DNA from: Providencia rettgeri
GTDB lineage: Bacteria; Pseudomonadota; Gammaproteobacteria; Enterobacterales; Enterobacteriaceae
Direction: 5' to 3'
Length of the DNA stretch: 64,000 nucleotides
NCBI RefSeq assembly: GCF_041075285.1
Contig: NZ_CP163512.1
Span: 1,488,001-1,552,000 of the forward strand
Positions 1 through 64,000 of the stretch are shown in pieces. A program made the position numbers and the translations under genes. Numbering within the stretch: position 1 is the first letter of the stretch; the number at the start of each line of letters is the position of its first letter. Under the pieces are notes generated by a model. It was not told where the DNA came from and did no database searches. It saw nothing but the letters and a program-made list of their open reading frames with translations.

Positions 1-797
1 AAAATAAGGACAGTGCTATTAGTGTGTAATCCAGAAGTTATCTCACTCGTAGCAGAGAGTCTCGATTGAAATTTTAAGTTTATTGAAGGAGACTCAGTAT
101 TGATTAAGCCTGTATTGCCATATCCTTCTATACTTAATTGTGAGCTCACACCACCTCCCAAGTCAAGGTTAGGCCTAGCGATAGTGAAACGAACAGTGGC
201 TGGATTTGAACAACTTAGCTGTATCATTTTCTCTGCAATATTACCATTTACAGATCTTGAGCTTACCACATAGTGATCAATATCAATATCGCCAACTATT
301 TGGCAAGAATTATTAGTCGGAGGCAAACTGGTACACCCTGCATCTTGAAGGGTTATAACGTCACTATAATAACCACTAGAGAATTTAGTTACCAACCCCG
401 TACATATTTCTAAGATTTTAACTATAACTTGGGTCCTCACTTCTTTGGTCCCACTTGCAGGCCTGCTTTTCAGATATTCCTCATAAATTTCTTTCCATGT
501 CATTGGTTTTGCAATGGTCATCGACTTACATGAGACGCAGTAGAAAGTTACCATACCTGGACCACTGGCCCCCTTATACGTCCCTCTCAAAAAAATACCA
601 TAATAACAATAAGTTGATTGTGGGCAAGTTACCTGTACATCATCGTTTGCACTTGATCCCGAAACCCACGATACCTCATAGAGTCTTTCTGATGAGACAG
701 GCCAAGAAAGCTCCTTTGCAGAAGTACCAAATAACGTGTCGCTATTTACAGAAAAGGAAATAACAAGCAATAGCAAGGCATACATTTTTTTTTGCAT
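1..797 (-). CDS. Fimbrial tip adhesin-like protein, 3' end outside window
   Basis: Partial gene; about 265 N-terminal residues are visible and the frame stays open to the left edge. It starts with a short hydrophobic signal peptide (MQKKMYALLLLL, then about 10 more residues). Several cysteine-containing beta-rich segments follow, and near residues 175-240 there is a pilin-like stretch with a C-S-N-P element and a conserved-looking LDLGGG loop. This two-part plan (binding domain, then pilin domain) fits chaperone-usher tip adhesins such as Proteus MrpH, but I recognise no specific adhesin. It is the last visible gene of a minus-strand fimbrial cluster, 16 bases after the minor subunit gene. 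The ribosome site is weak (AGAG). Confidence 0.6.
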   Translation of the reverse strand, partial: MQKKMYALLLLVISFSVNSDTLFGTSAKELSWPVSSERLYEVSWVSGSSANDDVQVTCPQSTYCYYGIFLRGTYKGASGPGMVTFYCVSCKSMTIAKPMTWKEIYEEYLKSRPASGTKEVRTQVIVKILEICTGLVTKFSSGYYSDVITLQDAGCTSLPPTNNSCQIVGDIDIDHYVVSSRSVNGNIAEKMIQLSCSNPATVRFTIARPNLDLGGGVSSQLSIEGYGNTGLINTESPSINLKFQSRLSATSEITSGLHTNSTVLI

Positions 798-813
798 AAC
801 AAATTCTCTGGTT

Positions 814-1329
814 TTAATTAAAATTGATAAGTAACGTTGCCGTTGAGTGAACTGTTCCCCCCTTTAATGCTCTTTTATTTCCAACCTTGGGAGTCATCGT
901 TAAATAGGGTTTTTGATTATAAAAAAAGTTAATTTTTTCACCGAGTTTTATCGGGGCTCCGTCCGCTTTTAGAACCAAGCCAAGCTCTTTTTCGCTAGTC
1001 GCCAATAGATCTGAATCAAATTCAGCTGAAGCGCCGTTTATTGAAATGTTTAAAGAAGGGTTACTCGTTGCATTAGAACATTCAAGTATATAAGGTATTG
1101 ACATTTCATACATACTTCCATCAACTTTTGTAGCAACAATATCTTTAAAATCAATAATAATTGGTTGATTTGCCCCATCTTGGCTATATAGATCACATGT
1201 TTCTTCAGTTGTTATGACACTCACCTTAATCGTTGCAGTGGCAGCGTAACTAAGTTTCAGTGTCAGAAAACAAATAAGTATTACTTTTATAAATCTGAAC
1301 CAGAACAGTTTTAAGTCTTGGCTTTCCAT
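814..1329 (-). CDS. Minor fimbrial subunit
   Basis: About 171 residues if it starts at the internal ATG (1329). A hydrophobic segment ending LSYA is a good signal peptide. The mature part has the paired cysteines of pilins (one near TTEETCDL, one in LECSNAT) and a C-terminal beta strand ending TATLLINFN, as in subunits assembled by donor-strand exchange. The open frame actually continues upstream to 1470 through coding sequence of a different fimbrial subunit (see 1330-1505), so the true start is uncertain and the product could be a chimera. It lies between the chaperone and the adhesin genes. Confidence 0.6.
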   Translation of the reverse strand: MESQDLKLFWFRFIKVILICFLTLKLSYAATATIKVSVITTEETCDLYSQDGANQPIIIDFKDIVATKVDGSMYEMSIPYILECSNATSNPSLNISINGASAEFDSDLLATSEKELGLVLKADGAPIKLGEKINFFYNQKPYLTMTPKVGNKRALKGGTVHSTATLLINFN

Positions 1330-1505
1330 CACCAGTCGGCACGGGCTGTCTGTTAGCGATCCGCGAACCCGTAAAATGCTGTGCTGACCATCAACGTTCC
1401 AATTATTCACAACACGATAGTCCACTGGCGACGCCTCTCCACATCCCAAAGCAATGTTACCACTAAGCACAACTGCCAGTATGCTGCGTTATTCCATGCT
1501 CTCAT
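1330..1505 (-). pseudogene. 5' remnant of another fimbrial subunit gene, frameshifted
   Basis: A strong ribosome site (GGGGAAGG) sits four bases before an ATG at 1505. It opens a hydrophobic signal-peptide-like frame (MRAWNNAAYWQLCLVV) that stops after about 32 codons. In another frame the sequence continues as mature subunit-like protein (EASPVDYRVVNNWNVDG, then LTDSPCRLVMESQD), a pattern typical of Proteus/Providencia fimbrial subunits. This second part runs directly into the signal peptide of the next subunit. I read it as a subunit gene that lost its 3' part by deletion and also carries a frameshift between signal peptide and mature part. Confidence 0.55.
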
Positions 1506-1527
1506 CGCCTTCCCCTGATTTCGTACG

Positions 1528-2271
1528 TTACGATTTTTCACTCGCCACATGACACGCGCTACCTTGGCATGTAAAGCTTAATTCTGGTCGGCCACCGTAA
1601 TCATTAATCGTGATCAGTGTTGGATTGTTCCCTAACTGCGCACTACTTACCCCGAGACTTTCCTGACCAAACGGCGCTATCATCACCGGTGCAAAGCTGT
1701 TTGCATCGCCCTTTAAAGTTGGCGAAAATGCATTAATCACCGTCACGTAATACGGCGTCGGATTTTTCACCACCGCTTGCGATCCCGATTTATCCAGCGT
1801 CAGCTGGTTGATTGCCGGTTCACTATTATCAGCGGGAATGATCGCTTTCGGGCGATAAAACAGTTTAACTCGCGTTTGCAACGCCACCTGCAACACATTC
1901 GCTTTATCACTTTTCGGTGGAATTTCTCGCAAATTAAAGTAGAACAAGCTCTCTCTATCTTGCGGTAAGCTACTGGCCGTAACCGGTAATGCTTCAATTT
2001 TAATTTGACTCGTCTTACCCGGCTCTAATCGCTGTACTGGGGGCAACACCACCAATGGGCTATTCACTTTTTTGCCTTCGGAGTTTTCTAACCACCCTTG
2101 CGCTAAATAGGGTAAGCTCTGATTGTTATTACCAATATTTAACGTCATGGAAGTTTTATCTCCTTCAAAAATAATACGGGTGCGGTCCATCGTAATCCCC
2201 GCGGTGGCCAACTGACTGACCATCAAACCACACATCAGTAACCCGCTACGGGTCGTCTTATTCAACATCAT
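1528..2271 (-). CDS. Periplasmic fimbrial chaperone, PapD/MrpD family
   Basis: A protein of 247 residues that caps pilus subunits in the periplasm before they reach the outer-membrane usher. A signal peptide ends at LATAG. The N-terminal Ig domain carries the diagnostic chaperone signature RESLFYFNLREIPP near residues 106-119, with the G1 strand following (LQVALQTRVKLFYRP). The second Ig domain includes two late cysteines (FTCQGSACH), a common disulfide in this family. Length is normal. The ATG at 2271 follows an AAAGG site. Normally the usher gene comes just before it; here the upstream neighbour is an HTH regulator, so the operon is incomplete. Confidence 0.93.
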   Translation of the reverse strand: MMLNKTTRSGLLMCGLMVSQLATAGITMDRTRIIFEGDKTSMTLNIGNNNQSLPYLAQGWLENSEGKKVNSPLVVLPPVQRLEPGKTSQIKIEALPVTASSLPQDRESLFYFNLREIPPKSDKANVLQVALQTRVKLFYRPKAIIPADNSEPAINQLTLDKSGSQAVVKNPTPYYVTVINAFSPTLKGDANSFAPVMIAPFGQESLGVSSAQLGNNPTLITINDYGGRPELSFTCQGSACHVASEKS

Positions 2272-2435
2272 ACGTTTACCTTTTTTGATTCGGTCTGTTT
2301 CTGATTTAGGTACAGCGACAACCCACTGTCAAAATCAAATGATTATTAACACTCACAATAAACCCATACTTATTAAATAAGCATTAGCAGAGTACTTATA
2401 TTTTTATATTTAAAAATATAAGTTATAAAAACCAA

Positions 2436-2726
2436 TTAAAATTTATGAGAAAACTTATTCGAAATGACTGAATGAAAATAATCAGACCAATCCTTATTTA
2501 ACACTTGCAAATAATTATTTAGCATGTCAACAGAAATCTTACATAATCCATTTTCATAACGGGAAATTTGTTGCTGACTCAAATCCAATAATTTCCCTAA
2601 TTCTGCTCCTGTTAATGATTTTTCTATTCTTGCTGATTTCAAAAAATGACTTGTTTCTGTAGTAATATCGGGTGTAACTTTATGCCCTTCATAATCTTCT
2701 ATCTTATCTATATTAGCTAAAAGCAT
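2436..2726 (-). CDS. MrpJ-like HTH regulator of fimbriae and motility
   Basis: A 96-residue XRE-type helix-turn-helix protein. The motif SLTGAELGKLLDLSQQQISR (about residues 37-56) followed by YENG is the hallmark of the MrpJ group, which in Proteus mirabilis represses flagellar genes while fimbriae are made. The start at 2726 is chosen because AGGAGG lies seven bases upstream; a longer frame to 2765 lacks support. MrpJ genes usually end fimbrial operons; here the gene precedes the chaperone on the same strand, 164 bases away. It may be the end of a lost operon or an upstream regulator of this one. Confidence 0.75.
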   Translation of the reverse strand: MLLANIDKIEDYEGHKVTPDITTETSHFLKSARIEKSLTGAELGKLLDLSQQQISRYENGLCKISVDMLNNYLQVLNKDWSDYFHSVISNKFSHKF

Positions 2727-3353
2727 AGATAAGCCTCCTAAAAATTTAACATTACAAAAGCCCATTCCTCTTTGGATTTTATAATCTACTGACTACACTT
2801 AGACTAGATTTAAAATCCGGATATTTTGTTATTCTATTTTCTATCTCAAACAACAAACAAGATGCTTTAATTTAAAAGTAGACATAATACAGAAATAATA
2901 AATATTAATTAAACCGTATTCTTATTCTTTTTTCTCACTCAACATCTTTGATAGGCATACTATAGGTTCATCCCCTATTAGAGTAAAAATGTTTTAAACA
3001 ATGAAAACCACAACGCATCATAGGTGTGGGCTATCAAAAAATATAAAAACACATATTATAACCTATTAAAAATGAATTATAATTTCTTATATCTATATAT
3101 ATCAACAGATTAAGTTAGGTTGAGTAGCAAGCTTATAAAAATTAACATTATTAACATAGTTAAATTAACCTTTTTTTATACACAATAAAGGGGTTTTTAT
3201 TTTCATTTTGTTACAATCAGACCATGTTAGACATATGATTATTTTACTAATCCCCTCTACATTGCTTATCAAAAATATATCTTACTTATCAATCAAAAAA
3301 ATATTCTTACCAATAAAATATGTATTTTCCTGAAGTCGTCCACCAGAAAAACA

Positions 3354-3602
3354 TAATCATCGGTTCATTTCATCAAGGATGATAGTAAGCATTATAGTTC
3401 GCATATTTCTTCAATTTTTTCTTCATCTTCAGGGAAAACGGGATATAAAGTTGATTTAAGGCTCGTTCATCAAAAATATAATAGCGGTTATAGAAAATTA
3501 GCTGGAGCCATTACGTCTGATAAAACCTATTTCGTCAATCGCGTTATCCTCTATACAAATTCAATCATTGATGCGGTTGGTAATTTAAAAACTGAAATTT
3601 GA
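3354..3602 (+). pseudogene. Open frame without start codon, possible gene remnant
   Basis: An 82-codon frame bounded by stops and lacking ATG, GTG or TTG near its beginning. It reads as ordinary mixed protein (for example GYKVDLRLVHQKYNSGYRK, then ITSDKTYFVNRVILYTNS), not the low-complexity Lys/Asn/Ile pattern of random AT-rich DNA. It may be the tail of a decayed gene. I do not recognise a family. Confidence 0.25.
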
Positions 3603-3654
3603 CTACACGATATCAATTTATCAAGAAATGTTTAATTAGTGGAGTGAGAATAAA

Positions 3655-3720
3655 ATGCGTAATTTTAAAACATTGGTTGAAAAGTTTACAAAGACATTAA
3701 CCCAATTTGCCTCCCCTTAA
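3655..3720 (+). CDS. Possible 21-residue small ORF
   Basis: An ATG preceded by GGAGTGAG at suitable distance opens a frame for MRNFKTLVEKFTKTLTQFASP. Its stop codon lies inside the loop region of a strong hairpin. Lysine-rich and amphipathic. It could be a real small protein or chance; there is no homology I can name. Confidence 0.2.
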   Translation: MRNFKTLVEKFTKTLTQFASP

Positions 3721-3744
3721 GTAAAGGGGATTTACTCAAATTGG
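3702..3744. terminator. Long two-part hairpin, likely bidirectional terminator
   Basis: CCAATTTG (3702-3709) pairs with CAAATTGG (3737-3744), and inside it TCCCCTT pairs with AAGGGGA around a short loop. The outer right arm overlaps the stop codon of the minus-strand gene at 3736. No long T run follows on either side. Confidence 0.5.
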
Positions 3745-4266
3745 TCTATCAATTTTATTAGCCGCTTTTTCTAATAATTTATCTAAACTGGAATGCAGCA
3801 GACGATTTTTTACCGTTTTGCTTTCAATTTCTAATTTAGAACCGATTTTCTTATCCATAGTATAAATATTCACTTTATCAGCGACATGCTCATACAGCAG
3901 TAAGCCGTCAACACCGTAACCTTGTTTATCGTGAAAATCCGTTAATACGGTTTGCATACGAATTTTCGCTTGTTTATCCCCCTGCACTGCTTTGCGTAAA
4001 TCCTCCGTTAATAACCCAACGGGTGCAGAATAAACATAAAGCACTTCGACAGAATGACCTTCACACATAAAGCAATCGCGATTTTGCACGTCAGGCAGTT
4101 GATCCATTGCGCGTAATTCAATCAATAATTTTTGCCCATCTTTATACGGTGCTTGAGAAATATCGAGAAAAACTAAGCGGTATGGTCCCGGATCACCCGC
4201 CAAAGCACTTGTCATACTACAGAGTGAGATAAAGCTCGCTGTGATTAATGGAATGATTTGTTTCAT
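3736..4266 (-). CDS. Secreted or periplasmic protein of unknown function
   Basis: A 176-residue protein with a clear signal peptide (MKQIIPLITASFISLC, cleavage near SALAG). The mature part has a CFMC motif around residue 65 that could bind metal or form a disulfide, then an alternating charged region and a C-terminal helical segment. I do not recognise the family. It is divergent from hipBA and shares an intergenic stretch of about 180 bases with it, but nothing suggests a functional link. It ends in the hairpin at 3702-3744. Confidence 0.6.
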   Translation of the reverse strand: MKQIIPLITASFISLCSMTSALAGDPGPYRLVFLDISQAPYKDGQKLLIELRAMDQLPDVQNRDCFMCEGHSVEVLYVYSAPVGLLTEDLRKAVQGDKQAKIRMQTVLTDFHDKQGYGVDGLLLYEHVADKVNIYTMDKKIGSKLEIESKTVKNRLLHSSLDKLLEKAANKIDRPI

Positions 4267-4376
4267 AAATAACTCAATGCGAAAGTATAAAACTTTACTA
4301 TATGTGTTTTTCCGATAAAAAGAAAATAGCGAACTATCTTATTCATTACGCTAGCAAGTAGTTCTTTAGTAAGCTC

Positions 4377-4437
4377 TTGTAACGTATATATTGCAAATCA
4401 CCTATAAAAAGGCTAAATTGTAATATATACATTACAA
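4377..4437 (+). promoter_or_regulatory. Paired operator dyads upstream of hipBA
   Basis: Two 20-base near-palindromes, TTGTAACGTATATATTGCAA (4377-4396) and TTGTAATATATACATTACAA (4418-4437), start 41 bases apart, about four helical turns. The second ends 11 bases before the hipB start. Position and pairing fit autoregulatory sites for the HipB repressor. HipB autorepression is established for E. coli hipBA; its application here is inference. Confidence 0.7.
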
Positions 4438-4448
4438 AAAGGCACTAT

Positions 4449-4796
4449 ATGAAGATTTCAATGGCAATGTCAGACTTAGCAATCACACAAGAACTCTACA
4501 ACCGCCTTGAATACTATAGGCAGTCTAAAGGGCTGTCGCAGGAAGAACTTGTTGAAAACTTAGGCATTAGTCGCCCAACCTATGCGAGGATCCAAAAAGG
4601 AACTTGCAGCCTTAGCACATTTATTAGCGTATTACGCGAGCTCAACTTACTTGAGGGGTTCGATACATTGGTGCCTCCACCATCGTTACGCCCTTCTGAA
4701 ATCGTCAAACAACAAAACCTTAAGCGTAACCAAATACAATCAAAACTCTCTGTCAAAGAAATGCTCGCTAACCGAAAAAATAAGGGCTCCCTATGA
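4449..4796 (+). CDS. hipB: HipB-type antitoxin, XRE family repressor
   Basis: A 115-residue antitoxin that should bind both the HipA kinase and operator DNA. The helix-turn-helix spans about residues 22-60 (LSQEELVENLGISRPTYARI). A basic, probably flexible tail follows (about residues 85-115), longer than in E. coli HipB. The AAAGG ribosome site is six bases before the ATG. The stop overlaps the hipA start by four bases (ATGA), indicating translational coupling. The operator pair immediately upstream supports autoregulation. Confidence 0.85.
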   Translation: MKISMAMSDLAITQELYNRLEYYRQSKGLSQEELVENLGISRPTYARIQKGTCSLSTFISVLRELNLLEGFDTLVPPPSLRPSEIVKQQNLKRNQIQSKLSVKEMLANRKNKGSL

Positions 4797-6100
4797 TCGC
4801 CAAATCTTGTACCGTTTTTTTTGATAATATCCCAACGGGCTATTTGGCTTATACTGATGATAGTGGATTTGCGACATTTGAATATACCAAAGAATGGCAA
4901 AAAGAGGGGTTTAGCCTTTCCCCACTGCATTTACCCTTAAGTTCACAAACCTATACTTTTCGTCATTTGCCTGTCGATACCTATCGCGGCTTACCTGCCG
5001 TATTTGCCGATTCATTACCTGATGATTTTGGTAACGCGTTAATCAATGCGTGGCTTGCACGCCAAGGTAAAGACAAGTCACAATTTTCAGCCTTAGATCG
5101 TTTGCTTTATACCGGGAGCCGTGGAATGGGCGCGCTGGAATACCAGCCCACAAATTACCCAAGCGCTGAGGAAGATGTCCCTATTTTGATCGAAGAGCTA
5201 GTCAATATCGCCCAAAAAGTGCTCGATGCGAGAGATGAATTGCACTTAACCGATAGCGAAGAGTCATCGATGTCTAAACTATTGCAAATCGGAACATCCG
5301 CCGGAGGAGCGCGTGCTAAAGCGGTTATTGCTGTTAATAAAGACCGCACAGAAATACGTTCCGGGCAGGTAGAGGTCCCTGAAGGTTTTGAACATTTCTT
5401 ACTTAAATTTGATGGTGTTGTAGAGCATCAAACCAATAAAGAAACCTTTGGTGACCCGAAAGGATTTGGGATAATGGAATATGTTTATTACCTTATGGCC
5501 ACACAATTAGGGATTGAAATGTCAGAATGCGAGTTATTACGGGGATCGCAAAGTGGTCTTGCACATTTCATGACTAAACGTTTTGATAGAGTCGGTAATT
5601 TGAAATATCACGTCCTCAGTTTATGCGGGCTCGCACATGCCGATTTTAGAAAACCGGGCGCATTTAGTTACGAAGAGTTACTATTAACTGCGCGGCAGCT
5701 TGGCCTATCGAATAAGGAACAAGAGCAAATTTATCGCCGAATGGTTTTTAATATTATTGCCCGTAACCATGATGATCATACTAAAAATTGGTCATTTATG
5801 GTGAATGACCAATATGAATGGCAGTTGGCTCCCGCTTATGACCTCGCGTGGAGTTATAAAAAAGATTCAATGTGGGTACAATCTCACCAATTATCCTTAG
5901 CGGGTAAACGCGATAATTTTACTCTGCAGGATTTGCTATCAATCACGGAACAAATTACACACCTTCGCCGCAATAAAGCACAAAAAATTATTGATGAAAC
6001 CATTGCCGTAGTGTCAACTTGGCGAGAACTTGCTGAGCATCATGGTGTGCCCACATCATTGAGGGAGAGTGTTTGGAGTACGCTCAGACTAAATTGGTAA
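4793..6100 (+). CDS. hipA: HipA-type serine/threonine kinase toxin
   Basis: 435 residues, the usual size for HipA, a kinase that in E. coli phosphorylates glutamyl-tRNA synthetase and causes growth arrest and persistence. Visible elements: an N-terminal HipA barrel (FRHLPVDTYRGLPAVFADSLPD, split here: FRHLPVDTY near 57), the serine/glycine loop GTSAGGARAK near 167-176 that is the autophosphorylation segment, the ATP-pocket lysine region (LLKFDG, 203-208), the catalytic HDDHTKNW near 326-333, and the metal-binding AYDLAW near 348-353. All key residues look intact. The substrate cannot be told from sequence. The stop codon lies inside a downstream operator-like dyad. Confidence 0.9.
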   Translation: MIAKSCTVFFDNIPTGYLAYTDDSGFATFEYTKEWQKEGFSLSPLHLPLSSQTYTFRHLPVDTYRGLPAVFADSLPDDFGNALINAWLARQGKDKSQFSALDRLLYTGSRGMGALEYQPTNYPSAEEDVPILIEELVNIAQKVLDARDELHLTDSEESSMSKLLQIGTSAGGARAKAVIAVNKDRTEIRSGQVEVPEGFEHFLLKFDGVVEHQTNKETFGDPKGFGIMEYVYYLMATQLGIEMSECELLRGSQSGLAHFMTKRFDRVGNLKYHVLSLCGLAHADFRKPGAFSYEELLLTARQLGLSNKEQEQIYRRMVFNIIARNHDDHTKNWSFMVNDQYEWQLAPAYDLAWSYKKDSMWVQSHQLSLAGKRDNFTLQDLLSITEQITHLRRNKAQKIIDETIAVVSTWRELAEHHGVPTSLRESVWSTLRLNW

Positions 6101-6155
6101 CGTATAGATTACAAAAAAGGGTAAAAAGACATTAATTGTAATGTTTACATTACAA
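6095..6155. promoter_or_regulatory. Second pair of HipB-like dyads, downstream of hipA
   Basis: TGGTAACGTATAGATTACAA (6095-6114, overlapping the hipA stop) and TTGTAATGTTTACATTACAA (6136-6155) match the upstream operators, and again start exactly 41 bases apart. They lie between the convergent hipA and nemA genes, where no promoter is needed. See finding. Confidence 0.65.
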
Positions 6156-6212
6156 AAAATTAGGCGCAAGTAACCTCAGGATCATAATAACTTGCGCCCT
6201 TCTATTAGCAAT

Positions 6213-7313
6213 TTATTTCATAAATGGGTAATCGGTATACCCTTTCGCACCACCACCATAAAATGTTTCAGGATGTTGAGGGTTAAGTGGTGCATTTTGC
6301 TGCAAGCGGGCAACTAAATCGGGATTCGCAATAAAATCACGACCAAAAGCCACAGCATCAATCAAGCCCTTTTCGATTAAATCTTCTGCTTTTTCCGGGG
6401 TATAAGCACCTGCACCAATAATTACACCGTTAAAACGCTGGCGAACTTTCAGGCGGAATGCTTCGGTGTAAGGTTGTCCACCAGCCCAGTCAGGCTCAGA
6501 CAGATGTAAATAGCCGATGCCACGCTGATTTAGCGCTTCAATCACATATAACGCATCCGACTCTTCATTTGGGCCATTTCCTGTATTTTGGAAACTACCA
6601 ATTGGCGACAAACGAATACCAATACGCTCTGGTGCCCATTGCTCACACACGGCATCAATCACCTCAAGCAGAAAACGTGCACGATTTTCAATGCTGCCGC
6701 CATATTGATCATGACGTTGGTTCGCATCGGGTGATAAAAATTGATGCAATAAATAACCATGGGCGCCATGTAATTCAACCATATCAAACCCAGCTTGGCG
6801 TGCATTTTCGACTGCTTGACGAAAATCATCAACAATTTGCGGGATCTCCTGTAATTCCAGTGCTCTGGGCATAGATGTATCGACGCGTATCGGCTGGCCT
6901 TGTGCATCACGTAATGATGTGCGTGTGTTGGCACTGAGTGCAGAAGGTGCGACAGGCGCTTGCTGGTTAGGCTGCAAAGTATTGTGGGAAATTCGCCCTG
7001 TATGCCACAATTGAACAGTCATATGTCCACCCGCATCATGTACCGCAGCAGTGATCGCCTTCCACGCAGCAATCTGTTCAGGACTATGCAAGCCAGGAGC
7101 CCCTGCATAGCCTTTTGCCTGCGCTGAGATTTGTGTCGCTTCAGAGATAATTAACCCAGCGCTCGCACGCTGACGATAATACTCCCCCATTAATGGTGTA
7201 GGGACATCACCGGGCTCGATACTACGTAAACGGGTTAATGGTGCCATAAATACTCTATTTTTTGCTGTGAAAGCTCCAACTTTAAGCGGGGTAAATAATT
7301 TTTTTTGCGACAT
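6213..7313 (-). CDS. nemA: N-ethylmaleimide reductase, Old Yellow Enzyme family
   Basis: A 366-residue FMN-dependent flavoprotein that reduces electrophilic alkenes, quinones and nitro compounds with NADPH. The TIM barrel begins [20 protein letters not shown]. The substrate-binding motif [14 protein letters not shown] (about residues 181-194) and [11 protein letters not shown] are intact, as is the C-terminal phosphate-binding [11 protein letters not shown] and [11 protein letters not shown]. Length is normal. The gene is 59 bases downstream of nemR on the same strand, as in E. coli nemRA, but gloA does not follow. A dyad matching the nemR operator lies just upstream of the start. Confidence 0.95.
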
Positions 7314-7327
7314 AATGATTCCTATAT

Positions 7328-7342
7328 TAGACCGGTCGACTA
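7328..7342 (-). promoter_or_regulatory. NemR-like operator before nemA
   Basis: TAGACCGGTCGACTA is a near-perfect palindrome of the TAGACC...GGTCTA type, located between nemR and nemA. It starts 15 bases upstream of the nemA start codon, the same distance as the site before nemR. Confidence 0.65.
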
Positions 7343-7372
7343 GTTATTGGAGAAATAAAAATGCCAATCAAA

Positions 7373-7966
7373 TCATGGCACTTGCAATACCGTTTTAACA
7401 TGTTCCAATGCTTTTTCTAATGGAACTGTACTACGTGTAATTTTTGATTGTAGATTGGCTCCCAACCAAAGTGCATAGAAGACTTGCGCATTGGATAAAG
7501 GCTCACCAGTGAAGCAAAGGGATTTTTCTTGGCGACCTTTTTCTAGGGTATCGGCAAGTAAACTAATAATTTGCCGTACGCCATCATCCATCGCTTTGTT
7601 CATATCTTCAGATAAATCACACACCTCAGCAGACAGTTTTACTGTAAGGCAACCATTAATATGGCTACGTTGGCAAACTTGTGGCAGCATTTCGCCATAA
7701 TACGCGAAGAAACGATCAGCATAATTCCCCGCGCCTTGTTCGAAGTGCGTTGTCAGTCGTTGCAAATAATCTGCGTAATAACGCTCTAACATCGCAACAC
7801 CAAACGCCTCTTTGGAGCGAAAATAGTGATAGAACGATCCTTTAGGCACTTGTGCGGTTTTTAACAGCTCACTAAGCCCCATCCTCGTAAAACCGAGATG
7901 TAAACAAAGTCGCTCACCTGTGGCTAAAAGATGTTCGCGTGTATCATGTTCAGTATGTTTGTTCAT
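7373..7966 (-). CDS. nemR: NemR, TetR-family redox and electrophile-sensing repressor
   Basis: 197 residues. The N-terminal TetR helix-turn-helix (about 12-58) contains MGLSELLKTAQVPKGSFYHY. In E. coli, NemR senses hypochlorous acid, methylglyoxal and quinones through Cys106, with Lys175 involved in a reversible sulfenamide bond. Counting residues here places a cysteine at exactly 106 (INGCLTVK) and a lysine at exactly 175 (LQSKITR), so the sensing chemistry should be conserved. It is first in a nemR-nemA operon and has a dyad operator upstream. Confidence 0.93.
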   Translation of the reverse strand: MNKHTEHDTREHLLATGERLCLHLGFTRMGLSELLKTAQVPKGSFYHYFRSKEAFGVAMLERYYADYLQRLTTHFEQGAGNYADRFFAYYGEMLPQVCQRSHINGCLTVKLSAEVCDLSEDMNKAMDDGVRQIISLLADTLEKGRQEKSLCFTGEPLSNAQVFYALWLGANLQSKITRSTVPLEKALEHVKTVLQVP

Positions 7967-7980
7967 GGCATTACTGTAAT

Positions 7981-7995
7981 GGACCGACTGGTCTA
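7981..7995 (-). promoter_or_regulatory. NemR operator before nemR
   Basis: Read on the minus strand, TAGACCAGTCGGTCC is an imperfect palindrome matching the TAGACC/GGTC type operator. It begins 15 bases upstream of the nemR start and probably covers the promoter or the transcription start. Confidence 0.65.
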
Positions 7996-8092
7996 GTACA
8001 AGTTATTTTTTGATCGATAGCACAAAAATAACATATTCAGGTAACGAAAGTTCAGGCAAGATCAACCATAACTTGCTGAAGTGGGAACAAAT

Positions 8093-8512
8093 ATGTCGAG
8101 CGCAACTGAAAAACAAAATGATAACGCGTTTAAGCACCTCTTTAACGAAAAACTGTTGCTGCAACTCGCTGAACTTATTGGTCTTGAATACCCTGAATTT
8201 AAAGGGGAAGCTCTGCATCATTTGACCCATGAGTTCCCTCAACTTGAAATGAAAGCCCGTGTTCGTGCAATCCGCGATGTATTGATAAAACAATTACCGG
8301 CAGATTACCCTGTTGCACTTAACATCATTGTCTCAGTGCTTGAACAAAATAGCTTACAGGGATTTGCCGTTTGGCCATTTGCCGAGTTTATTCAATCACA
8401 AGGCTTAGCGTATCCTGAAATATCCTTACTTGCCTTAAAATTGCTCACCACTTATTTAACCGCATCATTGATTGGTGTTGAGTTATCCTCCACACTACGG
8501 TTAATAAGCTAA
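8093..8512 (+). pseudogene. AlkC/AlkD-like DNA alkylation repair glycosylase, 3'-truncated
   Basis: About 139 residues from the ATG at 8093. The sequence resembles the N-terminal helical-repeat part of the DNA alkylation repair family: AFKHLFNEKLLLQLAELI, then QLEMKARVRAIRDVL, LPADYPVALNIIV, and a LQGFAVWPFAEFI segment. Family members are usually about 230-370 residues, so roughly half or more, including the base-excision surface, is missing. The last 20 residues do not look like the family. It is probably a broken gene, although the shortened product could still be made. Divergent from nemR. Confidence 0.65.
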
Positions 8513-8567
8513 ATTTCCTAGTAGAACACTCTGATAAACAGACAGTTAGTGAATTTTACTTATCAAA

Positions 8568-9032
8568 TTAGTTCAGAATAACGGTTAATTCTTGTTTGGC
8601 ATTTTGCATAGACACAATCGTTCTAAAACTTTGAATGTTTTCTGAATTGAAAAAAAGCTCATGGGTGAGTCGTTCATACTCTTCCATATCCGCAACATTA
8701 ATAATCAATAAAAAATCAAAATCCCCTGTCACATAGTAAACCTGCTGGACTTGTGGGCACTGAGTGAAATTCTTTTTTAGTTTTTCTAACAAGTCTAAAC
8801 GCTCGTTAATTAAACTCACCTGCGTAATGATGGTAATTGGTCGCCCGACCTTATGTGCATTCACAATAGTCACACTGTTTTTGATGATCCCTGCTTTCTC
8901 CATTGCTGCAATACGCCGATTAATCGCAGATGCCGACAAACTAATTTCAGACGACAACTCTCGTTGCGAAATTCTATTATCTCTTTGTAATATAGATAAA
9001 ATTTTTTTATCAAATGCATCTAGCTTCATCAT
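8568..9032 (-). CDS. Lrp/AsnC-family transcriptional regulator
   Basis: 154 residues, the typical length. N-terminal helix-turn-helix (about 5-50: LDAFDKKILSILQRDNRISQ, then LSASAINRRIAAMEKAGII) and a C-terminal ligand-binding RAM domain with the family's VYYVTGDFDFLLII segment. GAGGG lies just before two adjacent ATG codons, so the start may be 9032 or 9029. It is divergent from the dpaL operon across a 196-base region with several dyads, so it most likely senses an amino acid and controls dpaL. In other enterobacteria Lrp-type proteins often sit next to PLP lyases in this way. Confidence 0.9.
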   Translation of the reverse strand: MMKLDAFDKKILSILQRDNRISQRELSSEISLSASAINRRIAAMEKAGIIKNSVTIVNAHKVGRPITIITQVSLINERLDLLEKLKKNFTQCPQVQQVYYVTGDFDFLLIINVADMEEYERLTHELFFNSENIQSFRTIVSMQNAKQELTVILN

Positions 9033-9059
9033 TACCCTCTTTCATTAGCAGGAAAGAAT

Positions 9060-9118
9060 GCAACATTGTTGCGTATTTTTTCAATATTAACGTGATTTTT
9101 GCGTTTTGCCTGCAAAAA
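9060..9118. promoter_or_regulatory. Dyad-rich Lrp/dpaL divergent control region
   Basis: GCAACATTGTTGC (9060-9072) is a perfect 13-base palindrome. TTTTTGC (9096-9102) is matched by GCAAAAA (9112-9118). Both lie close to the regulator gene in the shared intergenic region. Multiple phased A/T-flanked dyads suit the octamer binding of Lrp-type proteins. Assignment is by position only. Confidence 0.5.
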
Positions 9119-9228
9119 CAAGTCAATTATTAGCGCTGGTTATCAATATGATTAATGCATCATTAATTGGGATGGTCATGATTATTGCCATAAAGCGATT
9201 GTATTGTGTTAATTAACAAGGACTTTTT

Positions 9229-10431
9229 ATGTTAGAGAAAATTGCCTATCAATTTAATTTACAAAAAAAATCACGCCAACAAGCTGCGGATTTGTCGTTT
9301 CTAAATCAACTTGTCGGAGATGAAGTTAGGCATTTCCATAGTAAGTTTCACGATTACCAGCCAACACCACTTAGGGAATTGCGCCACTTAAGCCATACAC
9401 TTGGATTAGGTGCTATCCACGTTAAAGATGAATCAAAACGCTTTGGTTTAAATGCCTTCAAAGGGCTTGGCGGCTCGTACGCCATTGGTAAGTTTTTAGC
9501 GAAAAAATTAAATCGAGACATCAATACATTAAGTTTTGAAATGCTGTCGTCACCTGAGATAAAAGCACGAATTGGCGATATCACTTTTGTGACTGCGACG
9601 GATGGCAACCATGGTCGTGGCGTGGCGTGGGCCACAGAACAGTTAGGAATGAAAGCAGTTGTTTATATGCCAAAGGGATCTTCACAAATCCGAGCACAAA
9701 ACATCCGCAATCATGGGGCCGAGTGCACTATCACCGAATTAAACTATGATGACACCGTGCAACTCGCTAGCCAAATGGCTGAGCAAAACGGCTGGATTTT
9801 ACTGCAAGATACGGCATGGGATGGATATGAAGAAATCCCAACATGGATCATGCAAGGTTATATGACTCTTGCTTTAGAAGCTGTTGAACAATTAAAACAG
9901 CCACCAACACACCTTATTTTGCAAGCGGGAGTTGGTTCATTTGCTGCCGCTATCATGGGCTATTTTGTTGAGTTAATGAAAGACAATCCGCCGATTTTAA
10001 TGGTTGTTGAACCTCATAAAGCAAATTGCCTCTATCAATCTGCCGTTGCCAACGACACCTTACCACACAGTGTCGGCGGCGCAATGGATACCGTTATGGC
10101 TGGTTTAGCCTGTGGCGTGCCAAATACCATCAGTTGGCCGGTGTTACGTGACTATAGTGATATTTTCATCTCTGCACACGATAGCCTTGCCGCAAACGGT
10201 GTTCGCATTGCTGCGGCACCTCGCCCTGATACGGATACGCCTTTTATTTCAGGGGAATCAGGTGCAATTGGTCTTGGTCTCTTATACGAACTAATGAAAA
10301 ACCCAACTCATCATGTTTTGCGCCAACAACTCAAACTTGATGACCACTCACGCATATTACTCATCAGCACTGAAGGAGATACTTCACCAGATATTTACGA
10401 AGACATTGTTTGGTTAGGCAGAAATGAATAA
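9229..10431 (+). CDS. dpaL: 2,3-diaminopropionate ammonia-lyase
   Basis: A 400-residue PLP enzyme that converts D- or L-2,3-diaminopropionate (and D-serine weakly) to pyruvate and ammonia. The PLP lysine lies at residue 78 in FGLNAFKGLGGSYA, matching Lys77 of E. coli DpaL (YgeX). Also visible are the substrate-gripping TATDGNHGRGVAW and the phosphate-binding glycine-rich segment LQAGVGSFAAA. The start at 9229 has an AAGGA site. First gene of an operon with an amino-acid symporter and two amidohydrolases; the operon looks like a scavenging route in which the hydrolases may release the amino acid. Confidence 0.93.
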   Translation: MLEKIAYQFNLQKKSRQQAADLSFLNQLVGDEVRHFHSKFHDYQPTPLRELRHLSHTLGLGAIHVKDESKRFGLNAFKGLGGSYAIGKFLAKKLNRDINTLSFEMLSSPEIKARIGDITFVTATDGNHGRGVAWATEQLGMKAVVYMPKGSSQIRAQNIRNHGAECTITELNYDDTVQLASQMAEQNGWILLQDTAWDGYEEIPTWIMQGYMTLALEAVEQLKQPPTHLILQAGVGSFAAAIMGYFVELMKDNPPILMVVEPHKANCLYQSAVANDTLPHSVGGAMDTVMAGLACGVPNTISWPVLRDYSDIFISAHDSLAANGVRIAAAPRPDTDTPFISGESGAIGLGLLYELMKNPTHHVLRQQLKLDDHSRILLISTEGDTSPDIYEDIVWLGRNE

Positions 10432-10533
10432 TTAAAAAACAGGCCGCATTGTTGTTATCTATTACCCTACTCTATTGATGCAACGCATCGAGGTAACGGC
10501 AGTGCAGGTAATAAACACTGTAAGAGGCGAACC

Positions 10534-11922
10534 ATGGAATTTTTACAATCAATAAATAATATCTTCTGGGGATGGCTCGTTGCCGGTTTGCTATTAGGCA
10601 CAGGCATTTTTTTTGCTTTTCGATTTTCCTTTCCTCAAATCCGTTACTTTACTCAGCTATTTAATGTTTTTACAAACAAAAAGAAATCTACGGATGGGAA
10701 AAGTGTCTCTGGTTTCGGTGCGCTTTGTGCTGCATTAAGCAGCCAAGTCGGTACAGGGAGTTTAGTCGGTGTAGCCACTGCGTTAGCATCCGGGGGACCC
10801 GGTGCGATTTTTTGGATGTGGGTTACCGCTATTTTAGGGATGGGGATCAGCTTTAGTGAGGCTATTTTAGCGATTTTATTTCGTGAAAGTAATGGTGATG
10901 GAACCTACCGAGGGGGGCCTGCTTATTATATTTCAAAAGGCCTTAATTGTAAGCCATTAGCCATTGCTTTCTCGATCAGCATGATCATCGGAATGGGCTT
11001 TTTCTACACCATGGTACAAGGCAACTCTGTCATTTTAGCCACAACAGGTGTTATTGATGTTCACCCTGCTTTGGTTGGTCTTATCTTAGTGTTGTTGGTT
11101 TCCATTATTATCTTTGGTGGCGTAAAACGGATCAGCGATTTTGCCTCTTTCTTTGTCCCTTTTTTATCTATTGGCTATATCCTGCTATCACTTTTTATCA
11201 TTGCTCTGAATGTCACTGAGTTGCCAGCTATTTTAGCGCTCATTATTAAATCTGCGTTTAATTTTGACTCGGCGGCAGGTGGTGCAGCAGGCTATACCAT
11301 CTATATGGCTTTTCGATATGGTGTTGCGCGCGGCTTGTTCTCCAATGACGCAGGTAATGGGACAACGCCGAGTATGCACGCCACCGCTACGGTAAACCAT
11401 CCGGTGACACAAGGATTCACCGCCATGTTCGGCACCTTTTTTACCACGATTATCGTCTGTAGCTGCACCGCATTTACCATTTTACTAACAGGCGCACTGG
11501 GTAGTGGACACACAGGGGTTGAGCTCACTCAACACGCTTTCACATTAGGCGTCGGTGATTGGGGGAAACATGTGGTGTTTGTGGCGATGGTGTTATTCGG
11601 TTTTAAATCTGTCATTGCAGATATTTATTACGGTGAAGTGAATCTACGTTGGATTGTTGATAATAAAATGGTAACGCAATTCTATCGCTTACTGTGCTGT
11701 GCTTTAGTGGTATTTTGCGGAATGATCCCCGTTTCCACAATTTGGGAACTGGTTGATTTTGCAGCAGCTATGCTGATTATTTTCAACGTGCCAGCTCTCT
11801 TACTCCTTTCAAAGTATGTCATTTTTGTCTTACGAGACTACATACAGCAAAAAAATAACGGCATCAGCGATCCTCTGTGGGATTACACAAACGATGTCAA
11901 AATTCGAATTAAAAATAAATAA
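10534..11922 (+). CDS. Alanine/glycine:cation symporter family transporter
   Basis: A 462-residue inner-membrane protein with about 11 hydrophobic segments. The AGCS signature is plain: GFGALCAALSSQVGTGSLVG (about 62-81), and the GLFSNDAGNGTTPSMHATA segment near 270-288. Members import D- or L-alanine, glycine or similar small amino acids with Na+ or H+. Position between dpaL and the hydrolases suggests 2,3-diaminopropionate or a conjugate as cargo; this is inference. The gap after dpaL is 102 bases and contains a small GATGC-AAC-GCATC hairpin (10477-10489) that could modulate readthrough. Confidence 0.92.
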   Translation: MEFLQSINNIFWGWLVAGLLLGTGIFFAFRFSFPQIRYFTQLFNVFTNKKKSTDGKSVSGFGALCAALSSQVGTGSLVGVATALASGGPGAIFWMWVTAILGMGISFSEAILAILFRESNGDGTYRGGPAYYISKGLNCKPLAIAFSISMIIGMGFFYTMVQGNSVILATTGVIDVHPALVGLILVLLVSIIIFGGVKRISDFASFFVPFLSIGYILLSLFIIALNVTELPAILALIIKSAFNFDSAAGGAAGYTIYMAFRYGVARGLFSNDAGNGTTPSMHATATVNHPVTQGFTAMFGTFFTTIIVCSCTAFTILLTGALGSGHTGVELTQHAFTLGVGDWGKHVVFVAMVLFGFKSVIADIYYGEVNLRWIVDNKMVTQFYRLLCCALVVFCGMIPVSTIWELVDFAAAMLIIFNVPALLLLSKYVIFVLRDYIQQKNNGISDPLWDYTNDVKIRIKNK

Positions 11923-11948
11923 TTAAAGATTAAAAACAAGGAGTTAAA

Positions 11949-13199
11949 ATGAAAGATAAACTCTGCATCAATTCAGAGCGCCTGATGAGTTCTCTGTTTG
12001 AACTCGGAAAACTCGGTGCATTACCTGAAGGGGGATGTTGCCGTATCGCAGGTACCCCACAAGATAAGCTCGGTCGAGATTTCGTCGTCGCCAAAATGCA
12101 ATCTTTAGACCTGCAAATCCGAATAGATGAAATTGGCAATGTAACAGGAATTTATCCAGGTCTTCATGATTTACCTCCTGTCATGATGGGATCTCATATT
12201 GATACCGTAGGAACTGGCGGACTATATGATGGCAATTACGGTGTATTAGCGGGGCTTGAAGTCATTAATAGCTTAAAAGATGCCAATATTCGACCTTATC
12301 GTCCAATTGCAGTTACTTTTTTTACTAATGAAGAAGGTGTGCGTTTTCAACCTGATATGATGGGAAGTGTTGTTTTTGCTGAGCAGTTTCCACTAAAAGA
12401 TGCCCTAGCAGCAAAAGATCTTAACGGTATCAGTGTAGAACAAGCTTTACTTGATATGGGTTATAAAGGCGAAGCAAAAATTGGCAGCTTCCCTGTTGAT
12501 AGCTATTTTGAACTGCATATCGAGCAAGGTCCTATCCTAGATAAAGAAAAAATAAATATTGGCGTCGTCACGGGGGTTCAAGGCATTTCATGGACCGAAT
12601 ACGTGATTGAAGGCGTTTCAAATCATGCAGGTACGACACCAATGTCAATGCGCCATGATGCAGGTCTTGTCGCCTTAAAAATGGGGACATTTGCGAGGGA
12701 AATAACCGAAACGCTTGGCGGGAACCAAGTCGCAACCGTCGGTTTTATATCTTTCAAACCAAACCTGATCAATGTGATCCCTAACCATGCAACACTCACT
12801 ATCGACCTGCGTAACACCGATAATAACCAACTCATAAAAGCGGAAAAAATGATGCAAGACTACGCACAGAAAGTGGCCGCAGAAGAAGGTGTTTTACTTA
12901 GTAGCCGTACATTAGCCCGTTTTGACCCGGTCATTTTCTCCAATACGATAATTGATGCAATTGAAAATGAAGTGAAGCGGCAAAACCTGAGCTATCGCAA
13001 AATGCCAAGTGGTGCAGGACATGATGCACAGTTTATGGCAAGCATCTGCCCTTCCGGCATGATATTCGTCCCTTGCGCCGGAGGAATAAGCCATAACATC
13101 AACGAGTTTAGTGAGCCTGAAGATTTAGTTCGTGGCGCCAATATTCTCCTCAATGTCGTTTTACAAAGAGCCCAATCTCCCTATTCAAAGGACAAATAA
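11949..13199 (+). CDS. M20 Zn-dependent hydrolase, allantoate amidohydrolase/N-carbamoylase type
   Basis: 416 residues. This branch of the M20 metallopeptidases hydrolyses carbamoyl or ureido groups from amino acids. Metal ligand motifs are in place: GSHIDTVGTGGLYDG (about 80-94), the TNEEGVRF glutamates (about 127-134), ELHIEQGP (about 191-198), and the C-terminal GAGHDAQ. Ribosome site AAGGAG is close to the ATG. The gene lies 26 bases after the symporter. The substrate could be a carbamoyl or otherwise N-substituted amino acid; ordinary allantoin pathway genes are absent from this window. Confidence 0.88.
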   Translation: MKDKLCINSERLMSSLFELGKLGALPEGGCCRIAGTPQDKLGRDFVVAKMQSLDLQIRIDEIGNVTGIYPGLHDLPPVMMGSHIDTVGTGGLYDGNYGVLAGLEVINSLKDANIRPYRPIAVTFFTNEEGVRFQPDMMGSVVFAEQFPLKDALAAKDLNGISVEQALLDMGYKGEAKIGSFPVDSYFELHIEQGPILDKEKINIGVVTGVQGISWTEYVIEGVSNHAGTTPMSMRHDAGLVALKMGTFAREITETLGGNQVATVGFISFKPNLINVIPNHATLTIDLRNTDNNQLIKAEKMMQDYAQKVAAEEGVLLSSRTLARFDPVIFSNTIIDAIENEVKRQNLSYRKMPSGAGHDAQFMASICPSGMIFVPCAGGISHNINEFSEPEDLVRGANILLNVVLQRAQSPYSKDK

Positions 13200-13200
13200 A

Positions 13201-14364
13201 ATGGATAAAAATCAATTAAAACAACAAATGATCGAATGGCGTCATCATTTACATCAACATCCAGAAAGTGCATTTGAAGAAGCAAATACCGCGGATTTTG
13301 TTGCTGAACAACTAACAAAAATGGGGTTAGAAGTTCATCGGAATATAGGTAAAACAGGTTTAGTCGCCCTATTAAAATGTGGTGATGGTAAGGATGTGAT
13401 CGGCTTACGTGCGGATATGGATTGTATTCAATTAACGGAGAAAACAGGTCTACCTTATGCTTCAAAGACCCCTAATAGGATGCATGCGTGCGGTCATGAT
13501 GGACACACCTCAGTAATGTTAGGTACCGCACGACTCTTAGCGGAACGGAAAAATTTTAATGGCACTGTCTGTTTTGTTTTTCAGCCCGCAGAAGAACCCG
13601 GTTGGGGCGCGAAAGCGATGATTGATGATGGCGTGATTGAACGTTTCAACATCAAGGAGATTTACGGCATGCACAATATGCCGGGGATCAAACAAGGACA
13701 AATTGCCACCCGTGTTGGTGGGATCATGGGAAGCGAAGATAATTTTGTAATTCGAATCAAAGGCTTTGGTAGCCATGCATCACGCCCTCATATGGGGAAA
13801 GATCCGCTTGTCATTGCCGCAGAAATTATCCTCTGTTTACAAACTATCGTATCACGTAATATCGACCCGAGTATTCCTATCGTCATTTCCTGCACCGAAA
13901 TTCACACCGACGGTATTCGTAATGCTATCCCTACTCATGTTGAAATTAAAGGAGACACGCGCAGTTATGATCCTCAAGCGCAAAAATTAATTGAAACGCG
14001 TATGCGTTCAATTTGCGAACATATTTGCGCAATGCATGATGCTGAATGTGAGTTTGAATACACCCATGAATTCGCCCCAACCGTTAATTGGGCTGAATGT
14101 GTCGATGTGGCTATTAAAGCGGCGAATAATACAGTCGGGGCCCAAAATGTGGATGCTAATGTACAAGCTATGATGACTTCAGAGGATTTTGGGGCATTCT
14201 TACAAAAAATCCCCGGTTGTTTTGTCTTTATCGGTAATGGTAATGAGGAAGATGGTGTTGGCCACGTTCCTCTGCATAATGCCTTGTATAATTTTAACGA
14301 TGATATTTTATTAGTTGGTGCCGAGTTCTTCGCTGAGATAATTCGTTTACAACTGCCTAAATAA
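13201..14364 (+). CDS. M20 family amidohydrolase, HipO/N-acyl amino acid type
   Basis: 387 residues from the ATG at 13201, which starts two bases after the preceding stop and has AAAGGA upstream; a longer frame from 13132 is only overlap. Motifs of aminoacylase/hippurate hydrolase: WRHHLHQHPE (about 12-21), GLRADMDC, MHACGHDGHT (about 95-104; metal ligands), QPAEEPGWGA, and GSHASRPH of the dimerisation domain. It removes an acyl group from an N-acyl amino acid. As the fourth gene of the dpaL operon, it could free the substrate of the lyase. Not related to HipA despite the name HipO. Confidence 0.9.
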   Translation: MDKNQLKQQMIEWRHHLHQHPESAFEEANTADFVAEQLTKMGLEVHRNIGKTGLVALLKCGDGKDVIGLRADMDCIQLTEKTGLPYASKTPNRMHACGHDGHTSVMLGTARLLAERKNFNGTVCFVFQPAEEPGWGAKAMIDDGVIERFNIKEIYGMHNMPGIKQGQIATRVGGIMGSEDNFVIRIKGFGSHASRPHMGKDPLVIAAEIILCLQTIVSRNIDPSIPIVISCTEIHTDGIRNAIPTHVEIKGDTRSYDPQAQKLIETRMRSICEHICAMHDAECEFEYTHEFAPTVNWAECVDVAIKAANNTVGAQNVDANVQAMMTSEDFGAFLQKIPGCFVFIGNGNEEDGVGHVPLHNALYNFNDDILLVGAEFFAEIIRLQLPK

Positions 14365-14373
14365 ATAACTATT

Positions 14374-14405
14374 CTCAACCTTTCACTTAATTGTGAAAGG
14401 TTGAG
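14374..14405 (+). terminator. Hairpin terminator after the dpaL operon
   Basis: CTCAACCTTTCAC and GTGAAAGGTTGAG form a perfect 13-bp stem with a six-base loop, 10 bases after the last stop codon. The T run after it is weak, so it may act in both directions between the convergent genes. Confidence 0.7.
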
Positions 14406-14431
14406 GTTACTTCTGCTTTATTTTATGTTTG

Positions 14432-15067
14432 TCACCAAGAAACCCATTCATTTGTCACCTTGCATTGCACAATAGCCCTTGGCGAGTTTTCGGTATAAAA
14501 ATTTTTTTTTGCCGAAGACACCAATGCATCTAAATTTTCAGGTTCAAGGGCTCCTTGCCATAAGTCAACCACAGTCGATCCCAACTTAAATTCATTTCGC
14601 CAATCCACTTTATCTCCGCTTCTATAATCATTAGTAGAGACCAAGGTAATGGTGTGATTATAATCAGGCAACTGTATGGTATAAGTTGAAAACCCATACT
14701 TAGGCGCTATCTCACAAATTTCTACCGCAGATAAACTGGCCATTTCGGCACACTGCCCTGGTTGACCATGAGTGGCCCTCACTCTTGCCGCTAATTCAAA
14801 AACGAAACGATTATCAAAAGGTGCATCTGACAAAGTTAAGTCAAACTTTCTCGCTGTATCGACTCTACGTTGTCGTATACTTTGATGGTTTTCATCGTAA
14901 TTATACTGCGTCAGACCATTTTGATTATGCGTGGGACGATCACAAATAGTGACATCTAGTCTAATAGGCTGTAGCTTCTGTGCTATTTCACTCCTCAACT
15001 GAAGTTGATCTAAAACGCTTTCATGTTGCACATTACAGCTCAATATTTCCTTTATTCGACTCAACAT
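14432..15067 (-). CDS. Possible papain/transglutaminase-fold effector or toxin
   Basis: 211 residues from the ATG at 15067, which has AGAG five bases upstream; a TTG seven codons earlier is less likely. No signal peptide. The order GQCAEMASLSAVEI (Cys about 106), NHTITLV (His about 138) and STVVDLWQG (Asp about 168) is the Cys-His-Asp pattern, including C-x-EMA and V-D-x-W, seen in bacterial transglutaminase-like cysteine proteases and deamidase effectors such as OspI. The N-terminal 80 residues are charged and helical, as in a secretion or targeting region. No immunity gene is adjacent. It sits at the downstream end of the pilus island. The family call is inference from motifs only. Confidence 0.45.
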   Translation of the reverse strand: MLSRIKEILSCNVQHESVLDQLQLRSEIAQKLQPIRLDVTICDRPTHNQNGLTQYNYDENHQSIRQRRVDTARKFDLTLSDAPFDNRFVFELAARVRATHGQPGQCAEMASLSAVEICEIAPKYGFSTYTIQLPDYNHTITLVSTNDYRSGDKVDWRNEFKLGSTVVDLWQGALEPENLDALVSSAKKNFYTENSPRAIVQCKVTNEWVSW

Positions 15068-15500
15068 AAAATCTCTTTTCTCTAACAAAACTATTCTTAA
15101 TTAGGTTAAGTAGAACAAATTAAACAAATATCTCCTTTCAATTATGTGTAATGTTTTACATAAATGATCTTATAGGTCGACATATTTTATTGTTTGGATA
15201 TTCCCCTAGTTATTGGTAAATTAATTTATAAGGAATTTTGATAATAATACAGGAGAGAAATGGAAATAAAAAAATAGGGAGTAAAGCAACAACTCCCCTA
15301 AATAGCGAATCATGAAAATGAAAGTAAATACTACTTACCCAAAAAATATAACCTAATAACTTAAATCAGACAACAGTTAAATTTAAATTATTATCATAAC
15401 CTTGCATTTAATTGAGTCATTCTATAATGGCACATGTAAAACATATTAAATTAATATTAAATAAATAAGCATAGGAATCATTCAACAAAAAATAGTCTTA
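15068..15500. other. AT-rich non-coding stretch downstream of the pilus operon
   Basis: About 430 bases without a gene. A weak stem (GGGAGT at 15277-15282 with ACTCCC at 15292-15297) is the only structure noted. It presumably holds the promoter of the minus-strand gene to its left. Confidence 0.5.
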
Positions 15501-16334
15501 TCAGTAAATAATTTGCTGATATAAATATAAAAGCATAATGCTTATACAGATTGCTGGGCCAAATGGCACATGATATTTATCATCGATATCATAATAAATG
15601 GCGTATTCCCCCCTATCTGGCTTATAATGATAATATCTCATGGCTAGATATATCCCGCCACCAATTAAAGAAGAAAATAAAATTAACCAATGTAACTGTG
15701 ATATCCCAACAAAAGTTGCGCCCGCCGCAAATAATTTTGCATCACCATCTCCAATTCCTTCTTTGCCTGTCATCCGTTGAAACAATATCATAATGCATTT
15801 GATCAGCATCCATATCATGATGCAACCCAAAACAGCTTGTAATGGGGAGACCGAAGTCCACTTCATAACAGCGCTTAGTAACCCTAACCAAATTAAAAAA
15901 TAATTTAACTCATCAGGAATAATAAACCATTTTAAGTCGATAAATATGATCGCATAGCAAACTGTGAAAATACCTAAGAAAACGAATAATGTGCTTATTT
16001 CCTTATCTGACGAATAACAGAAAAAAAACAAACCGAATACCAAACCAAAAACCAATTCTGATATTGGATATATCTTAGGTATCGAACAACCACAATGTCG
16101 ACATTGCCCTTTTAACAGTAACCAACTAAGTACTGGAATGTTATCTCGCTTATATACTTTACTCTCACAAACTGGGCAGTGAGAGGATGGGAAACTCAAG
16201 GATAGAGTTTCCGCTTCCCCTCGGGTGAATATCATAATAGGTAATCGATATATAACGACATTAATAAAACTACCAATACAACAGCCAATAATCATAGCCA
16301 GTATACTGTAAAAGTGATGAATAAATTGTTCCAT
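15501..16334 (-). CDS. Type IV prepilin peptidase, TcpJ/CofP/PilD family
   Basis: A 277-residue polytopic membrane aspartic protease that cuts and N-methylates the prepilins of this operon. The N-terminal signature GCCIGSFINVVIYRLP (about 17-32) is followed by a zinc-binding set of four cysteines (CPVC, then CRHCG). The two catalytic aspartates are in FIDLKWFIIPDELN and GIGDGDAKLF (the GxGD motif). The ATG at 16334 begins one base after the previous stop; a GTG at 16343 is an alternative that would overlap by 8 bases. Last gene of the operon, as tcpJ and cofP are in TCP and CFA/III. Confidence 0.92.
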   Translation of the reverse strand: MEQFIHHFYSILAMIIGCCIGSFINVVIYRLPIMIFTRGEAETLSLSFPSSHCPVCESKVYKRDNIPVLSWLLLKGQCRHCGCSIPKIYPISELVFGLVFGLFFFCYSSDKEISTLFVFLGIFTVCYAIIFIDLKWFIIPDELNYFLIWLGLLSAVMKWTSVSPLQAVLGCIMIWMLIKCIMILFQRMTGKEGIGDGDAKLFAAGATFVGISQLHWLILFSSLIGGGIYLAMRYYHYKPDRGEYAIYYDIDDKYHVPFGPAICISIMLLYLYQQIIY

Positions 16335-16335
16335 A

Positions 16336-17550
16336 TTAATCACAAGTCTTTAATACCGAGCCGTTCTTTTTATACTCATCATAATCTATATACACATTAT
16401 TATACGCATTTATACTTCCACGAAAATAGGTTACTCTATATTTCCCGCCATGCCCCATATGGAAATCAATATCTTTGGCGTCAATATTGGCATAAATAAA
16501 ATCTAATTTTTTAAGATTCATATCATATTCACTTAATTTTTGATTACCAGCAGCAGAAACTAATTCACCAAAGCTTAGATTTCCATTTCGAAATGCATCC
16601 CGCTCCCTTAAAAACTGCGCAGAGTAAAGTTCGCTTGTTGCAAGCTCTCTAATGACAGGACTACGGTTCCATTTCATATCCAAAGTGTATGTTTCTCCTA
16701 ACGTTATACTGCTATGTACACTGACGTTACCATGCGCTTGTTGACCAGTCTCTTCATCTCTTTCATAAGAGGTTCCCCACTTACTATTGCCTTTCCCAGA
16801 ATAAGTGACTTTTTTTAATTCTAATATAGGTGGTGTTGCTGTCTTCGGATTATAGCCAGCTTTCGCTTCCCAAATAAATGTAACTTCGCCAGGGGGTAGG
16901 CCTTCATACCCTGGTGGTATTTTAGGTTGTTCTAAATCTTTAATCTGTATAGTTAAGGTTTTTATCGAGCGACTTGGGAGCCAAATAATATCATCTGGCC
17001 GGCGTATTACCTCCTTAGTCTTAGTGCCTGCCATTTGTCCTTTCGGCTTATATGTTGCCGTATATCTTCCTTGTTCTTTTGTATAAACAATTTGGCTATA
17101 GTAAGGTTCAAACTTACGTTTCTGATGCGTCTTAGTTGGCAGGCCTATCCCAGCATCTGCGACTGACATATTGGGATATTCTCTCGCACTCATAGGCAAA
17201 GGAGATACTGGCATAACATCTTTTGATTGCCCAAATGTCGGTTTTTGGCCATTTGGCTTATAAACAGTATCCATTGAGAAAAAACTCGATGATTTTATTG
17301 GTATCCCCCTTTCCTTTTCAGACCAATAATCCGCCGTAACTTTAATTTCCAGTCGATTACTATACTTTGATCCCGACCCAAAATCACGTAACGTAGCAAT
17401 GAAAATAGGCAATGGGGTCGAAGTATTAGCGCACGCAGATAACAGTGGACTAGAACTAGAGCCTTCGACATAACTAATTCCCTGTGTCGGAGCAGCTAAA
17501 ACGACTGAGGGGGATAATAATAGTGCTGCACAGTATATTTTTTTCATCAT
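16336..17550 (-). CDS. Secreted protein in TcpF/CofJ position of pilus operon
   Basis: 404 residues from ATG 17550 (AAAGG ten bases upstream). Signal peptide MMKKIYCAALLLSPSVVLA, then a serine-rich N-terminal stretch (ISYVEGSSSSPLLSAC), a predominantly polar, beta-rich body and two cysteines only (near the mature N-terminus and at the C-terminus, KTCD). No pilin motif or membrane segment. In the tcp and cof operons the gene at this place, between the inner-membrane protein and the peptidase or regulator, encodes a soluble colonisation factor exported by the pilus system (TcpF, CofJ). I assign that role from position, length and export signal; sequence similarity to CofJ should be tested. Confidence 0.55.
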   Translation of the reverse strand: MMKKIYCAALLLSPSVVLAAPTQGISYVEGSSSSPLLSACANTSTPLPIFIATLRDFGSGSKYSNRLEIKVTADYWSEKERGIPIKSSSFFSMDTVYKPNGQKPTFGQSKDVMPVSPLPMSAREYPNMSVADAGIGLPTKTHQKRKFEPYYSQIVYTKEQGRYTATYKPKGQMAGTKTKEVIRRPDDIIWLPSRSIKTLTIQIKDLEQPKIPPGYEGLPPGEVTFIWEAKAGYNPKTATPPILELKKVTYSGKGNSKWGTSYERDEETGQQAHGNVSVHSSITLGETYTLDMKWNRSPVIRELATSELYSAQFLRERDAFRNGNLSFGELVSAAGNQKLSEYDMNLKKLDFIYANIDAKDIDFHMGHGGKYRVTYFRGSINAYNNVYIDYDEYKKNGSVLKTCD

Positions 17551-17563
17551 AATTAACTTACCT

Positions 17564-18592
17564 TTACATTTGAGACATTTTTGATAATTGATCTGAAAGC
17601 GAAAACAGTGCAATAAAAACCCAAATGACACATCCTCCGAGAATTAATGTTGAAAACGACTTTAATAACCCAGCTAATTTATCCATCTTGTCATTAATAT
17701 TATCTTTTGATTTTTCAGATACTGAAGTTAATACTTCATGAAACGACGGCAAAGCAGAATACAAACTTATATTTAGTAACTCATCAATATTGAGCAGCCC
17801 GGTATTCAATGCTTCTCCATAATTCATACCTTTAGCCATATTGTTCTGCATAATACGAATGTGGCTTTTCAACCAACGATTTGTATTCAAATTTAAAATG
17901 GTTAATGCATCATGAATTGGAATTCTATTTTTTAACATGCCAGATAGGCTATTTAAAACAATAGATGCATTCAATTGCTTAAAGGTAGAAAATGGTATTA
18001 TTTTATCAACGATATTATCCCTAATAGTCCCTGTCAGGTTAGCCATAACAATTCTAGTAGCTATGGAAAATAATATAATTGCGATGAGTATATAAACCCA
18101 TAAACCATGATATAACGCTAATCCAAATTCGTATAGTGAGCTTGTTACTGCAGGCCAGCGATTTACCGGTAATACTTTTTCGAAAGCAGGAAAAACCTTT
18201 ATTGAGTAACCCGCTATGACGACCATTGATAAAGCAATCATAATGAGAGGGAAAGTAATTGCCTTAATAATTTTCGACATTAATTGGTCTTTGTATTTTA
18301 TTATTTCAACGATACTGGTAAAACCATTAGCTAACGCTCCACTTTTTTCGGCAGAATAAATTAAGCTGAGTTCGTTTTTGGGAACCATACCATCAAAAAC
18401 AGAAGCAATAGATTCTTTGTTTGCCATTTTATCCAATAGGTAATTTAATTTTTTAACAAAACCTTTACCTATAACAGAAGCCCCTTCTTTTTTTAGCTTT
18501 ATAATTGAATCATAGAGTGGAAGATTGGAATTAATCATATCGGCACAAAATTGATATAAATATACCCGTTGCGACTTACTGAATTTTTTCAA
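17564..18592 (-). CDS. Inner-membrane platform protein, GspF/TcpE/CofI family
   Basis: 342 residues with two repeated helical cytoplasmic domains and three membrane segments (about 112-132, 163-185 and 315-335), the standard plan of PilC/GspF platform proteins. It contacts the assembly ATPase and turns to extrude pilin. Its start overlaps the ATPase stop by 17 bases. No length anomaly; the class IVb versions are of this size. Confidence 0.85.
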   Translation of the reverse strand: MKKFSKSQRVYLYQFCADMINSNLPLYDSIIKLKKEGASVIGKGFVKKLNYLLDKMANKESIASVFDGMVPKNELSLIYSAEKSGALANGFTSIVEIIKYKDQLMSKIIKAITFPLIMIALSMVVIAGYSIKVFPAFEKVLPVNRWPAVTSSLYEFGLALYHGLWVYILIAIILFSIATRIVMANLTGTIRDNIVDKIIPFSTFKQLNASIVLNSLSGMLKNRIPIHDALTILNLNTNRWLKSHIRIMQNNMAKGMNYGEALNTGLLNIDELLNISLYSALPSFHEVLTSVSEKSKDNINDKMDKLAGLLKSFSTLILGGCVIWVFIALFSLSDQLSKMSQM

Positions 18593-20120
18593 AAATTACC
18601 TCCATATCTTCTGATGGGACAACGCCAAATTCATGTGTAAACCAGTGATAGCAAACTTTATTTTCAATAACGAGCAGCATTGTTTTTTCTTTTATTTGAA
18701 ACCCTTCGCCTATTCCTTTACCTATAAATCGTTTTTTCCGCCAATACATATAAGCCTCTAGCCAATTACTTTTTGCCATCGCTGAAAGCTCATCTATTGA
18801 TGGAAGCATATATTCAACAACCAATTTCCGCCCTGCTATCCCTGTAAATTTGCAATGTTGACAACCGTGGCTATTTAAAGTTGAAACCTCCATTTGCCGC
18901 TGGCCAAACATCGCGACCTCTGGTTTTTTACAGTGAGGGCATAATATAGGCATGAGTTTTTGGCATTGTAGCCCCGCAATAAAACCTGGTGTACAAAGCT
19001 TATCGCCTGTAATACCCAGAGCAGATAATCGTTGTAATAACGTTACAATGCTCCCTGCATGAACCGTCGTAAAACAATAATGACCACTTTCAACCGCGCC
19101 AGATAATGCATTTGCCGAAATTTGGTCACGTATTTCACCAATCATCAGCACATCAGGATCTCGGCGTAAGGCAGACTTTATGGCAGAATGAAAACCGCCA
19201 CCATCAACATCAAGTACTGAACTTTGTTTTGTCCCGTAGATGTAATATTCAACGGGGTCTTCAACTGTCAAAAAACACCCTTTATTGTTATAGCGATTAA
19301 TTTGCAACCACTCAATGACTGTCTTTAATGTTGTTGACTTACCTGAACCCGTCGTACCTGCAATAAAATAAGCGCCATACGGATTACTCAAAATTGTTTT
19401 TATATCTTCAATTTCAACGGGTGATAACCCTGTATTCTCCAACCTAGGATTAGGGTTAGTATCCATAGTCGCAGGAATAATCCTTAATACACAGTGATAA
19501 CAGTCACTGGTTTCTCCAAATATCGGGAAATGAGCATAACGAAACCGGTATTTTTTCCCTTTTAAGTCATAGAGAATATTAGCACTTTGAGGCTGTTGCC
19601 TATTCCATGTGGTTTCTTTCGTTGTTGCCTCAACGTTATACAAAACAAAGACAAGTTCATCACAACTGGCCGATGTTAATTGTGAATATAAAATTAAAGA
19701 ACCGTTAACCCTAAATTCAATTTTAGAAATAACATCCCCACGGGTAATGTGTAAATCACTTGCTCCTGTGTCTACTGCCACCTGCAACAAACTTTCTAGC
19801 TCTTTTTGAACTTCACTCGTTTCATATAAAAGGTTATTGTTATTAGATTGAGTTGCTTTCTCAATAATTTGATAATATTGAGCTTCTGTACTTAACATAA
19901 ACCCAGATATATTTTTTTTATAAACTGACCTTGCATAATGAAGATCCATATAGACAGAAGCCAGTTTATCTATTTCAAACTTATTGATGATCAAATATTT
20001 CTTTTGGTTGTAGTCAACCGTAATTAACTTCTTTTCAAGTAACTCAAACCGGCATTTCTCCAATGCCTTTAGCCCATGCTCAATACTGTTTAATTCAATG
20101 AAATTAATAGGTTGTCCCAT
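18576..20120 (-). CDS. Pilus assembly ATPase, TcpT/CofH/GspE family
   Basis: 514 residues from ATG 20120, placed one base after the previous stop. Contains DTGASDLHITRG (N2 domain), Walker A GTTGSGKST, Asp box VEDPVEYYIYG, Walker B DPDVLMIGEIRD, and His box TTVHAGS. A later four-cysteine set (CPHCKKPE and HGCQHCKFTG) resembles the zinc-binding domain of GspE-type extension ATPases. It powers pilin polymerisation. No second, retraction-type ATPase is present in the window, in line with TCP and CFA/III. Confidence 0.9.
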   Translation of the reverse strand: MGQPINFIELNSIEHGLKALEKCRFELLEKKLITVDYNQKKYLIINKFEIDKLASVYMDLHYARSVYKKNISGFMLSTEAQYYQIIEKATQSNNNNLLYETSEVQKELESLLQVAVDTGASDLHITRGDVISKIEFRVNGSLILYSQLTSASCDELVFVLYNVEATTKETTWNRQQPQSANILYDLKGKKYRFRYAHFPIFGETSDCYHCVLRIIPATMDTNPNPRLENTGLSPVEIEDIKTILSNPYGAYFIAGTTGSGKSTTLKTVIEWLQINRYNNKGCFLTVEDPVEYYIYGTKQSSVLDVDGGGFHSAIKSALRRDPDVLMIGEIRDQISANALSGAVESGHYCFTTVHAGSIVTLLQRLSALGITGDKLCTPGFIAGLQCQKLMPILCPHCKKPEVAMFGQRQMEVSTLNSHGCQHCKFTGIAGRKLVVEYMLPSIDELSAMAKSNWLEAYMYWRKKRFIGKGIGEGFQIKEKTMLLVIENKVCYHWFTHEFGVVPSEDMEVIFEKIQ

Positions 20121-20121
20121 T

Positions 20122-20640
20122 TCACTCAACAACTCTATATTGGTTATTCTTTAGCACTACGCGATAGCGCATCCCATTCATTCTAAAAGGTGTGTTTTCA
20201 GTAACAAAAGAAACAGCATTATTTTCGCTATTCATTACCCCAATTTTTTTAACGCCAGCAACATGAGAAACCATAACGACCTTAGGTTTTTCTGCTGCTC
20301 GAATAGGGGCATCCATCAGTTCAGTAATTTTCTGATCGTAAGCGTCATTTTCTGGCTCATCATTCACTTTTTGTTCTGGCATTGAAGACTCATTCAGCAG
20401 TGCATTGACTTCCTGTAACTCTTTTTTTAATTTTGCTAAGGTGATCTGATTTTCAATGTTCAATTTTTCAGATTCAAACTTGAGATTATTTTGCATCAAA
20501 TTGATTATATTTTTTTGTTCGACAGATATGACTTCTGCCTCTTCTTGTGGATTTTCTATTGTTTCTGTTTGCGTATCATCAGCATAGGCAAATTGCGTGC
20601 TCATCATCAACGCTAAAATAGAAAACATTATCTTTTGCAT
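20122..20640 (-). CDS. TcpS/CofG-like periplasmic pilus protein
   Basis: 172 residues: signal peptide ending at FAYA, an acidic coiled-coil middle part (about 30-85, ENQITLAKLKKELQEVNALL), then a small C-terminal domain that resembles PilP-type periplasmic domains. Probably aligns the inner-membrane complex with the secretin. Assigned mainly from position in the operon. Overlaps the gene before it by 13 bases. Confidence 0.6.
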   Translation of the reverse strand: MQKIMFSILALMMSTQFAYADDTQTETIENPQEEAEVISVEQKNIINLMQNNLKFESEKLNIENQITLAKLKKELQEVNALLNESSMPEQKVNDEPENDAYDQKITELMDAPIRAAEKPKVVMVSHVAGVKKIGVMNSENNAVSFVTENTPFRMNGMRYRVVLKNNQYRVVE

Positions 20641-21449
20641 GCAAAAACTCCTGTTACTTTAATATTGTTGGTGCTTAGTTTTTCTATCGATTTGAAAACA
20701 TAAGAATCAAGATAAGGCTGTTTATCAAGTGAATACTTGACTTCTAATGGATTCGCACTAAGCACCATTTCAAATTTTGAAAAAAGTAATTGGTGACTAT
20801 CTGCAAAATCCCTGTATTTATTTTCTAAGTTAGCAACGGATGAAGATGGTAACTCATTCAATTTTATTTTATCTTCCTCTTTGCTTTTCGATGAGTTATA
20901 AGCATATATGTAGTTTATATAGTCATTACAATATGGAATAAATGAGTTATTAGGTCTGTTAATAATTTTGTCTTCTAATGCCTTATCTGCATATTTCAAC
21001 GCTAAACCAGAAAAATCTATACTATCTGAGCTAATTATGCCCTCGTAACTTTGATTAAAAAATACTTTATCTTGAACATTGAAAATGGCACCTTTTTTTA
21101 ATTTATAAGAAAAATCACAGCTATCTTCATTGCAAGTAAAGATATCCTCAGTAAACCCGCTGTAAGTAAATATATAGCTACTGCTCAAGATCTGCCCTAA
21201 TATAGTAATAAGGTCTTGGTATTGATAGCCATGGAATTGAGTTGAATAAAAATTTCTTATTTTATTTTTTTCATTTATGATGGTTTGTTGTTGTTTTCTC
21301 TCTAACTCCTCTTTTTCGGATTTTTTACTGTGCAAATAATAAGCTATTCCAGATGTGATAATAACGAATACAGTTAATATGCTAATAACCAATATATGCT
21401 TACTTTTTATCAAGCCATGTTCACGCCAGCCAGAAAGAATGTCTTTCAT
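20628..21449 (-). CDS. TcpD/CofF-like inner-membrane pilus protein
   Basis: About 273 residues from ATG 21449 (AAGG eight bases before). A short cytoplasmic stretch, one transmembrane helix (about 17-38, HILVISILTVFVIITSGIAY) and a large periplasmic domain with a few cysteines (FTCNEDSCDFSY and the C-terminal VFACKR). Topology and position match TcpD/CofF, part of the inner-membrane assembly complex (functionally like PilO/PilN). Sequence identity of this gene type is low among species, so the call rests on context. Confidence 0.6.
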   Translation of the reverse strand: MKDILSGWREHGLIKSKHILVISILTVFVIITSGIAYYLHSKKSEKEELERKQQQTIINEKNKIRNFYSTQFHGYQYQDLITILGQILSSSYIFTYSGFTEDIFTCNEDSCDFSYKLKKGAIFNVQDKVFFNQSYEGIISSDSIDFSGLALKYADKALEDKIINRPNNSFIPYCNDYINYIYAYNSSKSKEEDKIKLNELPSSSVANLENKYRDFADSHQLLFSKFEMVLSANPLEVKYSLDKQPYLDSYVFKSIEKLSTNNIKVTGVFACKR

Positions 21450-21459
21450 ACTAATAACC

Positions 21460-22002
21460 TTAATATAAGGATAGAATATATATAACAATAAAAAAAAGAA
21501 CTATACCAAACGCAATTGCCAGAGATAACTTCATTAGTTTATTTTTGTATTTTCTTTCCTGATTTAAATACTCTTCATATATTGTGCTAAATATCTCATC
21601 AGTAATAACCGTTACATCTAGTGAACGATATACTGAAGATTCCTTATGACTTAGAATATAGTTAAGCATACTTTCACTAATTATTGTATCTATGGGTGAT
21701 ATTACACTGTCATCTTTGATACAAATTAAGTAATAATTTATGACATCTCCATCAATAATCGGTGCATAGAAAAAACCATCACCATACAGCTCCTTTATGT
21801 AAAGTGCTAAAGTCTCATGTAATTTAACATGCTTTGGAAGTAGCACCTCCTTCATACCATGCTGTGTTTTGTAACGTATTTTTTTATATTTTTTCTTTTT
21901 TGATTCTAACCAGAAAAGATGTCGATGTTCGATAACTTGGCTTGGGTCAATCCATATCGCATTGATAGCAAGATTACTCTTTAACAATTCAGTTAATGTC
22001 AT
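21460..22002 (-). CDS. TcpR/CofE-like pilus assembly protein
   Basis: 180 residues, no signal peptide, with one C-terminal membrane helix (about 157-178, LSLAIAFGIVLFFIVIYIL). The N-terminal part resembles a small cytoplasmic adaptor such as the N-terminal domain of GspE/PilB-interacting proteins. In the tcp operon the equivalent gene lies between the secretin and TcpD, exactly as here. It starts three bases after the secretin stop. Confidence 0.55.
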   Translation of the reverse strand: MTLTELLKSNLAINAIWIDPSQVIEHRHLFWLESKKKKYKKIRYKTQHGMKEVLLPKHVKLHETLALYIKELYGDGFFYAPIIDGDVINYYLICIKDDSVISPIDTIISESMLNYILSHKESSVYRSLDVTVITDEIFSTIYEEYLNQERKYKNKLMKLSLAIAFGIVLFFIVIYILSLY

Positions 22003-22005
22003 AGC

Positions 22006-23484
22006 TTACTCATTAATTGAAAAATAGTTATCTATTCCTACAATCATAATAACCGTTGTATTAGAGTCACGACTCTCTAGAAGCCCAGAAAGTATCCCTA
22101 ATTTATCTTCATCGGATTCATTACTTTCATCATATTTACCCACAATGAGTAGATCTCCAGGTTTAATTACTGAAGTATTAAACATTTCTGTTGTGGTATA
22201 GTTTGGCAACTGAACATTGTCATATTTTTCAATATTAATTAAATTTTTCCGTGTAAAGCCACTCGCAACTTCAATTTTACCGTCAGAAAGTGCTCGAGGT
22301 GTAATAATGAAGCTGCTTCCCGTCACGATTTTGTCTGTGGTTATTTGGCTCTCTGTAATATCCATATTACTACTTTTAGTCGCCGTCCTTCCTGAAATAT
22401 AGTGCTGTGTTCTTGTCAGGTTTAGTGGGATGGGCGTATTATTACGAGTGATAAACGAACCACTTTGCAGGATCTTACTACCTGTTAGATTATAAACAGC
22501 ATCAAGTTGCGCAGCTAAACGGAACTTAGCATCTTCACCACCATGAAAATTTGAATTTGCATTAAGCTTCCCAGTTAGGTTTGTTAATAACCCTTGATTG
22601 AATCCAATTTGAGTTCCGCCACTATTATAGGAAAAACCCAGTTCCGCTTCTAAATTTTTAGATTTTGTTTTATCTAACAAGTAAATTTTGTAACTAACAA
22701 CAAATTGACGACTGTTAGCCTGCTTGTATTGCTCTAAAACTCTACTAAGGTGATTATATTCCGATTGTCGACCAACAAAGGTTAAAATAGATGAATCTTG
22801 AAAAATATTATAAACCCCTGAAGATACATATTTTTCCATCATATCTTTGACATCGTCCCAAAAAGTAGATTTAAAGGATGTTCCTGAATTTCCTTTCAAA
22901 CCACTGGAAGATACCGCTTCATTACCTGATATATCTAAACTTGCTTCATAACTACTATCTGCTCCATAGTAATCTAAATTAATGGCATAATTTGTGTATA
23001 AATTTAACTCAAGCAGATTACTTTTATTAAGTTGAATATTCACATCATACAAGTTAGATAAATAACTAATAAACTCTTTTAAATCACCATTAAAATTAAT
23101 TGCATATGCTGTATTTTTTAGTATATCCTCACCCGATACTGTATCATTTTGCGATTCTACAGGTAAACTTGTGTTAATTTTATAGGTTATCTCCATCTGT
23201 TCATTTAACATTTCAAGCACAGTGTAAATGTTTATGGGAGAATAGCTGTTTATACTTATTTCCTTATCAAGCAATTTCTTTTGCTGCCGATCATAGCTAA
23301 CTTCTTGCCCTAAGTATGAAGTATCTAACGACAAAAATGACTCTTGCTTACTATTGTCTATGTCTTGAAGTTCAGGTATTTTATCAAACAACTCTTTATC
23401 ATTATACTTATCTTCAAAAAAGCTTGTACAACCTTGAAGTAATACAGGCAATAAAATAAGGGCTAATCTATTCAATTTCATCAT
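22006..23484 (-). CDS. Outer-membrane secretin lipoprotein, TcpC/CofD/PilN family
   Basis: 492 residues. The lipobox ILLPVLLQGC gives a lipid-anchored N-terminus. An N-domain (about 85-165) is followed by a secretin pore domain (about 255-480) with typical sequence such as QLDAVYNLTGSKILQSGS and TTDKIVTGSSFIITPRAL. It forms the channel through which the pilus leaves the cell. Class IVb secretins of R64 PilN and TcpC type are lipoproteins of about this length. Confidence 0.88.
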   Translation of the reverse strand: MMKLNRLALILLPVLLQGCTSFFEDKYNDKELFDKIPELQDIDNSKQESFLSLDTSYLGQEVSYDRQQKKLLDKEISINSYSPINIYTVLEMLNEQMEITYKINTSLPVESQNDTVSGEDILKNTAYAINFNGDLKEFISYLSNLYDVNIQLNKSNLLELNLYTNYAINLDYYGADSSYEASLDISGNEAVSSSGLKGNSGTSFKSTFWDDVKDMMEKYVSSGVYNIFQDSSILTFVGRQSEYNHLSRVLEQYKQANSRQFVVSYKIYLLDKTKSKNLEAELGFSYNSGGTQIGFNQGLLTNLTGKLNANSNFHGGEDAKFRLAAQLDAVYNLTGSKILQSGSFITRNNTPIPLNLTRTQHYISGRTATKSSNMDITESQITTDKIVTGSSFIITPRALSDGKIEVASGFTRKNLINIEKYDNVQLPNYTTTEMFNTSVIKPGDLLIVGKYDESNESDEDKLGILSGLLESRDSNTTVIMIVGIDNYFSINE

Positions 23485-23495
23485 ATTTCAACTTA

Positions 23496-23939
23496 TTAGT
23501 TATCAATTACAAGAACATTGTTTTTTTCATAAAATTTAAGGTAGAAACCTGCTTTTTGGTAAGAGAGTTGTTTACCTAACTTTTCTAAAACTTGGATCTT
23601 ATCTTTTCCATTAATTTTAATTTCGTTAAAAATAACAATGTCTTTTTTGCTATTCCATATAAAATCAATGCCGTTAAATTTTGCCCAATCTTCAATACTT
23701 TGACTGAGTAATTCATTCTTTTTTAGGATTAATTGATTAATATTATCCATTTCAGCTTTGATCCCTTCTTGTTCAACGCCGATATTTAAATGTTGTTGAT
23801 CAGGTTGGGATGCATCAGGCAATACCTTGATTTCTTTCATTGGTTTTAAGTTACCCCATTCTTGTTGCTCCATTGCTGTATTAGCCAATGAGGGTAGAGC
23901 CATGCTACATAATAGAATAGTGATGGTTTTATATTTCAT
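23496..23939 (-). CDS. TcpQ/CofC-like secretin partner
   Basis: 147 residues from the ATG at 23939 (AAGG upstream; a longer frame to 24014 overlaps the minor pilin gene and is unlikely). Signal peptide MKYKTITILLCSMALPSLA. The C-terminal half (SIEDWAKFNGIDFIWNSKKD, then a beta-rich end) matches the TcpQ domain, which helps the secretin fold and reach the outer membrane. Order pilin, minor pilin, TcpQ, secretin is as in V. cholerae. Confidence 0.75.
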   Translation of the reverse strand: MKYKTITILLCSMALPSLANTAMEQQEWGNLKPMKEIKVLPDASQPDQQHLNIGVEQEGIKAEMDNINQLILKKNELLSQSIEDWAKFNGIDFIWNSKKDIVIFNEIKINGKDKIQVLEKLGKQLSYQKAGFYLKFYEKNNVLVIDN

Positions 23940-23967
23940 TAATTTTAATACCTTATGATTATTCGAG

Positions 23968-25614
23968 CTACGGCGCGACTCCATAATCTCCTTTAATTGA
24001 GCTACACCATTCAACCGCCATTATTGATAATGATTTTGGGTTAACATAAGTACTACTATCAGCTTTGCTTGGATCGTTAACACCCAATGAGGCACTAATA
24101 ACCCATGTTAGTTTCATTGGTGTATTGGCTGTTCCTGGGGCAGTTCCTATTCTAGGTTGTAATACTACCCCACTGGATATTCCTGTATTTTTAATTGCTT
24201 TGCCTCTGGTATGATATTCTTTGCTTAAATCAATATCTAAGCCGCCTTTGTTCTCATCAAAAATGACTGGCATCATTGATGAAACTGCCAGTGTTATTCT
24301 TGGCCATAACCTAACATTACCAACTACAGGACATAATTTTCTAGGAATAACAATCGTACCTTTTTCTTTTTCATCGTCGCCTTGATATTCCTCCTTAACG
24401 ATCATCCCTTTCTCATTACCTGTAAAATTATGGTAACTCACTTCTGGAACTGTCCGATATTCCTTAACTAATTTACCACCTTCGTAGTGACTGTCCTCAA
24501 TAACAACATTTGCTACTATAGTTGCCGACTTTTCATTCCCTTTATCATCATTCTTTGTTAACATAAAATTGCTATCGTCAAGATACTGAAAATTTGCATC
24601 AATATTTATATTTTGTTGTTTTCTGAGTTCTAAACAGACTCCTTCCTTATTATTTTGCAGATCCCAACATAATGCTGGCTTTTTATTATCCTTGTCTACA
24701 TCACCGCTAGTTAGTACTAATTTATTTTTATCATCATTTTTAGTTGATAAACAAGGACCATATTGTGTTGTTTTGGTATTCCAACATAATTTATCAGCAT
24801 GTACTGATCCATCAGATTTAAGATACTTCCCTGCTTTTATGTTAAAACTAAAACGAATTCCGTAGTCCAAATTATTATTGAAAGCGTCTATATTTGAAAC
24901 TAAATTACCAAAGTCAATATTCTTATTATTGTTTTTCGCTAATTTCCAGTGATTATTTTTATTGCTTTTTTCTTTAGTTACAATATCTGCTTGATTTAAG
25001 TAAAGATATTTATCCTTAAATGATTGCATAAAATTACTGTAAAAACTGTCCAGATATAAACGATCTTCTTCCGATTCTGGATGATATAAAACAATAAAAT
25101 CAGCTCGTTCAATAGTTTTCTTTTTTTGATCACCGACAAGATCAACTCGCTCTATAGAAAGCATCGGATTTTCACTAATTATCGGGTCTAGTTTACATTT
25201 TAGGAATTCTTTTTTCAGAAATAATCCAAGAGAGCTTCCTTGGCAGCTTTCATCTATAAAAAACTTTCTATGACTATTGTTCCCTTCCGGCCAATTAAAA
25301 TACATCTCGTTATAAGTGAGTTCATCTTCTATTTTATAGTTATCTACACGATAACCATATTCTGGAATCTTGTTATCTATTTGAAATAATGGATTGTATT
25401 TTAAGCTGCCATCAGGTAATTCCAGCTCATCATTATTGATAAAATCAATAAACCGATACATCTCATCTACTATTGCATCTGATATCTGTTGACGATGGTT
25501 ATTTTCAATTTTGTTAATAATAAACCGGCTTAATGGGATCATAATAACACCAATGAGCCCAAGCACGACAATGATTTCAAGTAATGAATAACCAGCTATT
25601 CTATTATTTCTCAT
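23968..25614 (-). CDS. Minor pilin, TcpB/CofB type
   Basis: 548 residues with a short class III leader, MRNNRIAG, cut before YSLLEIIVVLGLIG. The conserved glutamate at mature position 5 is present; tyrosine at position 1 is unusual (Met or Phe is common). The long extracellular region contains a WDLQNN-type repeat-like part around residues 240-330 with several Cys-Trp elements. CofB and TcpB initiate pilus growth and, in CFA/III, form a tip trimer that anchors the secreted CofJ. Length is close to CofB (about 518). Confidence 0.82.
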   Translation of the reverse strand: MRNNRIAGYSLLEIIVVLGLIGVIMIPLSRFIINKIENNHRQQISDAIVDEMYRFIDFINNDELELPDGSLKYNPLFQIDNKIPEYGYRVDNYKIEDELTYNEMYFNWPEGNNSHRKFFIDESCQGSSLGLFLKKEFLKCKLDPIISENPMLSIERVDLVGDQKKKTIERADFIVLYHPESEEDRLYLDSFYSNFMQSFKDKYLYLNQADIVTKEKSNKNNHWKLAKNNNKNIDFGNLVSNIDAFNNNLDYGIRFSFNIKAGKYLKSDGSVHADKLCWNTKTTQYGPCLSTKNDDKNKLVLTSGDVDKDNKKPALCWDLQNNKEGVCLELRKQQNINIDANFQYLDDSNFMLTKNDDKGNEKSATIVANVVIEDSHYEGGKLVKEYRTVPEVSYHNFTGNEKGMIVKEEYQGDDEKEKGTIVIPRKLCPVVGNVRLWPRITLAVSSMMPVIFDENKGGLDIDLSKEYHTRGKAIKNTGISSGVVLQPRIGTAPGTANTPMKLTWVISASLGVNDPSKADSSTYVNPKSLSIMAVEWCSSIKGDYGVAP

Positions 25615-25626
25615 ATTTTGTCTCTC

Positions 25627-25652
25627 GAACCTCCCTAATTATAGGGAGGTTC
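25627..25652 (-). terminator. Perfect hairpin between major and minor pilin genes
   Basis: GAACCTCCCT and AGGGAGGTTC form a 10-bp stem with a six-base loop. It lies 27 bases after the pilin stop and before the minor pilin. No U run follows, so it probably acts as a leaky terminator or as an RNA stabiliser that raises pilin relative to assembly proteins. Confidence 0.7.
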
Positions 25653-25678
25653 TTTAGCAAGTTATTATTGCTTATGAA

Positions 25679-26425
25679 TTAACGGCTACCTAAAATAACT
25701 GAGTTTTCAGGGCTGTCGATACATACAAGAGCTACTTTGTCTGGTGTAATGTTGACATTACCAGTCGAATTTAATGAACGCAAAATAGCATCTGATGTTG
25801 CTTCACCGCCTTCACCTGTAGGGGCAACGGACATATCTACAGCACTTGTCACCTTGTATGTTCCTGCTGGAGCAGTTGTGACAGATACATAATCCCACTG
25901 ATTACCGACCTGTGAAATAATATTACGGCACTGATCTTGGTTTAACCCATTTATCTCAACGACAAAGCCTTTAAGTCCAGTATCAGTTTGGCCTGCTGCT
26001 GTTTTCGCACCACCAATATTGACAAAGTCATTCGAAATACCGTTACGCGCTTCATCAATCGATAATTTACCTAATTGAACAAGACGTGCTACGGCTTCTT
26101 TTGCCTCTCCCGTCTTCCTGATGTTATCGACGGTATATCCACTCGCGGCACCTGTTGATACTGGGTATCCAGAAGCGCGCTGATAAGCATCTTTCATTGC
26201 AACACGAATGGTGTTGGTATTGCTAACAACATCAGATACTGCACGGCTATCAAAGGCACGTTGTGCCAGTACTACAACCCCCGCAGCAATTGTCCCAATA
26301 ATACCAAGAACAATGATAATTTCTAATAATGTCATTCCTCTTTGTTTTTTGGCTTCATGGTGTTTACGGACTTTTTGTAGCAGTTTCATTTTTAAATTTT
26401 GTGTCTGTTGATAGACTTTAAACAT
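25679..26425 (-). CDS. Class IVb major prepilin, TcpA/CofA/LngA family
   Basis: 248 residues. A 30-residue basic leader ends KKQRG and is followed by MTLLEIIIVLGIIG, with Met1 and Glu5 of the mature protein as in TcpA. The next segment, AGVVVLAQRAFDSRAV, is also very close to TcpA/CofA. Two cysteines, DQCRNI and ALVCID, match the D-region disulfide of class IVb pilins. GAGGA lies seven bases before the ATG. First gene of the operon. Confidence 0.92.
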   Translation of the reverse strand: MFKVYQQTQNLKMKLLQKVRKHHEAKKQRGMTLLEIIIVLGIIGTIAAGVVVLAQRAFDSRAVSDVVSNTNTIRVAMKDAYQRASGYPVSTGAASGYTVDNIRKTGEAKEAVARLVQLGKLSIDEARNGISNDFVNIGGAKTAAGQTDTGLKGFVVEINGLNQDQCRNIISQVGNQWDYVSVTTAPAGTYKVTSAVDMSVAPTGEGGEATSDAILRSLNSTGNVNITPDKVALVCIDSPENSVILGSR

Positions 26426-27024
26426 AGGTATTCCTCAAGAATTTAATCTGATTTGATTTATTTTATTTATTTCAAACTTTACATTACACGTTACAACTAT
26501 AATAACTAAACTAATAACTCTATTGACTAATTAAGTTCCTTATAACTTCCTTTCGTTGAAGTAATTATTAATTTAAATTATTTTCCAGTCAACACGGTTT
26601 TATTATTGTAATTATTTTTCACGTAAACAAATCGTAATTATCATTAACTTTATTTTAATATTTCATACAACGACTATATCGCACACATATATATTTAATA
26701 CATCAGCCGTATGTATTACCTCGCCAATTAGGATTATTCCTAATGTTATTTTTAATTAAAGAAACATTCTCTTACATTATTTATTCTAAATCACTCATTG
26801 CAACCATATACAAATAAGTAATATTAATATATTTTACACTATATTCGACTAAATACCCTTATTTGGGGTAATAAATGCTTGTCAAATACAATTTATTAAG
26901 CTTACTTGAAGTTGTAAGCAAAATTGTAAGCTAGAATTTAGTCGAACTACTACTTTTACTAATTAATATCGCTATAGCTATACTAAGGTTTGTAGGCAAA
27001 TAGCACTGATATGAGATTATAAAT
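26426..27024. other. AT-rich control region upstream of the pilus operon
   Basis: About 600 bases without a gene. It must hold the pilin promoter (leftward) and the promoter of the small gene at 27025. TTGTAAGC occurs twice, 12 bases apart (26912 and 26924), and GCTTAC pairs with GTAAGC nearby. The high AT content suggests H-NS silencing. I do not see a clear sigma-70 promoter. Confidence 0.5.
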
Positions 27025-27276
27025 ATGGCATACTCTAAATTAGCATTTACTGGCACATCGTTTACATCTAACCATGAATCCACACTTACTTCTAAAAAAG
27101 AGAGAGCAATTAAACCTGATTTAAAAAAAGCAAAGTTAATACAAGTTCCAATGATATATATTGATGCGTTTGAAAATATCAAAAGTGAAGGCTACACATC
27201 GTTATCATTCTCTTCTTATCTTATAGAGGCATTGAAGGAAAAAATTATTTGTGATGTTTCTCGATTAGATTCATAA
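27025..27276 (+). CDS. Small ribbon-helix-helix-like protein, possible regulator
   Basis: 83 residues. After a polar N-terminus, the part LIQVPMIYIDAFENIKSEGY (about 38-57) followed by a second helix (SFSSYLIEALKEKII) suggests the strand-helix-helix of RHH DNA-binding proteins, similar to conjugation or plasmid repressors. It is followed by a good terminator and transcribed away from the pilus operon. It is the only candidate regulator beside the pilin promoter. Family not identified; the ribosome site is weak. Confidence 0.5.
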   Translation: MAYSKLAFTGTSFTSNHESTLTSKKERAIKPDLKKAKLIQVPMIYIDAFENIKSEGYTSLSFSSYLIEALKEKIICDVSRLDS

Positions 27277-27304
27277 GCTATATTGACTTACAGAGTATAA
27301 CATA

Positions 27305-27350
27305 AAAAGATCGCGTATCTCATATTTAATGAAATACGCGATTTTTTTTA
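27305..27350 (+). terminator. Rho-independent terminator after small RHH-like gene
   Basis: ATCGCGTAT...ATACGCGAT forms a strong stem with a short loop (27310-27342), followed directly by eight T residues. It lies about 30 bases after the stop. Confidence 0.85.
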
Positions 27351-27400
27351 TTCTTCAATTACAATAACAATTAAACTAAATAAGTTACAGTTCTTTTAAT

Positions 27401-27664
27401 TTAACGATAGCCTCGACGATGATTTGCTGATGACCAACTGTATGTTGTATCACTAGGTGCTAATTTATCTTTTTTTTGCTGAGCCCTTAGTTTCTTTGCT
27501 TCTTTATCCACTTCTTTGGATATTTCAGAAATAATTTCCTTTTTGACTTTAGCTTGTTCAGCATTGGTTAATTCACGCTCTAGCTTTTTACGTTCTTGCG
27601 CCAACCGTGTTCGAACGCGGTTTTTTTGTGTTTCTGTCATTTCTTGGATAGTTAACATTTTCAT
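27401..27664 (-). CDS. Small charged coiled-coil protein, unknown
   Basis: 87 residues from ATG 27664, which has AAGGGG seven bases upstream. Nearly the whole sequence is a charged helix (about 10-70, rich in Lys, Glu, Arg), with a polar Ser/Arg tail. No known domain. It could be a structural or nucleic-acid-binding accessory protein of the adjacent pilus island or a small housekeeping gene; nothing decides. Not the same strand as the RHH-like gene. Confidence 0.45.
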   Translation of the reverse strand: MKMLTIQEMTETQKNRVRTRLAQERKKLERELTNAEQAKVKKEIISEISKEVDKEAKKLRAQQKKDKLAPSDTTYSWSSANHRRGYR

Positions 27665-27850
27665 TGACCGCCCCTTACTCATGTTTCATTACCATAATTC
27701 AATATATCACCACTGATAACCCTATAACATAAAAAACTGAGCTTCTTTGCAATATCATCACCTTAATTGATTTAGCATTGGCTGCAAAAATGCAGAATTA
27801 AGCGTATAGTGTTGCCCATTGCCTACTTAAATGAACCTATTGTCATCATT

Positions 27851-28948
27851 ATGGAATTAATCCCTTCACATCAAAATATTTGCCAGATACTTATTTCTGA
27901 CACGCCCCTCATCGATGTTCGTGCCCCCATAGAATTTCAGCAAGGGGCAATGCCCACAGCGATAAATCTCCCATTGATGAATAATGAAGAACGCGCCGCA
28001 GTGGGTACTTGTTATAAGCAACATGGATCACATAAAGCCGTTGAACTTGGTCATCAATTAGTGAGTGGTGAAATAAAAGCGAGTCGGATTGCTGCCTGGC
28101 AAGCGGCATGCCAGCAATTTCCAAATGGCTTTATTTGTTGTGCCCGTGGTGGCATGCGTTCTCATATTGTACAAGCATGGCTCAAAGAAAGCGGTATTGA
28201 CTACCCGTTAATTAGCGGAGGATATAAGGCTCTTCGGCAAACAACCATTGATGCCATTAATCAGTTATCCCAACGCCCAACTATTTTAATTGGTGGATGT
28301 ACAGGAAACGGCAAAACAGCGCTTGTCCACAACCTAGCGAATGGTATTGATTTAGAGGGGCTAGCCCACCACCGCGGTTCTTCGTTTGGACGTACATTGC
28401 AAGAACAATTTCCTCAGGCGACCTTCGAAAATCATCTCGCGATCGAAATGCTGAAAAAAGCCCCAAACCATACGCGCTGGGTTCTGGAGGATGAGGGCCG
28501 AACCATTGGGACCAACAGCCTTCCTGTCACATTACGGGCTCAAATGGAAAAAGCCACTATCGCCGTGATTGATGACCCTTTTGAGTTGCGTCTTGAACGG
28601 CTTAAACATGAATATTTTGACCAAATGACCGATAACTTTATTGGCGCATATGGTGAAGAGATGGGATGGCATCACTACAGTGAATACTTGCACCACGGTT
28701 TATTTGCTATTCGCAAGCGCTTAGGATCTCGTCGTGCCTCAGAACTCACGGCGCTATTAGATGCCGCTTTAGTTCATCAACGCGCTACGGGTGAAACTCG
28801 AGCACATTTTTCATGGTTGTGCCCATTACTGAATGAATATTATGACCCTATGTACCGCTATCAACTGAGTCATAAACAAAACCGTATTGTTTTTCAGGGG
28901 ACTTATCAAGAGGTTGAACAATGGCTAAATACGGTTAATCAATGTTAA
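27851..28948 (+). CDS. selU: tRNA 2-selenouridine synthase (MnmH/YbbB)
   Basis: 365 residues from ATG 27851; the frame opens earlier but alignment with E. coli YbbB supports MELIPSHQN. The N-terminal rhodanese domain has [13 protein letters not shown] with the active cysteine near residue 97. A P-loop follows ([10 protein letters not shown], about 139-148). It replaces sulfur by selenium in mnm5s2U34 of tRNA Lys, Glu and Gln through a geranylated intermediate, using selenophosphate. Its conserved segments [20 protein letters not shown] and [12 protein letters not shown] are clear. Single-gene unit. Confidence 0.95.
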
Positions 28949-29012
28949 AAAGTCCATCTGTAAAGTCAGCGAAAAAAGCAGCCGTATTGATAAAAGTAAA
29001 GTCAAATACCCG

Positions 29013-29657
29013 TTATTTTTTAATGACTAATTCTGTAACACCTTGATAGATAAGCCTTGTTGACAATGTGCCTAATATTAACCCGACGACTTTCCCCACG
29101 ACTTTATGTATTCGTGAGTAGGTTCTTCTGACGGATAAAAGAGAAAATGTTTGGCAAAGAATAATTCGCCATATCAATGAAGCTAACACTATGCCTAGCC
29201 AGATCACTAATTTTGTCCATAAGGGCGTCGAAGGGGAAATTGTGGTTGAGAAAATACTCATAAAAAACAGCACAGTTTGCGGGTTTGACAGATCGGAAAT
29301 TAAGCCACGCCGAAAATATACACCTTTCGGAAACCGCTCCGTGATATTTTCCGTGGATAAATTAAGTTGAGTTTTATTTTTAAAAACACTAATCGCGTAA
29401 TAAAGTAAATATAATCCACCCACTATTTTCATTAACGCAAACAAAGCCCCAAATTCAGACATTAAGGTCACAAGCCCAAATAAGCCTAATCCTGAATATA
29501 TCGCATTCCCTAAAACAACCCCATAACCGCAGGTCAGCCCAGCCTTTTTCCCTGAGCTGAGTGTCGTTTGTACAACGATAAATAAATTTGCACCTGGATT
29601 AAAAAACGTCAATATAAATAAAAATAGAGTGATAATTATGCTGTGTAACGGATCCAT
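29013..29657 (-). CDS. LysE/RhtC-family amino-acid exporter
   Basis: A 214-residue inner-membrane protein with six hydrophobic segments and the LysE-family signature NPGANLFIVVQTTLSSG (about 20-36) and LSNPQTVLFFMSIF (about 124-137). Closest in feel to the RhtC threonine exporter group, but the substrate is unknown. Single gene, convergent with selU. Confidence 0.85.
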   Translation of the reverse strand: MDPLHSIIITLFLFILTFFNPGANLFIVVQTTLSSGKKAGLTCGYGVVLGNAIYSGLGLFGLVTLMSEFGALFALMKIVGGLYLLYYAISVFKNKTQLNLSTENITERFPKGVYFRRGLISDLSNPQTVLFFMSIFSTTISPSTPLWTKLVIWLGIVLASLIWRIILCQTFSLLSVRRTYSRIHKVVGKVVGLILGTLSTRLIYQGVTELVIKK

Positions 29658-29771
29658 AATTTTGTCTGCGAAAATTTAGGGTTTTCCATTATAAGCACGA
29701 AATTATCAGCAACTCTATTTAAAAATGCCGATTTACTGCGCAGGATCAGGGTGATTATTCGATATTAGAGG

Positions 29772-30233
29772 CTATTGACTTAATGTTTTTTTCCGTTGCA
29801 ACAGCCATTTGTCTAATTCATTCGCAAATTGCTGACGATCTCGCTGATTTAAACTTGCAGGGCCGCCAGTTTGCACACCACTTGCTCGCATGGTATCCAT
29901 AAAATCACGAATATTCAGACGCTCTCGAATGGTAGCATTGCTGTAACGCTCACCTCGAGGGTTTAATGCAGCAGCGCCCTTTTCCATGACCTCTGCAGCA
30001 AGAGGAATATCCGCCGTGATCACTAAATCCCCATTTTGCGCACGGCGAACGATTTCGTTATCCGCAACATCAAAACCAGCGGAAACTTGCAATGTCTTTA
30101 AAAAACGCGATGGCGGAACCGATAAGCGTTGGTTGGCAACAAATGTAATTTGCACATTTTCTCTATCTGCTGCACGGTATAAAACCTCTTTGATAACTTT
30201 AGGACACGCATCCGCATCAACCCATATTTCCAT
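29772..30233 (-). CDS. yaiI: YaiI/YqxD family protein (UPF0178)
   Basis: 153 residues from ATG 30233 ([11 protein letters not shown]). Contains the family's [35 protein letters not shown] and [11 protein letters not shown] segments and the typical end [18 protein letters not shown]. The fold is PIN-like, with conserved aspartates suggesting nuclease activity, but the substrate is not known. A single gene. Confidence 0.92.
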
Positions 30234-30484
30234 TATTTTATCCAAAAAATTAGCGATATATTATGGGTATATCATAACATGATAATAGCTAGAAAAAGTA
30301 CCGAAGTGATTTGAGGAGAGTTTGATTACAAGTTACATCAACCAAGCTTACTATTGATAATATTAACAATTAATCTGAATAGATATAGTGATAATACAGG
30401 CTGATTAAGCAAGGTAATATCCGAGAAATTGGAAAAATTAGAGTATTGCCCACAAATCAATGCGAGCAATTTTTTGCAAAAAAA

Positions 30485-31510
30485 TCAGATTAATGAATTG
30501 AATGTTTGCTTCAGTTTTTCAATATCTTGCTCGGTTGTTGACCAAGATGTACAAAAACGTAAACACGTGGTATCTGCCGTTGGCTGGCAAATCTTACTAA
30601 CTACATAGTGACTTAATATTTTATCACTTAAAGCGTTAGGTAGGATCACAAACACTTGGTTTGACTCGACTGGCGCTAAAAAGCCGAAACCCTTTTCAAT
30701 AAACACGTCCGCAAGTTGGCTAGCAGCACGGTTAATTTGCTGCCCTAATTGAAAATAAAGGTCATTATTAAATAGCGCTTCAAACTGCGCTGCTAATAAC
30801 CACCCTTTAGCTTGTAGACCGCCTTTTTGCTTAATGCTGTAACGAAAATCTGATTTTACCGCCGAGTTTAAGATAACTAAGATTTCCCCTGTAAACGCGC
30901 CAATTTTTGTTCCGCCGATATAAAAAACATCCGTTAACTGCGCGATGTCTTCAATTGTTAAATCACTGAATGAGGACATTAACCCAGATGCTAAACGTGC
31001 TCCGTCCATAAATAACAGTAACCCATTAGCATCACAAATTTCACGCAACGCGACTAATTCTGCTTTGCGATATACAGTGCCGATTTCAGTGGAGTTGCTG
31101 ATATAGACCACTTTAGGTTGAACCGAATGTTCATCAGGATGTTCAGATAATACTTTTTGAATATGGGCTGGAGTCAGTTTACCCGATGCAGATGCAACCG
31201 TAATCACTTTATGGCCAGATGCTTCAATTGCCCCCGTTTCATGCGTATCAATATGACCACCCACAACCGAGATCACCCCTTGATGAGGACGTAAAATATG
31301 GGCGAGGGTCGTTAAATTGGTGATCGTTCCTCCATTAAAGAAATGAATATCCGCACTAGGCTGCCCAATACGACGTTTAATTTGCTCTGCCACTTGCTTG
31401 CACAGGTTATCTGTGCCGTAACCCGTAAAACGTTTCCCGGTTAAATCATTCAATGCTTTCATCACTTCAGGATGCGCAATTTCATTATAATCATTGGTAA
31501 AGCTGTACAT
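30485..31510 (-). CDS. Threonine aldolase-like PLP enzyme (beta-eliminating lyase family)
   Basis: 341 residues, fold type I PLP enzyme. The PLP lysine is in DVFYIGGTKIGAF (Lys202), the ring-stacking histidine region is GGHIDTHETGAIE, and the cofactor aspartate is in LFMDGARLASG (Asp169). This matches low-specificity L-threonine aldolase, which splits threonine to glycine and acetaldehyde. The starting motif SFTNDYNEIAHPEV resembles a branch often annotated simply as threonine aldolase, so it may not be the LtaE orthologue. Start has GAAGGTG eight bases upstream. Confidence 0.82.
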   Translation of the reverse strand: MYSFTNDYNEIAHPEVMKALNDLTGKRFTGYGTDNLCKQVAEQIKRRIGQPSADIHFFNGGTITNLTTLAHILRPHQGVISVVGGHIDTHETGAIEASGHKVITVASASGKLTPAHIQKVLSEHPDEHSVQPKVVYISNSTEIGTVYRKAELVALREICDANGLLLFMDGARLASGLMSSFSDLTIEDIAQLTDVFYIGGTKIGAFTGEILVILNSAVKSDFRYSIKQKGGLQAKGWLLAAQFEALFNNDLYFQLGQQINRAASQLADVFIEKGFGFLAPVESNQVFVILPNALSDKILSHYVVSKICQPTADTTCLRFCTSWSTTEQDIEKLKQTFNSLI

Positions 31511-31805
31511 TAATTCACCTTCCCGTACCCTGTCATATAAATTCTCAGGCAGTAGTTATAGGTGTATCCCTTTCTTTATTCAATACTATTTTTTCTTCAT
31601 CTAGATACTTTTTAGGCTAATTAATTTTTTATTATCTAAAATTTCATTCCCTCGTTATTAAGTTTTTATTTAACACAAACAGCTTAGATTTATCTCAGCC
31701 ATGTCACCAAAATATGCATAAAATAGATCATCACATTCGTGATGCCATTTAATCATTTTTTTACTATTCAAGGAGCGAAATTAGCGCATGTTAGCTAACA
31801 AGTGA
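31511..31805. other. Intergenic region between threonine aldolase-like gene and alkB
   Basis: About 295 AT-rich bases with no gene. No specific structure recognised; it must contain the promoter of the threonine aldolase-like gene. Confidence 0.4.
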
Positions 31806-32456
31806 TTATTGTGAACGACGAAATGTCAGGTTAAAACGATATGGCCCCAGTCGTGGGTGTTCTCCTGCTTTTATCGCGCGAATACCGTGATAATTTAAAC
31901 GCGATTTCCCCCCCCAAACCAGAACATCCCCATGCTCCAGTGTAAGCCCTATTTTAGCCGCTTCACGTGTGGCACCGCCAAAATCAAACACCGCGGGTAA
32001 TCCCAGTGAAAATGACACAATAGGTTGTGAAAAATCAACTTCATCTTTATCTTGATGCAGGGATAGTTTAGTCCCAATTGCGTAGCGATTAATCAGACAC
32101 GCATCGGGTTCAAAATTCAAAAAACCTGCCCTTTCTGCTGCTTGTTGGGCTAGGTCGCGAAAGATTGTCGGCATGGGTTGCCATGGCTTATTTGTGACAG
32201 GGTCACTTTTAACGTAACGATACCCTTTTTTATCAGTCACCCACCCCCAGTCACCACAATTACTCATCGCAACTGACATTCGATACCCACCGGGTGTTTC
32301 CATATTTCGCAATGGTGTCAGTGAAAGAATGTCAGTTAAGGATTGTATTAACCCATCACTTTGCCCCAACAAAAAACCCTTTAAGAGGTATGCATCAGGT
32401 GCAATTTCAATGGTGTTTTCATCATCAGAAAATAGCATAGGCAACATTACACTCAT
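31806..32456 (-). CDS. alkB: AlkB DNA/RNA dealkylating dioxygenase
   Basis: 216 residues. An Fe(II)/2-oxoglutarate dioxygenase that removes methyl groups from 1-methyladenine and 3-methylcytosine. Iron ligands: His134 and Asp136 in SLHQDKDE, His190 in RLNYHGIR. 2-oxoglutarate arginines are in RLGPYRFNLTFRRSQ. The nucleotide lid contains SNCGDWGWVTDKKGYRY. Length matches E. coli AlkB. It is not linked to ada here (ada is 22 kb away). Confidence 0.95.
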   Translation of the reverse strand: MSVMLPMLFSDDENTIEIAPDAYLLKGFLLGQSDGLIQSLTDILSLTPLRNMETPGGYRMSVAMSNCGDWGWVTDKKGYRYVKSDPVTNKPWQPMPTIFRDLAQQAAERAGFLNFEPDACLINRYAIGTKLSLHQDKDEVDFSQPIVSFSLGLPAVFDFGGATREAAKIGLTLEHGDVLVWGGKSRLNYHGIRAIKAGEHPRLGPYRFNLTFRRSQ

Positions 32457-32559
32457 TAATTTCGGCTGCGATTGTGCATAATACGCGGTCTAAAGTCATT
32501 TTACCGCGCTTTATATGCCAACTTTACGAATGTTTATCTTACCCCTTAAATTTTCAGCC

Positions 32560-34617
32560 CTATTGTGTAAATTGGAACGGCAAAGGCATTTGCAAACGCT
32601 CAAACTTGTCACATAAATAGACCAGTCGCAATAGGCTCTCTGGGGGAATATCCCCCGCAGCCGTTAATACTTTAATCTGGTTTGCCAGCCATAGTGTTCC
32701 GAGATCCTCAAGGGTTCTGACAACACCGTTTATCTCCCCTTGTTGCGCAGCAGAAAGTTGTTGTCTTCCCGTGCAGGCTTGGGTCTCTAAAACCGACAAA
32801 ATGGGGCGAACCAGTTGGCTAGCAAGGGGGATTTCAGGCACAAATGTGTTGCTCGTTTGCTGTTTTTTCTCCATGTACTCGATGATTTTATTGACAAATC
32901 CTGAGCGTTGTTTTTTGCGTGGAGTAGATTCAAAATCAAGGTAAAATAACTCAATATTTTGCCCTTTATTCAACCACAATGTCTTAGGGACCAACTGAAT
33001 ACCTTGTACCGCGTGGTTGACCATAACACTCACCGCGGCAATGGGCCATTTTTCCTTGGTGATAAACCGTAACTCGTCAATTTTATGGTTTTGGTTTCCT
33101 TCCCAGTTTAACCGCAAAAATGCCCTGTTTTTTTCGCTATCCGATACCGCCCATACAATACATTGTTCAACCTCATCCCAGTATAACTGTTCATAGTCCG
33201 CAATATGTAAAATAAGAGGGTGATAACTATTTTCATTAGATAAGTTTGAAAGATAATCGCTAGCCCCTTGCCAATGGGTAAACCCCATCTCTGCTTGAAG
33301 CCGTTGGTAATCCTCATTCGTTAACATTTTTTGACCGTCATTTTGCGCAAAACTGTCGCCATTTGCCGATAATTTGCCTTCATCCGAAAGCCGAGGAGCA
33401 TGCAATTTAAACGGGGCCCGCATCAAATTATCTGCCGTCTGCTTCCAAATGGACAACGTTTGCCAGACATTAGCGCGACTGAACATCGGGTCAAGACGAT
33501 TTGCACGCCCTTGTGTGCATTGAATAATTTTCTTTTCTTGTTTATCCCAAAAGCTAAATGTTGCGCCAATCGCGCCGCTTTGTGTTTGCCACCAATTTGC
33601 ATCAATTGGAATTAAATCGAGTACTGATGCTTGGTCGGTATATTGTCGACGCTGTATCCCTTTCAAAATCACGAAGCGTGTTTCATCAGCCGTTAAAAGT
33701 TGCTGTAAATAAGCAGAAATTTCGGCGATTAACCGCAAAACTTGCCCTTCATCCATCGTGAAGTGCTTGTCGGCGAGCAACTTAACCTGTTGGCTGAGCG
33801 TTTTCAAATAATTGGCTAACCGTGGCAAACCTTCTGCTTTTGCCGACATATTCAATAAATGCAATTGAGTGGCACTGCTTTGACTAATATGTGACAAGCC
33901 TTGGCGTAGCAAGTCTTGGATAAACTGCGCTATTGTGGTGATAACTGATTTATCATCATCCGTTAATGACAGTGCCGCATCAGGCGTAGGTGCTAAATCC
34001 TCTGGCCACTGCCAAGAAAGCCCATGTTGTGTCAGTAATTTTGCAATTACCGCAAGGTGCATCGCTTTTTGCTGTTTTTCAGGAATAGATGAGAGCATTC
34101 CTTGAAAACCACTGCCTTTAAGGTAAATGATGGGTTCATCATATTCAGTTAATGTGATCTTTAACTGGTGACACTGGTCATCAAAAGCCAAGTCACGCCC
34201 TTGCCATTCCTCTAGCAGGCGGATCGCTAAACGACAATCTGACTTTGCGACCTGTTTAATCACTGAGGCAGGCTCTAACGCTAGCAATTCAGGCAATAAT
34301 GGTTCAGGTTCATAAAGCTTGGATTCACTTTCTATCTCCTGAATATTGGCATTTAATGAATTATGTTGCAGCCAAAGCACCGCCGCCAAAATATGCTTAC
34401 AGCAACTTGATGCACTGCAATTACAGGTTGCTTTTTGCACACCTTGGGCATCTAGCAATACGATTTGCCCATCACTGTTAAATTGCCCCGTCGACAAATC
34501 TATCGGCTTAACTTTTTGGTTTTCCAAATCTTTTCTTGCACGGCGTAATAACCCTACATTTGCAAATACCGCTAATGCATCATCGTCATATTGGTGATAG
34601 ATGGTTTGCCAGCTCAT
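32560..34617 (-). CDS. yehQ: YehQ-like SWIM zinc-finger protein
   Basis: 685 residues from ATG 34617, where the start overlaps the upstream stop (ATGA) and GGAGG precedes it. A SWIM zinc finger of form CxC...CxH is at about residues 65-75 (ATCNCSASSCCKHILAA). The rest is mainly helical and has no further domain I recognise. SWIM fingers bind DNA or proteins. Last gene of a five-gene operon (yehI-L-M-P-Q order as in E. coli), where it could act as recognition or scaffold protein for the VWA/MoxR pair. Confidence 0.8.
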   Translation of the reverse strand: MSWQTIYHQYDDDALAVFANVGLLRRARKDLENQKVKPIDLSTGQFNSDGQIVLLDAQGVQKATCNCSASSCCKHILAAVLWLQHNSLNANIQEIESESKLYEPEPLLPELLALEPASVIKQVAKSDCRLAIRLLEEWQGRDLAFDDQCHQLKITLTEYDEPIIYLKGSGFQGMLSSIPEKQQKAMHLAVIAKLLTQHGLSWQWPEDLAPTPDAALSLTDDDKSVITTIAQFIQDLLRQGLSHISQSSATQLHLLNMSAKAEGLPRLANYLKTLSQQVKLLADKHFTMDEGQVLRLIAEISAYLQQLLTADETRFVILKGIQRRQYTDQASVLDLIPIDANWWQTQSGAIGATFSFWDKQEKKIIQCTQGRANRLDPMFSRANVWQTLSIWKQTADNLMRAPFKLHAPRLSDEGKLSANGDSFAQNDGQKMLTNEDYQRLQAEMGFTHWQGASDYLSNLSNENSYHPLILHIADYEQLYWDEVEQCIVWAVSDSEKNRAFLRLNWEGNQNHKIDELRFITKEKWPIAAVSVMVNHAVQGIQLVPKTLWLNKGQNIELFYLDFESTPRKKQRSGFVNKIIEYMEKKQQTSNTFVPEIPLASQLVRPILSVLETQACTGRQQLSAAQQGEINGVVRTLEDLGTLWLANQIKVLTAAGDIPPESLLRLVYLCDKFERLQMPLPFQFTQ

Positions 34618-35768
34618 TGCATAACCTCCGCTAACCATTCGGCGAAGTGCTCAGGTGTCAAAGCAGCAATATGCATGCCTCTATCTGCCAATTTTTGCGC
34701 AATTTCAGGATCATATACAGGCAATGCATCATCATCTAATGCCGCTAAACCGAGTAATTTTACTTGTTGGCTATGTAGGCGCTGCGTGCAACTCAGTAGA
34801 TGGTTTAATGCCCCACCTTCTTCAAAGTCACTGATCAAACTGATAATCGTACGTTTAGGATTGCGGATCAAACTTTCACAGTAGTGCATCGCTTTGGCTA
34901 TATCGGTTCCGCCCCCTAATTGCACTGTCATTAAGACTTCCACGGGATCCTGAGCTAAGTGGCTTAAATCAACAACTTGTGTATCAAAAACCACTAATGA
35001 AACTCGGACTGTCGGCAGTGCAGCTAAAATACTGGCACACACCGCCGCATACATAATGGAGCTTGCCATTGAGCCACTTTGGTCAACACAGAGAATAACA
35101 TCCCACGGCAAATGCTGTTGCTGACGCGAGTTGAAATACGGTGTTTTGATAACCAACCGTTGATTTTGCACATCATAATTTTTTAAATTTGCCGCAATGG
35201 TTGCACGCCAATCAAAATTACGGCTATTTGGAATTAACGAACGACGAAAACGGTTTTTACGACCAGTCAAGGCTTGGCGAAACTGATTGCGCATTTGACT
35301 GAGAATGTCATCCACCACTTTGCGAATAATATTTTTCACCGCATCTCGAGTATCTTCATTCATTTTTCCACGTAAGCTCATTAGCGTTTTCGCTAATGCC
35401 TTTGTCGGCTCCATCGCATTTAGCGCATCGGGGTTTTTAAGCAAGCTATTGATTTCATAACGCTCTAACGCCTGTGATTGCATACGCTCAAACGTACTAT
35501 TGGGAAACAGTTTTCGTGCTTGGTTTAACCAATTAACAGCGGTAAGCTGCGAGGCATCCAACGAACCATGACGCCCACTTTCTTGTCGTAATCCACGTCG
35601 CTGGTATTCACGGCGATATAGAAAATCCAAGGAACGTTCAATTTTTAGTTCCTCAGCGCTAAATGGGGCTTGCCCTAATGCATTGTCAGCATATTGCCCT
35701 AAAACCAAACGCCAACGTTTGGCAAGTTGCAGTTGTTCTGGTGTCAATGGCGGCTGTTTTTTGCTCAT
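34614..35768 (-). CDS. yehP: YehP-like VWA-domain protein
   Basis: 384 residues from ATG 35768 (MSKKQPPLT; GGAGG upstream within the end of the preceding gene). N-terminal helical region rich in arginine; C-terminal von Willebrand A domain from about 220. The MIDAS metal site is complete: DQSGSM (DxSxS, about 229-234), GGGTDIAKAM, and ISDFEEGG. VWA proteins of this kind are substrates or partners of MoxR AAA+ ATPases, and yehL upstream encodes one. Confidence 0.85.
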   Translation of the reverse strand: MSKKQPPLTPEQLQLAKRWRLVLGQYADNALGQAPFSAEELKIERSLDFLYRREYQRRGLRQESGRHGSLDASQLTAVNWLNQARKLFPNSTFERMQSQALERYEINSLLKNPDALNAMEPTKALAKTLMSLRGKMNEDTRDAVKNIIRKVVDDILSQMRNQFRQALTGRKNRFRRSLIPNSRNFDWRATIAANLKNYDVQNQRLVIKTPYFNSRQQQHLPWDVILCVDQSGSMASSIMYAAVCASILAALPTVRVSLVVFDTQVVDLSHLAQDPVEVLMTVQLGGGTDIAKAMHYCESLIRNPKRTIISLISDFEEGGALNHLLSCTQRLHSQQVKLLGLAALDDDALPVYDPEIAQKLADRGMHIAALTPEHFAEWLAEVMQ

Positions 35769-35770
35769 GG

Positions 35771-38317
35771 TTATTTCGCCTCCGACGTGTGTATAAACCA
35801 ACTCTGTAGCCCAAGCTCAGCAAGTTGCTTCTGCAAGCGTTGTTCTAATTGCAAGGCTTGTAGCATGTGTTTCTCGTTAAATTCACTTTGCTGTAGCGTC
35901 AGAGCATGTGCGTCAATTGATAACTTTTGCGCCACATGCTGTGCCGTTTGCGCATTTTGTTTTGGTGTCAGTTGGCTAAATGCAAAACGCAAATCGGGCA
36001 GCACTTGAATAAACCGACTTTCATCCCACTCACTGAGTAAATTATTCAGTAACTCAATTAACAGCGGAATACGTAAAACCAGTTCAGGCGCAGTTCGCAT
36101 AACACCAATAAAATACCCAATCGCAATCTCAGGATCGCTTCCTGCACTAAATGCATTTTGGACCTCATTGACTAACGTATCTTCATCCGCTTTTGCCCCC
36201 AAATACCGCAATGCATCGACTGCCCCTTTTAATAACGGTACATGCGCCAGTTTACCTTCACAGCGTGCCAATTGATGGTAAAAATCGTTAAAATAATCAT
36301 GAGATTGATTAATTTCAGGCATAAATGTAATGAGTTCACGACATGAAAGTAGCGCATTAAAATGGGTTTCTTGCTGTTGCTCATCCCCTTGAGTGAGTTG
36401 CTCAAAGCAATAAAATAGTTGCTGCAATAAAGTATCTAAACGCGCTTCTATCGCAAAATTTTCTTCGATATCAAAAAATTGCCGACCGCGCCATAAATGT
36501 ACTAGTTTATGACCGCAGGCAACTAATGATGCGAAATTTGCATCTTGCTGAATGTAGTTATCTAATAATGAAAATAACGCGGGGAGCCGTTGGTGTAAGC
36601 CAATAAGCGCCGCTTGCATCAGTAACGTTGCTGCCCCCTGGCTCGAGCGACTCCCTCCCTGCTGTTGAAGGGTTTTTTCCATCTCAAAGAGACGGTTCAA
36701 TGCTATCGCTTTAAGTTGCGTGCCTTTTTCGGATAATGCGATCAATTCGACTTCTACATTAGGCGTCCACGCATATTGCCACTCTTCAAATAACACTTCC
36801 ATTTGGTTCCCAGACAAAAAGTTAGGGCCAGAAAGGTGTTTTGCAAAGTGGATATCTAAGAACGCCAGCAAGTGTAGAAAGCGGCTACGCAGGCGATGTT
36901 GTTTATTACGATAAACATCTAACCGACTGATTTTATTTAATGTATCATCGAGTTTAAAGCGAAACCCTTTTGCCATTTGGTAGGTTTCTGCAACCAATGG
37001 CGGCGTTGTTGTTCCTTTCGGAATGTGTCCCAAACGAAAACCTGAAAAACAGATTTTGATTTCATGCCACAGCGCAATTTGGCTTTCATCCAAACTGCCT
37101 TTGATAAATGCACTTTGTAGCCCATCAAGTAAATCATAACGCCCTGTGCCTGCATGCCCGCGAAAAGCGGCCAAGCGAATACTTTGCTCCGCAGCGAGTT
37201 TTACAGATAAAAAACCGGGTGCAGCATCAAATTGCTTTTCACGTAAAATAGTCGCCACTTTTGCCAAATACGCAATGCCCAGCGCGTTTCGATAAGCTTG
37301 TGTTGGGCGCTGTTTACCGCTTTCAAGATCTTGACGCTGTTGTAATAACATCTCCCACACTTGTTGATAAAACGCAGGGGATGGCATGCCTGATGCGTAA
37401 CCGTTTAACGCATCGAGCTTATCATCACTATAACGGATCAACCATGCCTTATCGTTTTCAGCGTTTTTTTGTTGTTTAGTAAACTGTTTTTGTGCTGTCG
37501 CCGTTAACGCGAATTGCTGTGTGATCCGTTCAGACAAACCTTCAATTAACGCGAGTGTATGAAACCCGCCTGTCACAACAACAATTTTAGCGTTTGGTTG
37601 CTGCGCTTTAATAGTTTGAATATGAGCTTGCATATGGGCTTCACGCTGTGTTGACCCTTCTAATTCAAGAACCTCAGGCTCATAATCTAAACGAGCTAAC
37701 CCACACCAGATAAACGTGTCTTTAAAAAATGCTGACCAATCAGTAAGCTGCTCAAGTGTACGTAATTCAAATAGTTGCTCCCAAAGCTCATCATGGTCAC
37801 GACAACCACTCTTTTTCGCTAATTGCGCAATAAACAAACTGTGCGCTAAATAGCGCTCTTTTTGTAGGCTTTGGCTTTGTCCTTCATCATTTTCATCAAT
37901 ATGAACCTGCGCAGACCAAGGTAAATCAATAAACTGTAATTGCGCATTGTGCAGAGATCCTTGCTTCAGAGCCTGCCATTCAGGGGAATATTCACAAAAT
38001 GGAAAATAAGCCGAACGCGTGACAGCGTCACTTTCACCATTCAAAGATTCTCTTTTAACATCCGTTTGCGCCATGATGGCAACCGGTGGTTGCGTCTCTT
38101 GGTGCAACAATCCTGAAATTAACCCATTAAAACTGTCCGGCCCTTCAATTAGCACATAATCGGGCTTAATCTGCTCAATTAATGTGCGCGTACTGTAGGC
38201 ACAAGCTGGGCTATGATGACGAATAGGCGCAAAATAAATATTTTTTGATCCAAGCCGTTGCCAGCTAACCAATGCGGTTTCGAGTCGTTCGGGTAAAGAG
38301 ATAGAAGGCAAACTCAC
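35771..38317 (-). CDS. yehM: YehM-like DUF5682 protein
   Basis: 848 residues starting with GTG at 38317, which follows AGGGA by nine bases. The N-terminal part (about 25-60: IYFAPIRHHSPACAYSTR, and VLIEGPDSFNGL) is the DUF5682 hallmark, distantly related by motif to the EreA/ChaN-like hydrolase fold. His-rich and Glu motifs may form a metal or catalytic site. The remainder is helical. It lies between the MoxR and VWA genes, with 2 bases to the VWA start. Function unknown. Confidence 0.78.
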   Translation of the reverse strand: MSLPSISLPERLETALVSWQRLGSKNIYFAPIRHHSPACAYSTRTLIEQIKPDYVLIEGPDSFNGLISGLLHQETQPPVAIMAQTDVKRESLNGESDAVTRSAYFPFCEYSPEWQALKQGSLHNAQLQFIDLPWSAQVHIDENDEGQSQSLQKERYLAHSLFIAQLAKKSGCRDHDELWEQLFELRTLEQLTDWSAFFKDTFIWCGLARLDYEPEVLELEGSTQREAHMQAHIQTIKAQQPNAKIVVVTGGFHTLALIEGLSERITQQFALTATAQKQFTKQQKNAENDKAWLIRYSDDKLDALNGYASGMPSPAFYQQVWEMLLQQRQDLESGKQRPTQAYRNALGIAYLAKVATILREKQFDAAPGFLSVKLAAEQSIRLAAFRGHAGTGRYDLLDGLQSAFIKGSLDESQIALWHEIKICFSGFRLGHIPKGTTTPPLVAETYQMAKGFRFKLDDTLNKISRLDVYRNKQHRLRSRFLHLLAFLDIHFAKHLSGPNFLSGNQMEVLFEEWQYAWTPNVEVELIALSEKGTQLKAIALNRLFEMEKTLQQQGGSRSSQGAATLLMQAALIGLHQRLPALFSLLDNYIQQDANFASLVACGHKLVHLWRGRQFFDIEENFAIEARLDTLLQQLFYCFEQLTQGDEQQQETHFNALLSCRELITFMPEINQSHDYFNDFYHQLARCEGKLAHVPLLKGAVDALRYLGAKADEDTLVNEVQNAFSAGSDPEIAIGYFIGVMRTAPELVLRIPLLIELLNNLLSEWDESRFIQVLPDLRFAFSQLTPKQNAQTAQHVAQKLSIDAHALTLQQSEFNEKHMLQALQLEQRLQKQLAELGLQSWFIHTSEAK

Positions 38318-38386
38318 CGTGATATTCCCTAGTTGATAAAAATAGGCGAAGCCAGCGGCCCCGCCATGTATGACACGTCAGTAAGC

Positions 38387-39496
38387 TTATTGCCAAAATT
38401 GGCGGGAAGCTTCAAAAAACGCTTTCCACTCTGGACTGTGTTTGGCTCTCTCTCGAGCGATATTATCAATGTAATAACGCATACGCTTGATATCATCTGC
38501 ATTATCTTTGAGAACAACGCCGATTAACTGACGAGCGACAGCACCAGCGCTTAAGATCCCCTCACCCAAATAATGAGCTTCTAGTGCACATGCATAGGCG
38601 ATATTCACGGCTTCCGCTGTCGACATTACCGCATCTGGGGTTTTGATATTCCCACCGTCTTTAGTATTGCCTGAGCGTAATTCTTGGAATGTGGTCACTA
38701 ATAATTCAATGACATTTGCAGGCACCGTCACCAAACCGTTCAGTTCACCTAATTCGCTTGTCAGTTGTTTGTTAATCAACTCAATTTCAAATGCAGGATC
38801 TTGGATTGGCCTAACCGTCTCAAAATTAAAACGGCGCTTTAATGCTGACGACATTTCATGCACACCACGATCGCGTAAGTTGGCTGTACCAATCAAGTTA
38901 AAGCCTTGTTTGGCACATACGCGTGCATTATCTTTCATTTCAGGGATCATCATCTGTTTTTCAGACATTAAACTGACTAATACATCCTGTATTTCAGGTG
39001 GACAGCGAGTGATCTCTTCAAAACGAACGATTTTGCCTTCCATCATACCTTGGTAAAGTGGTGAACTGACTAACGCTTTTTCTGTTGGCCCTTCGGCTAA
39101 TAACAGCGCATAATTCCATGAGTATTTAATATGATCTTCTGTTGTCCCTGCGGTTCCCTGAATAGTTAAGCCGGAATCACCACTAATGGCTGCGGCTAAT
39201 AACTCGGATAGCATGGATTTTGCTGTTCCTGGCTCACCAACGAGCATTAATCCTTGCTTACCTAATAATGTCACGATGGCACGATCAACTAACGCGTCAT
39301 CGCCAAAAAATTTCGGTGTAATAGCCAGCGCGTCATCACCTAAAATAAACTGCCTAACCGCACGTGGGGAGCGCAGCCAACCTTGAGGTTTTGGGTTATG
39401 GCTATCCGCCTGTGTGAGTCTTTCCAACTCATCGGCAAAGCGAACTTCTGCGCTTTCGCGCAGAATATGTCCCTTCATTGTTTCTTTCTTATTCAT
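38387..39496 (-). CDS. yehL: YehL-like MoxR AAA+ ATPase
   Basis: 369 residues. AAA+ P-loop GEPGTAKS (87-94), Walker B-like KIVRFEEITRCPPEIQD, sensor 1 region FNLIGTANLRDRG and arginine-finger region SSALKRRFNF. MoxR ATPases act as chaperones that insert metals or remodel partners with VWA domains. Within this operon the partner is likely the VWA protein (YehP). The start at 39496 has AGGA eight bases upstream. The gap to yehM (69 bases) is the largest in the operon. Confidence 0.88.
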   Translation of the reverse strand: MNKKETMKGHILRESAEVRFADELERLTQADSHNPKPQGWLRSPRAVRQFILGDDALAITPKFFGDDALVDRAIVTLLGKQGLMLVGEPGTAKSMLSELLAAAISGDSGLTIQGTAGTTEDHIKYSWNYALLLAEGPTEKALVSSPLYQGMMEGKIVRFEEITRCPPEIQDVLVSLMSEKQMMIPEMKDNARVCAKQGFNLIGTANLRDRGVHEMSSALKRRFNFETVRPIQDPAFEIELINKQLTSELGELNGLVTVPANVIELLVTTFQELRSGNTKDGGNIKTPDAVMSTAEAVNIAYACALEAHYLGEGILSAGAVARQLIGVVLKDNADDIKRMRYYIDNIARERAKHSPEWKAFFEASRQFWQ

Positions 39497-39519
39497 TGCA
39501 TTATCCTATTGAACCCTGA

Positions 39520-42500
39520 TCACCAAGGTGTTTTCTTTTCCCACTCAGGGTCAAATCCGGCACATGCATCAGCCACTTTTAAGTAGTCTGCATAGCTTTC
39601 GGCTAACAAAATCGGCGGAATGTCCTTTAGCGCAACATAACTGCGATCCCATGAGCTTTGTTGTCCACTTTCAAAACTTAAGGAGTACAAAACAGCAGGG
39701 ATATTTTCTTCCGGTACATAACTGCCGCTAAACTCAATGTAGACATTAAAACCGAGGCTTGCGTAGTGCTTGGAGTAATGCATAAAGCTACCACCATCTT
39801 CCGCTTGACCACGTTGATAACCCATTTTAGTGAGTACGCCACGTAACGTATAAGTGTCTGTCAGCCAACCTTTGCGATCTTCAATTTCGGTTAGCTCAGG
39901 ATCGAATTGCGGGATTTTGTGTTCCATTTGAGAGAACAAAAACTTCATTTTGTAATCTTTGAAATGCGTAATCCACGCTTTTCGTTCCTCTTCCGAGAGC
40001 AACGCGGCATGGGCTAATTTAATGGAGGAGCCTGCGGTCAACTCGATTTCATCATCTTCAAGGTTAAGCAAACTACCATCATCTGAAGGACGAAATACAT
40101 TCACAACGCGACCATTATCGATTTCCATCCATACGAGTCGTTCAATTAACCCGCGCATAATAGGATGAGCTTGGATATATTCTTGCCAGTCTTGTGTGGC
40201 CCACAAACGTTCCGCACACATCGCTTCATACAAACGTGCAGTTTGCAATTCAATGACTTGCTTAAGTTCTTTTTTACTCGAACTCAGTAATTTCTTCGAT
40301 TCTTTAATCAACTCTTCATTGTCAGTTTTACGCGCAGCTGGTAACGCTTTGATTTCTTTGCCTTCCGGGTTGAACAATACCAGTTTTAGCTGTGCATCCA
40401 GTTTTGCAGTGAAAGTACGATCGCCATACTCAAGGGCAAGCACGCCCGTTTCATCCATACCTGCGGTAGGGATCGTTCTGTCAGCGAGTTCATCCGCACT
40501 CCAGCCATTACGTTCAGCGATCTGTGCCACTAAATAACGGGCTTTTTCTTGCACAGAAGCCGTCCGGTAACGGCGTGATAATGAAAGCAATAACTGAATA
40601 ATTAGCGGATCATTACTGGTTGCGACTGCATCGATCATCGCTTCAATTTGCGCACGACGTTGGTAATGATCACGCATATAATTGCGTAATGCAGTTACCG
40701 CAATATGCCCTTCAATACCGCAAATAAGTGCCAACATGCCTTTATCGCTAATCGCAGAGCCTAAATAGCGACGAAGTACCTCATTTTTAATTTCATTAAC
40801 ACACTGCTCAAGGGTGTAGTTTTCATACTGACTGTAATATTCAGGCCAGCGTTTAACCCACTCTTTATAATTACTTAAACGCTGTGGCGCATCACGCTCT
40901 GCTTCTGCCATCGCCGTTTCTAACGATGGACCTGCGGTATCTTGGGCAATAAAGCTGTTTAAAATAAAACTGCCGAGTTTACGCTGGCTATCCACTGACA
41001 ACAGGCTAATATAACGCTGTAATAAGCCATTTCCTGCTGGCATTTTTAATTTTACGGCTAAAATAACCCACCAGCGGATAATGTCTTCCTCTACTGGCTT
41101 GTTATTCTGCCAAGTTAATGCAGGTAACGTGTCTAAATTAAACCAAGACATACTCGCTGGTGCTTTAGCGTTAAGCCCTTTTTGTGCTTCTGCTAATAAG
41201 ACTTTTGGTGATAAGTAGCTAGAAATATCTTCACCAAATTGCTCTAGCGCTGTTAATAATGCAGCGCGCACAATTTCACGCTTTTCTTTTTTCAATAACG
41301 CATACAGTGGTTTTACGGAATCAGGGTGTTTTAAGCGAGCCAGCCACTCAATGGCGGTAACACGAATTTCCTGTTTACCCGAATCTAAACCTTCCGCCGC
41401 ATTAATATGAATATTCGGTAATGTTTCGAGCAGTTTTTGTGCACTGACGCGATGAGTTTTATTTTCCCCTAACGCTAATTCCATAATTCGTGGAATAAAG
41501 CGTGCTGGGATGCTAGGTAACATTGCTAGAACTTCAATCGCATTTGATGCATCGTATTCTTGGTAATAACGTTGGTTCGCTTGCTGTGGAATTAACCCTA
41601 ACGCTTCAGCAATAAAATCAGGGTATTGCGTAAAGAATGGCCACACTTGCTGCGGCTGATTAAACAGTGTTAAACCATTATTGTATGGGCGCAAACATAA
41701 GTCAGCAATGAGGCGATCAGCCTGTAAATAATGACAACGGGTTAAAACTTGCTCTAACTGGCGTAGTTCAATTTGAGTAAGAATGCGCGCTGGCACTTCC
41801 CGAGTCAGATAATAATGGGAAAAATGATCCATCCCCGTACGATTATGGCTCATCAGACGCAATGCATGAAATAACGTAAATTCCGGTAGATTAATAATGC
41901 GTTCTTTAAATTTTACCACACTGTATTCGTGGTCAGTGATCTCCCCTTTACCTGAATTTAGCTTATCAATGATGTTTGCACAGGTAGCAGCATTCAGTTT
42001 TTGAAATTCTTTATAATGGCGCTGAGCCCAGTTATAAGTGTGTTTTTGTTTTTTATTCTCTTCAATTTCATTTTCTGCATTTTCTTTGGCTTTTTGCAGC
42101 ATCTCATTGAAGTTGCCTATTAAAATATCTTTTGCACTTTCCGGTAATGGGTTATCTTCCAATTCAATTAACGGCGGCAATTGGGTTTCTTTAATTTCAC
42201 TGGCTGTATCCATCACTGAGAAGCGTGAAATCGCACTTTCGATGCTTTTTAAAACTGTTTTATTGGTTTCAGTTTGTAATGCCGCTTCTAGGACTTCTCT
42301 ATCTTTACCGACGCGAGCAATTAAATCAGCGGCTTGTGTACGTTGTTTTGGTGTTCCCTCTGTAAGTACTTTGGACAAATATAATTTAACTGACTCATCA
42401 GGTAAAATGGATAACGTGGGCTCCGCGGCACTACGGACGGTTTTTAATGAGCTTGTTGCAAATGACACCAAACAATCCGCAAATACAGAATACAATGTTT

Positions 42501-43254
42501 GGTCTTTTTTCAAGATATTGATTAACTGTACCTGCCCTGCGGCTGATAAATTAGTCACCAATGTCTGCTTAATAAAATCTTGCTGAGCGATTAAATATTC
42601 TTTAAAACCAGGCAGGACAAACAGACGACTTAAATTCTCATAGTGATAGTCAGACAGATGTTGCCTATCGAAAATGACATATAAAACTGTGTTGGCGGGT
42701 TTATCGGTTTCTTTGCCAATAATTTCAGCCAGCAATTCCATATTCCAATGCTTACGATGGTCTAGTTTTGTATCTCTAGCGTTATCAAAGGTTTTGGAGA
42801 ATACATCACCAATTAAGTAACTCACCCATGACGGCAATTCGGGGGTGAGTACTTTAATATTAATATCTTGGCACGCGGCGGCTAACACTTTAGCAAAACG
42901 CGCAATTTGTTCTGGGCTGACGCCATCGCCGACTTTAGAATACAATTTATGGCGGGCATTGCAGCCTTGGCGGATCACTTTATTATATTGACCTGTATTG
43001 AAGTTATTACCGCCCCACCACCAATCTATGGTTCCAGGTTTGTCTAATAAAATGGCCGCTTTTTCACTGTCCAATTGACTTAATTTCACCAATACTTCAG
43101 GCGACTTTCCTTCCAATACATACTCAATCACAGCTTTTGGAACAGAGTCGTCTAGTGCTGATAACGGTAAAATCGCTTCTTGAATATATTGTTCTACCAC
43201 TTTTGTGCTTTTTTTCCCAAAAATAGAAAGTATATCAAACGTGAACTTTGCCAT
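39520..43254 (-). CDS. yehI: YehI/MolR-like giant DUF4132 protein
   Basis: 1244 residues, first in the operon. The C-terminal 180-200 residues form the DUF4132 domain (from about YEAMCAERLW to DPEWEKKTPW). The long middle region has HEAT-like helical repeats (for example SVKPLYALLKKEKREIVRAALLTAL, quoted in parts: PLYALLKKEKREIV) suited for large protein contacts. In E. coli a homologue was named MolR, but its role remains unclear. Ribosome site GGGA seven bases upstream. Gap of 23 bases to yehL. Confidence 0.82.
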   Translation of the reverse strand: MAKFTFDILSIFGKKSTKVVEQYIQEAILPLSALDDSVPKAVIEYVLEGKSPEVLVKLSQLDSEKAAILLDKPGTIDWWWGGNNFNTGQYNKVIRQGCNARHKLYSKVGDGVSPEQIARFAKVLAAACQDINIKVLTPELPSWVSYLIGDVFSKTFDNARDTKLDHRKHWNMELLAEIIGKETDKPANTVLYVIFDRQHLSDYHYENLSRLFVLPGFKEYLIAQQDFIKQTLVTNLSAAGQVQLINILKKDQTLYSVFADCLVSFATSSLKTVRSAAEPTLSILPDESVKLYLSKVLTEGTPKQRTQAADLIARVGKDREVLEAALQTETNKTVLKSIESAISRFSVMDTASEIKETQLPPLIELEDNPLPESAKDILIGNFNEMLQKAKENAENEIEENKKQKHTYNWAQRHYKEFQKLNAATCANIIDKLNSGKGEITDHEYSVVKFKERIINLPEFTLFHALRLMSHNRTGMDHFSHYYLTREVPARILTQIELRQLEQVLTRCHYLQADRLIADLCLRPYNNGLTLFNQPQQVWPFFTQYPDFIAEALGLIPQQANQRYYQEYDASNAIEVLAMLPSIPARFIPRIMELALGENKTHRVSAQKLLETLPNIHINAAEGLDSGKQEIRVTAIEWLARLKHPDSVKPLYALLKKEKREIVRAALLTALEQFGEDISSYLSPKVLLAEAQKGLNAKAPASMSWFNLDTLPALTWQNNKPVEEDIIRWWVILAVKLKMPAGNGLLQRYISLLSVDSQRKLGSFILNSFIAQDTAGPSLETAMAEAERDAPQRLSNYKEWVKRWPEYYSQYENYTLEQCVNEIKNEVLRRYLGSAISDKGMLALICGIEGHIAVTALRNYMRDHYQRRAQIEAMIDAVATSNDPLIIQLLLSLSRRYRTASVQEKARYLVAQIAERNGWSADELADRTIPTAGMDETGVLALEYGDRTFTAKLDAQLKLVLFNPEGKEIKALPAARKTDNEELIKESKKLLSSSKKELKQVIELQTARLYEAMCAERLWATQDWQEYIQAHPIMRGLIERLVWMEIDNGRVVNVFRPSDDGSLLNLEDDEIELTAGSSIKLAHAALLSEEERKAWITHFKDYKMKFLFSQMEHKIPQFDPELTEIEDRKGWLTDTYTLRGVLTKMGYQRGQAEDGGSFMHYSKHYASLGFNVYIEFSGSYVPEENIPAVLYSLSFESGQQSSWDRSYVALKDIPPILLAESYADYLKVADACAGFDPEWEKKTPW

Positions 43255-43632
43255 GTCATATCCCTAAAAGTTTTTATATAACAACTTCTTACCATTTAAT
43301 TTTTATCGTCACAATTTGATTATTCTTAATCACTTTTATTTAAGATAACTTATCCTAAACGCAAATAACTTTTAATTTTACTTTTAAGTGATTTGATGAA
43401 TGTTTTCACCTGTAAATCGGGTTTGGCTAAATAAATCTTTGGAAAATAACGCAATAAAAATAATTAATTCACAACACAATCTATTTTTACACAAATTATC
43501 CATTACAAAGCTTGTATTAACTTGCCCCCAATAAGCACGCCACTGTTTTTCTTCAAAATCGATTGACTATACATATAGTATAATATTAGACTAAAAATCT
43601 AATTGCTAGATTTTGCGAATATTGAGGTTGTT
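43255..43632. promoter_or_regulatory. Divergent promoter region with palindrome before ridA
   Basis: No gene in about 380 AT-rich bases between the yeh operon and ridA. ACTATACATATAGT (43566-43579) is a 14-base near-palindrome overlapping a -10-like TATAAT (43579-43584). This suits an operator for a regulator, perhaps the YheO-type protein encoded in the same operon. The yehI promoter must be in the left part but I cannot pick it out. Confidence 0.45.
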
Positions 43633-44022
43633 ATGAGCCAAGTAATTCAATACATCAATGCCCCGACGCTTATTCCACCACGAGGTCATTACTCCCATTG
43701 TGTTAACAGTAATGGGTTTGTGTTTATTTCGGGTCAATTACCCATCGACTCCACAGGACAGGCGAAAACTAAAGATCCATTTAAAACACAGACCGAATTA
43801 GTTTTGCAAAATATCGATGCTTGCTTATCCGCCGCTAATATTACCAAAGCGAATTTAGTGCAAGTACGCGTTTATATTGCGGATATGAATGATTGGCAGG
43901 AATTTAATCAAATTTATGCAGCATGGATTGGTGATTTTCGACCTGCACGCGCTGTTGCTGGTGTAGCAGAACTCCATTTTAACGCAGCGCTCGAAATTGA
44001 AGCGACCGCTGTTCTAGGCTAA
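43633..44022 (+). CDS. RidA-family enamine/imine deaminase
   Basis: 129 residues from ATG 43633 (GAGG six bases upstream). RidA fold with SNGFVFISGQLPID, VQVRVYIADMNDW and the catalytic-region arginine in RPARAVAGVAELHFNAALEIE. RidA proteins hydrolyse reactive 2-aminoacrylate and related enamines released by PLP dehydratases. It is directly upstream of such a dehydratase, so a substrate-specific partnership is likely. Not necessarily the housekeeping RidA. Confidence 0.9.
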   Translation: MSQVIQYINAPTLIPPRGHYSHCVNSNGFVFISGQLPIDSTGQAKTKDPFKTQTELVLQNIDACLSAANITKANLVQVRVYIADMNDWQEFNQIYAAWIGDFRPARAVAGVAELHFNAALEIEATAVLG

Positions 44023-44049
44023 TGCAATCTATTTCTAAGAGGTATGATC

Positions 44050-45018
44050 ATGACTGGTTTAACGTTGCCAACTTACCATGATGTTGAAGCCGCAGCTAAA
44101 CGTATTACTGGCTTTGCACATAAAACGCCCGTTCACACATCAACGACAGCGGACAAAGAATTTGGCGGTAAGCTCTTTTTCAAATGTGAAAACTTTCAAC
44201 GTATGGGAGCGTTTAAGTTCCGTGGGGCACTCAACGCTCTCGCTCAATTTACCCCTGAACAGAAAAAAGCTGGTGTCATCGCCTTTTCATCCGGTAATCA
44301 CGCTCAAGGCATTGCACTTGCCGCGCAATTACTCAATATACCTGCAACAATTTTAATGCCAAATGATGCACCCGCCGTTAAAGTGGCGGCAACAAAAGGT
44401 TATGGTGCCAATGTGGTGCACTTCGATAGATATTCACAAGACCGAGAAGCATTGTGCCAACAGCTTGCAAAGCAGCAAGGTTTAACCATCATTCCCCCTT
44501 ATGATCATCCTCATATTATTGCTGGGCAAGGTACCTGCGCCATGGAGTTGTTTCAAGAAGTGGGTGAATTAGATGCCTTATTTGTCTGCTTGGGCGGCGG
44601 TGGCTTACTCTCTGGCTGTGCCCTTGCCGCGCGTCACCTTTCCCCTAACTGTAAAGTTTACGGCGTAGAGCCGTTAGCGGGTAACGATGCTCAGCAGTCT
44701 TTCCGACAAGGTAAAATTGTCCATATCGATACACCGAAAACCATTGCTGATGGTGCTCAAACGCAACACTTAGGACAATATACCTTTGAGATTATCAAAA
44801 ATAATGTTGATGATATTTTTACCGTTACCGATGAGCAACTGATCGACCGAATGAAATTCTATGCCGAACGCATGAAAATGGTTGTCGAACCAACTGGCTG
44901 CCTCTCTTTTGCCGCCGCGTTAGCGCAAAAACAACAATTCCAAGGTAAACGCGTGGGTATTATCGTCAGTGGTGGGAATGTTGATATCAATCGCTTTGCT
45001 GAATTAGTTTTGCAATGA
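44050..45018 (+). CDS. Threonine/serine dehydratase-like PLP enzyme
   Basis: 322 residues from ATG 44050; AAGAGG lies seven bases before it, making it better than the ATG at 44044. PLP lysine in RMGAFKFRGALN (Lys56), phosphate loop in CLGGGGLLSG, and SSGNHAQGIALAA. The catabolic form without a regulatory domain, like TdcB or EutB. Deaminates a hydroxy-amino acid. Neighbours RidA and a YheO/DauR-like regulator suggest inducible use of serine, threonine or a D- or hydroxy-analogue. Confidence 0.85.
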   Translation: MTGLTLPTYHDVEAAAKRITGFAHKTPVHTSTTADKEFGGKLFFKCENFQRMGAFKFRGALNALAQFTPEQKKAGVIAFSSGNHAQGIALAAQLLNIPATILMPNDAPAVKVAATKGYGANVVHFDRYSQDREALCQQLAKQQGLTIIPPYDHPHIIAGQGTCAMELFQEVGELDALFVCLGGGGLLSGCALAARHLSPNCKVYGVEPLAGNDAQQSFRQGKIVHIDTPKTIADGAQTQHLGQYTFEIIKNNVDDIFTVTDEQLIDRMKFYAERMKMVVEPTGCLSFAAALAQKQQFQGKRVGIIVSGGNVDINRFAELVLQ

Positions 45019-45096
45019 CGCGCCCCCCTTCATCTATTAGCTTGATAAAAAATAGGTTAAAATTAAGGTATTAGCGCTTTTAGATGAGGGGATTTT

Positions 45097-45720
45097 ATGT
45101 CTAACCACAACGAAAACACATTACTGGCACAAATTGAAACGATTGCAAAAGGCCTCAGCGAAACGTTCGCCCCATTTTGTGAAGTTGTTGTTCATGACTT
45201 AAAAAACCCGGATCATTCAATTTTATCAATTCACAACAATTTGTCTGGTCGCCAAGTCGGAGAGCCCACGACAGAACTCGGTTTAGCCCGTATTGAATCC
45301 GCTGATTTCCCCAGTATTGTTGCCAATTACACCAATCAATTTTCTGATGGTCGTCCGGTTAAAAGCACATCCATCGGTATTAAAGATGAAAGCGGTAAAT
45401 ACGTGGCCGCTTTATGCCTAAACTTAGATATGACTTTGTTTCGTGGTATGCAAAGTATGTTGTCACAGTTTATTGAGGTGGGAAATAGCCCAATTAAAGA
45501 ACATATTGAACCTAATGGGTCTGAAGCTATTCGTCTTAGAATTGATCAGTTCGCTGCGACACTCGCCGCAACACCACGGACATTAAAAGCGGAAGAGCGG
45601 AAAACGCTTATTGAAATTTTACGTAGCGAAGGCTTACTCGACGTAAAAAAATCCATGGAAACTGTCGCTCAGCACTTAGGAGTGTCTCGTGCATCGGTCT
45701 ATCTGTACGCTAAAAAATAA
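45097..45720 (+). CDS. YheO/DauR-like PAS-HTH transcriptional regulator
   Basis: 207 residues. The YheO-like PAS domain covers about 15-130 (FAPFCEVVVHDLKNPDHSIL near 24-43); a C-terminal helix-turn-helix (SMETVAQHLGVSRASVYLY, about 187-205) binds DNA. The family includes DauR, which controls D-arginine use in Pseudomonas. It probably controls the ridA-dehydratase operon in which it is the last gene. A 78-base gap separates it from the dehydratase. Confidence 0.85.
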   Translation: MSNHNENTLLAQIETIAKGLSETFAPFCEVVVHDLKNPDHSILSIHNNLSGRQVGEPTTELGLARIESADFPSIVANYTNQFSDGRPVKSTSIGIKDESGKYVAALCLNLDMTLFRGMQSMLSQFIEVGNSPIKEHIEPNGSEAIRLRIDQFAATLAATPRTLKAEERKTLIEILRSEGLLDVKKSMETVAQHLGVSRASVYLYAKK

Positions 45721-45729
45721 AATGGCTTA

Positions 45730-46278
45730 TTATCCCATTCCGTTACCATTTGCACGCTTTAAGATGGTTTTAATGCTAATCGGGAAGAAATCATTAACAT
45801 CAACGCCAACATTTATCGCTCGTGGTCCTAATATAGCTAAGCGTTTGCGTTGTTCTGGATCTTTTCCTGAATTATGCACATGCCCATATAAATGAATAGC
45901 ATCGCGGAAAAAACCTTGCCATTCTAAGATAGGATAATGAAATAAAACAATTTTTTGTTTTTGATAATCCAACTCGTAATAGCTCCTCACCCATTCAAAA
46001 AGGGAAGTGTCAAACTCTGGATCATCTAAAAATTTGTCATGGCTACCACGAATAAGGTATTTTTTGCCTGACAATCTGCGCAAAATTTTATTCGCATCTG
46101 CCCCACTGCCTTTATATAAAAAATCACCCAATATGTATATCTCATCATGCTCTGTCACATAAGCGTTCCAGTTATGAATCAACGTATCATTCATATGGCT
46201 AGTGCTTTTGAATGGGCGATCACAGAGGTTGATAATATTTGAGTGGCAAAAATGGGTATCTGAAATAAAGTAAATCAT
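45730..46278 (-). CDS. Small metallophosphoesterase with altered GNHD motif
   Basis: 182 residues. Calcineurin-like motifs SDTHFCHSNI (about 6-15), LGDFLY (about 51-56), then RGSHDKF (about 76-82) where GNHD is normal, and YGHVHNSG (about 130-137). The Asn-to-Ser change is at a metal- and phosphate-contacting position and may lower activity, although small single-domain members vary here. Convergent with the regulator to the left. Substrate unknown. Confidence 0.8.
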   Translation of the reverse strand: MIYFISDTHFCHSNIINLCDRPFKSTSHMNDTLIHNWNAYVTEHDEIYILGDFLYKGSGADANKILRRLSGKKYLIRGSHDKFLDDPEFDTSLFEWVRSYYELDYQKQKIVLFHYPILEWQGFFRDAIHLYGHVHNSGKDPEQRKRLAILGPRAINVGVDVNDFFPISIKTILKRANGNGMG

Positions 46279-46722
46279 ATAAAACCTAAAAATATATTAT
46301 TAAAAATTATTTTTAAGCAATCGAGTTGCTCAGATGTCATCATATCCTAATGATTTTTAATTGCTTTACAGAATAGGCTGAAAAATCATCTTTTGATTGT
46401 TATTTTCCACCCAAACCGCACGCCCTTGCCAATACGCATCAAACCGCTGTTAAAATTCACACACTTAAGGTGGTATACCCTGTTTAGTTGCCTGTGCGAA
46501 ATTTCTGGCTCGCTGATAAATGGGTGATCGATTATCAGATTGGTTTGACTTGTTTTTTCACTTATTGTGCTGATGTTTAGCCAATAGACATTGGGAAGAT
46601 AAAAAACTGTGTTATTTTCTGCGTAATTAGTCTTATACCTTTATTTGTTGGTAATCTTTATGCTTTTTTAAGGCTCGTATTTGTTACACTGAGGCGGCAT
46701 AAATAGCACAACATTCAATTCA
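46279..46722. other. Divergent intergenic region
   Basis: About 440 bases without a gene between the divergent phosphoesterase and alpha/beta hydrolase. No strong promoter or structure recognised. Confidence 0.4.
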
Positions 46723-47625
46723 ATGGAAAAAAAAATGACAACCGAGCAACCTATTTCACTTTTTTATGATGCATTTGGCACCCCAGAGAACCCTGCCGTT
46801 GTATTAGTGCCTGGCTTAGGTGGACACAACATTAGTTGGACAACCGATTTTTGCCAACAAATTGCCGACGCAGGGTTTTATCTTATCCGGATTGATAACC
46901 GTGATGCGGGCTTATCCCCTCATGTAGACCATTTCCCCTCCATTAATCTAGGGGAATTAATCGAAAAAATGCAAACGGGTCAATCATTTGATATTGCCTA
47001 TACGCTATTCGATATGGTGGATGATATTGTGCGTTTATTAGATAGCTTATCAATTGATAAAACACACATTATTGGTCGTTCGATGGGTGGAATGATTGCG
47101 CAGTTATTTGCAGCCAAATACCCTGAGCGTACATTAAGCTTATGCCCAATTATGTCCTCCACAGGCAACCCCAATTTACCGCAAAGCGCCCCTGATGTGA
47201 TGCAAATGTTGATGAGTTCAGGGGCCAATCCTCATGAAGATTTCGACGGTTATCTGGCTGGGCAACTTGCATTTTATCGGCGTATTAGCTCAAATTGTTG
47301 CCCATTTGATGAAGATTACTACCGTGATTATGTACAGCAAGCGCTTGCCCGAAATTATTCCCCCGAAGGGACTAAACGCCAAATTGTTGCCATTGCTGTC
47401 ACAGGGGATATGCGACCACACCTAAGTAACATTACTGCGCCAACATTGGTTATTCACGGCTCAATTGACCCTCTATTCCCTCTAGAGGCGGGTCAAGATA
47501 TTGCAAATAACATCTTAGGGGCAGAAATAGCGATTATTGAAGGGATGGGCCACGAAACGCCCCCGGCACTTAATCCTCAAATTGCAAAGCGGTTGATTAA
47601 ACACCTAATTTCAACTAATCACTAA
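46723..47625 (+). CDS. Alpha/beta hydrolase
   Basis: 300 residues. Nucleophile elbow GRSMGG (about 117-122), oxyanion region LVPGLGGHNISW, late acid DPLF (about 247-250) and catalytic histidine GMGHETPP (about 274-281). Similar enzymes are annotated as esterases or lactonases; the DAGLSP segment is typical of aclacinomycin methylesterase-type hydrolases. Either ATG (46723 or 46735) could be used; AAT-rich upstream shows no clear ribosome site. Substrate not predictable. Confidence 0.85.
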   Translation: MEKKMTTEQPISLFYDAFGTPENPAVVLVPGLGGHNISWTTDFCQQIADAGFYLIRIDNRDAGLSPHVDHFPSINLGELIEKMQTGQSFDIAYTLFDMVDDIVRLLDSLSIDKTHIIGRSMGGMIAQLFAAKYPERTLSLCPIMSSTGNPNLPQSAPDVMQMLMSSGANPHEDFDGYLAGQLAFYRRISSNCCPFDEDYYRDYVQQALARNYSPEGTKRQIVAIAVTGDMRPHLSNITAPTLVIHGSIDPLFPLEAGQDIANNILGAEIAIIEGMGHETPPALNPQIAKRLIKHLISTNH

Positions 47626-47715
47626 TGACACTGGCAAAATGGTGTGATTAACGGTGATCGCGATTAATTGCCGATATGCTCAACATCGTAGGATATTATT
47701 AGCCGAGTAATTGAA

Positions 47716-48063
47716 ATGATAGACAAAAGCACGCTCGAAAATTTAACATTTTTTGAAAACGAACCACTGGTTCACCCTTTGAACTACGCCCTCTCTGAGG
47801 TCGAAGAAAAAAATATACTACGAGGTTGGCGACCTTTGTGCATGGAAGATAAGTGGCTTTCCTACAGTGATAATGGCTGGGTTTTTGTTCACAGAAGCTG
47901 GACTGGGCATTTGATGTACAAGTTCACGATCCGTGATCGGGTAATACAAAGCGTGGAAATTACCATGGATGATTTTGTCAATATGACGAATGAACGGAAA
48001 ATTGAGATTTTTTTATCGCTTTTACCGTATTTAGCAGAAGAACATGCACACTATTGCGAGTAG
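47716..48063 (+). CDS. Small unknown protein with HRSWTG motif
   Basis: 115 residues, soluble, no signal. The core KWLSYSDNGWVFVHRSWTGH (about 54-73) followed by YKFTIRDRVIQSVEI suggests a compact beta sheet. I believe the W-x-FHRSWTG pattern is found in several uncharacterised short bacterial proteins, but I cannot name a family. Separate from its neighbours. Confidence 0.6.
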   Translation: MIDKSTLENLTFFENEPLVHPLNYALSEVEEKNILRGWRPLCMEDKWLSYSDNGWVFVHRSWTGHLMYKFTIRDRVIQSVEITMDDFVNMTNERKIEIFLSLLPYLAEEHAHYCE

Positions 48064-48156
48064 CTTCATGATGTATCTGTGTAAGGCGGAATACCACAAA
48101 TAATCAATTCAAGACGACGCATGGCATTGGTTTTTATCCCACCTTGACAACAGTCT

Positions 48157-48180
48157 AAAGGTGCATTTAATTGCACCTTT
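48157..48180. terminator. Hairpin between convergent genes
   Basis: AAAGGTGCA and TGCACCTTT form a perfect stem with a six-base loop. It ends four bases before the stop of the minus-strand ferredoxin gene. No long T run; probably a bidirectional end signal. Confidence 0.6.
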
Positions 48181-48183
48181 GCT

Positions 48184-49071
48184 CTATAACCACCCTTGCT
48201 TTTTATGCTGCAAACAAATTGGGCAAGTTTGTGCATTCTCTTCCCAAGAAAAAAACGGCAAATGGCAAGTGCGGCAAGTCGCATCATAGTAATGAAACAC
48301 CACTGGCTCACTATTTTTTGCGGTGTACTCATTAACCTGAATTGACTGCGGAAAACACACCACTTGGCAGCTCATACAGCCCGTACAACGTTTTTCATCT
48401 ACAATGAACTGGTTATTGTCAATTTGAATTGCATGTTCATCGCAAACTTTCGCGCATGCGCCACACAGAATGCAGCTTTCACTATCAAGTGCTATCTGAA
48501 ACCAGCTATCTTCTGGGTAAAACTGTTTCCGCGCGTTTAATCCTGTTTTCACCTGCCCTTTATCTAATGGCTTTTGATCGAGCTTTTGACGAAACAACAT
48601 CATACGCCGACCACTATCAACCGTAGACGGTTTTTCAATCCGTAGCTGCCAAACTGGCTCTTGCAATGTTTTTAATTTGAGATTAAGCGCTGCTATGGTG
48701 GGCAACCATTTATCCACCAATGGTTCAGAAATTTGTATCCCTCTGATCCCATATTGTTTATGCCACACAATGAGTTCTTCTGTCGCCGCAATGGGTTCAT
48801 CGTGATTAATCACTAGATAATCTTGTTGGTATGTGCGCTCATGTGGTGCAATATTTTCAATAGCGTCAACCGGACAGGAAAAAAGGCAATTACCGCACTG
48901 ATAACAGCGTTCATTATCAATTTTCGCATCCATATGGCTAAAGGAAATCGCATCAACGGGACAACTGACCGCACAGTTATCACAAATGCTATTTTTAAGA
49001 CGCTTTCTCACACATTGACTATTAATGAACGGTTCGGGAGGAAGCTCTAGACTTATAAAACGTTTCATCAA
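48184..49071 (-). CDS. Multi-cluster ferredoxin-type 4Fe-4S protein
   Basis: 295 residues, cytoplasmic. Two ferredoxin pairs: near the N-terminus (CDNCAVSCP, CYQCGNCLFSCP) and at about 200-245 (CILCGACAKVC, CTGCMSCQVVC). The first motif lacks one cysteine spacing. A C-terminal zinc ribbon follows (CRTCHLPF...CPIC). The linker between the pairs (about 80-190) is not recognised. It probably carries electrons for a reductase or oxidoreductase encoded elsewhere, as no enzyme is next to it. Found next to molybdoenzymes in some relatives, but not here. Confidence 0.8.
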   Translation of the reverse strand: MMKRFISLELPPEPFINSQCVRKRLKNSICDNCAVSCPVDAISFSHMDAKIDNERCYQCGNCLFSCPVDAIENIAPHERTYQQDYLVINHDEPIAATEELIVWHKQYGIRGIQISEPLVDKWLPTIAALNLKLKTLQEPVWQLRIEKPSTVDSGRRMMLFRQKLDQKPLDKGQVKTGLNARKQFYPEDSWFQIALDSESCILCGACAKVCDEHAIQIDNNQFIVDEKRCTGCMSCQVVCFPQSIQVNEYTAKNSEPVVFHYYDATCRTCHLPFFSWEENAQTCPICLQHKKQGWL

Positions 49072-49557
49072 TTAGCTCCCCTTTAACACAGCAAAAATGA
49101 TCTTAAGAAAAACTGTATGCATTATATCCATAGACAAATGTTAGCATTAAACTGAACTTAAGTTTACTGCAACTTACTGTCTACAATGATGATTTGAACC
49201 AAACAATTTGCTTAAAAGCGTAAAATGTTGATATGCAGAAATGTGAATAAAATTATGCTGTAAGATTAACCCACTGAAACTTAATTGGTATTCTCATCGT
49301 TGAGCTATCGCTTTTAAATAATAGCGGTATTCCCTAGGGGCTGTTTATACGTGAACATTGAACGTGCATTTCAAAATATAATAATCAATCTTATTAATTA
49401 CGTTGAGCTAAAACATATAACCCATTATTCAAACGCCAAAACCACCAAAGTGGTAAACATTAACATTTTTAGAAGCTATACTGTTTTGTGTTGAAACGTT
49501 CTAGCACAACAGTTCGTTGCCACTCATCCAAGTTCATTTATCTATAAAGGCTGACAT
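49072..49557. other. Intergenic region with first copy of a 16-bp repeat
   Basis: About 490 bases without a gene upstream of the YqhD-like gene. It contains CCTAGGGGCTGTTTAT at 49333-49348, identical to 50751-50766. Promoter not identified. Confidence 0.5.
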
Positions 49558-50715
49558 ATGAATAATTTTGAGTTTTACAATCCGACACGTATTGTTTTTG
49601 GTGATGGTAAAATTAGTGAACTAGACCGACTGATCCCTGAAAATGCGAAAGTTCTTATCTTATTTGGCGGTGAAAGTGCCCGTAAAACCGGTACACTCGA
49701 TGAAGTAGAGCAAGCCTTAGGCTCACGACAGTTTTCACTTTTTGGCGGAATCGAAGCCAATCCACGTTATGAAACATTGATCAAAGCCGTTGATAAGATA
49801 GAAAAAGAAAACTTCGATTTTTTACTCGCTGTAGGGGGTGGCTCTGTTATTGATGGTGTTAAGTTTGTTGCAGCTGCGGTTAATTACCCTGGTGATAAAT
49901 GGGATATCTTCACAAAAAGAGACGCGACAATTCAGAACGCGTTACCGTTTGGAACGGTATTAACCTTACCGGCAACAGGTTCTGAAATGAACAAAGTTTC
50001 AGTGATCACACGTGAAGAACTGCATTCCAAGCTCTCCTTTATGAGTGATAAAATCTTCCCGCAATTCTCGATCCTTGACCCAGTTAAAACCTATACACTG
50101 CCACCTCGCCAAATTAGCAATGGTGTGGTTGATTCTTTCGTTCATGTTATTGAACAGTATTTAACCTATCCAGTTAATGCTTATGTACAAGATGCATTTG
50201 CAGAAGGCCTATTAAAAACCCTTATTGAACTTGGTCCTAAAGCACTCGAAACACCCAAAGATTATGACATTCGTGCCAACCTAATGTGGACTGCCACCCT
50301 CGCGTTCAATGGTTTAATTGGCGCTGGCGTACCACAAGATTGGTCAACGCATATGTTAGGTCATGAAATTACCGGACTGTATGGTTTAGATCACGCGCAA
50401 ACATTAGCCATAGTCCTGCCGTCGATGCTGATTGAGAAACTACCACAAAAACAAGCCAAATTAGTGCAATATGCGGAACGTGTGTGGGGGATCACTCATG
50501 GAAACGACCACGAAAAAGCATTAAGATCCATTGAGTTAACTCGTGAGTTTTTCGAATCGATGAATATAGGAACACGTTTTAGTGATTATCAACTTTCATC
50601 TGATGTTATTGAACCCCTAGTAAAAAGTTTAGAAGCACACAATATGGTTAAATTAGGTGAGCACCAAGATGTCACGCTTGATGTTAGCCGCCGAGTCTAT
50701 ACTGCCGCATTGTAG
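49558..50715 (+). CDS. yqhD: Iron-containing alcohol dehydrogenase, YqhD-like aldehyde reductase
   Basis: 385 residues. NADPH-binding GGGSVIDGVKF (about 98-108), metal ligands in VVDSFVHVIEQY (Asp and His, about 194-205) and HMLGHEITGLYGLDHAQ (about 266-282). E. coli YqhD reduces short-chain aldehydes such as acrolein, methylglyoxal and malondialdehyde with NADPH, so it protects against the same reactive compounds as NemA. The gene is flanked by direct repeats and has no AraC-type YqhC next to it. Confidence 0.88.
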   Translation: MNNFEFYNPTRIVFGDGKISELDRLIPENAKVLILFGGESARKTGTLDEVEQALGSRQFSLFGGIEANPRYETLIKAVDKIEKENFDFLLAVGGGSVIDGVKFVAAAVNYPGDKWDIFTKRDATIQNALPFGTVLTLPATGSEMNKVSVITREELHSKLSFMSDKIFPQFSILDPVKTYTLPPRQISNGVVDSFVHVIEQYLTYPVNAYVQDAFAEGLLKTLIELGPKALETPKDYDIRANLMWTATLAFNGLIGAGVPQDWSTHMLGHEITGLYGLDHAQTLAIVLPSMLIEKLPQKQAKLVQYAERVWGITHGNDHEKALRSIELTREFFESMNIGTRFSDYQLSSDVIEPLVKSLEAHNMVKLGEHQDVTLDVSRRVYTAAL

Positions 50716-50752
50716 ATTTAATCCAGTTTATTACCGATAGTAAGGTGTAACC

Positions 50753-50940
50753 TAGGGGCTGTTTATCTTTGTTGCTGATTTTTACAGCTAAAAAAGATTA
50801 AGAAATAATCTAAAAAATGGATAAATGGTTCCGTCGTGTTGAGAGGCGTTTGCCGAGTTTACTAGGCTGCGAACCTCTCCCCTTACCTAATTGGCTTTAA
50901 TTCGAATGAAAATTGACCATCAAAAATCAACTGCCCCTAA
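50753..50940. repeat. Possible MITE with 15-bp imperfect terminal repeats
   Basis: The left end CTAGGGGCTGTTTAT and the right end (reverse complement TTAGGGGCAGTTGAT) match at 12 of 15 positions across 188 bases. CTAG/TTAG ends suggest an IS5-family-like element that inserts at CTAG or TA. The left end is also present as a solo copy at 49333. A 27-codon frame inside (50817-50900, beginning MDKWFRRVERR) has no known function. Confidence 0.35.
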
Positions 50941-51215
50941 CTACTTTCTATATTACCCTCGCCTATTATTGACCTGTTTTCTTAACGATATCAGTTGCGA
51001 TTTATTCTCAGCATATAACGTTTAATACAATTCAACTGGTTTCAGATTGCCATATATTCAATCGATAATGGCGGATTGATCTGCGCAAAATATTGTTTTC
51101 TATTTAGCGCATGATTACCCATTCCTCACCACGCTAAATTTATGTATTTTATTACAATATCATTTGCTTGAAACAAATAATTAACAACAATAATAAAAAT
51201 TCTAGGTCGTGTGTT
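50941..51215. other. Upstream region of ydeE-like gene
   Basis: Remaining gene-free bases before the exporter gene; AT-rich, with no clear element beyond the presumed promoter. Confidence 0.4.
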
Positions 51216-52406
51216 ATGTCTGCAAAATTTAGTATATCTAACAGTGCATTACTTGCATCGTCGTTACTCTTAACCATTGGTCGTGGGGCAACATTGCCCT
51301 TCATGGCGATTTATCTCACCCGCGAGTATCAAATGGCAATTGATATTGTTGGGGTTGCGATGTCTCTGGCGATGGTTGTTGGTGTGCTGTTTAGCATGGG
51401 TTTTGGCATGCTTGCGGATAGAGTAGATAAAAAACGGTGTATGTTACTTGCTGTATTGGCTTTTATTGGTGGGTTTATCGCTATTCCGCTAGTCAACAAT
51501 GCCATATTAGTGATCATATTCTTCTCGTTAATTAATTGCTCATATTCTGTCTTTTCCACCGTTCTAAAAGCTTATTTTGCAGATACGTTAACTGTATCGT
51601 TAAAAGCTAAAGTGTTTTCCTTAAATTACACATTTATTAATATTGGATGGACGATTGGACCACCGATTGGCACTTGGTTGTTAATGTATAGCATCAACTT
51701 GCCATTCTACTTAGCGGCTATTTCCGCTGCCTTCCCGATATTTTTTATTCAACGGTTTGTGCAAAGTATAAAACCTGCACAACATCTAGAGGGGAAAAAG
51801 CAGCCATGGAACCCAGCCGCAATGTTACGCGACCGAGTACTGGCTTGGTTTATTTTATCTACATTTTTGGGGTCGTTAGTTTTTGGGACATTTACAACTT
51901 GGATTTCGCAATATGTTATTACGGTGGCAAACAGTGATTTCGCACAAGTGGTTATTGGTGTGATACTCCCCGTCAATGCGATTGTGGTTGTCACATTGCA
52001 ATATACGGTTGGTAAACGCATCACTCCAGAGAATTTAAAAAAGCTAATGACATTGGGTAGCTTATTTTTCTTGTTAGGTTTAGCCACCTTTATGTTTGCC
52101 GCAGAAAACCTGTATATCTGGGCGTTTGGTGCTTTTCTGTTCACTCTTGGAGAGCTTATTTATGCCCCAGGTGAATATATGCTAATAGATAGCATCGCCC
52201 CTGAAGGTATGAAGGCGAGCTATTTTTCCGCGCAATCGTTAGGTTTATTAGGCGGTGCATTCAACCCAATGATGACCGGAGTCATTTTAACTGAGTTGCC
52301 AGCCTACTTTATTTTTATCATCTTGATGATAATTACGTTCTTAGCATGGTTATCAATGTTGAACGGTATGAGACTGCGACAAAATCAACTGCGTGAAAGT
52401 GTGTAG
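51216..52406 (+). CDS. ydeE: MFS exporter, YdeE-like
   Basis: 396 residues from ATG 51216 (MSAKFSISNS); a frame from 51168 is low-complexity and unlikely. Twelve hydrophobic segments. LASSLLLTIGRGATLPFMAI (about 14-33) and GEYMLIDSIAP, MKASYFSAQSLG are strikingly close to E. coli YdeE, a dipeptide and related compound exporter. Convergent with another MFS gene and separated by a strong hairpin. Confidence 0.88.
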   Translation: MSAKFSISNSALLASSLLLTIGRGATLPFMAIYLTREYQMAIDIVGVAMSLAMVVGVLFSMGFGMLADRVDKKRCMLLAVLAFIGGFIAIPLVNNAILVIIFFSLINCSYSVFSTVLKAYFADTLTVSLKAKVFSLNYTFINIGWTIGPPIGTWLLMYSINLPFYLAAISAAFPIFFIQRFVQSIKPAQHLEGKKQPWNPAAMLRDRVLAWFILSTFLGSLVFGTFTTWISQYVITVANSDFAQVVIGVILPVNAIVVVTLQYTVGKRITPENLKKLMTLGSLFFLLGLATFMFAAENLYIWAFGAFLFTLGELIYAPGEYMLIDSIAPEGMKASYFSAQSLGLLGGAFNPMMTGVILTELPAYFIFIILMIITFLAWLSMLNGMRLRQNQLRESV

Positions 52407-52414
52407 TACGTTTC

Positions 52415-52440
52415 CCCTTGCTGGTATTAACCAGCAAGGG
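52415..52440. terminator. Bidirectional terminator between two MFS genes
   Basis: CCCTTGCTGG and CCAGCAAGGG form a perfect 10-bp stem with a six-base loop TATTAA, nine bases after the ydeE stop and six before the stop of the convergent gene. Confidence 0.75.
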
Positions 52441-52445
52441 CACGG

Positions 52446-53591
52446 CTATTTATTGGCTGTTTTTGTTAAATTAACCAGCAAAATTGCCACACTAAATAAC
52501 ACACCAATCGATATAACTAACACTGAGATCTTTCCATTTGCAATCAAAAATGAAAACAGTGGGATGGCTAACAGCAAAACCAAATTATTCACGCTTTCTG
52601 AAATTGATAGCACAAAACCTTTATTATCTGTATTGAGTCTGGCGAGGAGTGACGTGCTAATAGGTGAAATTAAACCTAATAACACACCAAGCCCAAATAG
52701 GCTAAAACAGTCACCGATTAATGTTAGCAGCTCGCTGAGAAACAAGAGAATAATCACAAACAAAACAACCAACATTACGAGCAATTGTGATGATTCAGAA
52801 ATTCGCGGTGAAACCACTTTGCCGACAGCACTATTGCCTATAATGAGCCCTGCACCAAATAGCCCCATCACGCTGCCAATAACAGCGCTATTAAGTTGAT
52901 AGCGACTTCGTAAAATTTCACCAGCCAACAAAAATAGGCTGACAGTAATGCCATTCCAAATTCCTTTAGCAATAATAAACTGACTTATCACTCTTAACTT
53001 TACAATATGATGTGGGCCTTGCTTTACAGTTGGCGATTTCGTGCATGGCAAAGTGTTCATCGATATTAGCAATACCAAAAAACCACCAAGAGCCATAAAG
53101 ATAAATGGCGTTTGCCATGAAAAATAGTGAACCAATCCGCCGGCTACAACCGGTCCTGTGATGATCCCGAGCGTCATACCCAACATAGCGTATCCCATAG
53201 CCATCGCCTGCTTTTTCTCTTCAATGACATCAGAAATAAAAGCAAATGTGATCGGTATTAAGGCCGCAGATGCAACCCCACCAAATACGCGTAAAACCAG
53301 TGCTATTTGTAAGTTAGCCGCAAATATTATCGCTAAGCTATCAATTGAGATAAACAAAATTGCCGCAAGCAATATCTTGCGTTTATCCATTTTGTCCGAA
53401 AAAAAACCAATAATCGGTGCTGCAAATGCATATGACAATGCATAAGCGGAGACTAACCAAGAAATTTGCTGGGTTTGCGTTTTAAACGCATTGGCTAACG
53501 GAGCCATAATCGCAGATAGCATAAATTCAGTTGCACCAACTAAATATACCGCCATTGCGAGTACAAATAATAAAAAACGATGTGACGTCAT
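52446..53591 (-). CDS. MFS drug/sugar efflux transporter
   Basis: 381 residues, twelve hydrophobic segments, with the DHA1-type MFS motif FSDKMDKRKILLAA (about 63-76) and SWLVSAYALSYAFAAPIIGF (about 43-62). N-terminal VYLVGATEFMLSAIMAPLA is a family trait of AraJ/Bcr-like exporters. Substrate unknown. The upstream region is long (436 bases) and no local regulator is evident. Confidence 0.82.
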   Translation of the reverse strand: MTSHRFLLFVLAMAVYLVGATEFMLSAIMAPLANAFKTQTQQISWLVSAYALSYAFAAPIIGFFSDKMDKRKILLAAILFISIDSLAIIFAANLQIALVLRVFGGVASAALIPITFAFISDVIEEKKQAMAMGYAMLGMTLGIITGPVVAGGLVHYFSWQTPFIFMALGGFLVLLISMNTLPCTKSPTVKQGPHHIVKLRVISQFIIAKGIWNGITVSLFLLAGEILRSRYQLNSAVIGSVMGLFGAGLIIGNSAVGKVVSPRISESSQLLVMLVVLFVIILLFLSELLTLIGDCFSLFGLGVLLGLISPISTSLLARLNTDNKGFVLSISESVNNLVLLLAIPLFSFLIANGKISVLVISIGVLFSVAILLVNLTKTANK

Positions 53592-54027
53592 AACACACTC
53601 TTTAGGATTTAGTTAAGCATTAAGTCGCCCCCATAACGGAGGCATAGAACAGTTGTGATTACGAAAGCTAAAAACAGCAAAAGGAGAATTTGAACAGTAC
53701 GTTGAATAACAGCAGACTGATATTAGGAGATGTAAAGGCACTTAAAGGGATATCTTATGGGATAGGTAATCGGATACTACGGAAGTGTGCAGTCATTAAA
53801 CACTAAAATACGCTCTCACGCAACGACAATTGACTAGAAAACAGGTTAAGCGGCATTGATAGTATCTCTAGCATGTCTGTTATATCACCCAATATTTCAG
53901 ACAACACAATCAGTTAATCACCCTTAGTTTATATTAAGCTAATATCATAGGGGTATTATGAAAAAACACACCAAATTAATAAATAAAAAATATGGATTAA
54001 CATTTATTGAGATAAACTTTTTAAAAT
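53592..54027. other. Intergenic region, no supported gene
   Basis: AT-rich, between the divergent MFS start and the 3' end of ada. A 25-codon ORF (53958-54035) overlaps the ada end on the other strand; I do not accept it as a gene. Confidence 0.45.
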
Positions 54028-55140
54028 TCATTTAATCGTTTTAAACCTTAACCCGCTTTGCTCACTGGATTTGATTGAGTTACTTTGTGCCTCTTTTAAT
54101 AATAAGGCCTGTTTACGATCGATTCCCCAGCGATAACCAGATAGATCCCCATTATTTCTCACTACACGGTGGCAAGGGATGGCCACTGCTAACATATTTG
54201 CACCACAAGCACTCGCTACCGCCCTAACTGCTTTCGGGTTACCTATTTTTTCTGCTATATCACTGTAGCTGACCGTTTGTCCAACAGGTATATCACGCAA
54301 GGCTTGCCATACACGCTGTTGGAATGCCGTTCCTTGAATATCTAATGGCAAATTAAAACCAATTTCAGGTGCTTCAATAAAACCAACAACATCGGCAATA
54401 ACTTGCTCAAAATGCTCATCGCCGCCAATCAATTCCGCTTTTGGGAATTTATCTTGTAAATCATTCAGTAACTGTTCAGGATCATCACCAAGTAAAATAG
54501 CACAGACCCCTATCGTACTCTGTGCAACTAATACGGTTCCTAATGAACATAAAGCGAGTGCAAAATAAATTTTGCCCCCATTTCCACCTGATTTCCAAGC
54601 ACTAGGCGTCATGCCTAATCGCTGTGTCGATGTTTCATAAAAACGGCTATTTGATTGATAGCCTGCATCATAAATTGCATCAGTAATACGTTTTTGCTCT
54701 TGTAATTGTGTTTGTAATTTTTGATGACGAAACGCATTAGCATATGCTTTTGGCGTTAAACCCGTATGTGTCTTAAACAAGCGATGAAAATGATAACGGC
54801 TGATCCCAACGTAATCAGACAATTCGGCGAGTGTTACCGTTTGACTATTTTGTTCAATATAGCGGCAGGCTTTTTCTATTTTCTGCTTATAGAATTGTGT
54901 TAATTGCGTTGCTTCTGTCCGATGTCGTTTTCCTTGACGATAACCTTGGGCTATCGCTTGCGCTTCATTATCAAAAAACACCACATTTTCTCGTTTAGGT
55001 AAGCGTCCAGCTGCTGATGGATGATTATAAATGAGCGAGGTTTTTACACCATACACGAAATGACCATCAGCTGTTTTATCTCTTTCCACAATAGCTTGCC
55101 AGCGCTGCTCCGGTGTTTTCCATACGTTTTTCGTCGTCAT
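54028..55140 (-). CDS. ada: Ada-type O6-methylguanine-DNA methyltransferase/regulator, N-domain zinc site lost
   Basis: 370 residues: N-terminal Ada domain (about 8-78), AraC helix-turn-helix pair (about 85-185), and C-terminal methyltransferase (about 190-360) with the active site AIPCHRVVRNNG, intact. In E. coli Ada, Cys38, 42, 69 and 72 bind zinc, and Cys38 accepts methyl from phosphotriesters to switch Ada into an activator. Here the aligned residues are Asn39, Ala43, Gly70 and His73. The fold around them is conserved (QRWQAI, RLPKRENVVFF). The repair domain should work but the inducible switch is probably lost. Alone, not with alkB. Confidence 0.88.
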   Translation of the reverse strand: MTTKNVWKTPEQRWQAIVERDKTADGHFVYGVKTSLIYNHPSAAGRLPKRENVVFFDNEAQAIAQGYRQGKRHRTEATQLTQFYKQKIEKACRYIEQNSQTVTLAELSDYVGISRYHFHRLFKTHTGLTPKAYANAFRHQKLQTQLQEQKRITDAIYDAGYQSNSRFYETSTQRLGMTPSAWKSGGNGGKIYFALALCSLGTVLVAQSTIGVCAILLGDDPEQLLNDLQDKFPKAELIGGDEHFEQVIADVVGFIEAPEIGFNLPLDIQGTAFQQRVWQALRDIPVGQTVSYSDIAEKIGNPKAVRAVASACGANMLAVAIPCHRVVRNNGDLSGYRWGIDRKQALLLKEAQSNSIKSSEQSGLRFKTIK

Positions 55141-55381
55141 GATATTGCCCTTTTTTAATTTAATAACCTGATTATGACGAATAACCTACGCAAAAAATCT
55201 CCGCAGATTGCTTTTTAATTATGTCGCCAATTGCTTATTGCAGTGCTAATTTTTAATACCCGAGCTGGTGGCTAGCTAAAAATTTTAGCTGAATTCAGAT
55301 AAGGCCTGTCTGGTTTGTTGTAACTTGGCGCCAACATTAAGAAAGGCCTGCTAGTTTGACTTTTCCTGTAGTGTTTTTCAA

Positions 55382-56560
55382 TTAGCCACAAGCAATTTCA
55401 ACGGCTACTTTTGCATCGGATTTTTTGCGAAAAATAATGATGATGACGGCTATTCCTAACACAGCTACAAAGGTTCCCATAAAACTAATCATAGAATAAC
55501 TATAACCATAGGATAATACGGCTCCCCCTATAGCTGCACCAATTGCATTACCTAAATTAAAAGCGCCAATATTGACAGAAGAAGCCAACGCCTGTGCGCC
55601 TGTCGCTGCATTCATGACTAAAATTTGTATCGGCGGGACAATACCAAAGCTAAAAATACTCCAGAATAATAACCCTACCCCTGCACCAATAGCATTAACC
55701 GCTATGAATGGGAATACAGCCATACTTAACGCTAGCATTAAGAAAAAGATGATTAACGTGCCATACAATGATTTATCTGCAAACAAACCGCCGATATAGT
55801 TACCAATTGTAAAACCAATTCCAATAATAACTAACATGAGCGTGATCATTTCATCCGATGCATTGATGAAGTTCATCAGCATGGGCGTAATATAGGTATA
55901 CAGGGTAAACATCGCACTTGCCCCTAATACCGTTGATAACATACTTAGCATGACTTGTGGCTGGCGTAAAATGCGTAATTCATTTTTAACATTAACTTCT
56001 TGTCCTTGAAGATTGTTAGGTAAACTGAGAATTAAACTCCCAATGGTTAATAATCCAAGTGCAGCGATTAAATAAAAAGCCTCGCGCCACCCCATCACTT
56101 GAGTTAATTTGGTCATAAGTGGAACACCACCAATATTGGCAATTGTTAATCCCATAAACATGGCCGCAATCGCGCTTGCTTGCTTACCTGGTGGAACAAC
56201 ACTCGCTGCCACAATAGCCCCCAAACCGAAAAATGCCCCATGGTTTAGGCTGGTAATAAAACGTGAAATTGAGAGTGTCACTAAGTCAGGTGACATTGCT
56301 GAAAGTAAATTACCTACCGTAAAAATAGACATTAAGAACACCAAAGCGACTTTCGGTTTTCTCTTCACCAATAATAATGTCATGATCGGCGCACCAACCA
56401 TCACTCCCAGTGCATAAATCACGACTATTGATCCTACTGATGGAATATCAACCTGAATATTATCAGCAATATACGGTAACATTCCCATTGGGGAAAATTC
56501 AGTTGCTCCAATGGCAAAAGCGCCTATCGCTAATGCTAGCAACGCGGTGTTAATCCTCAT
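55382..56560 (-). CDS. AraJ-like MFS transporter
   Basis: 392 residues from ATG 56560 (MRINTALLALAIGAFAIGATEF); the frame extends 11 codons upstream. Twelve hydrophobic segments; SRFITSLNHGAFFGLGAIVA and PPGKQASAIAAMFMGLTIAN match the AraJ/sugar efflux group. Divergent from a LysR-type gene across about 116 bases, a standard arrangement for LysR-regulated exporters. Substrate unknown. Confidence 0.85.
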   Translation of the reverse strand: MRINTALLALAIGAFAIGATEFSPMGMLPYIADNIQVDIPSVGSIVVIYALGVMVGAPIMTLLLVKRKPKVALVFLMSIFTVGNLLSAMSPDLVTLSISRFITSLNHGAFFGLGAIVAASVVPPGKQASAIAAMFMGLTIANIGGVPLMTKLTQVMGWREAFYLIAALGLLTIGSLILSLPNNLQGQEVNVKNELRILRQPQVMLSMLSTVLGASAMFTLYTYITPMLMNFINASDEMITLMLVIIGIGFTIGNYIGGLFADKSLYGTLIIFFLMLALSMAVFPFIAVNAIGAGVGLLFWSIFSFGIVPPIQILVMNAATGAQALASSVNIGAFNLGNAIGAAIGGAVLSYGYSYSMISFMGTFVAVLGIAVIIIIFRKKSDAKVAVEIACG

Positions 56561-56676
56561 GTTATCTGCCTTATTGCAATAAAATATTAACATTTACTCA
56601 TGGGCTGAATTTTTCCACATTGAAAGTTAATGAAAAAGACGTTAAGGTGAGAATAACTTTTGCTGGAAATGCAATA

Positions 56677-57576
56677 ATGAAAATAACTTTTGAAGAACTG
56701 CAAGCCTTTATCAGTGTCGTTGACTGCGGCTCTATTACCGCAGCAGCTGAGCAATTAAACATAACTATTTCAACGGTAAGCCGTGCATTGCTTAGGCTCG
56801 AAGAGAAAATAGACACAACCTTACTTTACCGCACAACACGCTCAATCAAGCTCAGTGATGAAGGCATTGCATTTTTGCAAAAAGCGCGAGAGATTGTTGA
56901 TCTTGCTCACGAAGCAGAAGAAATGTTATCTGTGCGTCAAGCGATCCCTTCAGGTAAGTTACGTATTGATGCTTCAACCCCTTTTTTGACCCATGTTATT
57001 GCCCCACTGATCCCGTTATTTCATGAACGTTATCCGCAAGTTGAACTTGAAATTCATAACTATGAAGGGATCACTAATTTATTAGAACATCGAATTGACG
57101 TGGCATTTCGCATTGGCGTGCTGAAAGATTCCTCACTCAATGCCACTTTATTAGGCTTTAGCCAAAAACGTTTAGTAGCCAGCCCGGCCTACTTAGAGAA
57201 ATACGGTGTCCCACAAAATATTCAGGAATTAAAGAAACACTGTTTGTTGGGTTTTACTCAGCCCGATTCTCTCAATGTTTGGCCAATAAAAAATGCGGAT
57301 AATGATTTACTTAAAATCACCCCAAATATTGCAGGAACAAGTGGTGAAGTTTTATTCCATCTTGCAGTGCAAGGCGCGGGGATTTTATGCTCAGCCGATT
57401 TTGTCACCATGGATGCCTTTACCAGTGGCCAGTTAGTACAGGTTTTAGCAAAAGAAACCTCAGTGATTCGGCAGCCAATTAATGCTGTGTATTATCGCAA
57501 TCAAGCTGTTTCACCTCGCCTACGGTGCTTTATTGATTTTATAAAAAAATATTCAACCAAAATAGAGCCTCTCTAA
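56677..57576 (+). CDS. LysR-type transcriptional regulator
   Basis: 299 residues from ATG 56677 (MKITFEELQAFISVVDCGSI); an in-frame extension upstream is less likely. HTH (about 1-60) TAAAEQLNITISTVSRALLR with LEEKIDTTLLYRTTRSIKL. The substrate-binding domain (about 90-295) resembles the group of LysR proteins paired with MFS or short-chain dehydrogenase genes. Likely controls the divergent AraJ-like exporter. Its 3' end overlaps the convergent AraC gene by four bases. Confidence 0.88.
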   Translation: MKITFEELQAFISVVDCGSITAAAEQLNITISTVSRALLRLEEKIDTTLLYRTTRSIKLSDEGIAFLQKAREIVDLAHEAEEMLSVRQAIPSGKLRIDASTPFLTHVIAPLIPLFHERYPQVELEIHNYEGITNLLEHRIDVAFRIGVLKDSSLNATLLGFSQKRLVASPAYLEKYGVPQNIQELKKHCLLGFTQPDSLNVWPIKNADNDLLKITPNIAGTSGEVLFHLAVQGAGILCSADFVTMDAFTSGQLVQVLAKETSVIRQPINAVYYRNQAVSPRLRCFIDFIKKYSTKIEPL

Positions 57577-58427
57577 ATTTTCCCTATTTTCAATTTCACG
57601 CCCTTTTTAAATTCTGTGAGAGTGACTCCCGTATGCCGTTTAAAATAACGGCATAAATATGAGGTGTCCTCAAAATTAACCTCATCTGCAATTTCCTTAA
57701 TTGATAATTTACCCATTTCTAACAATGCTTTTATTTCTAAAATAACTTGCCTATCAATCAATGCCTTTGGTGGATCATTAAAGAAATTCTGACTAATTTT
57801 TGATAAATAAAATGGTGTGATCGATAGCTGCTCTGCGTAAAATTTAACCTCTTTGTGCTGTTTACAATGCCGCGTAATTAACTCCCAAAAACGCCAACAA
57901 AGTTGTTCTTGTCTATTGCGTTTTTCCGGTTTGGCTAAAATCATTTTTGCATCATTACTGATTTCAAGAAATAAATTTTGCAAATGGTTTTTCAATTGTA
58001 ATTGCCAGTGTTCACCCGATTCGGTGACGATGAAAAGCATAATTTTTTTCCAGCAATCAAATAAATTGTTTTTTTCTACAGGGATTTGAATAACCGGATA
58101 ATCATTAAAAAAGGCAAATAACTGTTGCGGCAACGAATAGGCAATCGACGTGGCTAATTTTTTATCAATTAACAAATATTCGAGGCTAAAGCATCGTGAT
58201 TTGGCTTGCAACATGACAAAGGTATCATCATATAAAACAATAAGGTCATTTTTTTGAACCCGATACTGCCTAAAATTGATATTAAAAACCGCACAGCCTT
58301 GCATACAAATACATACAGTGACATAGGATGAAGTAAGTTGTTTTTTCTGCATTTTATCCATATTTGTCACCCCAAAGCGGATTGCATCAGGAATATCAAT
58401 TAAATGATTTTGTAAGCTTAGCATCAC
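57573..58427 (-). CDS. AraC-family transcriptional regulator
   Basis: 284 residues. N-terminal cupin-like sensing domain (about 1-150) and C-terminal double helix-turn-helix (about 185-280: FYAEQLSITPFYLSKISQ, then SIKEIADEVNFEDTSYLCRY, FKRHTGVTLTEFKKG). Overlaps the LysR gene tail to tail. The inducer is unknown; neighbouring GNAT gene is divergent. Confidence 0.87.
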   Translation of the reverse strand: MMLSLQNHLIDIPDAIRFGVTNMDKMQKKQLTSSYVTVCICMQGCAVFNINFRQYRVQKNDLIVLYDDTFVMLQAKSRCFSLEYLLIDKKLATSIAYSLPQQLFAFFNDYPVIQIPVEKNNLFDCWKKIMLFIVTESGEHWQLQLKNHLQNLFLEISNDAKMILAKPEKRNRQEQLCWRFWELITRHCKQHKEVKFYAEQLSITPFYLSKISQNFFNDPPKALIDRQVILEIKALLEMGKLSIKEIADEVNFEDTSYLCRYFKRHTGVTLTEFKKGVKLKIGKI

Positions 58428-58568
58428 GATTCTCCTTATTTACCAACAATGCCACTTCATATAAAAGTTGTCATAAGTACCTAAAATGGACAATTTTCGC
58501 GCTTATATATTATTCATTAATACCTAAAATAGACAGATTAATCCCTTCTATCATAAAAGGAAAAATTG

Positions 58569-59111
58569 ATGGTACTTTATACTGAACGTTTAATTTTACG
58601 CCCATGGCAAGAAACGGATGCTGAAGATTTATATTTTTATGCAAAGGATGAGAGAATTGGCCCGATTGCAGGTTGGCCTGCTCACCAAAGCGTCGAGGAA
58701 AGTCGCACAATTATTAAACAAATTTTCATGCGTGACGAGGTTTATGCTGTTACCTTAAAAGAAGATAACCGTGCGATTGGTTTAATCGGGCTATCTTTAA
58801 GCCATGAAAGTCATTTCCCGATTGGCGATAACGATGCGGAAGTCAGCTATTGGATCGGTGTGCCATTTTGGGGTAAGGGATTAATTCCTGAATCGATTAA
58901 AGAGATTGTTCACCACGGATTTGTCGACCTAAAATTAGATAATTTATGGTGTGGTTACTTTCAAGATAATGTACAGTCAAAAATTGCACAGGAAAAATGT
59001 GGCTTTAAGTATTATAAAACCTTAGAACCTCAATTTATTGAGCTAATTGGTGAAATAAAAACCGAAGAAATAAGCCGACTTACTAAGCAAGAATGGCTTT
59101 CATTACCCTAG
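58569..59111 (+). CDS. GNAT N-acetyltransferase, RimJ/RimL-like
   Basis: 180 residues from ATG 58569 (AAAGGAA upstream). Opens LYTERLILRPWQETDAEDLY as in RimJ/RimL-type enzymes; the acetyl-CoA loop is near GVPFWGKGLIPESIKEIVHH, and NVQSKIAQEKCGFKY is the usual final motif. It acetylates an amino group on a protein, aminoglycoside or small molecule; not predictable. Confidence 0.85.
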   Translation: MVLYTERLILRPWQETDAEDLYFYAKDERIGPIAGWPAHQSVEESRTIIKQIFMRDEVYAVTLKEDNRAIGLIGLSLSHESHFPIGDNDAEVSYWIGVPFWGKGLIPESIKEIVHHGFVDLKLDNLWCGYFQDNVQSKIAQEKCGFKYYKTLEPQFIELIGEIKTEEISRLTKQEWLSLP

Positions 59112-59278
59112 TTTTGAACACATTGAGGCTATCACATTGATGGCCTATCTCATTTTATTGTCACAACACATTTCTAAACACACAAACATATTCTACCACT
59201 TACCAATTAATGCTATGATTTTTCGATAACAATAAAGTCAAAAAATCAAATTTTTATATAGGATTAACAGGTAAACAC

Positions 59279-60706
59279 ATGCACGACTATGGTATTTGGA
59301 CAATAATCACCCCAATTGTAACGATTATATTAGCAATACTTACTCGCCAAGTAATGCTTTCTTTAATGTTGGGAATACTCGTTGGCTTTACTGTTATTAA
59401 TGACCACAATATTCTACTGGGTGTTAAAGGTACGGTAGATGGCATTATTAATACATTTTCATCCGCTGGAAATACGCGCACCATTGTCTTTATGGTGATG
59501 ATTGGCGGGATTATGCGGTTGGTTGTTGTTACCGGGGGCGTTAGAGCGCTAGTCCAATTATTGACGAATAAAACGCGATTGATTAAAAACCGCACGGCAA
59601 CACAATTACTGGCTATCGTGATCACGTCACTCATTTTTATTGAAAGTTCAATTAATCAATTAGTCGCGGGGGCTTCCACTAAGAACTTAGCACGGCAATA
59701 TGGTGTTGCCCCCGAAAAAATGTCCTATTTGATCCAAACTGCATGCGTTTCTGTTTGTTCTTCTGCCATTATTAATGGTTGGGGAGCCGTCATCATGGGG
59801 TTAATTGGCGTGCAAATATCTCGAGGGTTAATTACTGGTGAGCCTTTCGATATTTTAATTTCCTCTATCGGTTATAACCTTATGGCTTGGTTATCACTTG
59901 CGACAATTTTATTTTATGTATTTACCAATTTTTCATGGGGTCCGATGAAAAAAGCAGAGGATAAGTACCAACAACAATTTGTTGCTGGGAACATTTCAGC
60001 CTCCAATGCGCAAGACAATAATGACGAAATTATTGATCACCCTAATGCCCATTCTTCATTAAATTTCTTTATTCCTATTTTATCAACGGTATTAATGGTA
60101 CCAATCGCCCTTTATATCACAGGGGATGGTGACTTTAGCAAAGGGAGTGGTTCTACCTCTGTTTATTGGGGGGTTATGTTCGGTACTGCTGTGTCATTTT
60201 GCTGGTTTATTGGTCGCCGCTTATTAAATATTGATAGCTTTTTTAAAGAGTTATTTATCGGTTATGCCGATATGCTAAAAATAAGCTCCATTATGATTTT
60301 AGCATTTTTAATGGGAAATGTGTCTGCTGAGCTCAATACTGGCGCTTATATTGCCGAAGTGACTCAAGGGGTTATGGCACCGGGTTTTTCCATTGGCTTT
60401 ATCTTTATTATTAGTGCCATTATGTCTTTAGCAACAGGCACTTCCTGGGGAACCTTCGCAATTATGATCCCCATAGGTGTTCAATTAGGTTTATCCGTAG
60501 GAATGCCTGTAGAGTATATGATTGGTGCAGCAATTTCAGGTTCAATATTTGGTGATATGACCTCACCGATATCAGCGGATGCTATTGTGGCCTCGATGGC
60601 TACAGACTGTGAACACATTGAACATATTCGCACGCAAATGCCTTATGCATTAGTCACTGCCAGTGGCGTACTTGCTATTTACCTTTATCTTGGTTTTACC
60701 CACTAA
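59279..60706 (+). CDS. NhaC-family Na+/H+ antiporter-like transporter
   Basis: 475 residues with about 12 membrane segments. SLIFIESSINQLVAGASTKN and SLATGTSWGTFAIMIPIGV are characteristic of the NhaC/ArsB-NhaD superfamily branch used for exchange of organic substrates. FGDMTSPISADAIVASMA near 435 is likewise conserved. Only 16 bases precede dcyD in the same orientation, so it may import or exchange D-cysteine or a related amino acid; ion antiport alone is the alternative. Confidence 0.85.
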   Translation: MHDYGIWTIITPIVTIILAILTRQVMLSLMLGILVGFTVINDHNILLGVKGTVDGIINTFSSAGNTRTIVFMVMIGGIMRLVVVTGGVRALVQLLTNKTRLIKNRTATQLLAIVITSLIFIESSINQLVAGASTKNLARQYGVAPEKMSYLIQTACVSVCSSAIINGWGAVIMGLIGVQISRGLITGEPFDILISSIGYNLMAWLSLATILFYVFTNFSWGPMKKAEDKYQQQFVAGNISASNAQDNNDEIIDHPNAHSSLNFFIPILSTVLMVPIALYITGDGDFSKGSGSTSVYWGVMFGTAVSFCWFIGRRLLNIDSFFKELFIGYADMLKISSIMILAFLMGNVSAELNTGAYIAEVTQGVMAPGFSIGFIFIISAIMSLATGTSWGTFAIMIPIGVQLGLSVGMPVEYMIGAAISGSIFGDMTSPISADAIVASMATDCEHIEHIRTQMPYALVTASGVLAIYLYLGFTH

Positions 60707-60722
60707 TTAGATGAGAATTTAG

Positions 60723-61712
60723 ATGTCAATTCAACTAACACTACGCCAATTTGAAAAAGTTGATTTATTAAAAACTGCAACACAACTCCATCGTCTTAAT
60801 AACTTGTCAAAAAAATTTGGCCGTGAAATTTATATTAAACGTGATGATATGACACCTCTGGCGATGGGGGGAAATAAATTACGTAAGCTCGAATTTCTAA
60901 TTGCTGATGCTCTAGCAAAAAATGCAAAGATTATTGTGACTGCGGGCGCAATCCAATCAAATCATGTTAGGCAAACCGCGGCTGTAGCGGCGATGTATGG
61001 CTTAGAATGTGTCGCATTATTAGAAAACCCAATCCAAAGCAATAATGCAAACTTTTTGCACAATGGCAATAAGTTATTAACCGATTTATTTGGCGCACGT
61101 TGTGTTATGTGCGATGAATTGACGGATCCACACGCTCAAATGGAAGCACTAATTGAGTCATTATCACTCAGTGACGCTTATGTCGTCCCCGTGGGCGGTT
61201 CAAATGCTTTAGGTGCATTGGGTTATGTTCAATGTGCGGTGGAAATTGCTGAACAAAAACCCGACGCCATTGAGTTCGATAAGGTTATCGTGGCTTCAGG
61301 TAGTGCAGGTACCCATGCAGGCCTCGCTATTGGACTACAAGAATTATTACCCAAAAGCCAAGTTATCGGTGTAACCGTATCTAGAAAGCAGCCAGATCAG
61401 GTGCCAAAAGTTACAAAACTACAAGATGAATTAGCGCAGCTATTAAAATTACGCAGTGTACCTGAAGTGACATTGTGGGATAACTTTTTTGCTCCTATGT
61501 ATGGAATGCCAAACCAACAAGGCTTAGCGGCGATTAGGCTACTTGCTCAACAAGAAGGCGTATTGCTAGATCCAGTTTATACAGGAAAAGCGATGGCAGG
61601 TTTAATTGATTATTTAGAAAACTCCACAGAAAAAACACCTATTTTATTTATTCATACCGGTGGCGCACAAGCCTTGTTCGCTTATTCAGATATTAGCCAA
61701 ACAATCGGATAA
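60723..61712 (+). CDS. dcyD: D-cysteine desulfhydrase
   Basis: 329 residues, fold type II PLP enzyme of the ACC deaminase/D-cysteine desulfhydrase family. PLP lysine in [16 protein letters not shown] (Lys52), [18 protein letters not shown], and the glycine loop [13 protein letters not shown]. Converts D-cysteine to pyruvate, H2S and ammonia. Ends with a strong terminator. In E. coli dcyD lies near fliY/yecC cystine transporter genes; the association here with an NhaC-type transporter is different. Confidence 0.92.
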
Positions 61713-61730
61713 ACCATACTTATTATCTAT

Positions 61731-61757
61731 AAAGGGCATTTTGCCCTTTTCTTTTAT
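61731..61757 (+). terminator. Rho-independent terminator after dcyD
   Basis: AAAGGGCA and TGCCCTTT pair across a short T loop and are followed by TCTTTTAT. Located 19 bases after the dcyD stop. Confidence 0.85.
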
Positions 61758-61795
61758 AGTTTATATTTTATCTTCACTATAGCTAAGAAAATATC

Positions 61796-62119
61796 TTATT
61801 GATTTAATAACCGATAAGTAATCACATATAACGATTGCTCAGTGGGGTAAATTTCTTTGATTAGCTTTTTCAATGTCTCTAACGTCATTGCTTCTTGTTC
61901 TGCATGGTATTCGGAAATATCATCATAGAAAATAGGCTCAACAGAAAGTATTTCAATTTCGGTGTAATATTTCCCTGTTTCAAGGGCATACACCTTAACC
62001 TTAGTTCCCGGTACATAGTGGCTTTCACTTTTATCGCGGATCGTAATCATTTTTTTACCTGATACCACCAAAGGTAGTAGCCGTTCAAAAAAAGTTATAC
62101 TGTCTGGTGCATTGCTCAT
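61796..62119 (-). CDS. yqfB: YqfB-like ASCH-domain N4-acetylcytidine amidohydrolase
   Basis: 107 residues, the normal small size. The ASCH fold motifs KKMITIRDKSESHYVPGTKV (about 22-41) with the Lys and Thr-Arg residues of the YqfB active site are present. E. coli YqfB hydrolyses N4-acetylcytidine to cytidine. Single gene convergent with dcyD. Confidence 0.9.
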   Translation of the reverse strand: MSNAPDSITFFERLLPLVVSGKKMITIRDKSESHYVPGTKVKVYALETGKYYTEIEILSVEPIFYDDISEYHAEQEAMTLETLKKLIKEIYPTEQSLYVITYRLLNQ

Positions 62120-62291
62120 AATTGGTCCCTAGTTTCTATTAAAATAGCAATATATGTATTTTCTTATAACTTCGTCAAATTGCAATAAAATGGTTGTTTT
62201 CGTGCTATTGCTTGTCTCTATTCTACTGTTGTAGCACTGTTTTCTATACAATCAGTTATACACACGATTAAAAATAGAGTGGATATCGATA

Positions 62292-63068
62292 ATGAATCAT
62301 AATGAGACCTTGTTTTATCAACAAGAAGAGTATTTTTGGTCTGCGATTTGTTCAAATACGCTTAAAATTAGCGAAAACACTATTGCCTATTTTTCTGAAC
62401 TCAATTTGCCTATTTTCAATTTTATTTATCTTCATCAGGGAGCCACTCTCGGTGAATTTGAACAAGCAGAAAATGCATTTAAGCAGCAGTCTAAGCCTTA
62501 TGCATTAGTTGTTCATCAACACGAACTAAGCCAATTTGAACAAGAAATTGCCAAGCGTAGTTTAATTGCCGATGGTGAATCTACAGCAATGATTTTACCA
62601 AAGTCCGCATTGTCTTTATTTAATGAGCCATCACCACTTGGGACTGGCTACCGAATTGAGCAGTGTAATGAACGGTTGTATGACTGGGCACAACCGTTGA
62701 TTACCGCATTTCCTGTTGATTCAGACGAAGACGACGATACCGTCATTAATGAATATATCTGTTATCACCAAAGAGCTTTAGACAAGCAAGTCAATATGAT
62801 GCATTTTGTCTTATTTGTGGATAAACAACCCGTATCGACGCTAACACTGACGTTAAATGGTAAAACTGCACGTCTGGATGATATTGGCACTGATATTCAA
62901 TTTCAGGGAAAAGGATTTGCGACAAAGCTTATCAAATACGCATTAGCAATTTGCAACCAACAAGATATTGAACAGTGCGTATTAGAAGCTTCATCCGATG
63001 GGCTTTCCATCTATAAAAAACTAGGTTTTGAACCTATTTTTAATTATTTAAGTTTTATTGCTGAATAA
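62292..63068 (+). CDS. GNAT-domain N-acetyltransferase
   Basis: 258 residues. The N-terminal half (about 1-125) is not recognised and probably is a degenerate GNAT-like domain; the C-terminal half has the acetyl-CoA loop IQFQGKGFATKLIKYALA (about 206-223) and SIYKKLGFEPI. Substrate unknown. Single gene. Confidence 0.8.
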   Translation: MNHNETLFYQQEEYFWSAICSNTLKISENTIAYFSELNLPIFNFIYLHQGATLGEFEQAENAFKQQSKPYALVVHQHELSQFEQEIAKRSLIADGESTAMILPKSALSLFNEPSPLGTGYRIEQCNERLYDWAQPLITAFPVDSDEDDDTVINEYICYHQRALDKQVNMMHFVLFVDKQPVSTLTLTLNGKTARLDDIGTDIQFQGKGFATKLIKYALAICNQQDIEQCVLEASSDGLSIYKKLGFEPIFNYLSFIAE

Positions 63069-63102
63069 ATTTTAAACCTGTCTCTTTTTATCAAGGTACA
63101 GG

Positions 63103-63702
63103 TTACTTAAATAAATAAGGCGTTAAAGTGATCACCAGCAACAATATACCGCCCCCAATATTAATATATTTTCTCAGCGCATTAATTTGAATTGATGACG
63201 AGAAGAAAACCAGCGTACCGCATGATACGACCAACCATGCAGCCATCATGAAAACATGAATACTGGATAAGATAAGAAAATGGGCTAAAGAAGGGTCGTT
63301 ACCAACAAAATTAGAGACGACCACTAAATATAAAACAATTGCTTTGGGATTGAGTAGATTGGCTAAATACGCATCTTTAACCGTAACCGTTCTTATCAGA
63401 TTATTTGCTGAACTTTTTCCTGCTTTTAAGCCCGTTCTAATCAATGTTATCGACAAATAAACTAAATATAATGTTCCTAAAACACCGATTGAGCGCATTA
63501 CCCATGGGTAAGAGGCTAGAATTTTTGACAGGCCAATACCCACCAATAAGCCATGAGTCAATATCCCTAACCCAGTCCCAGCAATTGGAATAATGAGCCC
63601 TCTCATTCCCTCGGTTAATGTACTATTCAGAGCAATTGCAAAGCTTGCCCCTGGCGATACAATAATCGGAAACAGTGTAACTATAAAACCCAATATATCC
63701 AC
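63103..63702 (-). CDS. LysE-family amino-acid exporter
   Basis: 199 residues, six membrane segments. The family motif SPGASFAIALNSTLTEG (about 17-33) and NLLNPKAIVLYLVVVS (about 114-129) are clear. Second exporter of this family in the window; substrate not predictable. Convergent with the GNAT gene. Confidence 0.87.
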   Translation of the reverse strand: MDILGFIVTLFPIIVSPGASFAIALNSTLTEGMRGLIIPIAGTGLGILTHGLLVGIGLSKILASYPWVMRSIGVLGTLYLVYLSITLIRTGLKAGKSSANNLIRTVTVKDAYLANLLNPKAIVLYLVVVSNFVGNDPSLAHFLILSSIHVFMMAAWLVVSCGTLVFFSSSIQINALRKYINIGGGILLLVITLTPYLFK

Positions 63703-63822
63703 AAGTACAAACCTTATCGCAAATTGCCTATTTTATCCCGGCTTTGTTGTACCCATCCGTTGTATTTTTTCGCCATTATATTAAACAAGGCGATTAAATT
63801 GGTGCTTTTAATGCCCTCTTTA

Positions 63823-64000
63823 TTAACTGGCCATGACTATTTTTAGGGGCATATCTGCAAATAATTCAGCGGCTTTCGGCGCTATGCTTTTATCCATCAC
63901 CACAATCGATATTTGATCACAACTTGCAATGGTATAACGTGCGACACCCAGTAACTTATCTGCTGTAACGCCCATAATAACTTGATTACTTCGCTCAATA
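63823..64000 (-). CDS. C-terminal end of DeoR-family regulator, 5' part outside window
   Basis: The last 59 codons only; stop at 63823. The sequence includes ADKLLGVARYTIASCDQISIV, split as DKLLGVARY and ISIVVMDKSIAPKAAEL, which resembles the sugar-phosphate-binding domain end of DeoR-type repressors (cysteine-containing). The helix-turn-helix would lie outside the window to the right, so the family call is tentative. Confidence 0.5.
   Translation of the reverse strand, partial: IERSNQVIMGVTADKLLGVARYTIASCDQISIVVMDKSIAPKAAELFADMPLKIVMAS

Follow-up and report, generated by a model that had tools for sequence, protein, structure and literature searches.

The window analysed here, a stretch of 64,000 nucleotides from Providencia rettgeri, encodes between positions 15501 and 26425 of the minus strand what is, judged from its genes, a complete class IVb pilus operon of the TCP/CFA-III/longus kind, constituting a new branch of a known machine. 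The pilus itself is of a known kind, while its cargo and its control are new parts. We consider it probable that the locus specifies a self-contained pilus with the product of gene 10 as its own cargo, which docks at the CofB-like tip. What is known of how these pili select and export cargo comes from two examples, the pairs TcpB-TcpF and CofB-CofJ (PMC9565799). Gene 10 and the CofB-like protein would form a third pair, with a cargo lacking sequence similarity to the other two, and since G-x-x-Y is conserved among 15 naturally occurring variants of this cargo, peptide binding would test the docking rule directly. No report of such a pilus in Providencia was found in the parts of the open-licence literature that were covered.

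Gene content of the operon

In the ORF list of the window the operon comprises eleven open reading frames, all on the minus strand, all unbroken and arranged in the tcp/cof order, as had been claimed in an earlier note on this DNA. In the HMM search proposed there, which was judged by Pfam gathering cut-offs and complemented by NCBIfam and by PDB sequence searches, the pilin, the minor pilin, the TcpQ-like protein, the ATPase, the platform and the prepilin peptidase scored over the cut-offs. The major pilin (25679-26425) is of the CofA/TcpA type with the Pfam families TcpA and N_methyl, and among solved structures it is closest to CofA, the pilin of CFA/III (E 7e-62, 212 bits), followed by TcpA with 82 bits, whereas geopilins and type IVa pilins score 13-23 bits. 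By these similarity scores it stands nearest to the CofA/TcpA-type pilins, in agreement with the earlier assignment, and it has the long leader of a TcpA/CofA-related class IVb pilin. The minor pilin (23968-25614) contains three CofB Pfam domains, including a lectin-like C-terminal domain, and matches CofB with residues 38-539 (E 2e-57). The pilin continues after its 30-residue leader with MTLLE and the mature minor pilin starts with YSLLE, so both carry Glu5, and the latter is a single large minor pilin of the CofB/TcpB type that matches the pilin, as had been noted.

The TcpQ-like protein (23496-23939), for which an ATG within the longer frame 23496-24014 was chosen as start, is recognised by Pfam TcpQ. 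The TcpC-like secretin lipoprotein (22006-23484) is matched weakly and below cut-off by Pfam Secretin (E 0.002) and by a PilN-type secretin model (E 9e-9), and it has homologues in place at six other loci with 44-81% identity, in support of its earlier naming as secretin. For genes 5-7 and for gene 10 no family was found above cut-off in Pfam or in a further family-model search; genes 5-7 were assigned as the TcpR-position (21460-22002), TcpD-position (20628-21446) and TcpS-position (20122-20640) proteins from their place and from homologues that six other loci have at the corresponding position. The TcpT-like assembly ATPase (18576-20132) matches Pfam T2SSE with E 2e-78 and its motif GTTGSGKST is invariant across seven loci, the TcpE-like inner-membrane platform (17564-18592) belongs to Pfam T2SSF, and the TcpJ-like prepilin peptidase (15501-16343), already recognised as dedicated to this pilus, contains A24_N_bact and Peptidase_A24. 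TcpQ, secretin, assembly ATPase, platform and an own prepilin peptidase are thereby found together in the tcp/cof order, which is the operon content of the TCP/CFA-III/longus group.

The earlier note was also right that the operon encodes no retraction ATPase, as it contains a single T2SSE protein among its eleven products; this absence is expected for the pilus class (PMC9565799, PMC5207764). Elsewhere in the genome there is one further, distant ATPase of the superfamily. A conjugative thin pilus, which would be of the PilV/shufflon type, was rejected because pilin, minor pilin and gene order match the CofA/CofB kind.

Relation to other class IVb pilus loci

Compared with the CFA/III (cof) and longus (lng) systems of Escherichia, the pilin is 54-57% identical over its full length to CofA/LngA-type pilins (best 15 of 64 matching Escherichia plasmid records), the ATPase is 59% identical (eight records listed) and the CofB-like protein 31% identical (eight records listed), the Providencia minor pilin having all CofB Pfam domains. 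In contrast to these plasmid-borne systems, the Providencia locus is chromosomal and has no adjacent AraC-type gene, which in the cof system is CofS. With tcp of Vibrio cholerae it shares the gene order, the single large minor pilin with Glu5, an operon without retraction ATPase and a candidate cargo at the TcpF position; it differs in its pilin, which scores far lower against TcpA than against CofA, and in lacking a toxT-like gene between cargo and peptidase. The machine is also shared with T4b loci of Rahnella, Citrobacter, Kluyvera, Enterobacter, Pseudescherichia and other enterobacteria, with ATPases 56-65% identical, and a signal-peptide gene lies in or near the cargo slot in 12 of 14 non-Providencia loci. 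However, their cargos come from families other than that of gene 10, and the prepilin peptidase is followed by a Peptidase_M23-type gene in 12 of the 14 (assigned by eye, with all three scanned genes matching; the two remaining contigs end early), compared with none of the five Providencia loci.

Origin, distribution and maintenance

The base composition of the operon lies below that of its flanks, as stated before, with a GC content of 34.3% versus 40.3% for the window without 15000-27700, and the lowest value among 150 stretches of the same length elsewhere in the window is 38.0%. The suggested comparison of strains revealed the selU-linked locus in four of 24 Providencia genomes and CofB_C in five of 24 Providencia species, and no operon gene was present in the 20 other selU neighbourhoods. 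For the horizontal acquisition put forward in the earlier note, low GC content and patchy occurrence constitute indirect support, and the operon may have been acquired in this way. The gene to the left of the operon differs between the window, genome G005 and the pair G006/G012, so that an exact empty site is undefinable.

The small number of carriers would fit a locus that is intact but silent, or that serves aggregation or biofilm formation only and has no role in animals. This appears unlikely to us, since all eleven frames are open and the operon genes are under purifying selection, with pN/pS values of 0.10-0.54 in three comparisons against the locus of the window. The pilus is probably assembled, and it may have a role in colonisation or aggregation.

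Gene 10 as candidate cargo

Gene 10 (16336-17547) occupies the slot of the TcpF/CofJ cargos and encodes a signal peptide, as identified by eye. That it is a likely cargo had been overlooked in the earlier note. No other gene of the operon diverges as fast: its identity is 45-58%, versus 85-88% for ATPase and platform. Its 14 relatives bring the family to 15 members. G25 and Y28 are invariant in all 15, so that a conserved aromatic residue is present in the N-terminal segment past the signal peptide. This segment, T-Q-G-I-S-Y (17470-17487), is the predicted export or docking segment; set against the signal reported in PMC9565799, it is not an exact instance of any of the three motifs published.

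By sequence, gene 10 has no match in Pfam, NCBIfam or the PDB apart from one chance match (E 1.6), and a search of 72,556 plasmid records, including the 64 with CofA/CofB relatives, found no similarity either. As similarity to both CofJ and TcpF is absent, gene 10 was not placed in their sequence family. Likewise, the cargos of the other T4b loci gave no CofJ match in the PDB by sequence, and as a class they are therefore not tied to CofJ in this way. AlphaFold returned a poor model of gene 10 with its 14 relatives; in a fold search with this model CofJ ranked first among 350,542 PDB chains, with weak scores and a non-significant E-value.

A 13-residue signature built on the cargos of other T4b loci matches all 15 members of the gene 10 family. 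Used as a pattern, it recovers 10 of the 11 cargos it was run against, the exception being L033; used as a matrix, it scores the L022 cargo and the two G001/Proteus-type cargos low. In profile comparisons, gene 10 gives its best local match at the signature site in three of five cases, at low probability (18.5, 2.4 and 0.7%), and in none of five with reversed sequences as control. A value of 86% against Kluyvera-type cargos was discounted, as the aligned stretch starts at the signal peptides; with these cut, it falls to 16-18%, at the signature only.

We read gene 10 as likely representing a new line of cargo proteins that leave through the pilus and carry G-x-x-Y near the N-terminus as their export signal. 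If instead the pilus were real and gene 10 not exported by it, the protein could be a periplasmic assembly or accessory factor or could leave by another route. Such a function would agree with the missing sequence tie to any proven cargo, with the poor structural model and with the slot being without a gene in two of 16 T4b loci. We regard it as quite improbable, as the divergence is unlike that of assembly parts, Gly and Tyr are invariant close to the mature N-terminus, and CofJ comes first by fold rank.

For gene 10 as cargo, the model proposed for TcpF and CofJ can be adapted. CofB-like trimers would initiate and cap the CofA-like filament, and the ATPase would drive its extension through the secretin. 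Retraction would need no retraction ATPase, being made possible when a CofB subunit inserts via its Glu5. The gene 10 protein would enter the periplasm by Sec and dock, through its G-x-x-Y segment, in the cleft that the CofB trimer forms at the tip; the extending pilus would then push it out and release it.

Candidate control region

The earlier note had reported no ToxT- or CofS-like AraC regulator next to the operon and concluded that control must differ. The ORF lists contain no adjacent AraC gene, in accordance with the first statement; to the second can be added that a candidate local regulator and a candidate operator are present. Instead of an AraC protein encoded next to the operon, the conserved upstream region with its divergent gene probably sets pilus transcription.

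This region contains on the plus strand a divergent gene of 83 amino acids (27025-27276), which is conserved in the carriers and had been overlooked. The protein is 84-88% identical in the three other carriers, with pS of 0.61-0.65 and pN under 0.10. By eye only, it resembles ribbon-helix-helix proteins and was taken as candidate regulator; searches yielded no family, no PDB relative and no ribbon-helix-helix match up to E 10, and a low-confidence model shows two helices and had no Foldseek match. The candidate operator is an 18-nt palindrome, ATTAGGA-ATAA-TCCTAAT (26727-26744), which is invariant in four carriers. Gene and palindrome occur together in exactly four of the 24 Providencia genomes, those carrying the selU-linked locus. 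Only two other exact copies of the palindrome exist in the 24 genomes, each before a chaperone-usher fimbrial operon of the genome of the window.

The palindrome could alternatively be a box of the Rcs phosphorelay, bound by RcsB alone or with a partner, the 83-aa gene then being unrelated to it. Its core agrees with the RcsAB consensus quoted in PMC4325325 in 12 of 14 bases at the pilus site, and each of the two fimbrial sites agrees in 13 of 14. However, at consensus position 3, a conserved (capital) A, all three sites have G. Moreover, the exact palindrome is missing from 20 of the 24 genomes, though Rcs is widespread in the order. We consider an Rcs box a real possibility, if short of an even chance.

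More tentatively, and as a whole rather doubtful, the locus may represent a distinct Providencia T4b lineage, with its own cargo family carrying a fourth tip-docking signal, G-x-x-Y, only the short beta-strand-like signature being common to other enterobacterial cargos, so that the cargo was remodelled and the machine stayed fixed; this lineage would also have its own control, with the 83-aa regulator acting on the 18-nt operator and switching the pilus and two chaperone-usher fimbriae together. If true, the cargo changes while the machine remains constant, and pilus and fimbriae are under one switch. Whether a type IV pilus and chaperone-usher fimbriae are controlled jointly is cheaply testable at the 18-nt site.

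In two of these genomes, distant relatives of the 83-aa gene lie beside type III secretion genes. The sequence retrieved around these paralogues lacks the palindrome, so the site is not common to them. A scan found a terminator-like hairpin (27310-27342, minus strand) in the interval from the 83-aa gene to yjbD; part of it is invariant in four genomes, and it marks the right edge of the locus.

Gene content and affiliation of the pilus operon

The eleven minus-strand genes (15501-26425) that the earlier note had assigned to a TCP/CFA-III/longus-type class IVb (T4b) pilus are all present with every frame open, and a check against a profile library agreed with the proposed tcp/cof-type components: the pilin (25679-26425) matches TcpA and N_methyl, the minor pilin contains three CofB domains, and further matches name TcpQ, the ATPase, the platform protein and the prepilin peptidase (15501-16343). 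The proposed secretin was also matched, but weakly. The nearest solved relative of the pilin by sequence is CofA (212 bits), followed by TcpA (82 bits), compared with 13-23 bits for geopilins and type IVa pilins, which bears out its assignment to the TcpA/CofA type; for the minor pilin it is CofB. Pilin and minor pilin each have relatives in 64 of 72,556 plasmid records, all from Escherichia, and the ATPase shares 59% identity with its counterparts on Escherichia plasmids (eight best-listed). The low base composition was confirmed, with a GC content of 34.3% vs 40.3% in the window outside 15000-27700 and a minimum of 38.0% among 150 comparison stretches. A retraction ATPase is missing from the operon, as had been noted, and this is expected for the class, since PMC5207764 describes that TCP retracts without a retraction ATPase and requires Glu5 of TcpB; in the sequences studied here Glu5 is present in both pilin and minor pilin. 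The operon encodes a complete and probably functional TCP/CFA-III/longus-type pilus, in agreement with the earlier note. This pilus belongs to a known kind, and the new parts are a likely cargo family and a conserved control region.

Distribution and genomic setting

The genome analyzed comprises 4.35 Mb in a single contig. A CofB_C match is found in five of 24 Providencia genomes and in three of 394 genomes sampled from the order, this genome being counted among them. In four of the five carriers, i.e., this genome and the Providencia genomes G005, G006, and G012, the operon adjoins selU and yjbD, and 4/24 genomes carry this selU-linked locus; the fifth carrier, G001, encodes a more distant operon elsewhere in its genome (CofB 37% identical). 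Operon genes are absent from all 20 other selU neighbourhoods (13-16 kb each), including that of G001. In these neighbourhoods yjbD lies beside selU in 13 cases, and the genes located at 6.2-8.0 kb in the window (OYE and TetR by eye) lie near selU in three. This points to either insertion of the intervening stretch here or its loss in the other genomes.

Pilin and selU are 81-84% identical to those of G006 and G012 vs 68-72% for G005, while CofB, TcpR, TcpD, and the product of the tenth gene are closer to G005. These mosaic identities toward the loci L011 (G005), L012 (G006), and L013 (G012) suggest recombination within the locus. In L012, the frame at the TcpR position (10387-10935) lacks the N-terminal third found in the other loci, with stops upstream.

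Searches of open-licence papers for Providencia together with type IVb or toxin-coregulated pili, longus or tcpA gave no title on this pilus, and neither did Providencia with type IV pili and comparative genomics among the matches listed. In one of these papers, PMC12016157, the passages found on the subject mention type IV pili and PilL only.

A likely cargo family between platform and peptidase

Gene 10 (16336-17547, minus strand) had been counted as part of the operon, its nature being left unsaid. It is placed between platform and peptidase, the position of TcpF in tcp. A search with the ATPase found sixteen T4b loci, 14 surveyed together and additionally one locus each from P. rettgeri and P. 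vermicola, with signal peptides and some peptidases called by eye. A signal-peptide gene lies between platform and peptidase in nine and 3' of the peptidase in four; in locus L026 it lies 3' of the platform and the contig stops ahead of the peptidase, and in L031 (Lelliottia) and L038 (Huaxiibacter) it is found at neither place. In the latter two the cargo slot is empty, and about 170 bp separates platform and peptidase.

A protein search yielded 14 relatives of gene 10, of which the five with an organism name are all from Providencia, and among 60 genomes searched (24 of the genus) the gene was present in four, all Providencia. No other operon gene is as poorly conserved, with identities of 58% (G005), 48% (G006), and 45% (G012), compared with 85-88% for ATPase and platform. 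Its pN is the highest of 13 genes in all three comparisons, and its pN/pS is 0.40-0.54, with a pS of about 0.7 that is near saturation. In the closest pair, G006 and G012, its dN is highest, while the peptidase and three other genes exceed its dN/dS. The gene 10 family is likely a new pilus cargo.

A different pair of signal-peptide proteins, 31% identical to each other, is encoded 3' of the peptidase in G001 (locus L010, 5120-6289) and Proteus myxofaciens (L024, 6127-7254); a 13-residue signature built from other T4b cargos was not found in this pair. In G001 the pilin gene is also preceded by a small HTH gene (L010, 16135-16425).

The upstream control region

As reported before, no AraC regulator adjoins the operon: none was seen in the ORF lists nearby, and the AraC-like frames at 54-58 kb (by eye) are more than 27 kb away. 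The earlier statement that control must differ is made concrete by two candidates, an 83-aa gene and a palindrome. The 83-aa frame (27025-27276, plus strand) points away from the pilin gene. It shares 84-88% identity with its counterparts at the three other selU-linked loci and is without a match in the other 20 of 24 Providencia genomes. Because it is conserved in the carriers with a pS of 0.61-0.65 and a pN below 0.10, its substitution pattern identifies it as a gene. Nine members of the family were found, including that of this genome, and both organism-named members are from Providencia. By eye the protein resembles a ribbon-helix-helix protein, an identity left unconfirmed by family, PDB, model or fold searches. 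Genes for two more distantly related proteins (46-52% over 41-42 residues) lie beside type III secretion genes in the Providencia genomes G000 and G005. In G000 (locus L073, 3096-9763; contig C1, about 3.705-3.712 Mb) the adjoining type III set consists of SPI-1-type secretin N0, YscD-like, needle E, and SpaK-like genes and is accompanied by a SopA-like gene (Pfam).

Within roughly 1 kb upstream of the operon there is one perfect inverted repeat (arms of at least 7, spacer of at most 12) with arms invariant in the four genomes, ATTAGGA-ATAA-TCCTAAT (26727-26744). Across the 24 genomes, ATTAGGA-N4-TCCTAAT occurs exactly at six sites; the reversed pattern has one, and 0.04 sites per genome are expected from base composition. 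Each of the four carriers has one such site ahead of its pilin gene, and the remaining two lie in the genome analyzed here, about 310 and 1,060 bp before chaperone-usher subunit genes. As this genome has 14 usher matches above cut-off, two chance sites ahead of two of them would seem unusual. A one-mismatch site precedes a non-fimbrial gene resembling mraZ. Palindrome and 83-aa gene were inherited together in the four loci, and for this reason their co-occurrence is by itself no evidence that either binds the other. A serious rival is that the palindrome represents an Rcs box, since its core agrees with 12 or 13 of the 14 bases in the RcsAB consensus given by PMC4325325 (figure legend).

Neighbouring genes

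In G005 a gene for a Peptidase_M66/StcE/TagA-type metalloprotease (Pfam; L011, 14906-17290) adjoins the pilus operon; TagA is a neighbour of tcp in Vibrio. The peptidase-adjacent gene in G006 (L012, 3-3983) and G012 (L013, 14972-18001) resembles by eye the large A component of an insecticidal Tc-type complex. In the window, a 218-aa gene (14432-15088, minus strand) found in one of 24 Providencia genomes lies left of the operon; it matches no Pfam family and by eye shows a Cys-His-Asp arrangement like that of transglutaminase-type enzymes. At the left end of the window (814-2765) lie fimbrial genes of the chaperone-usher type, together with a small HTH gene that is MrpJ-like by eye.
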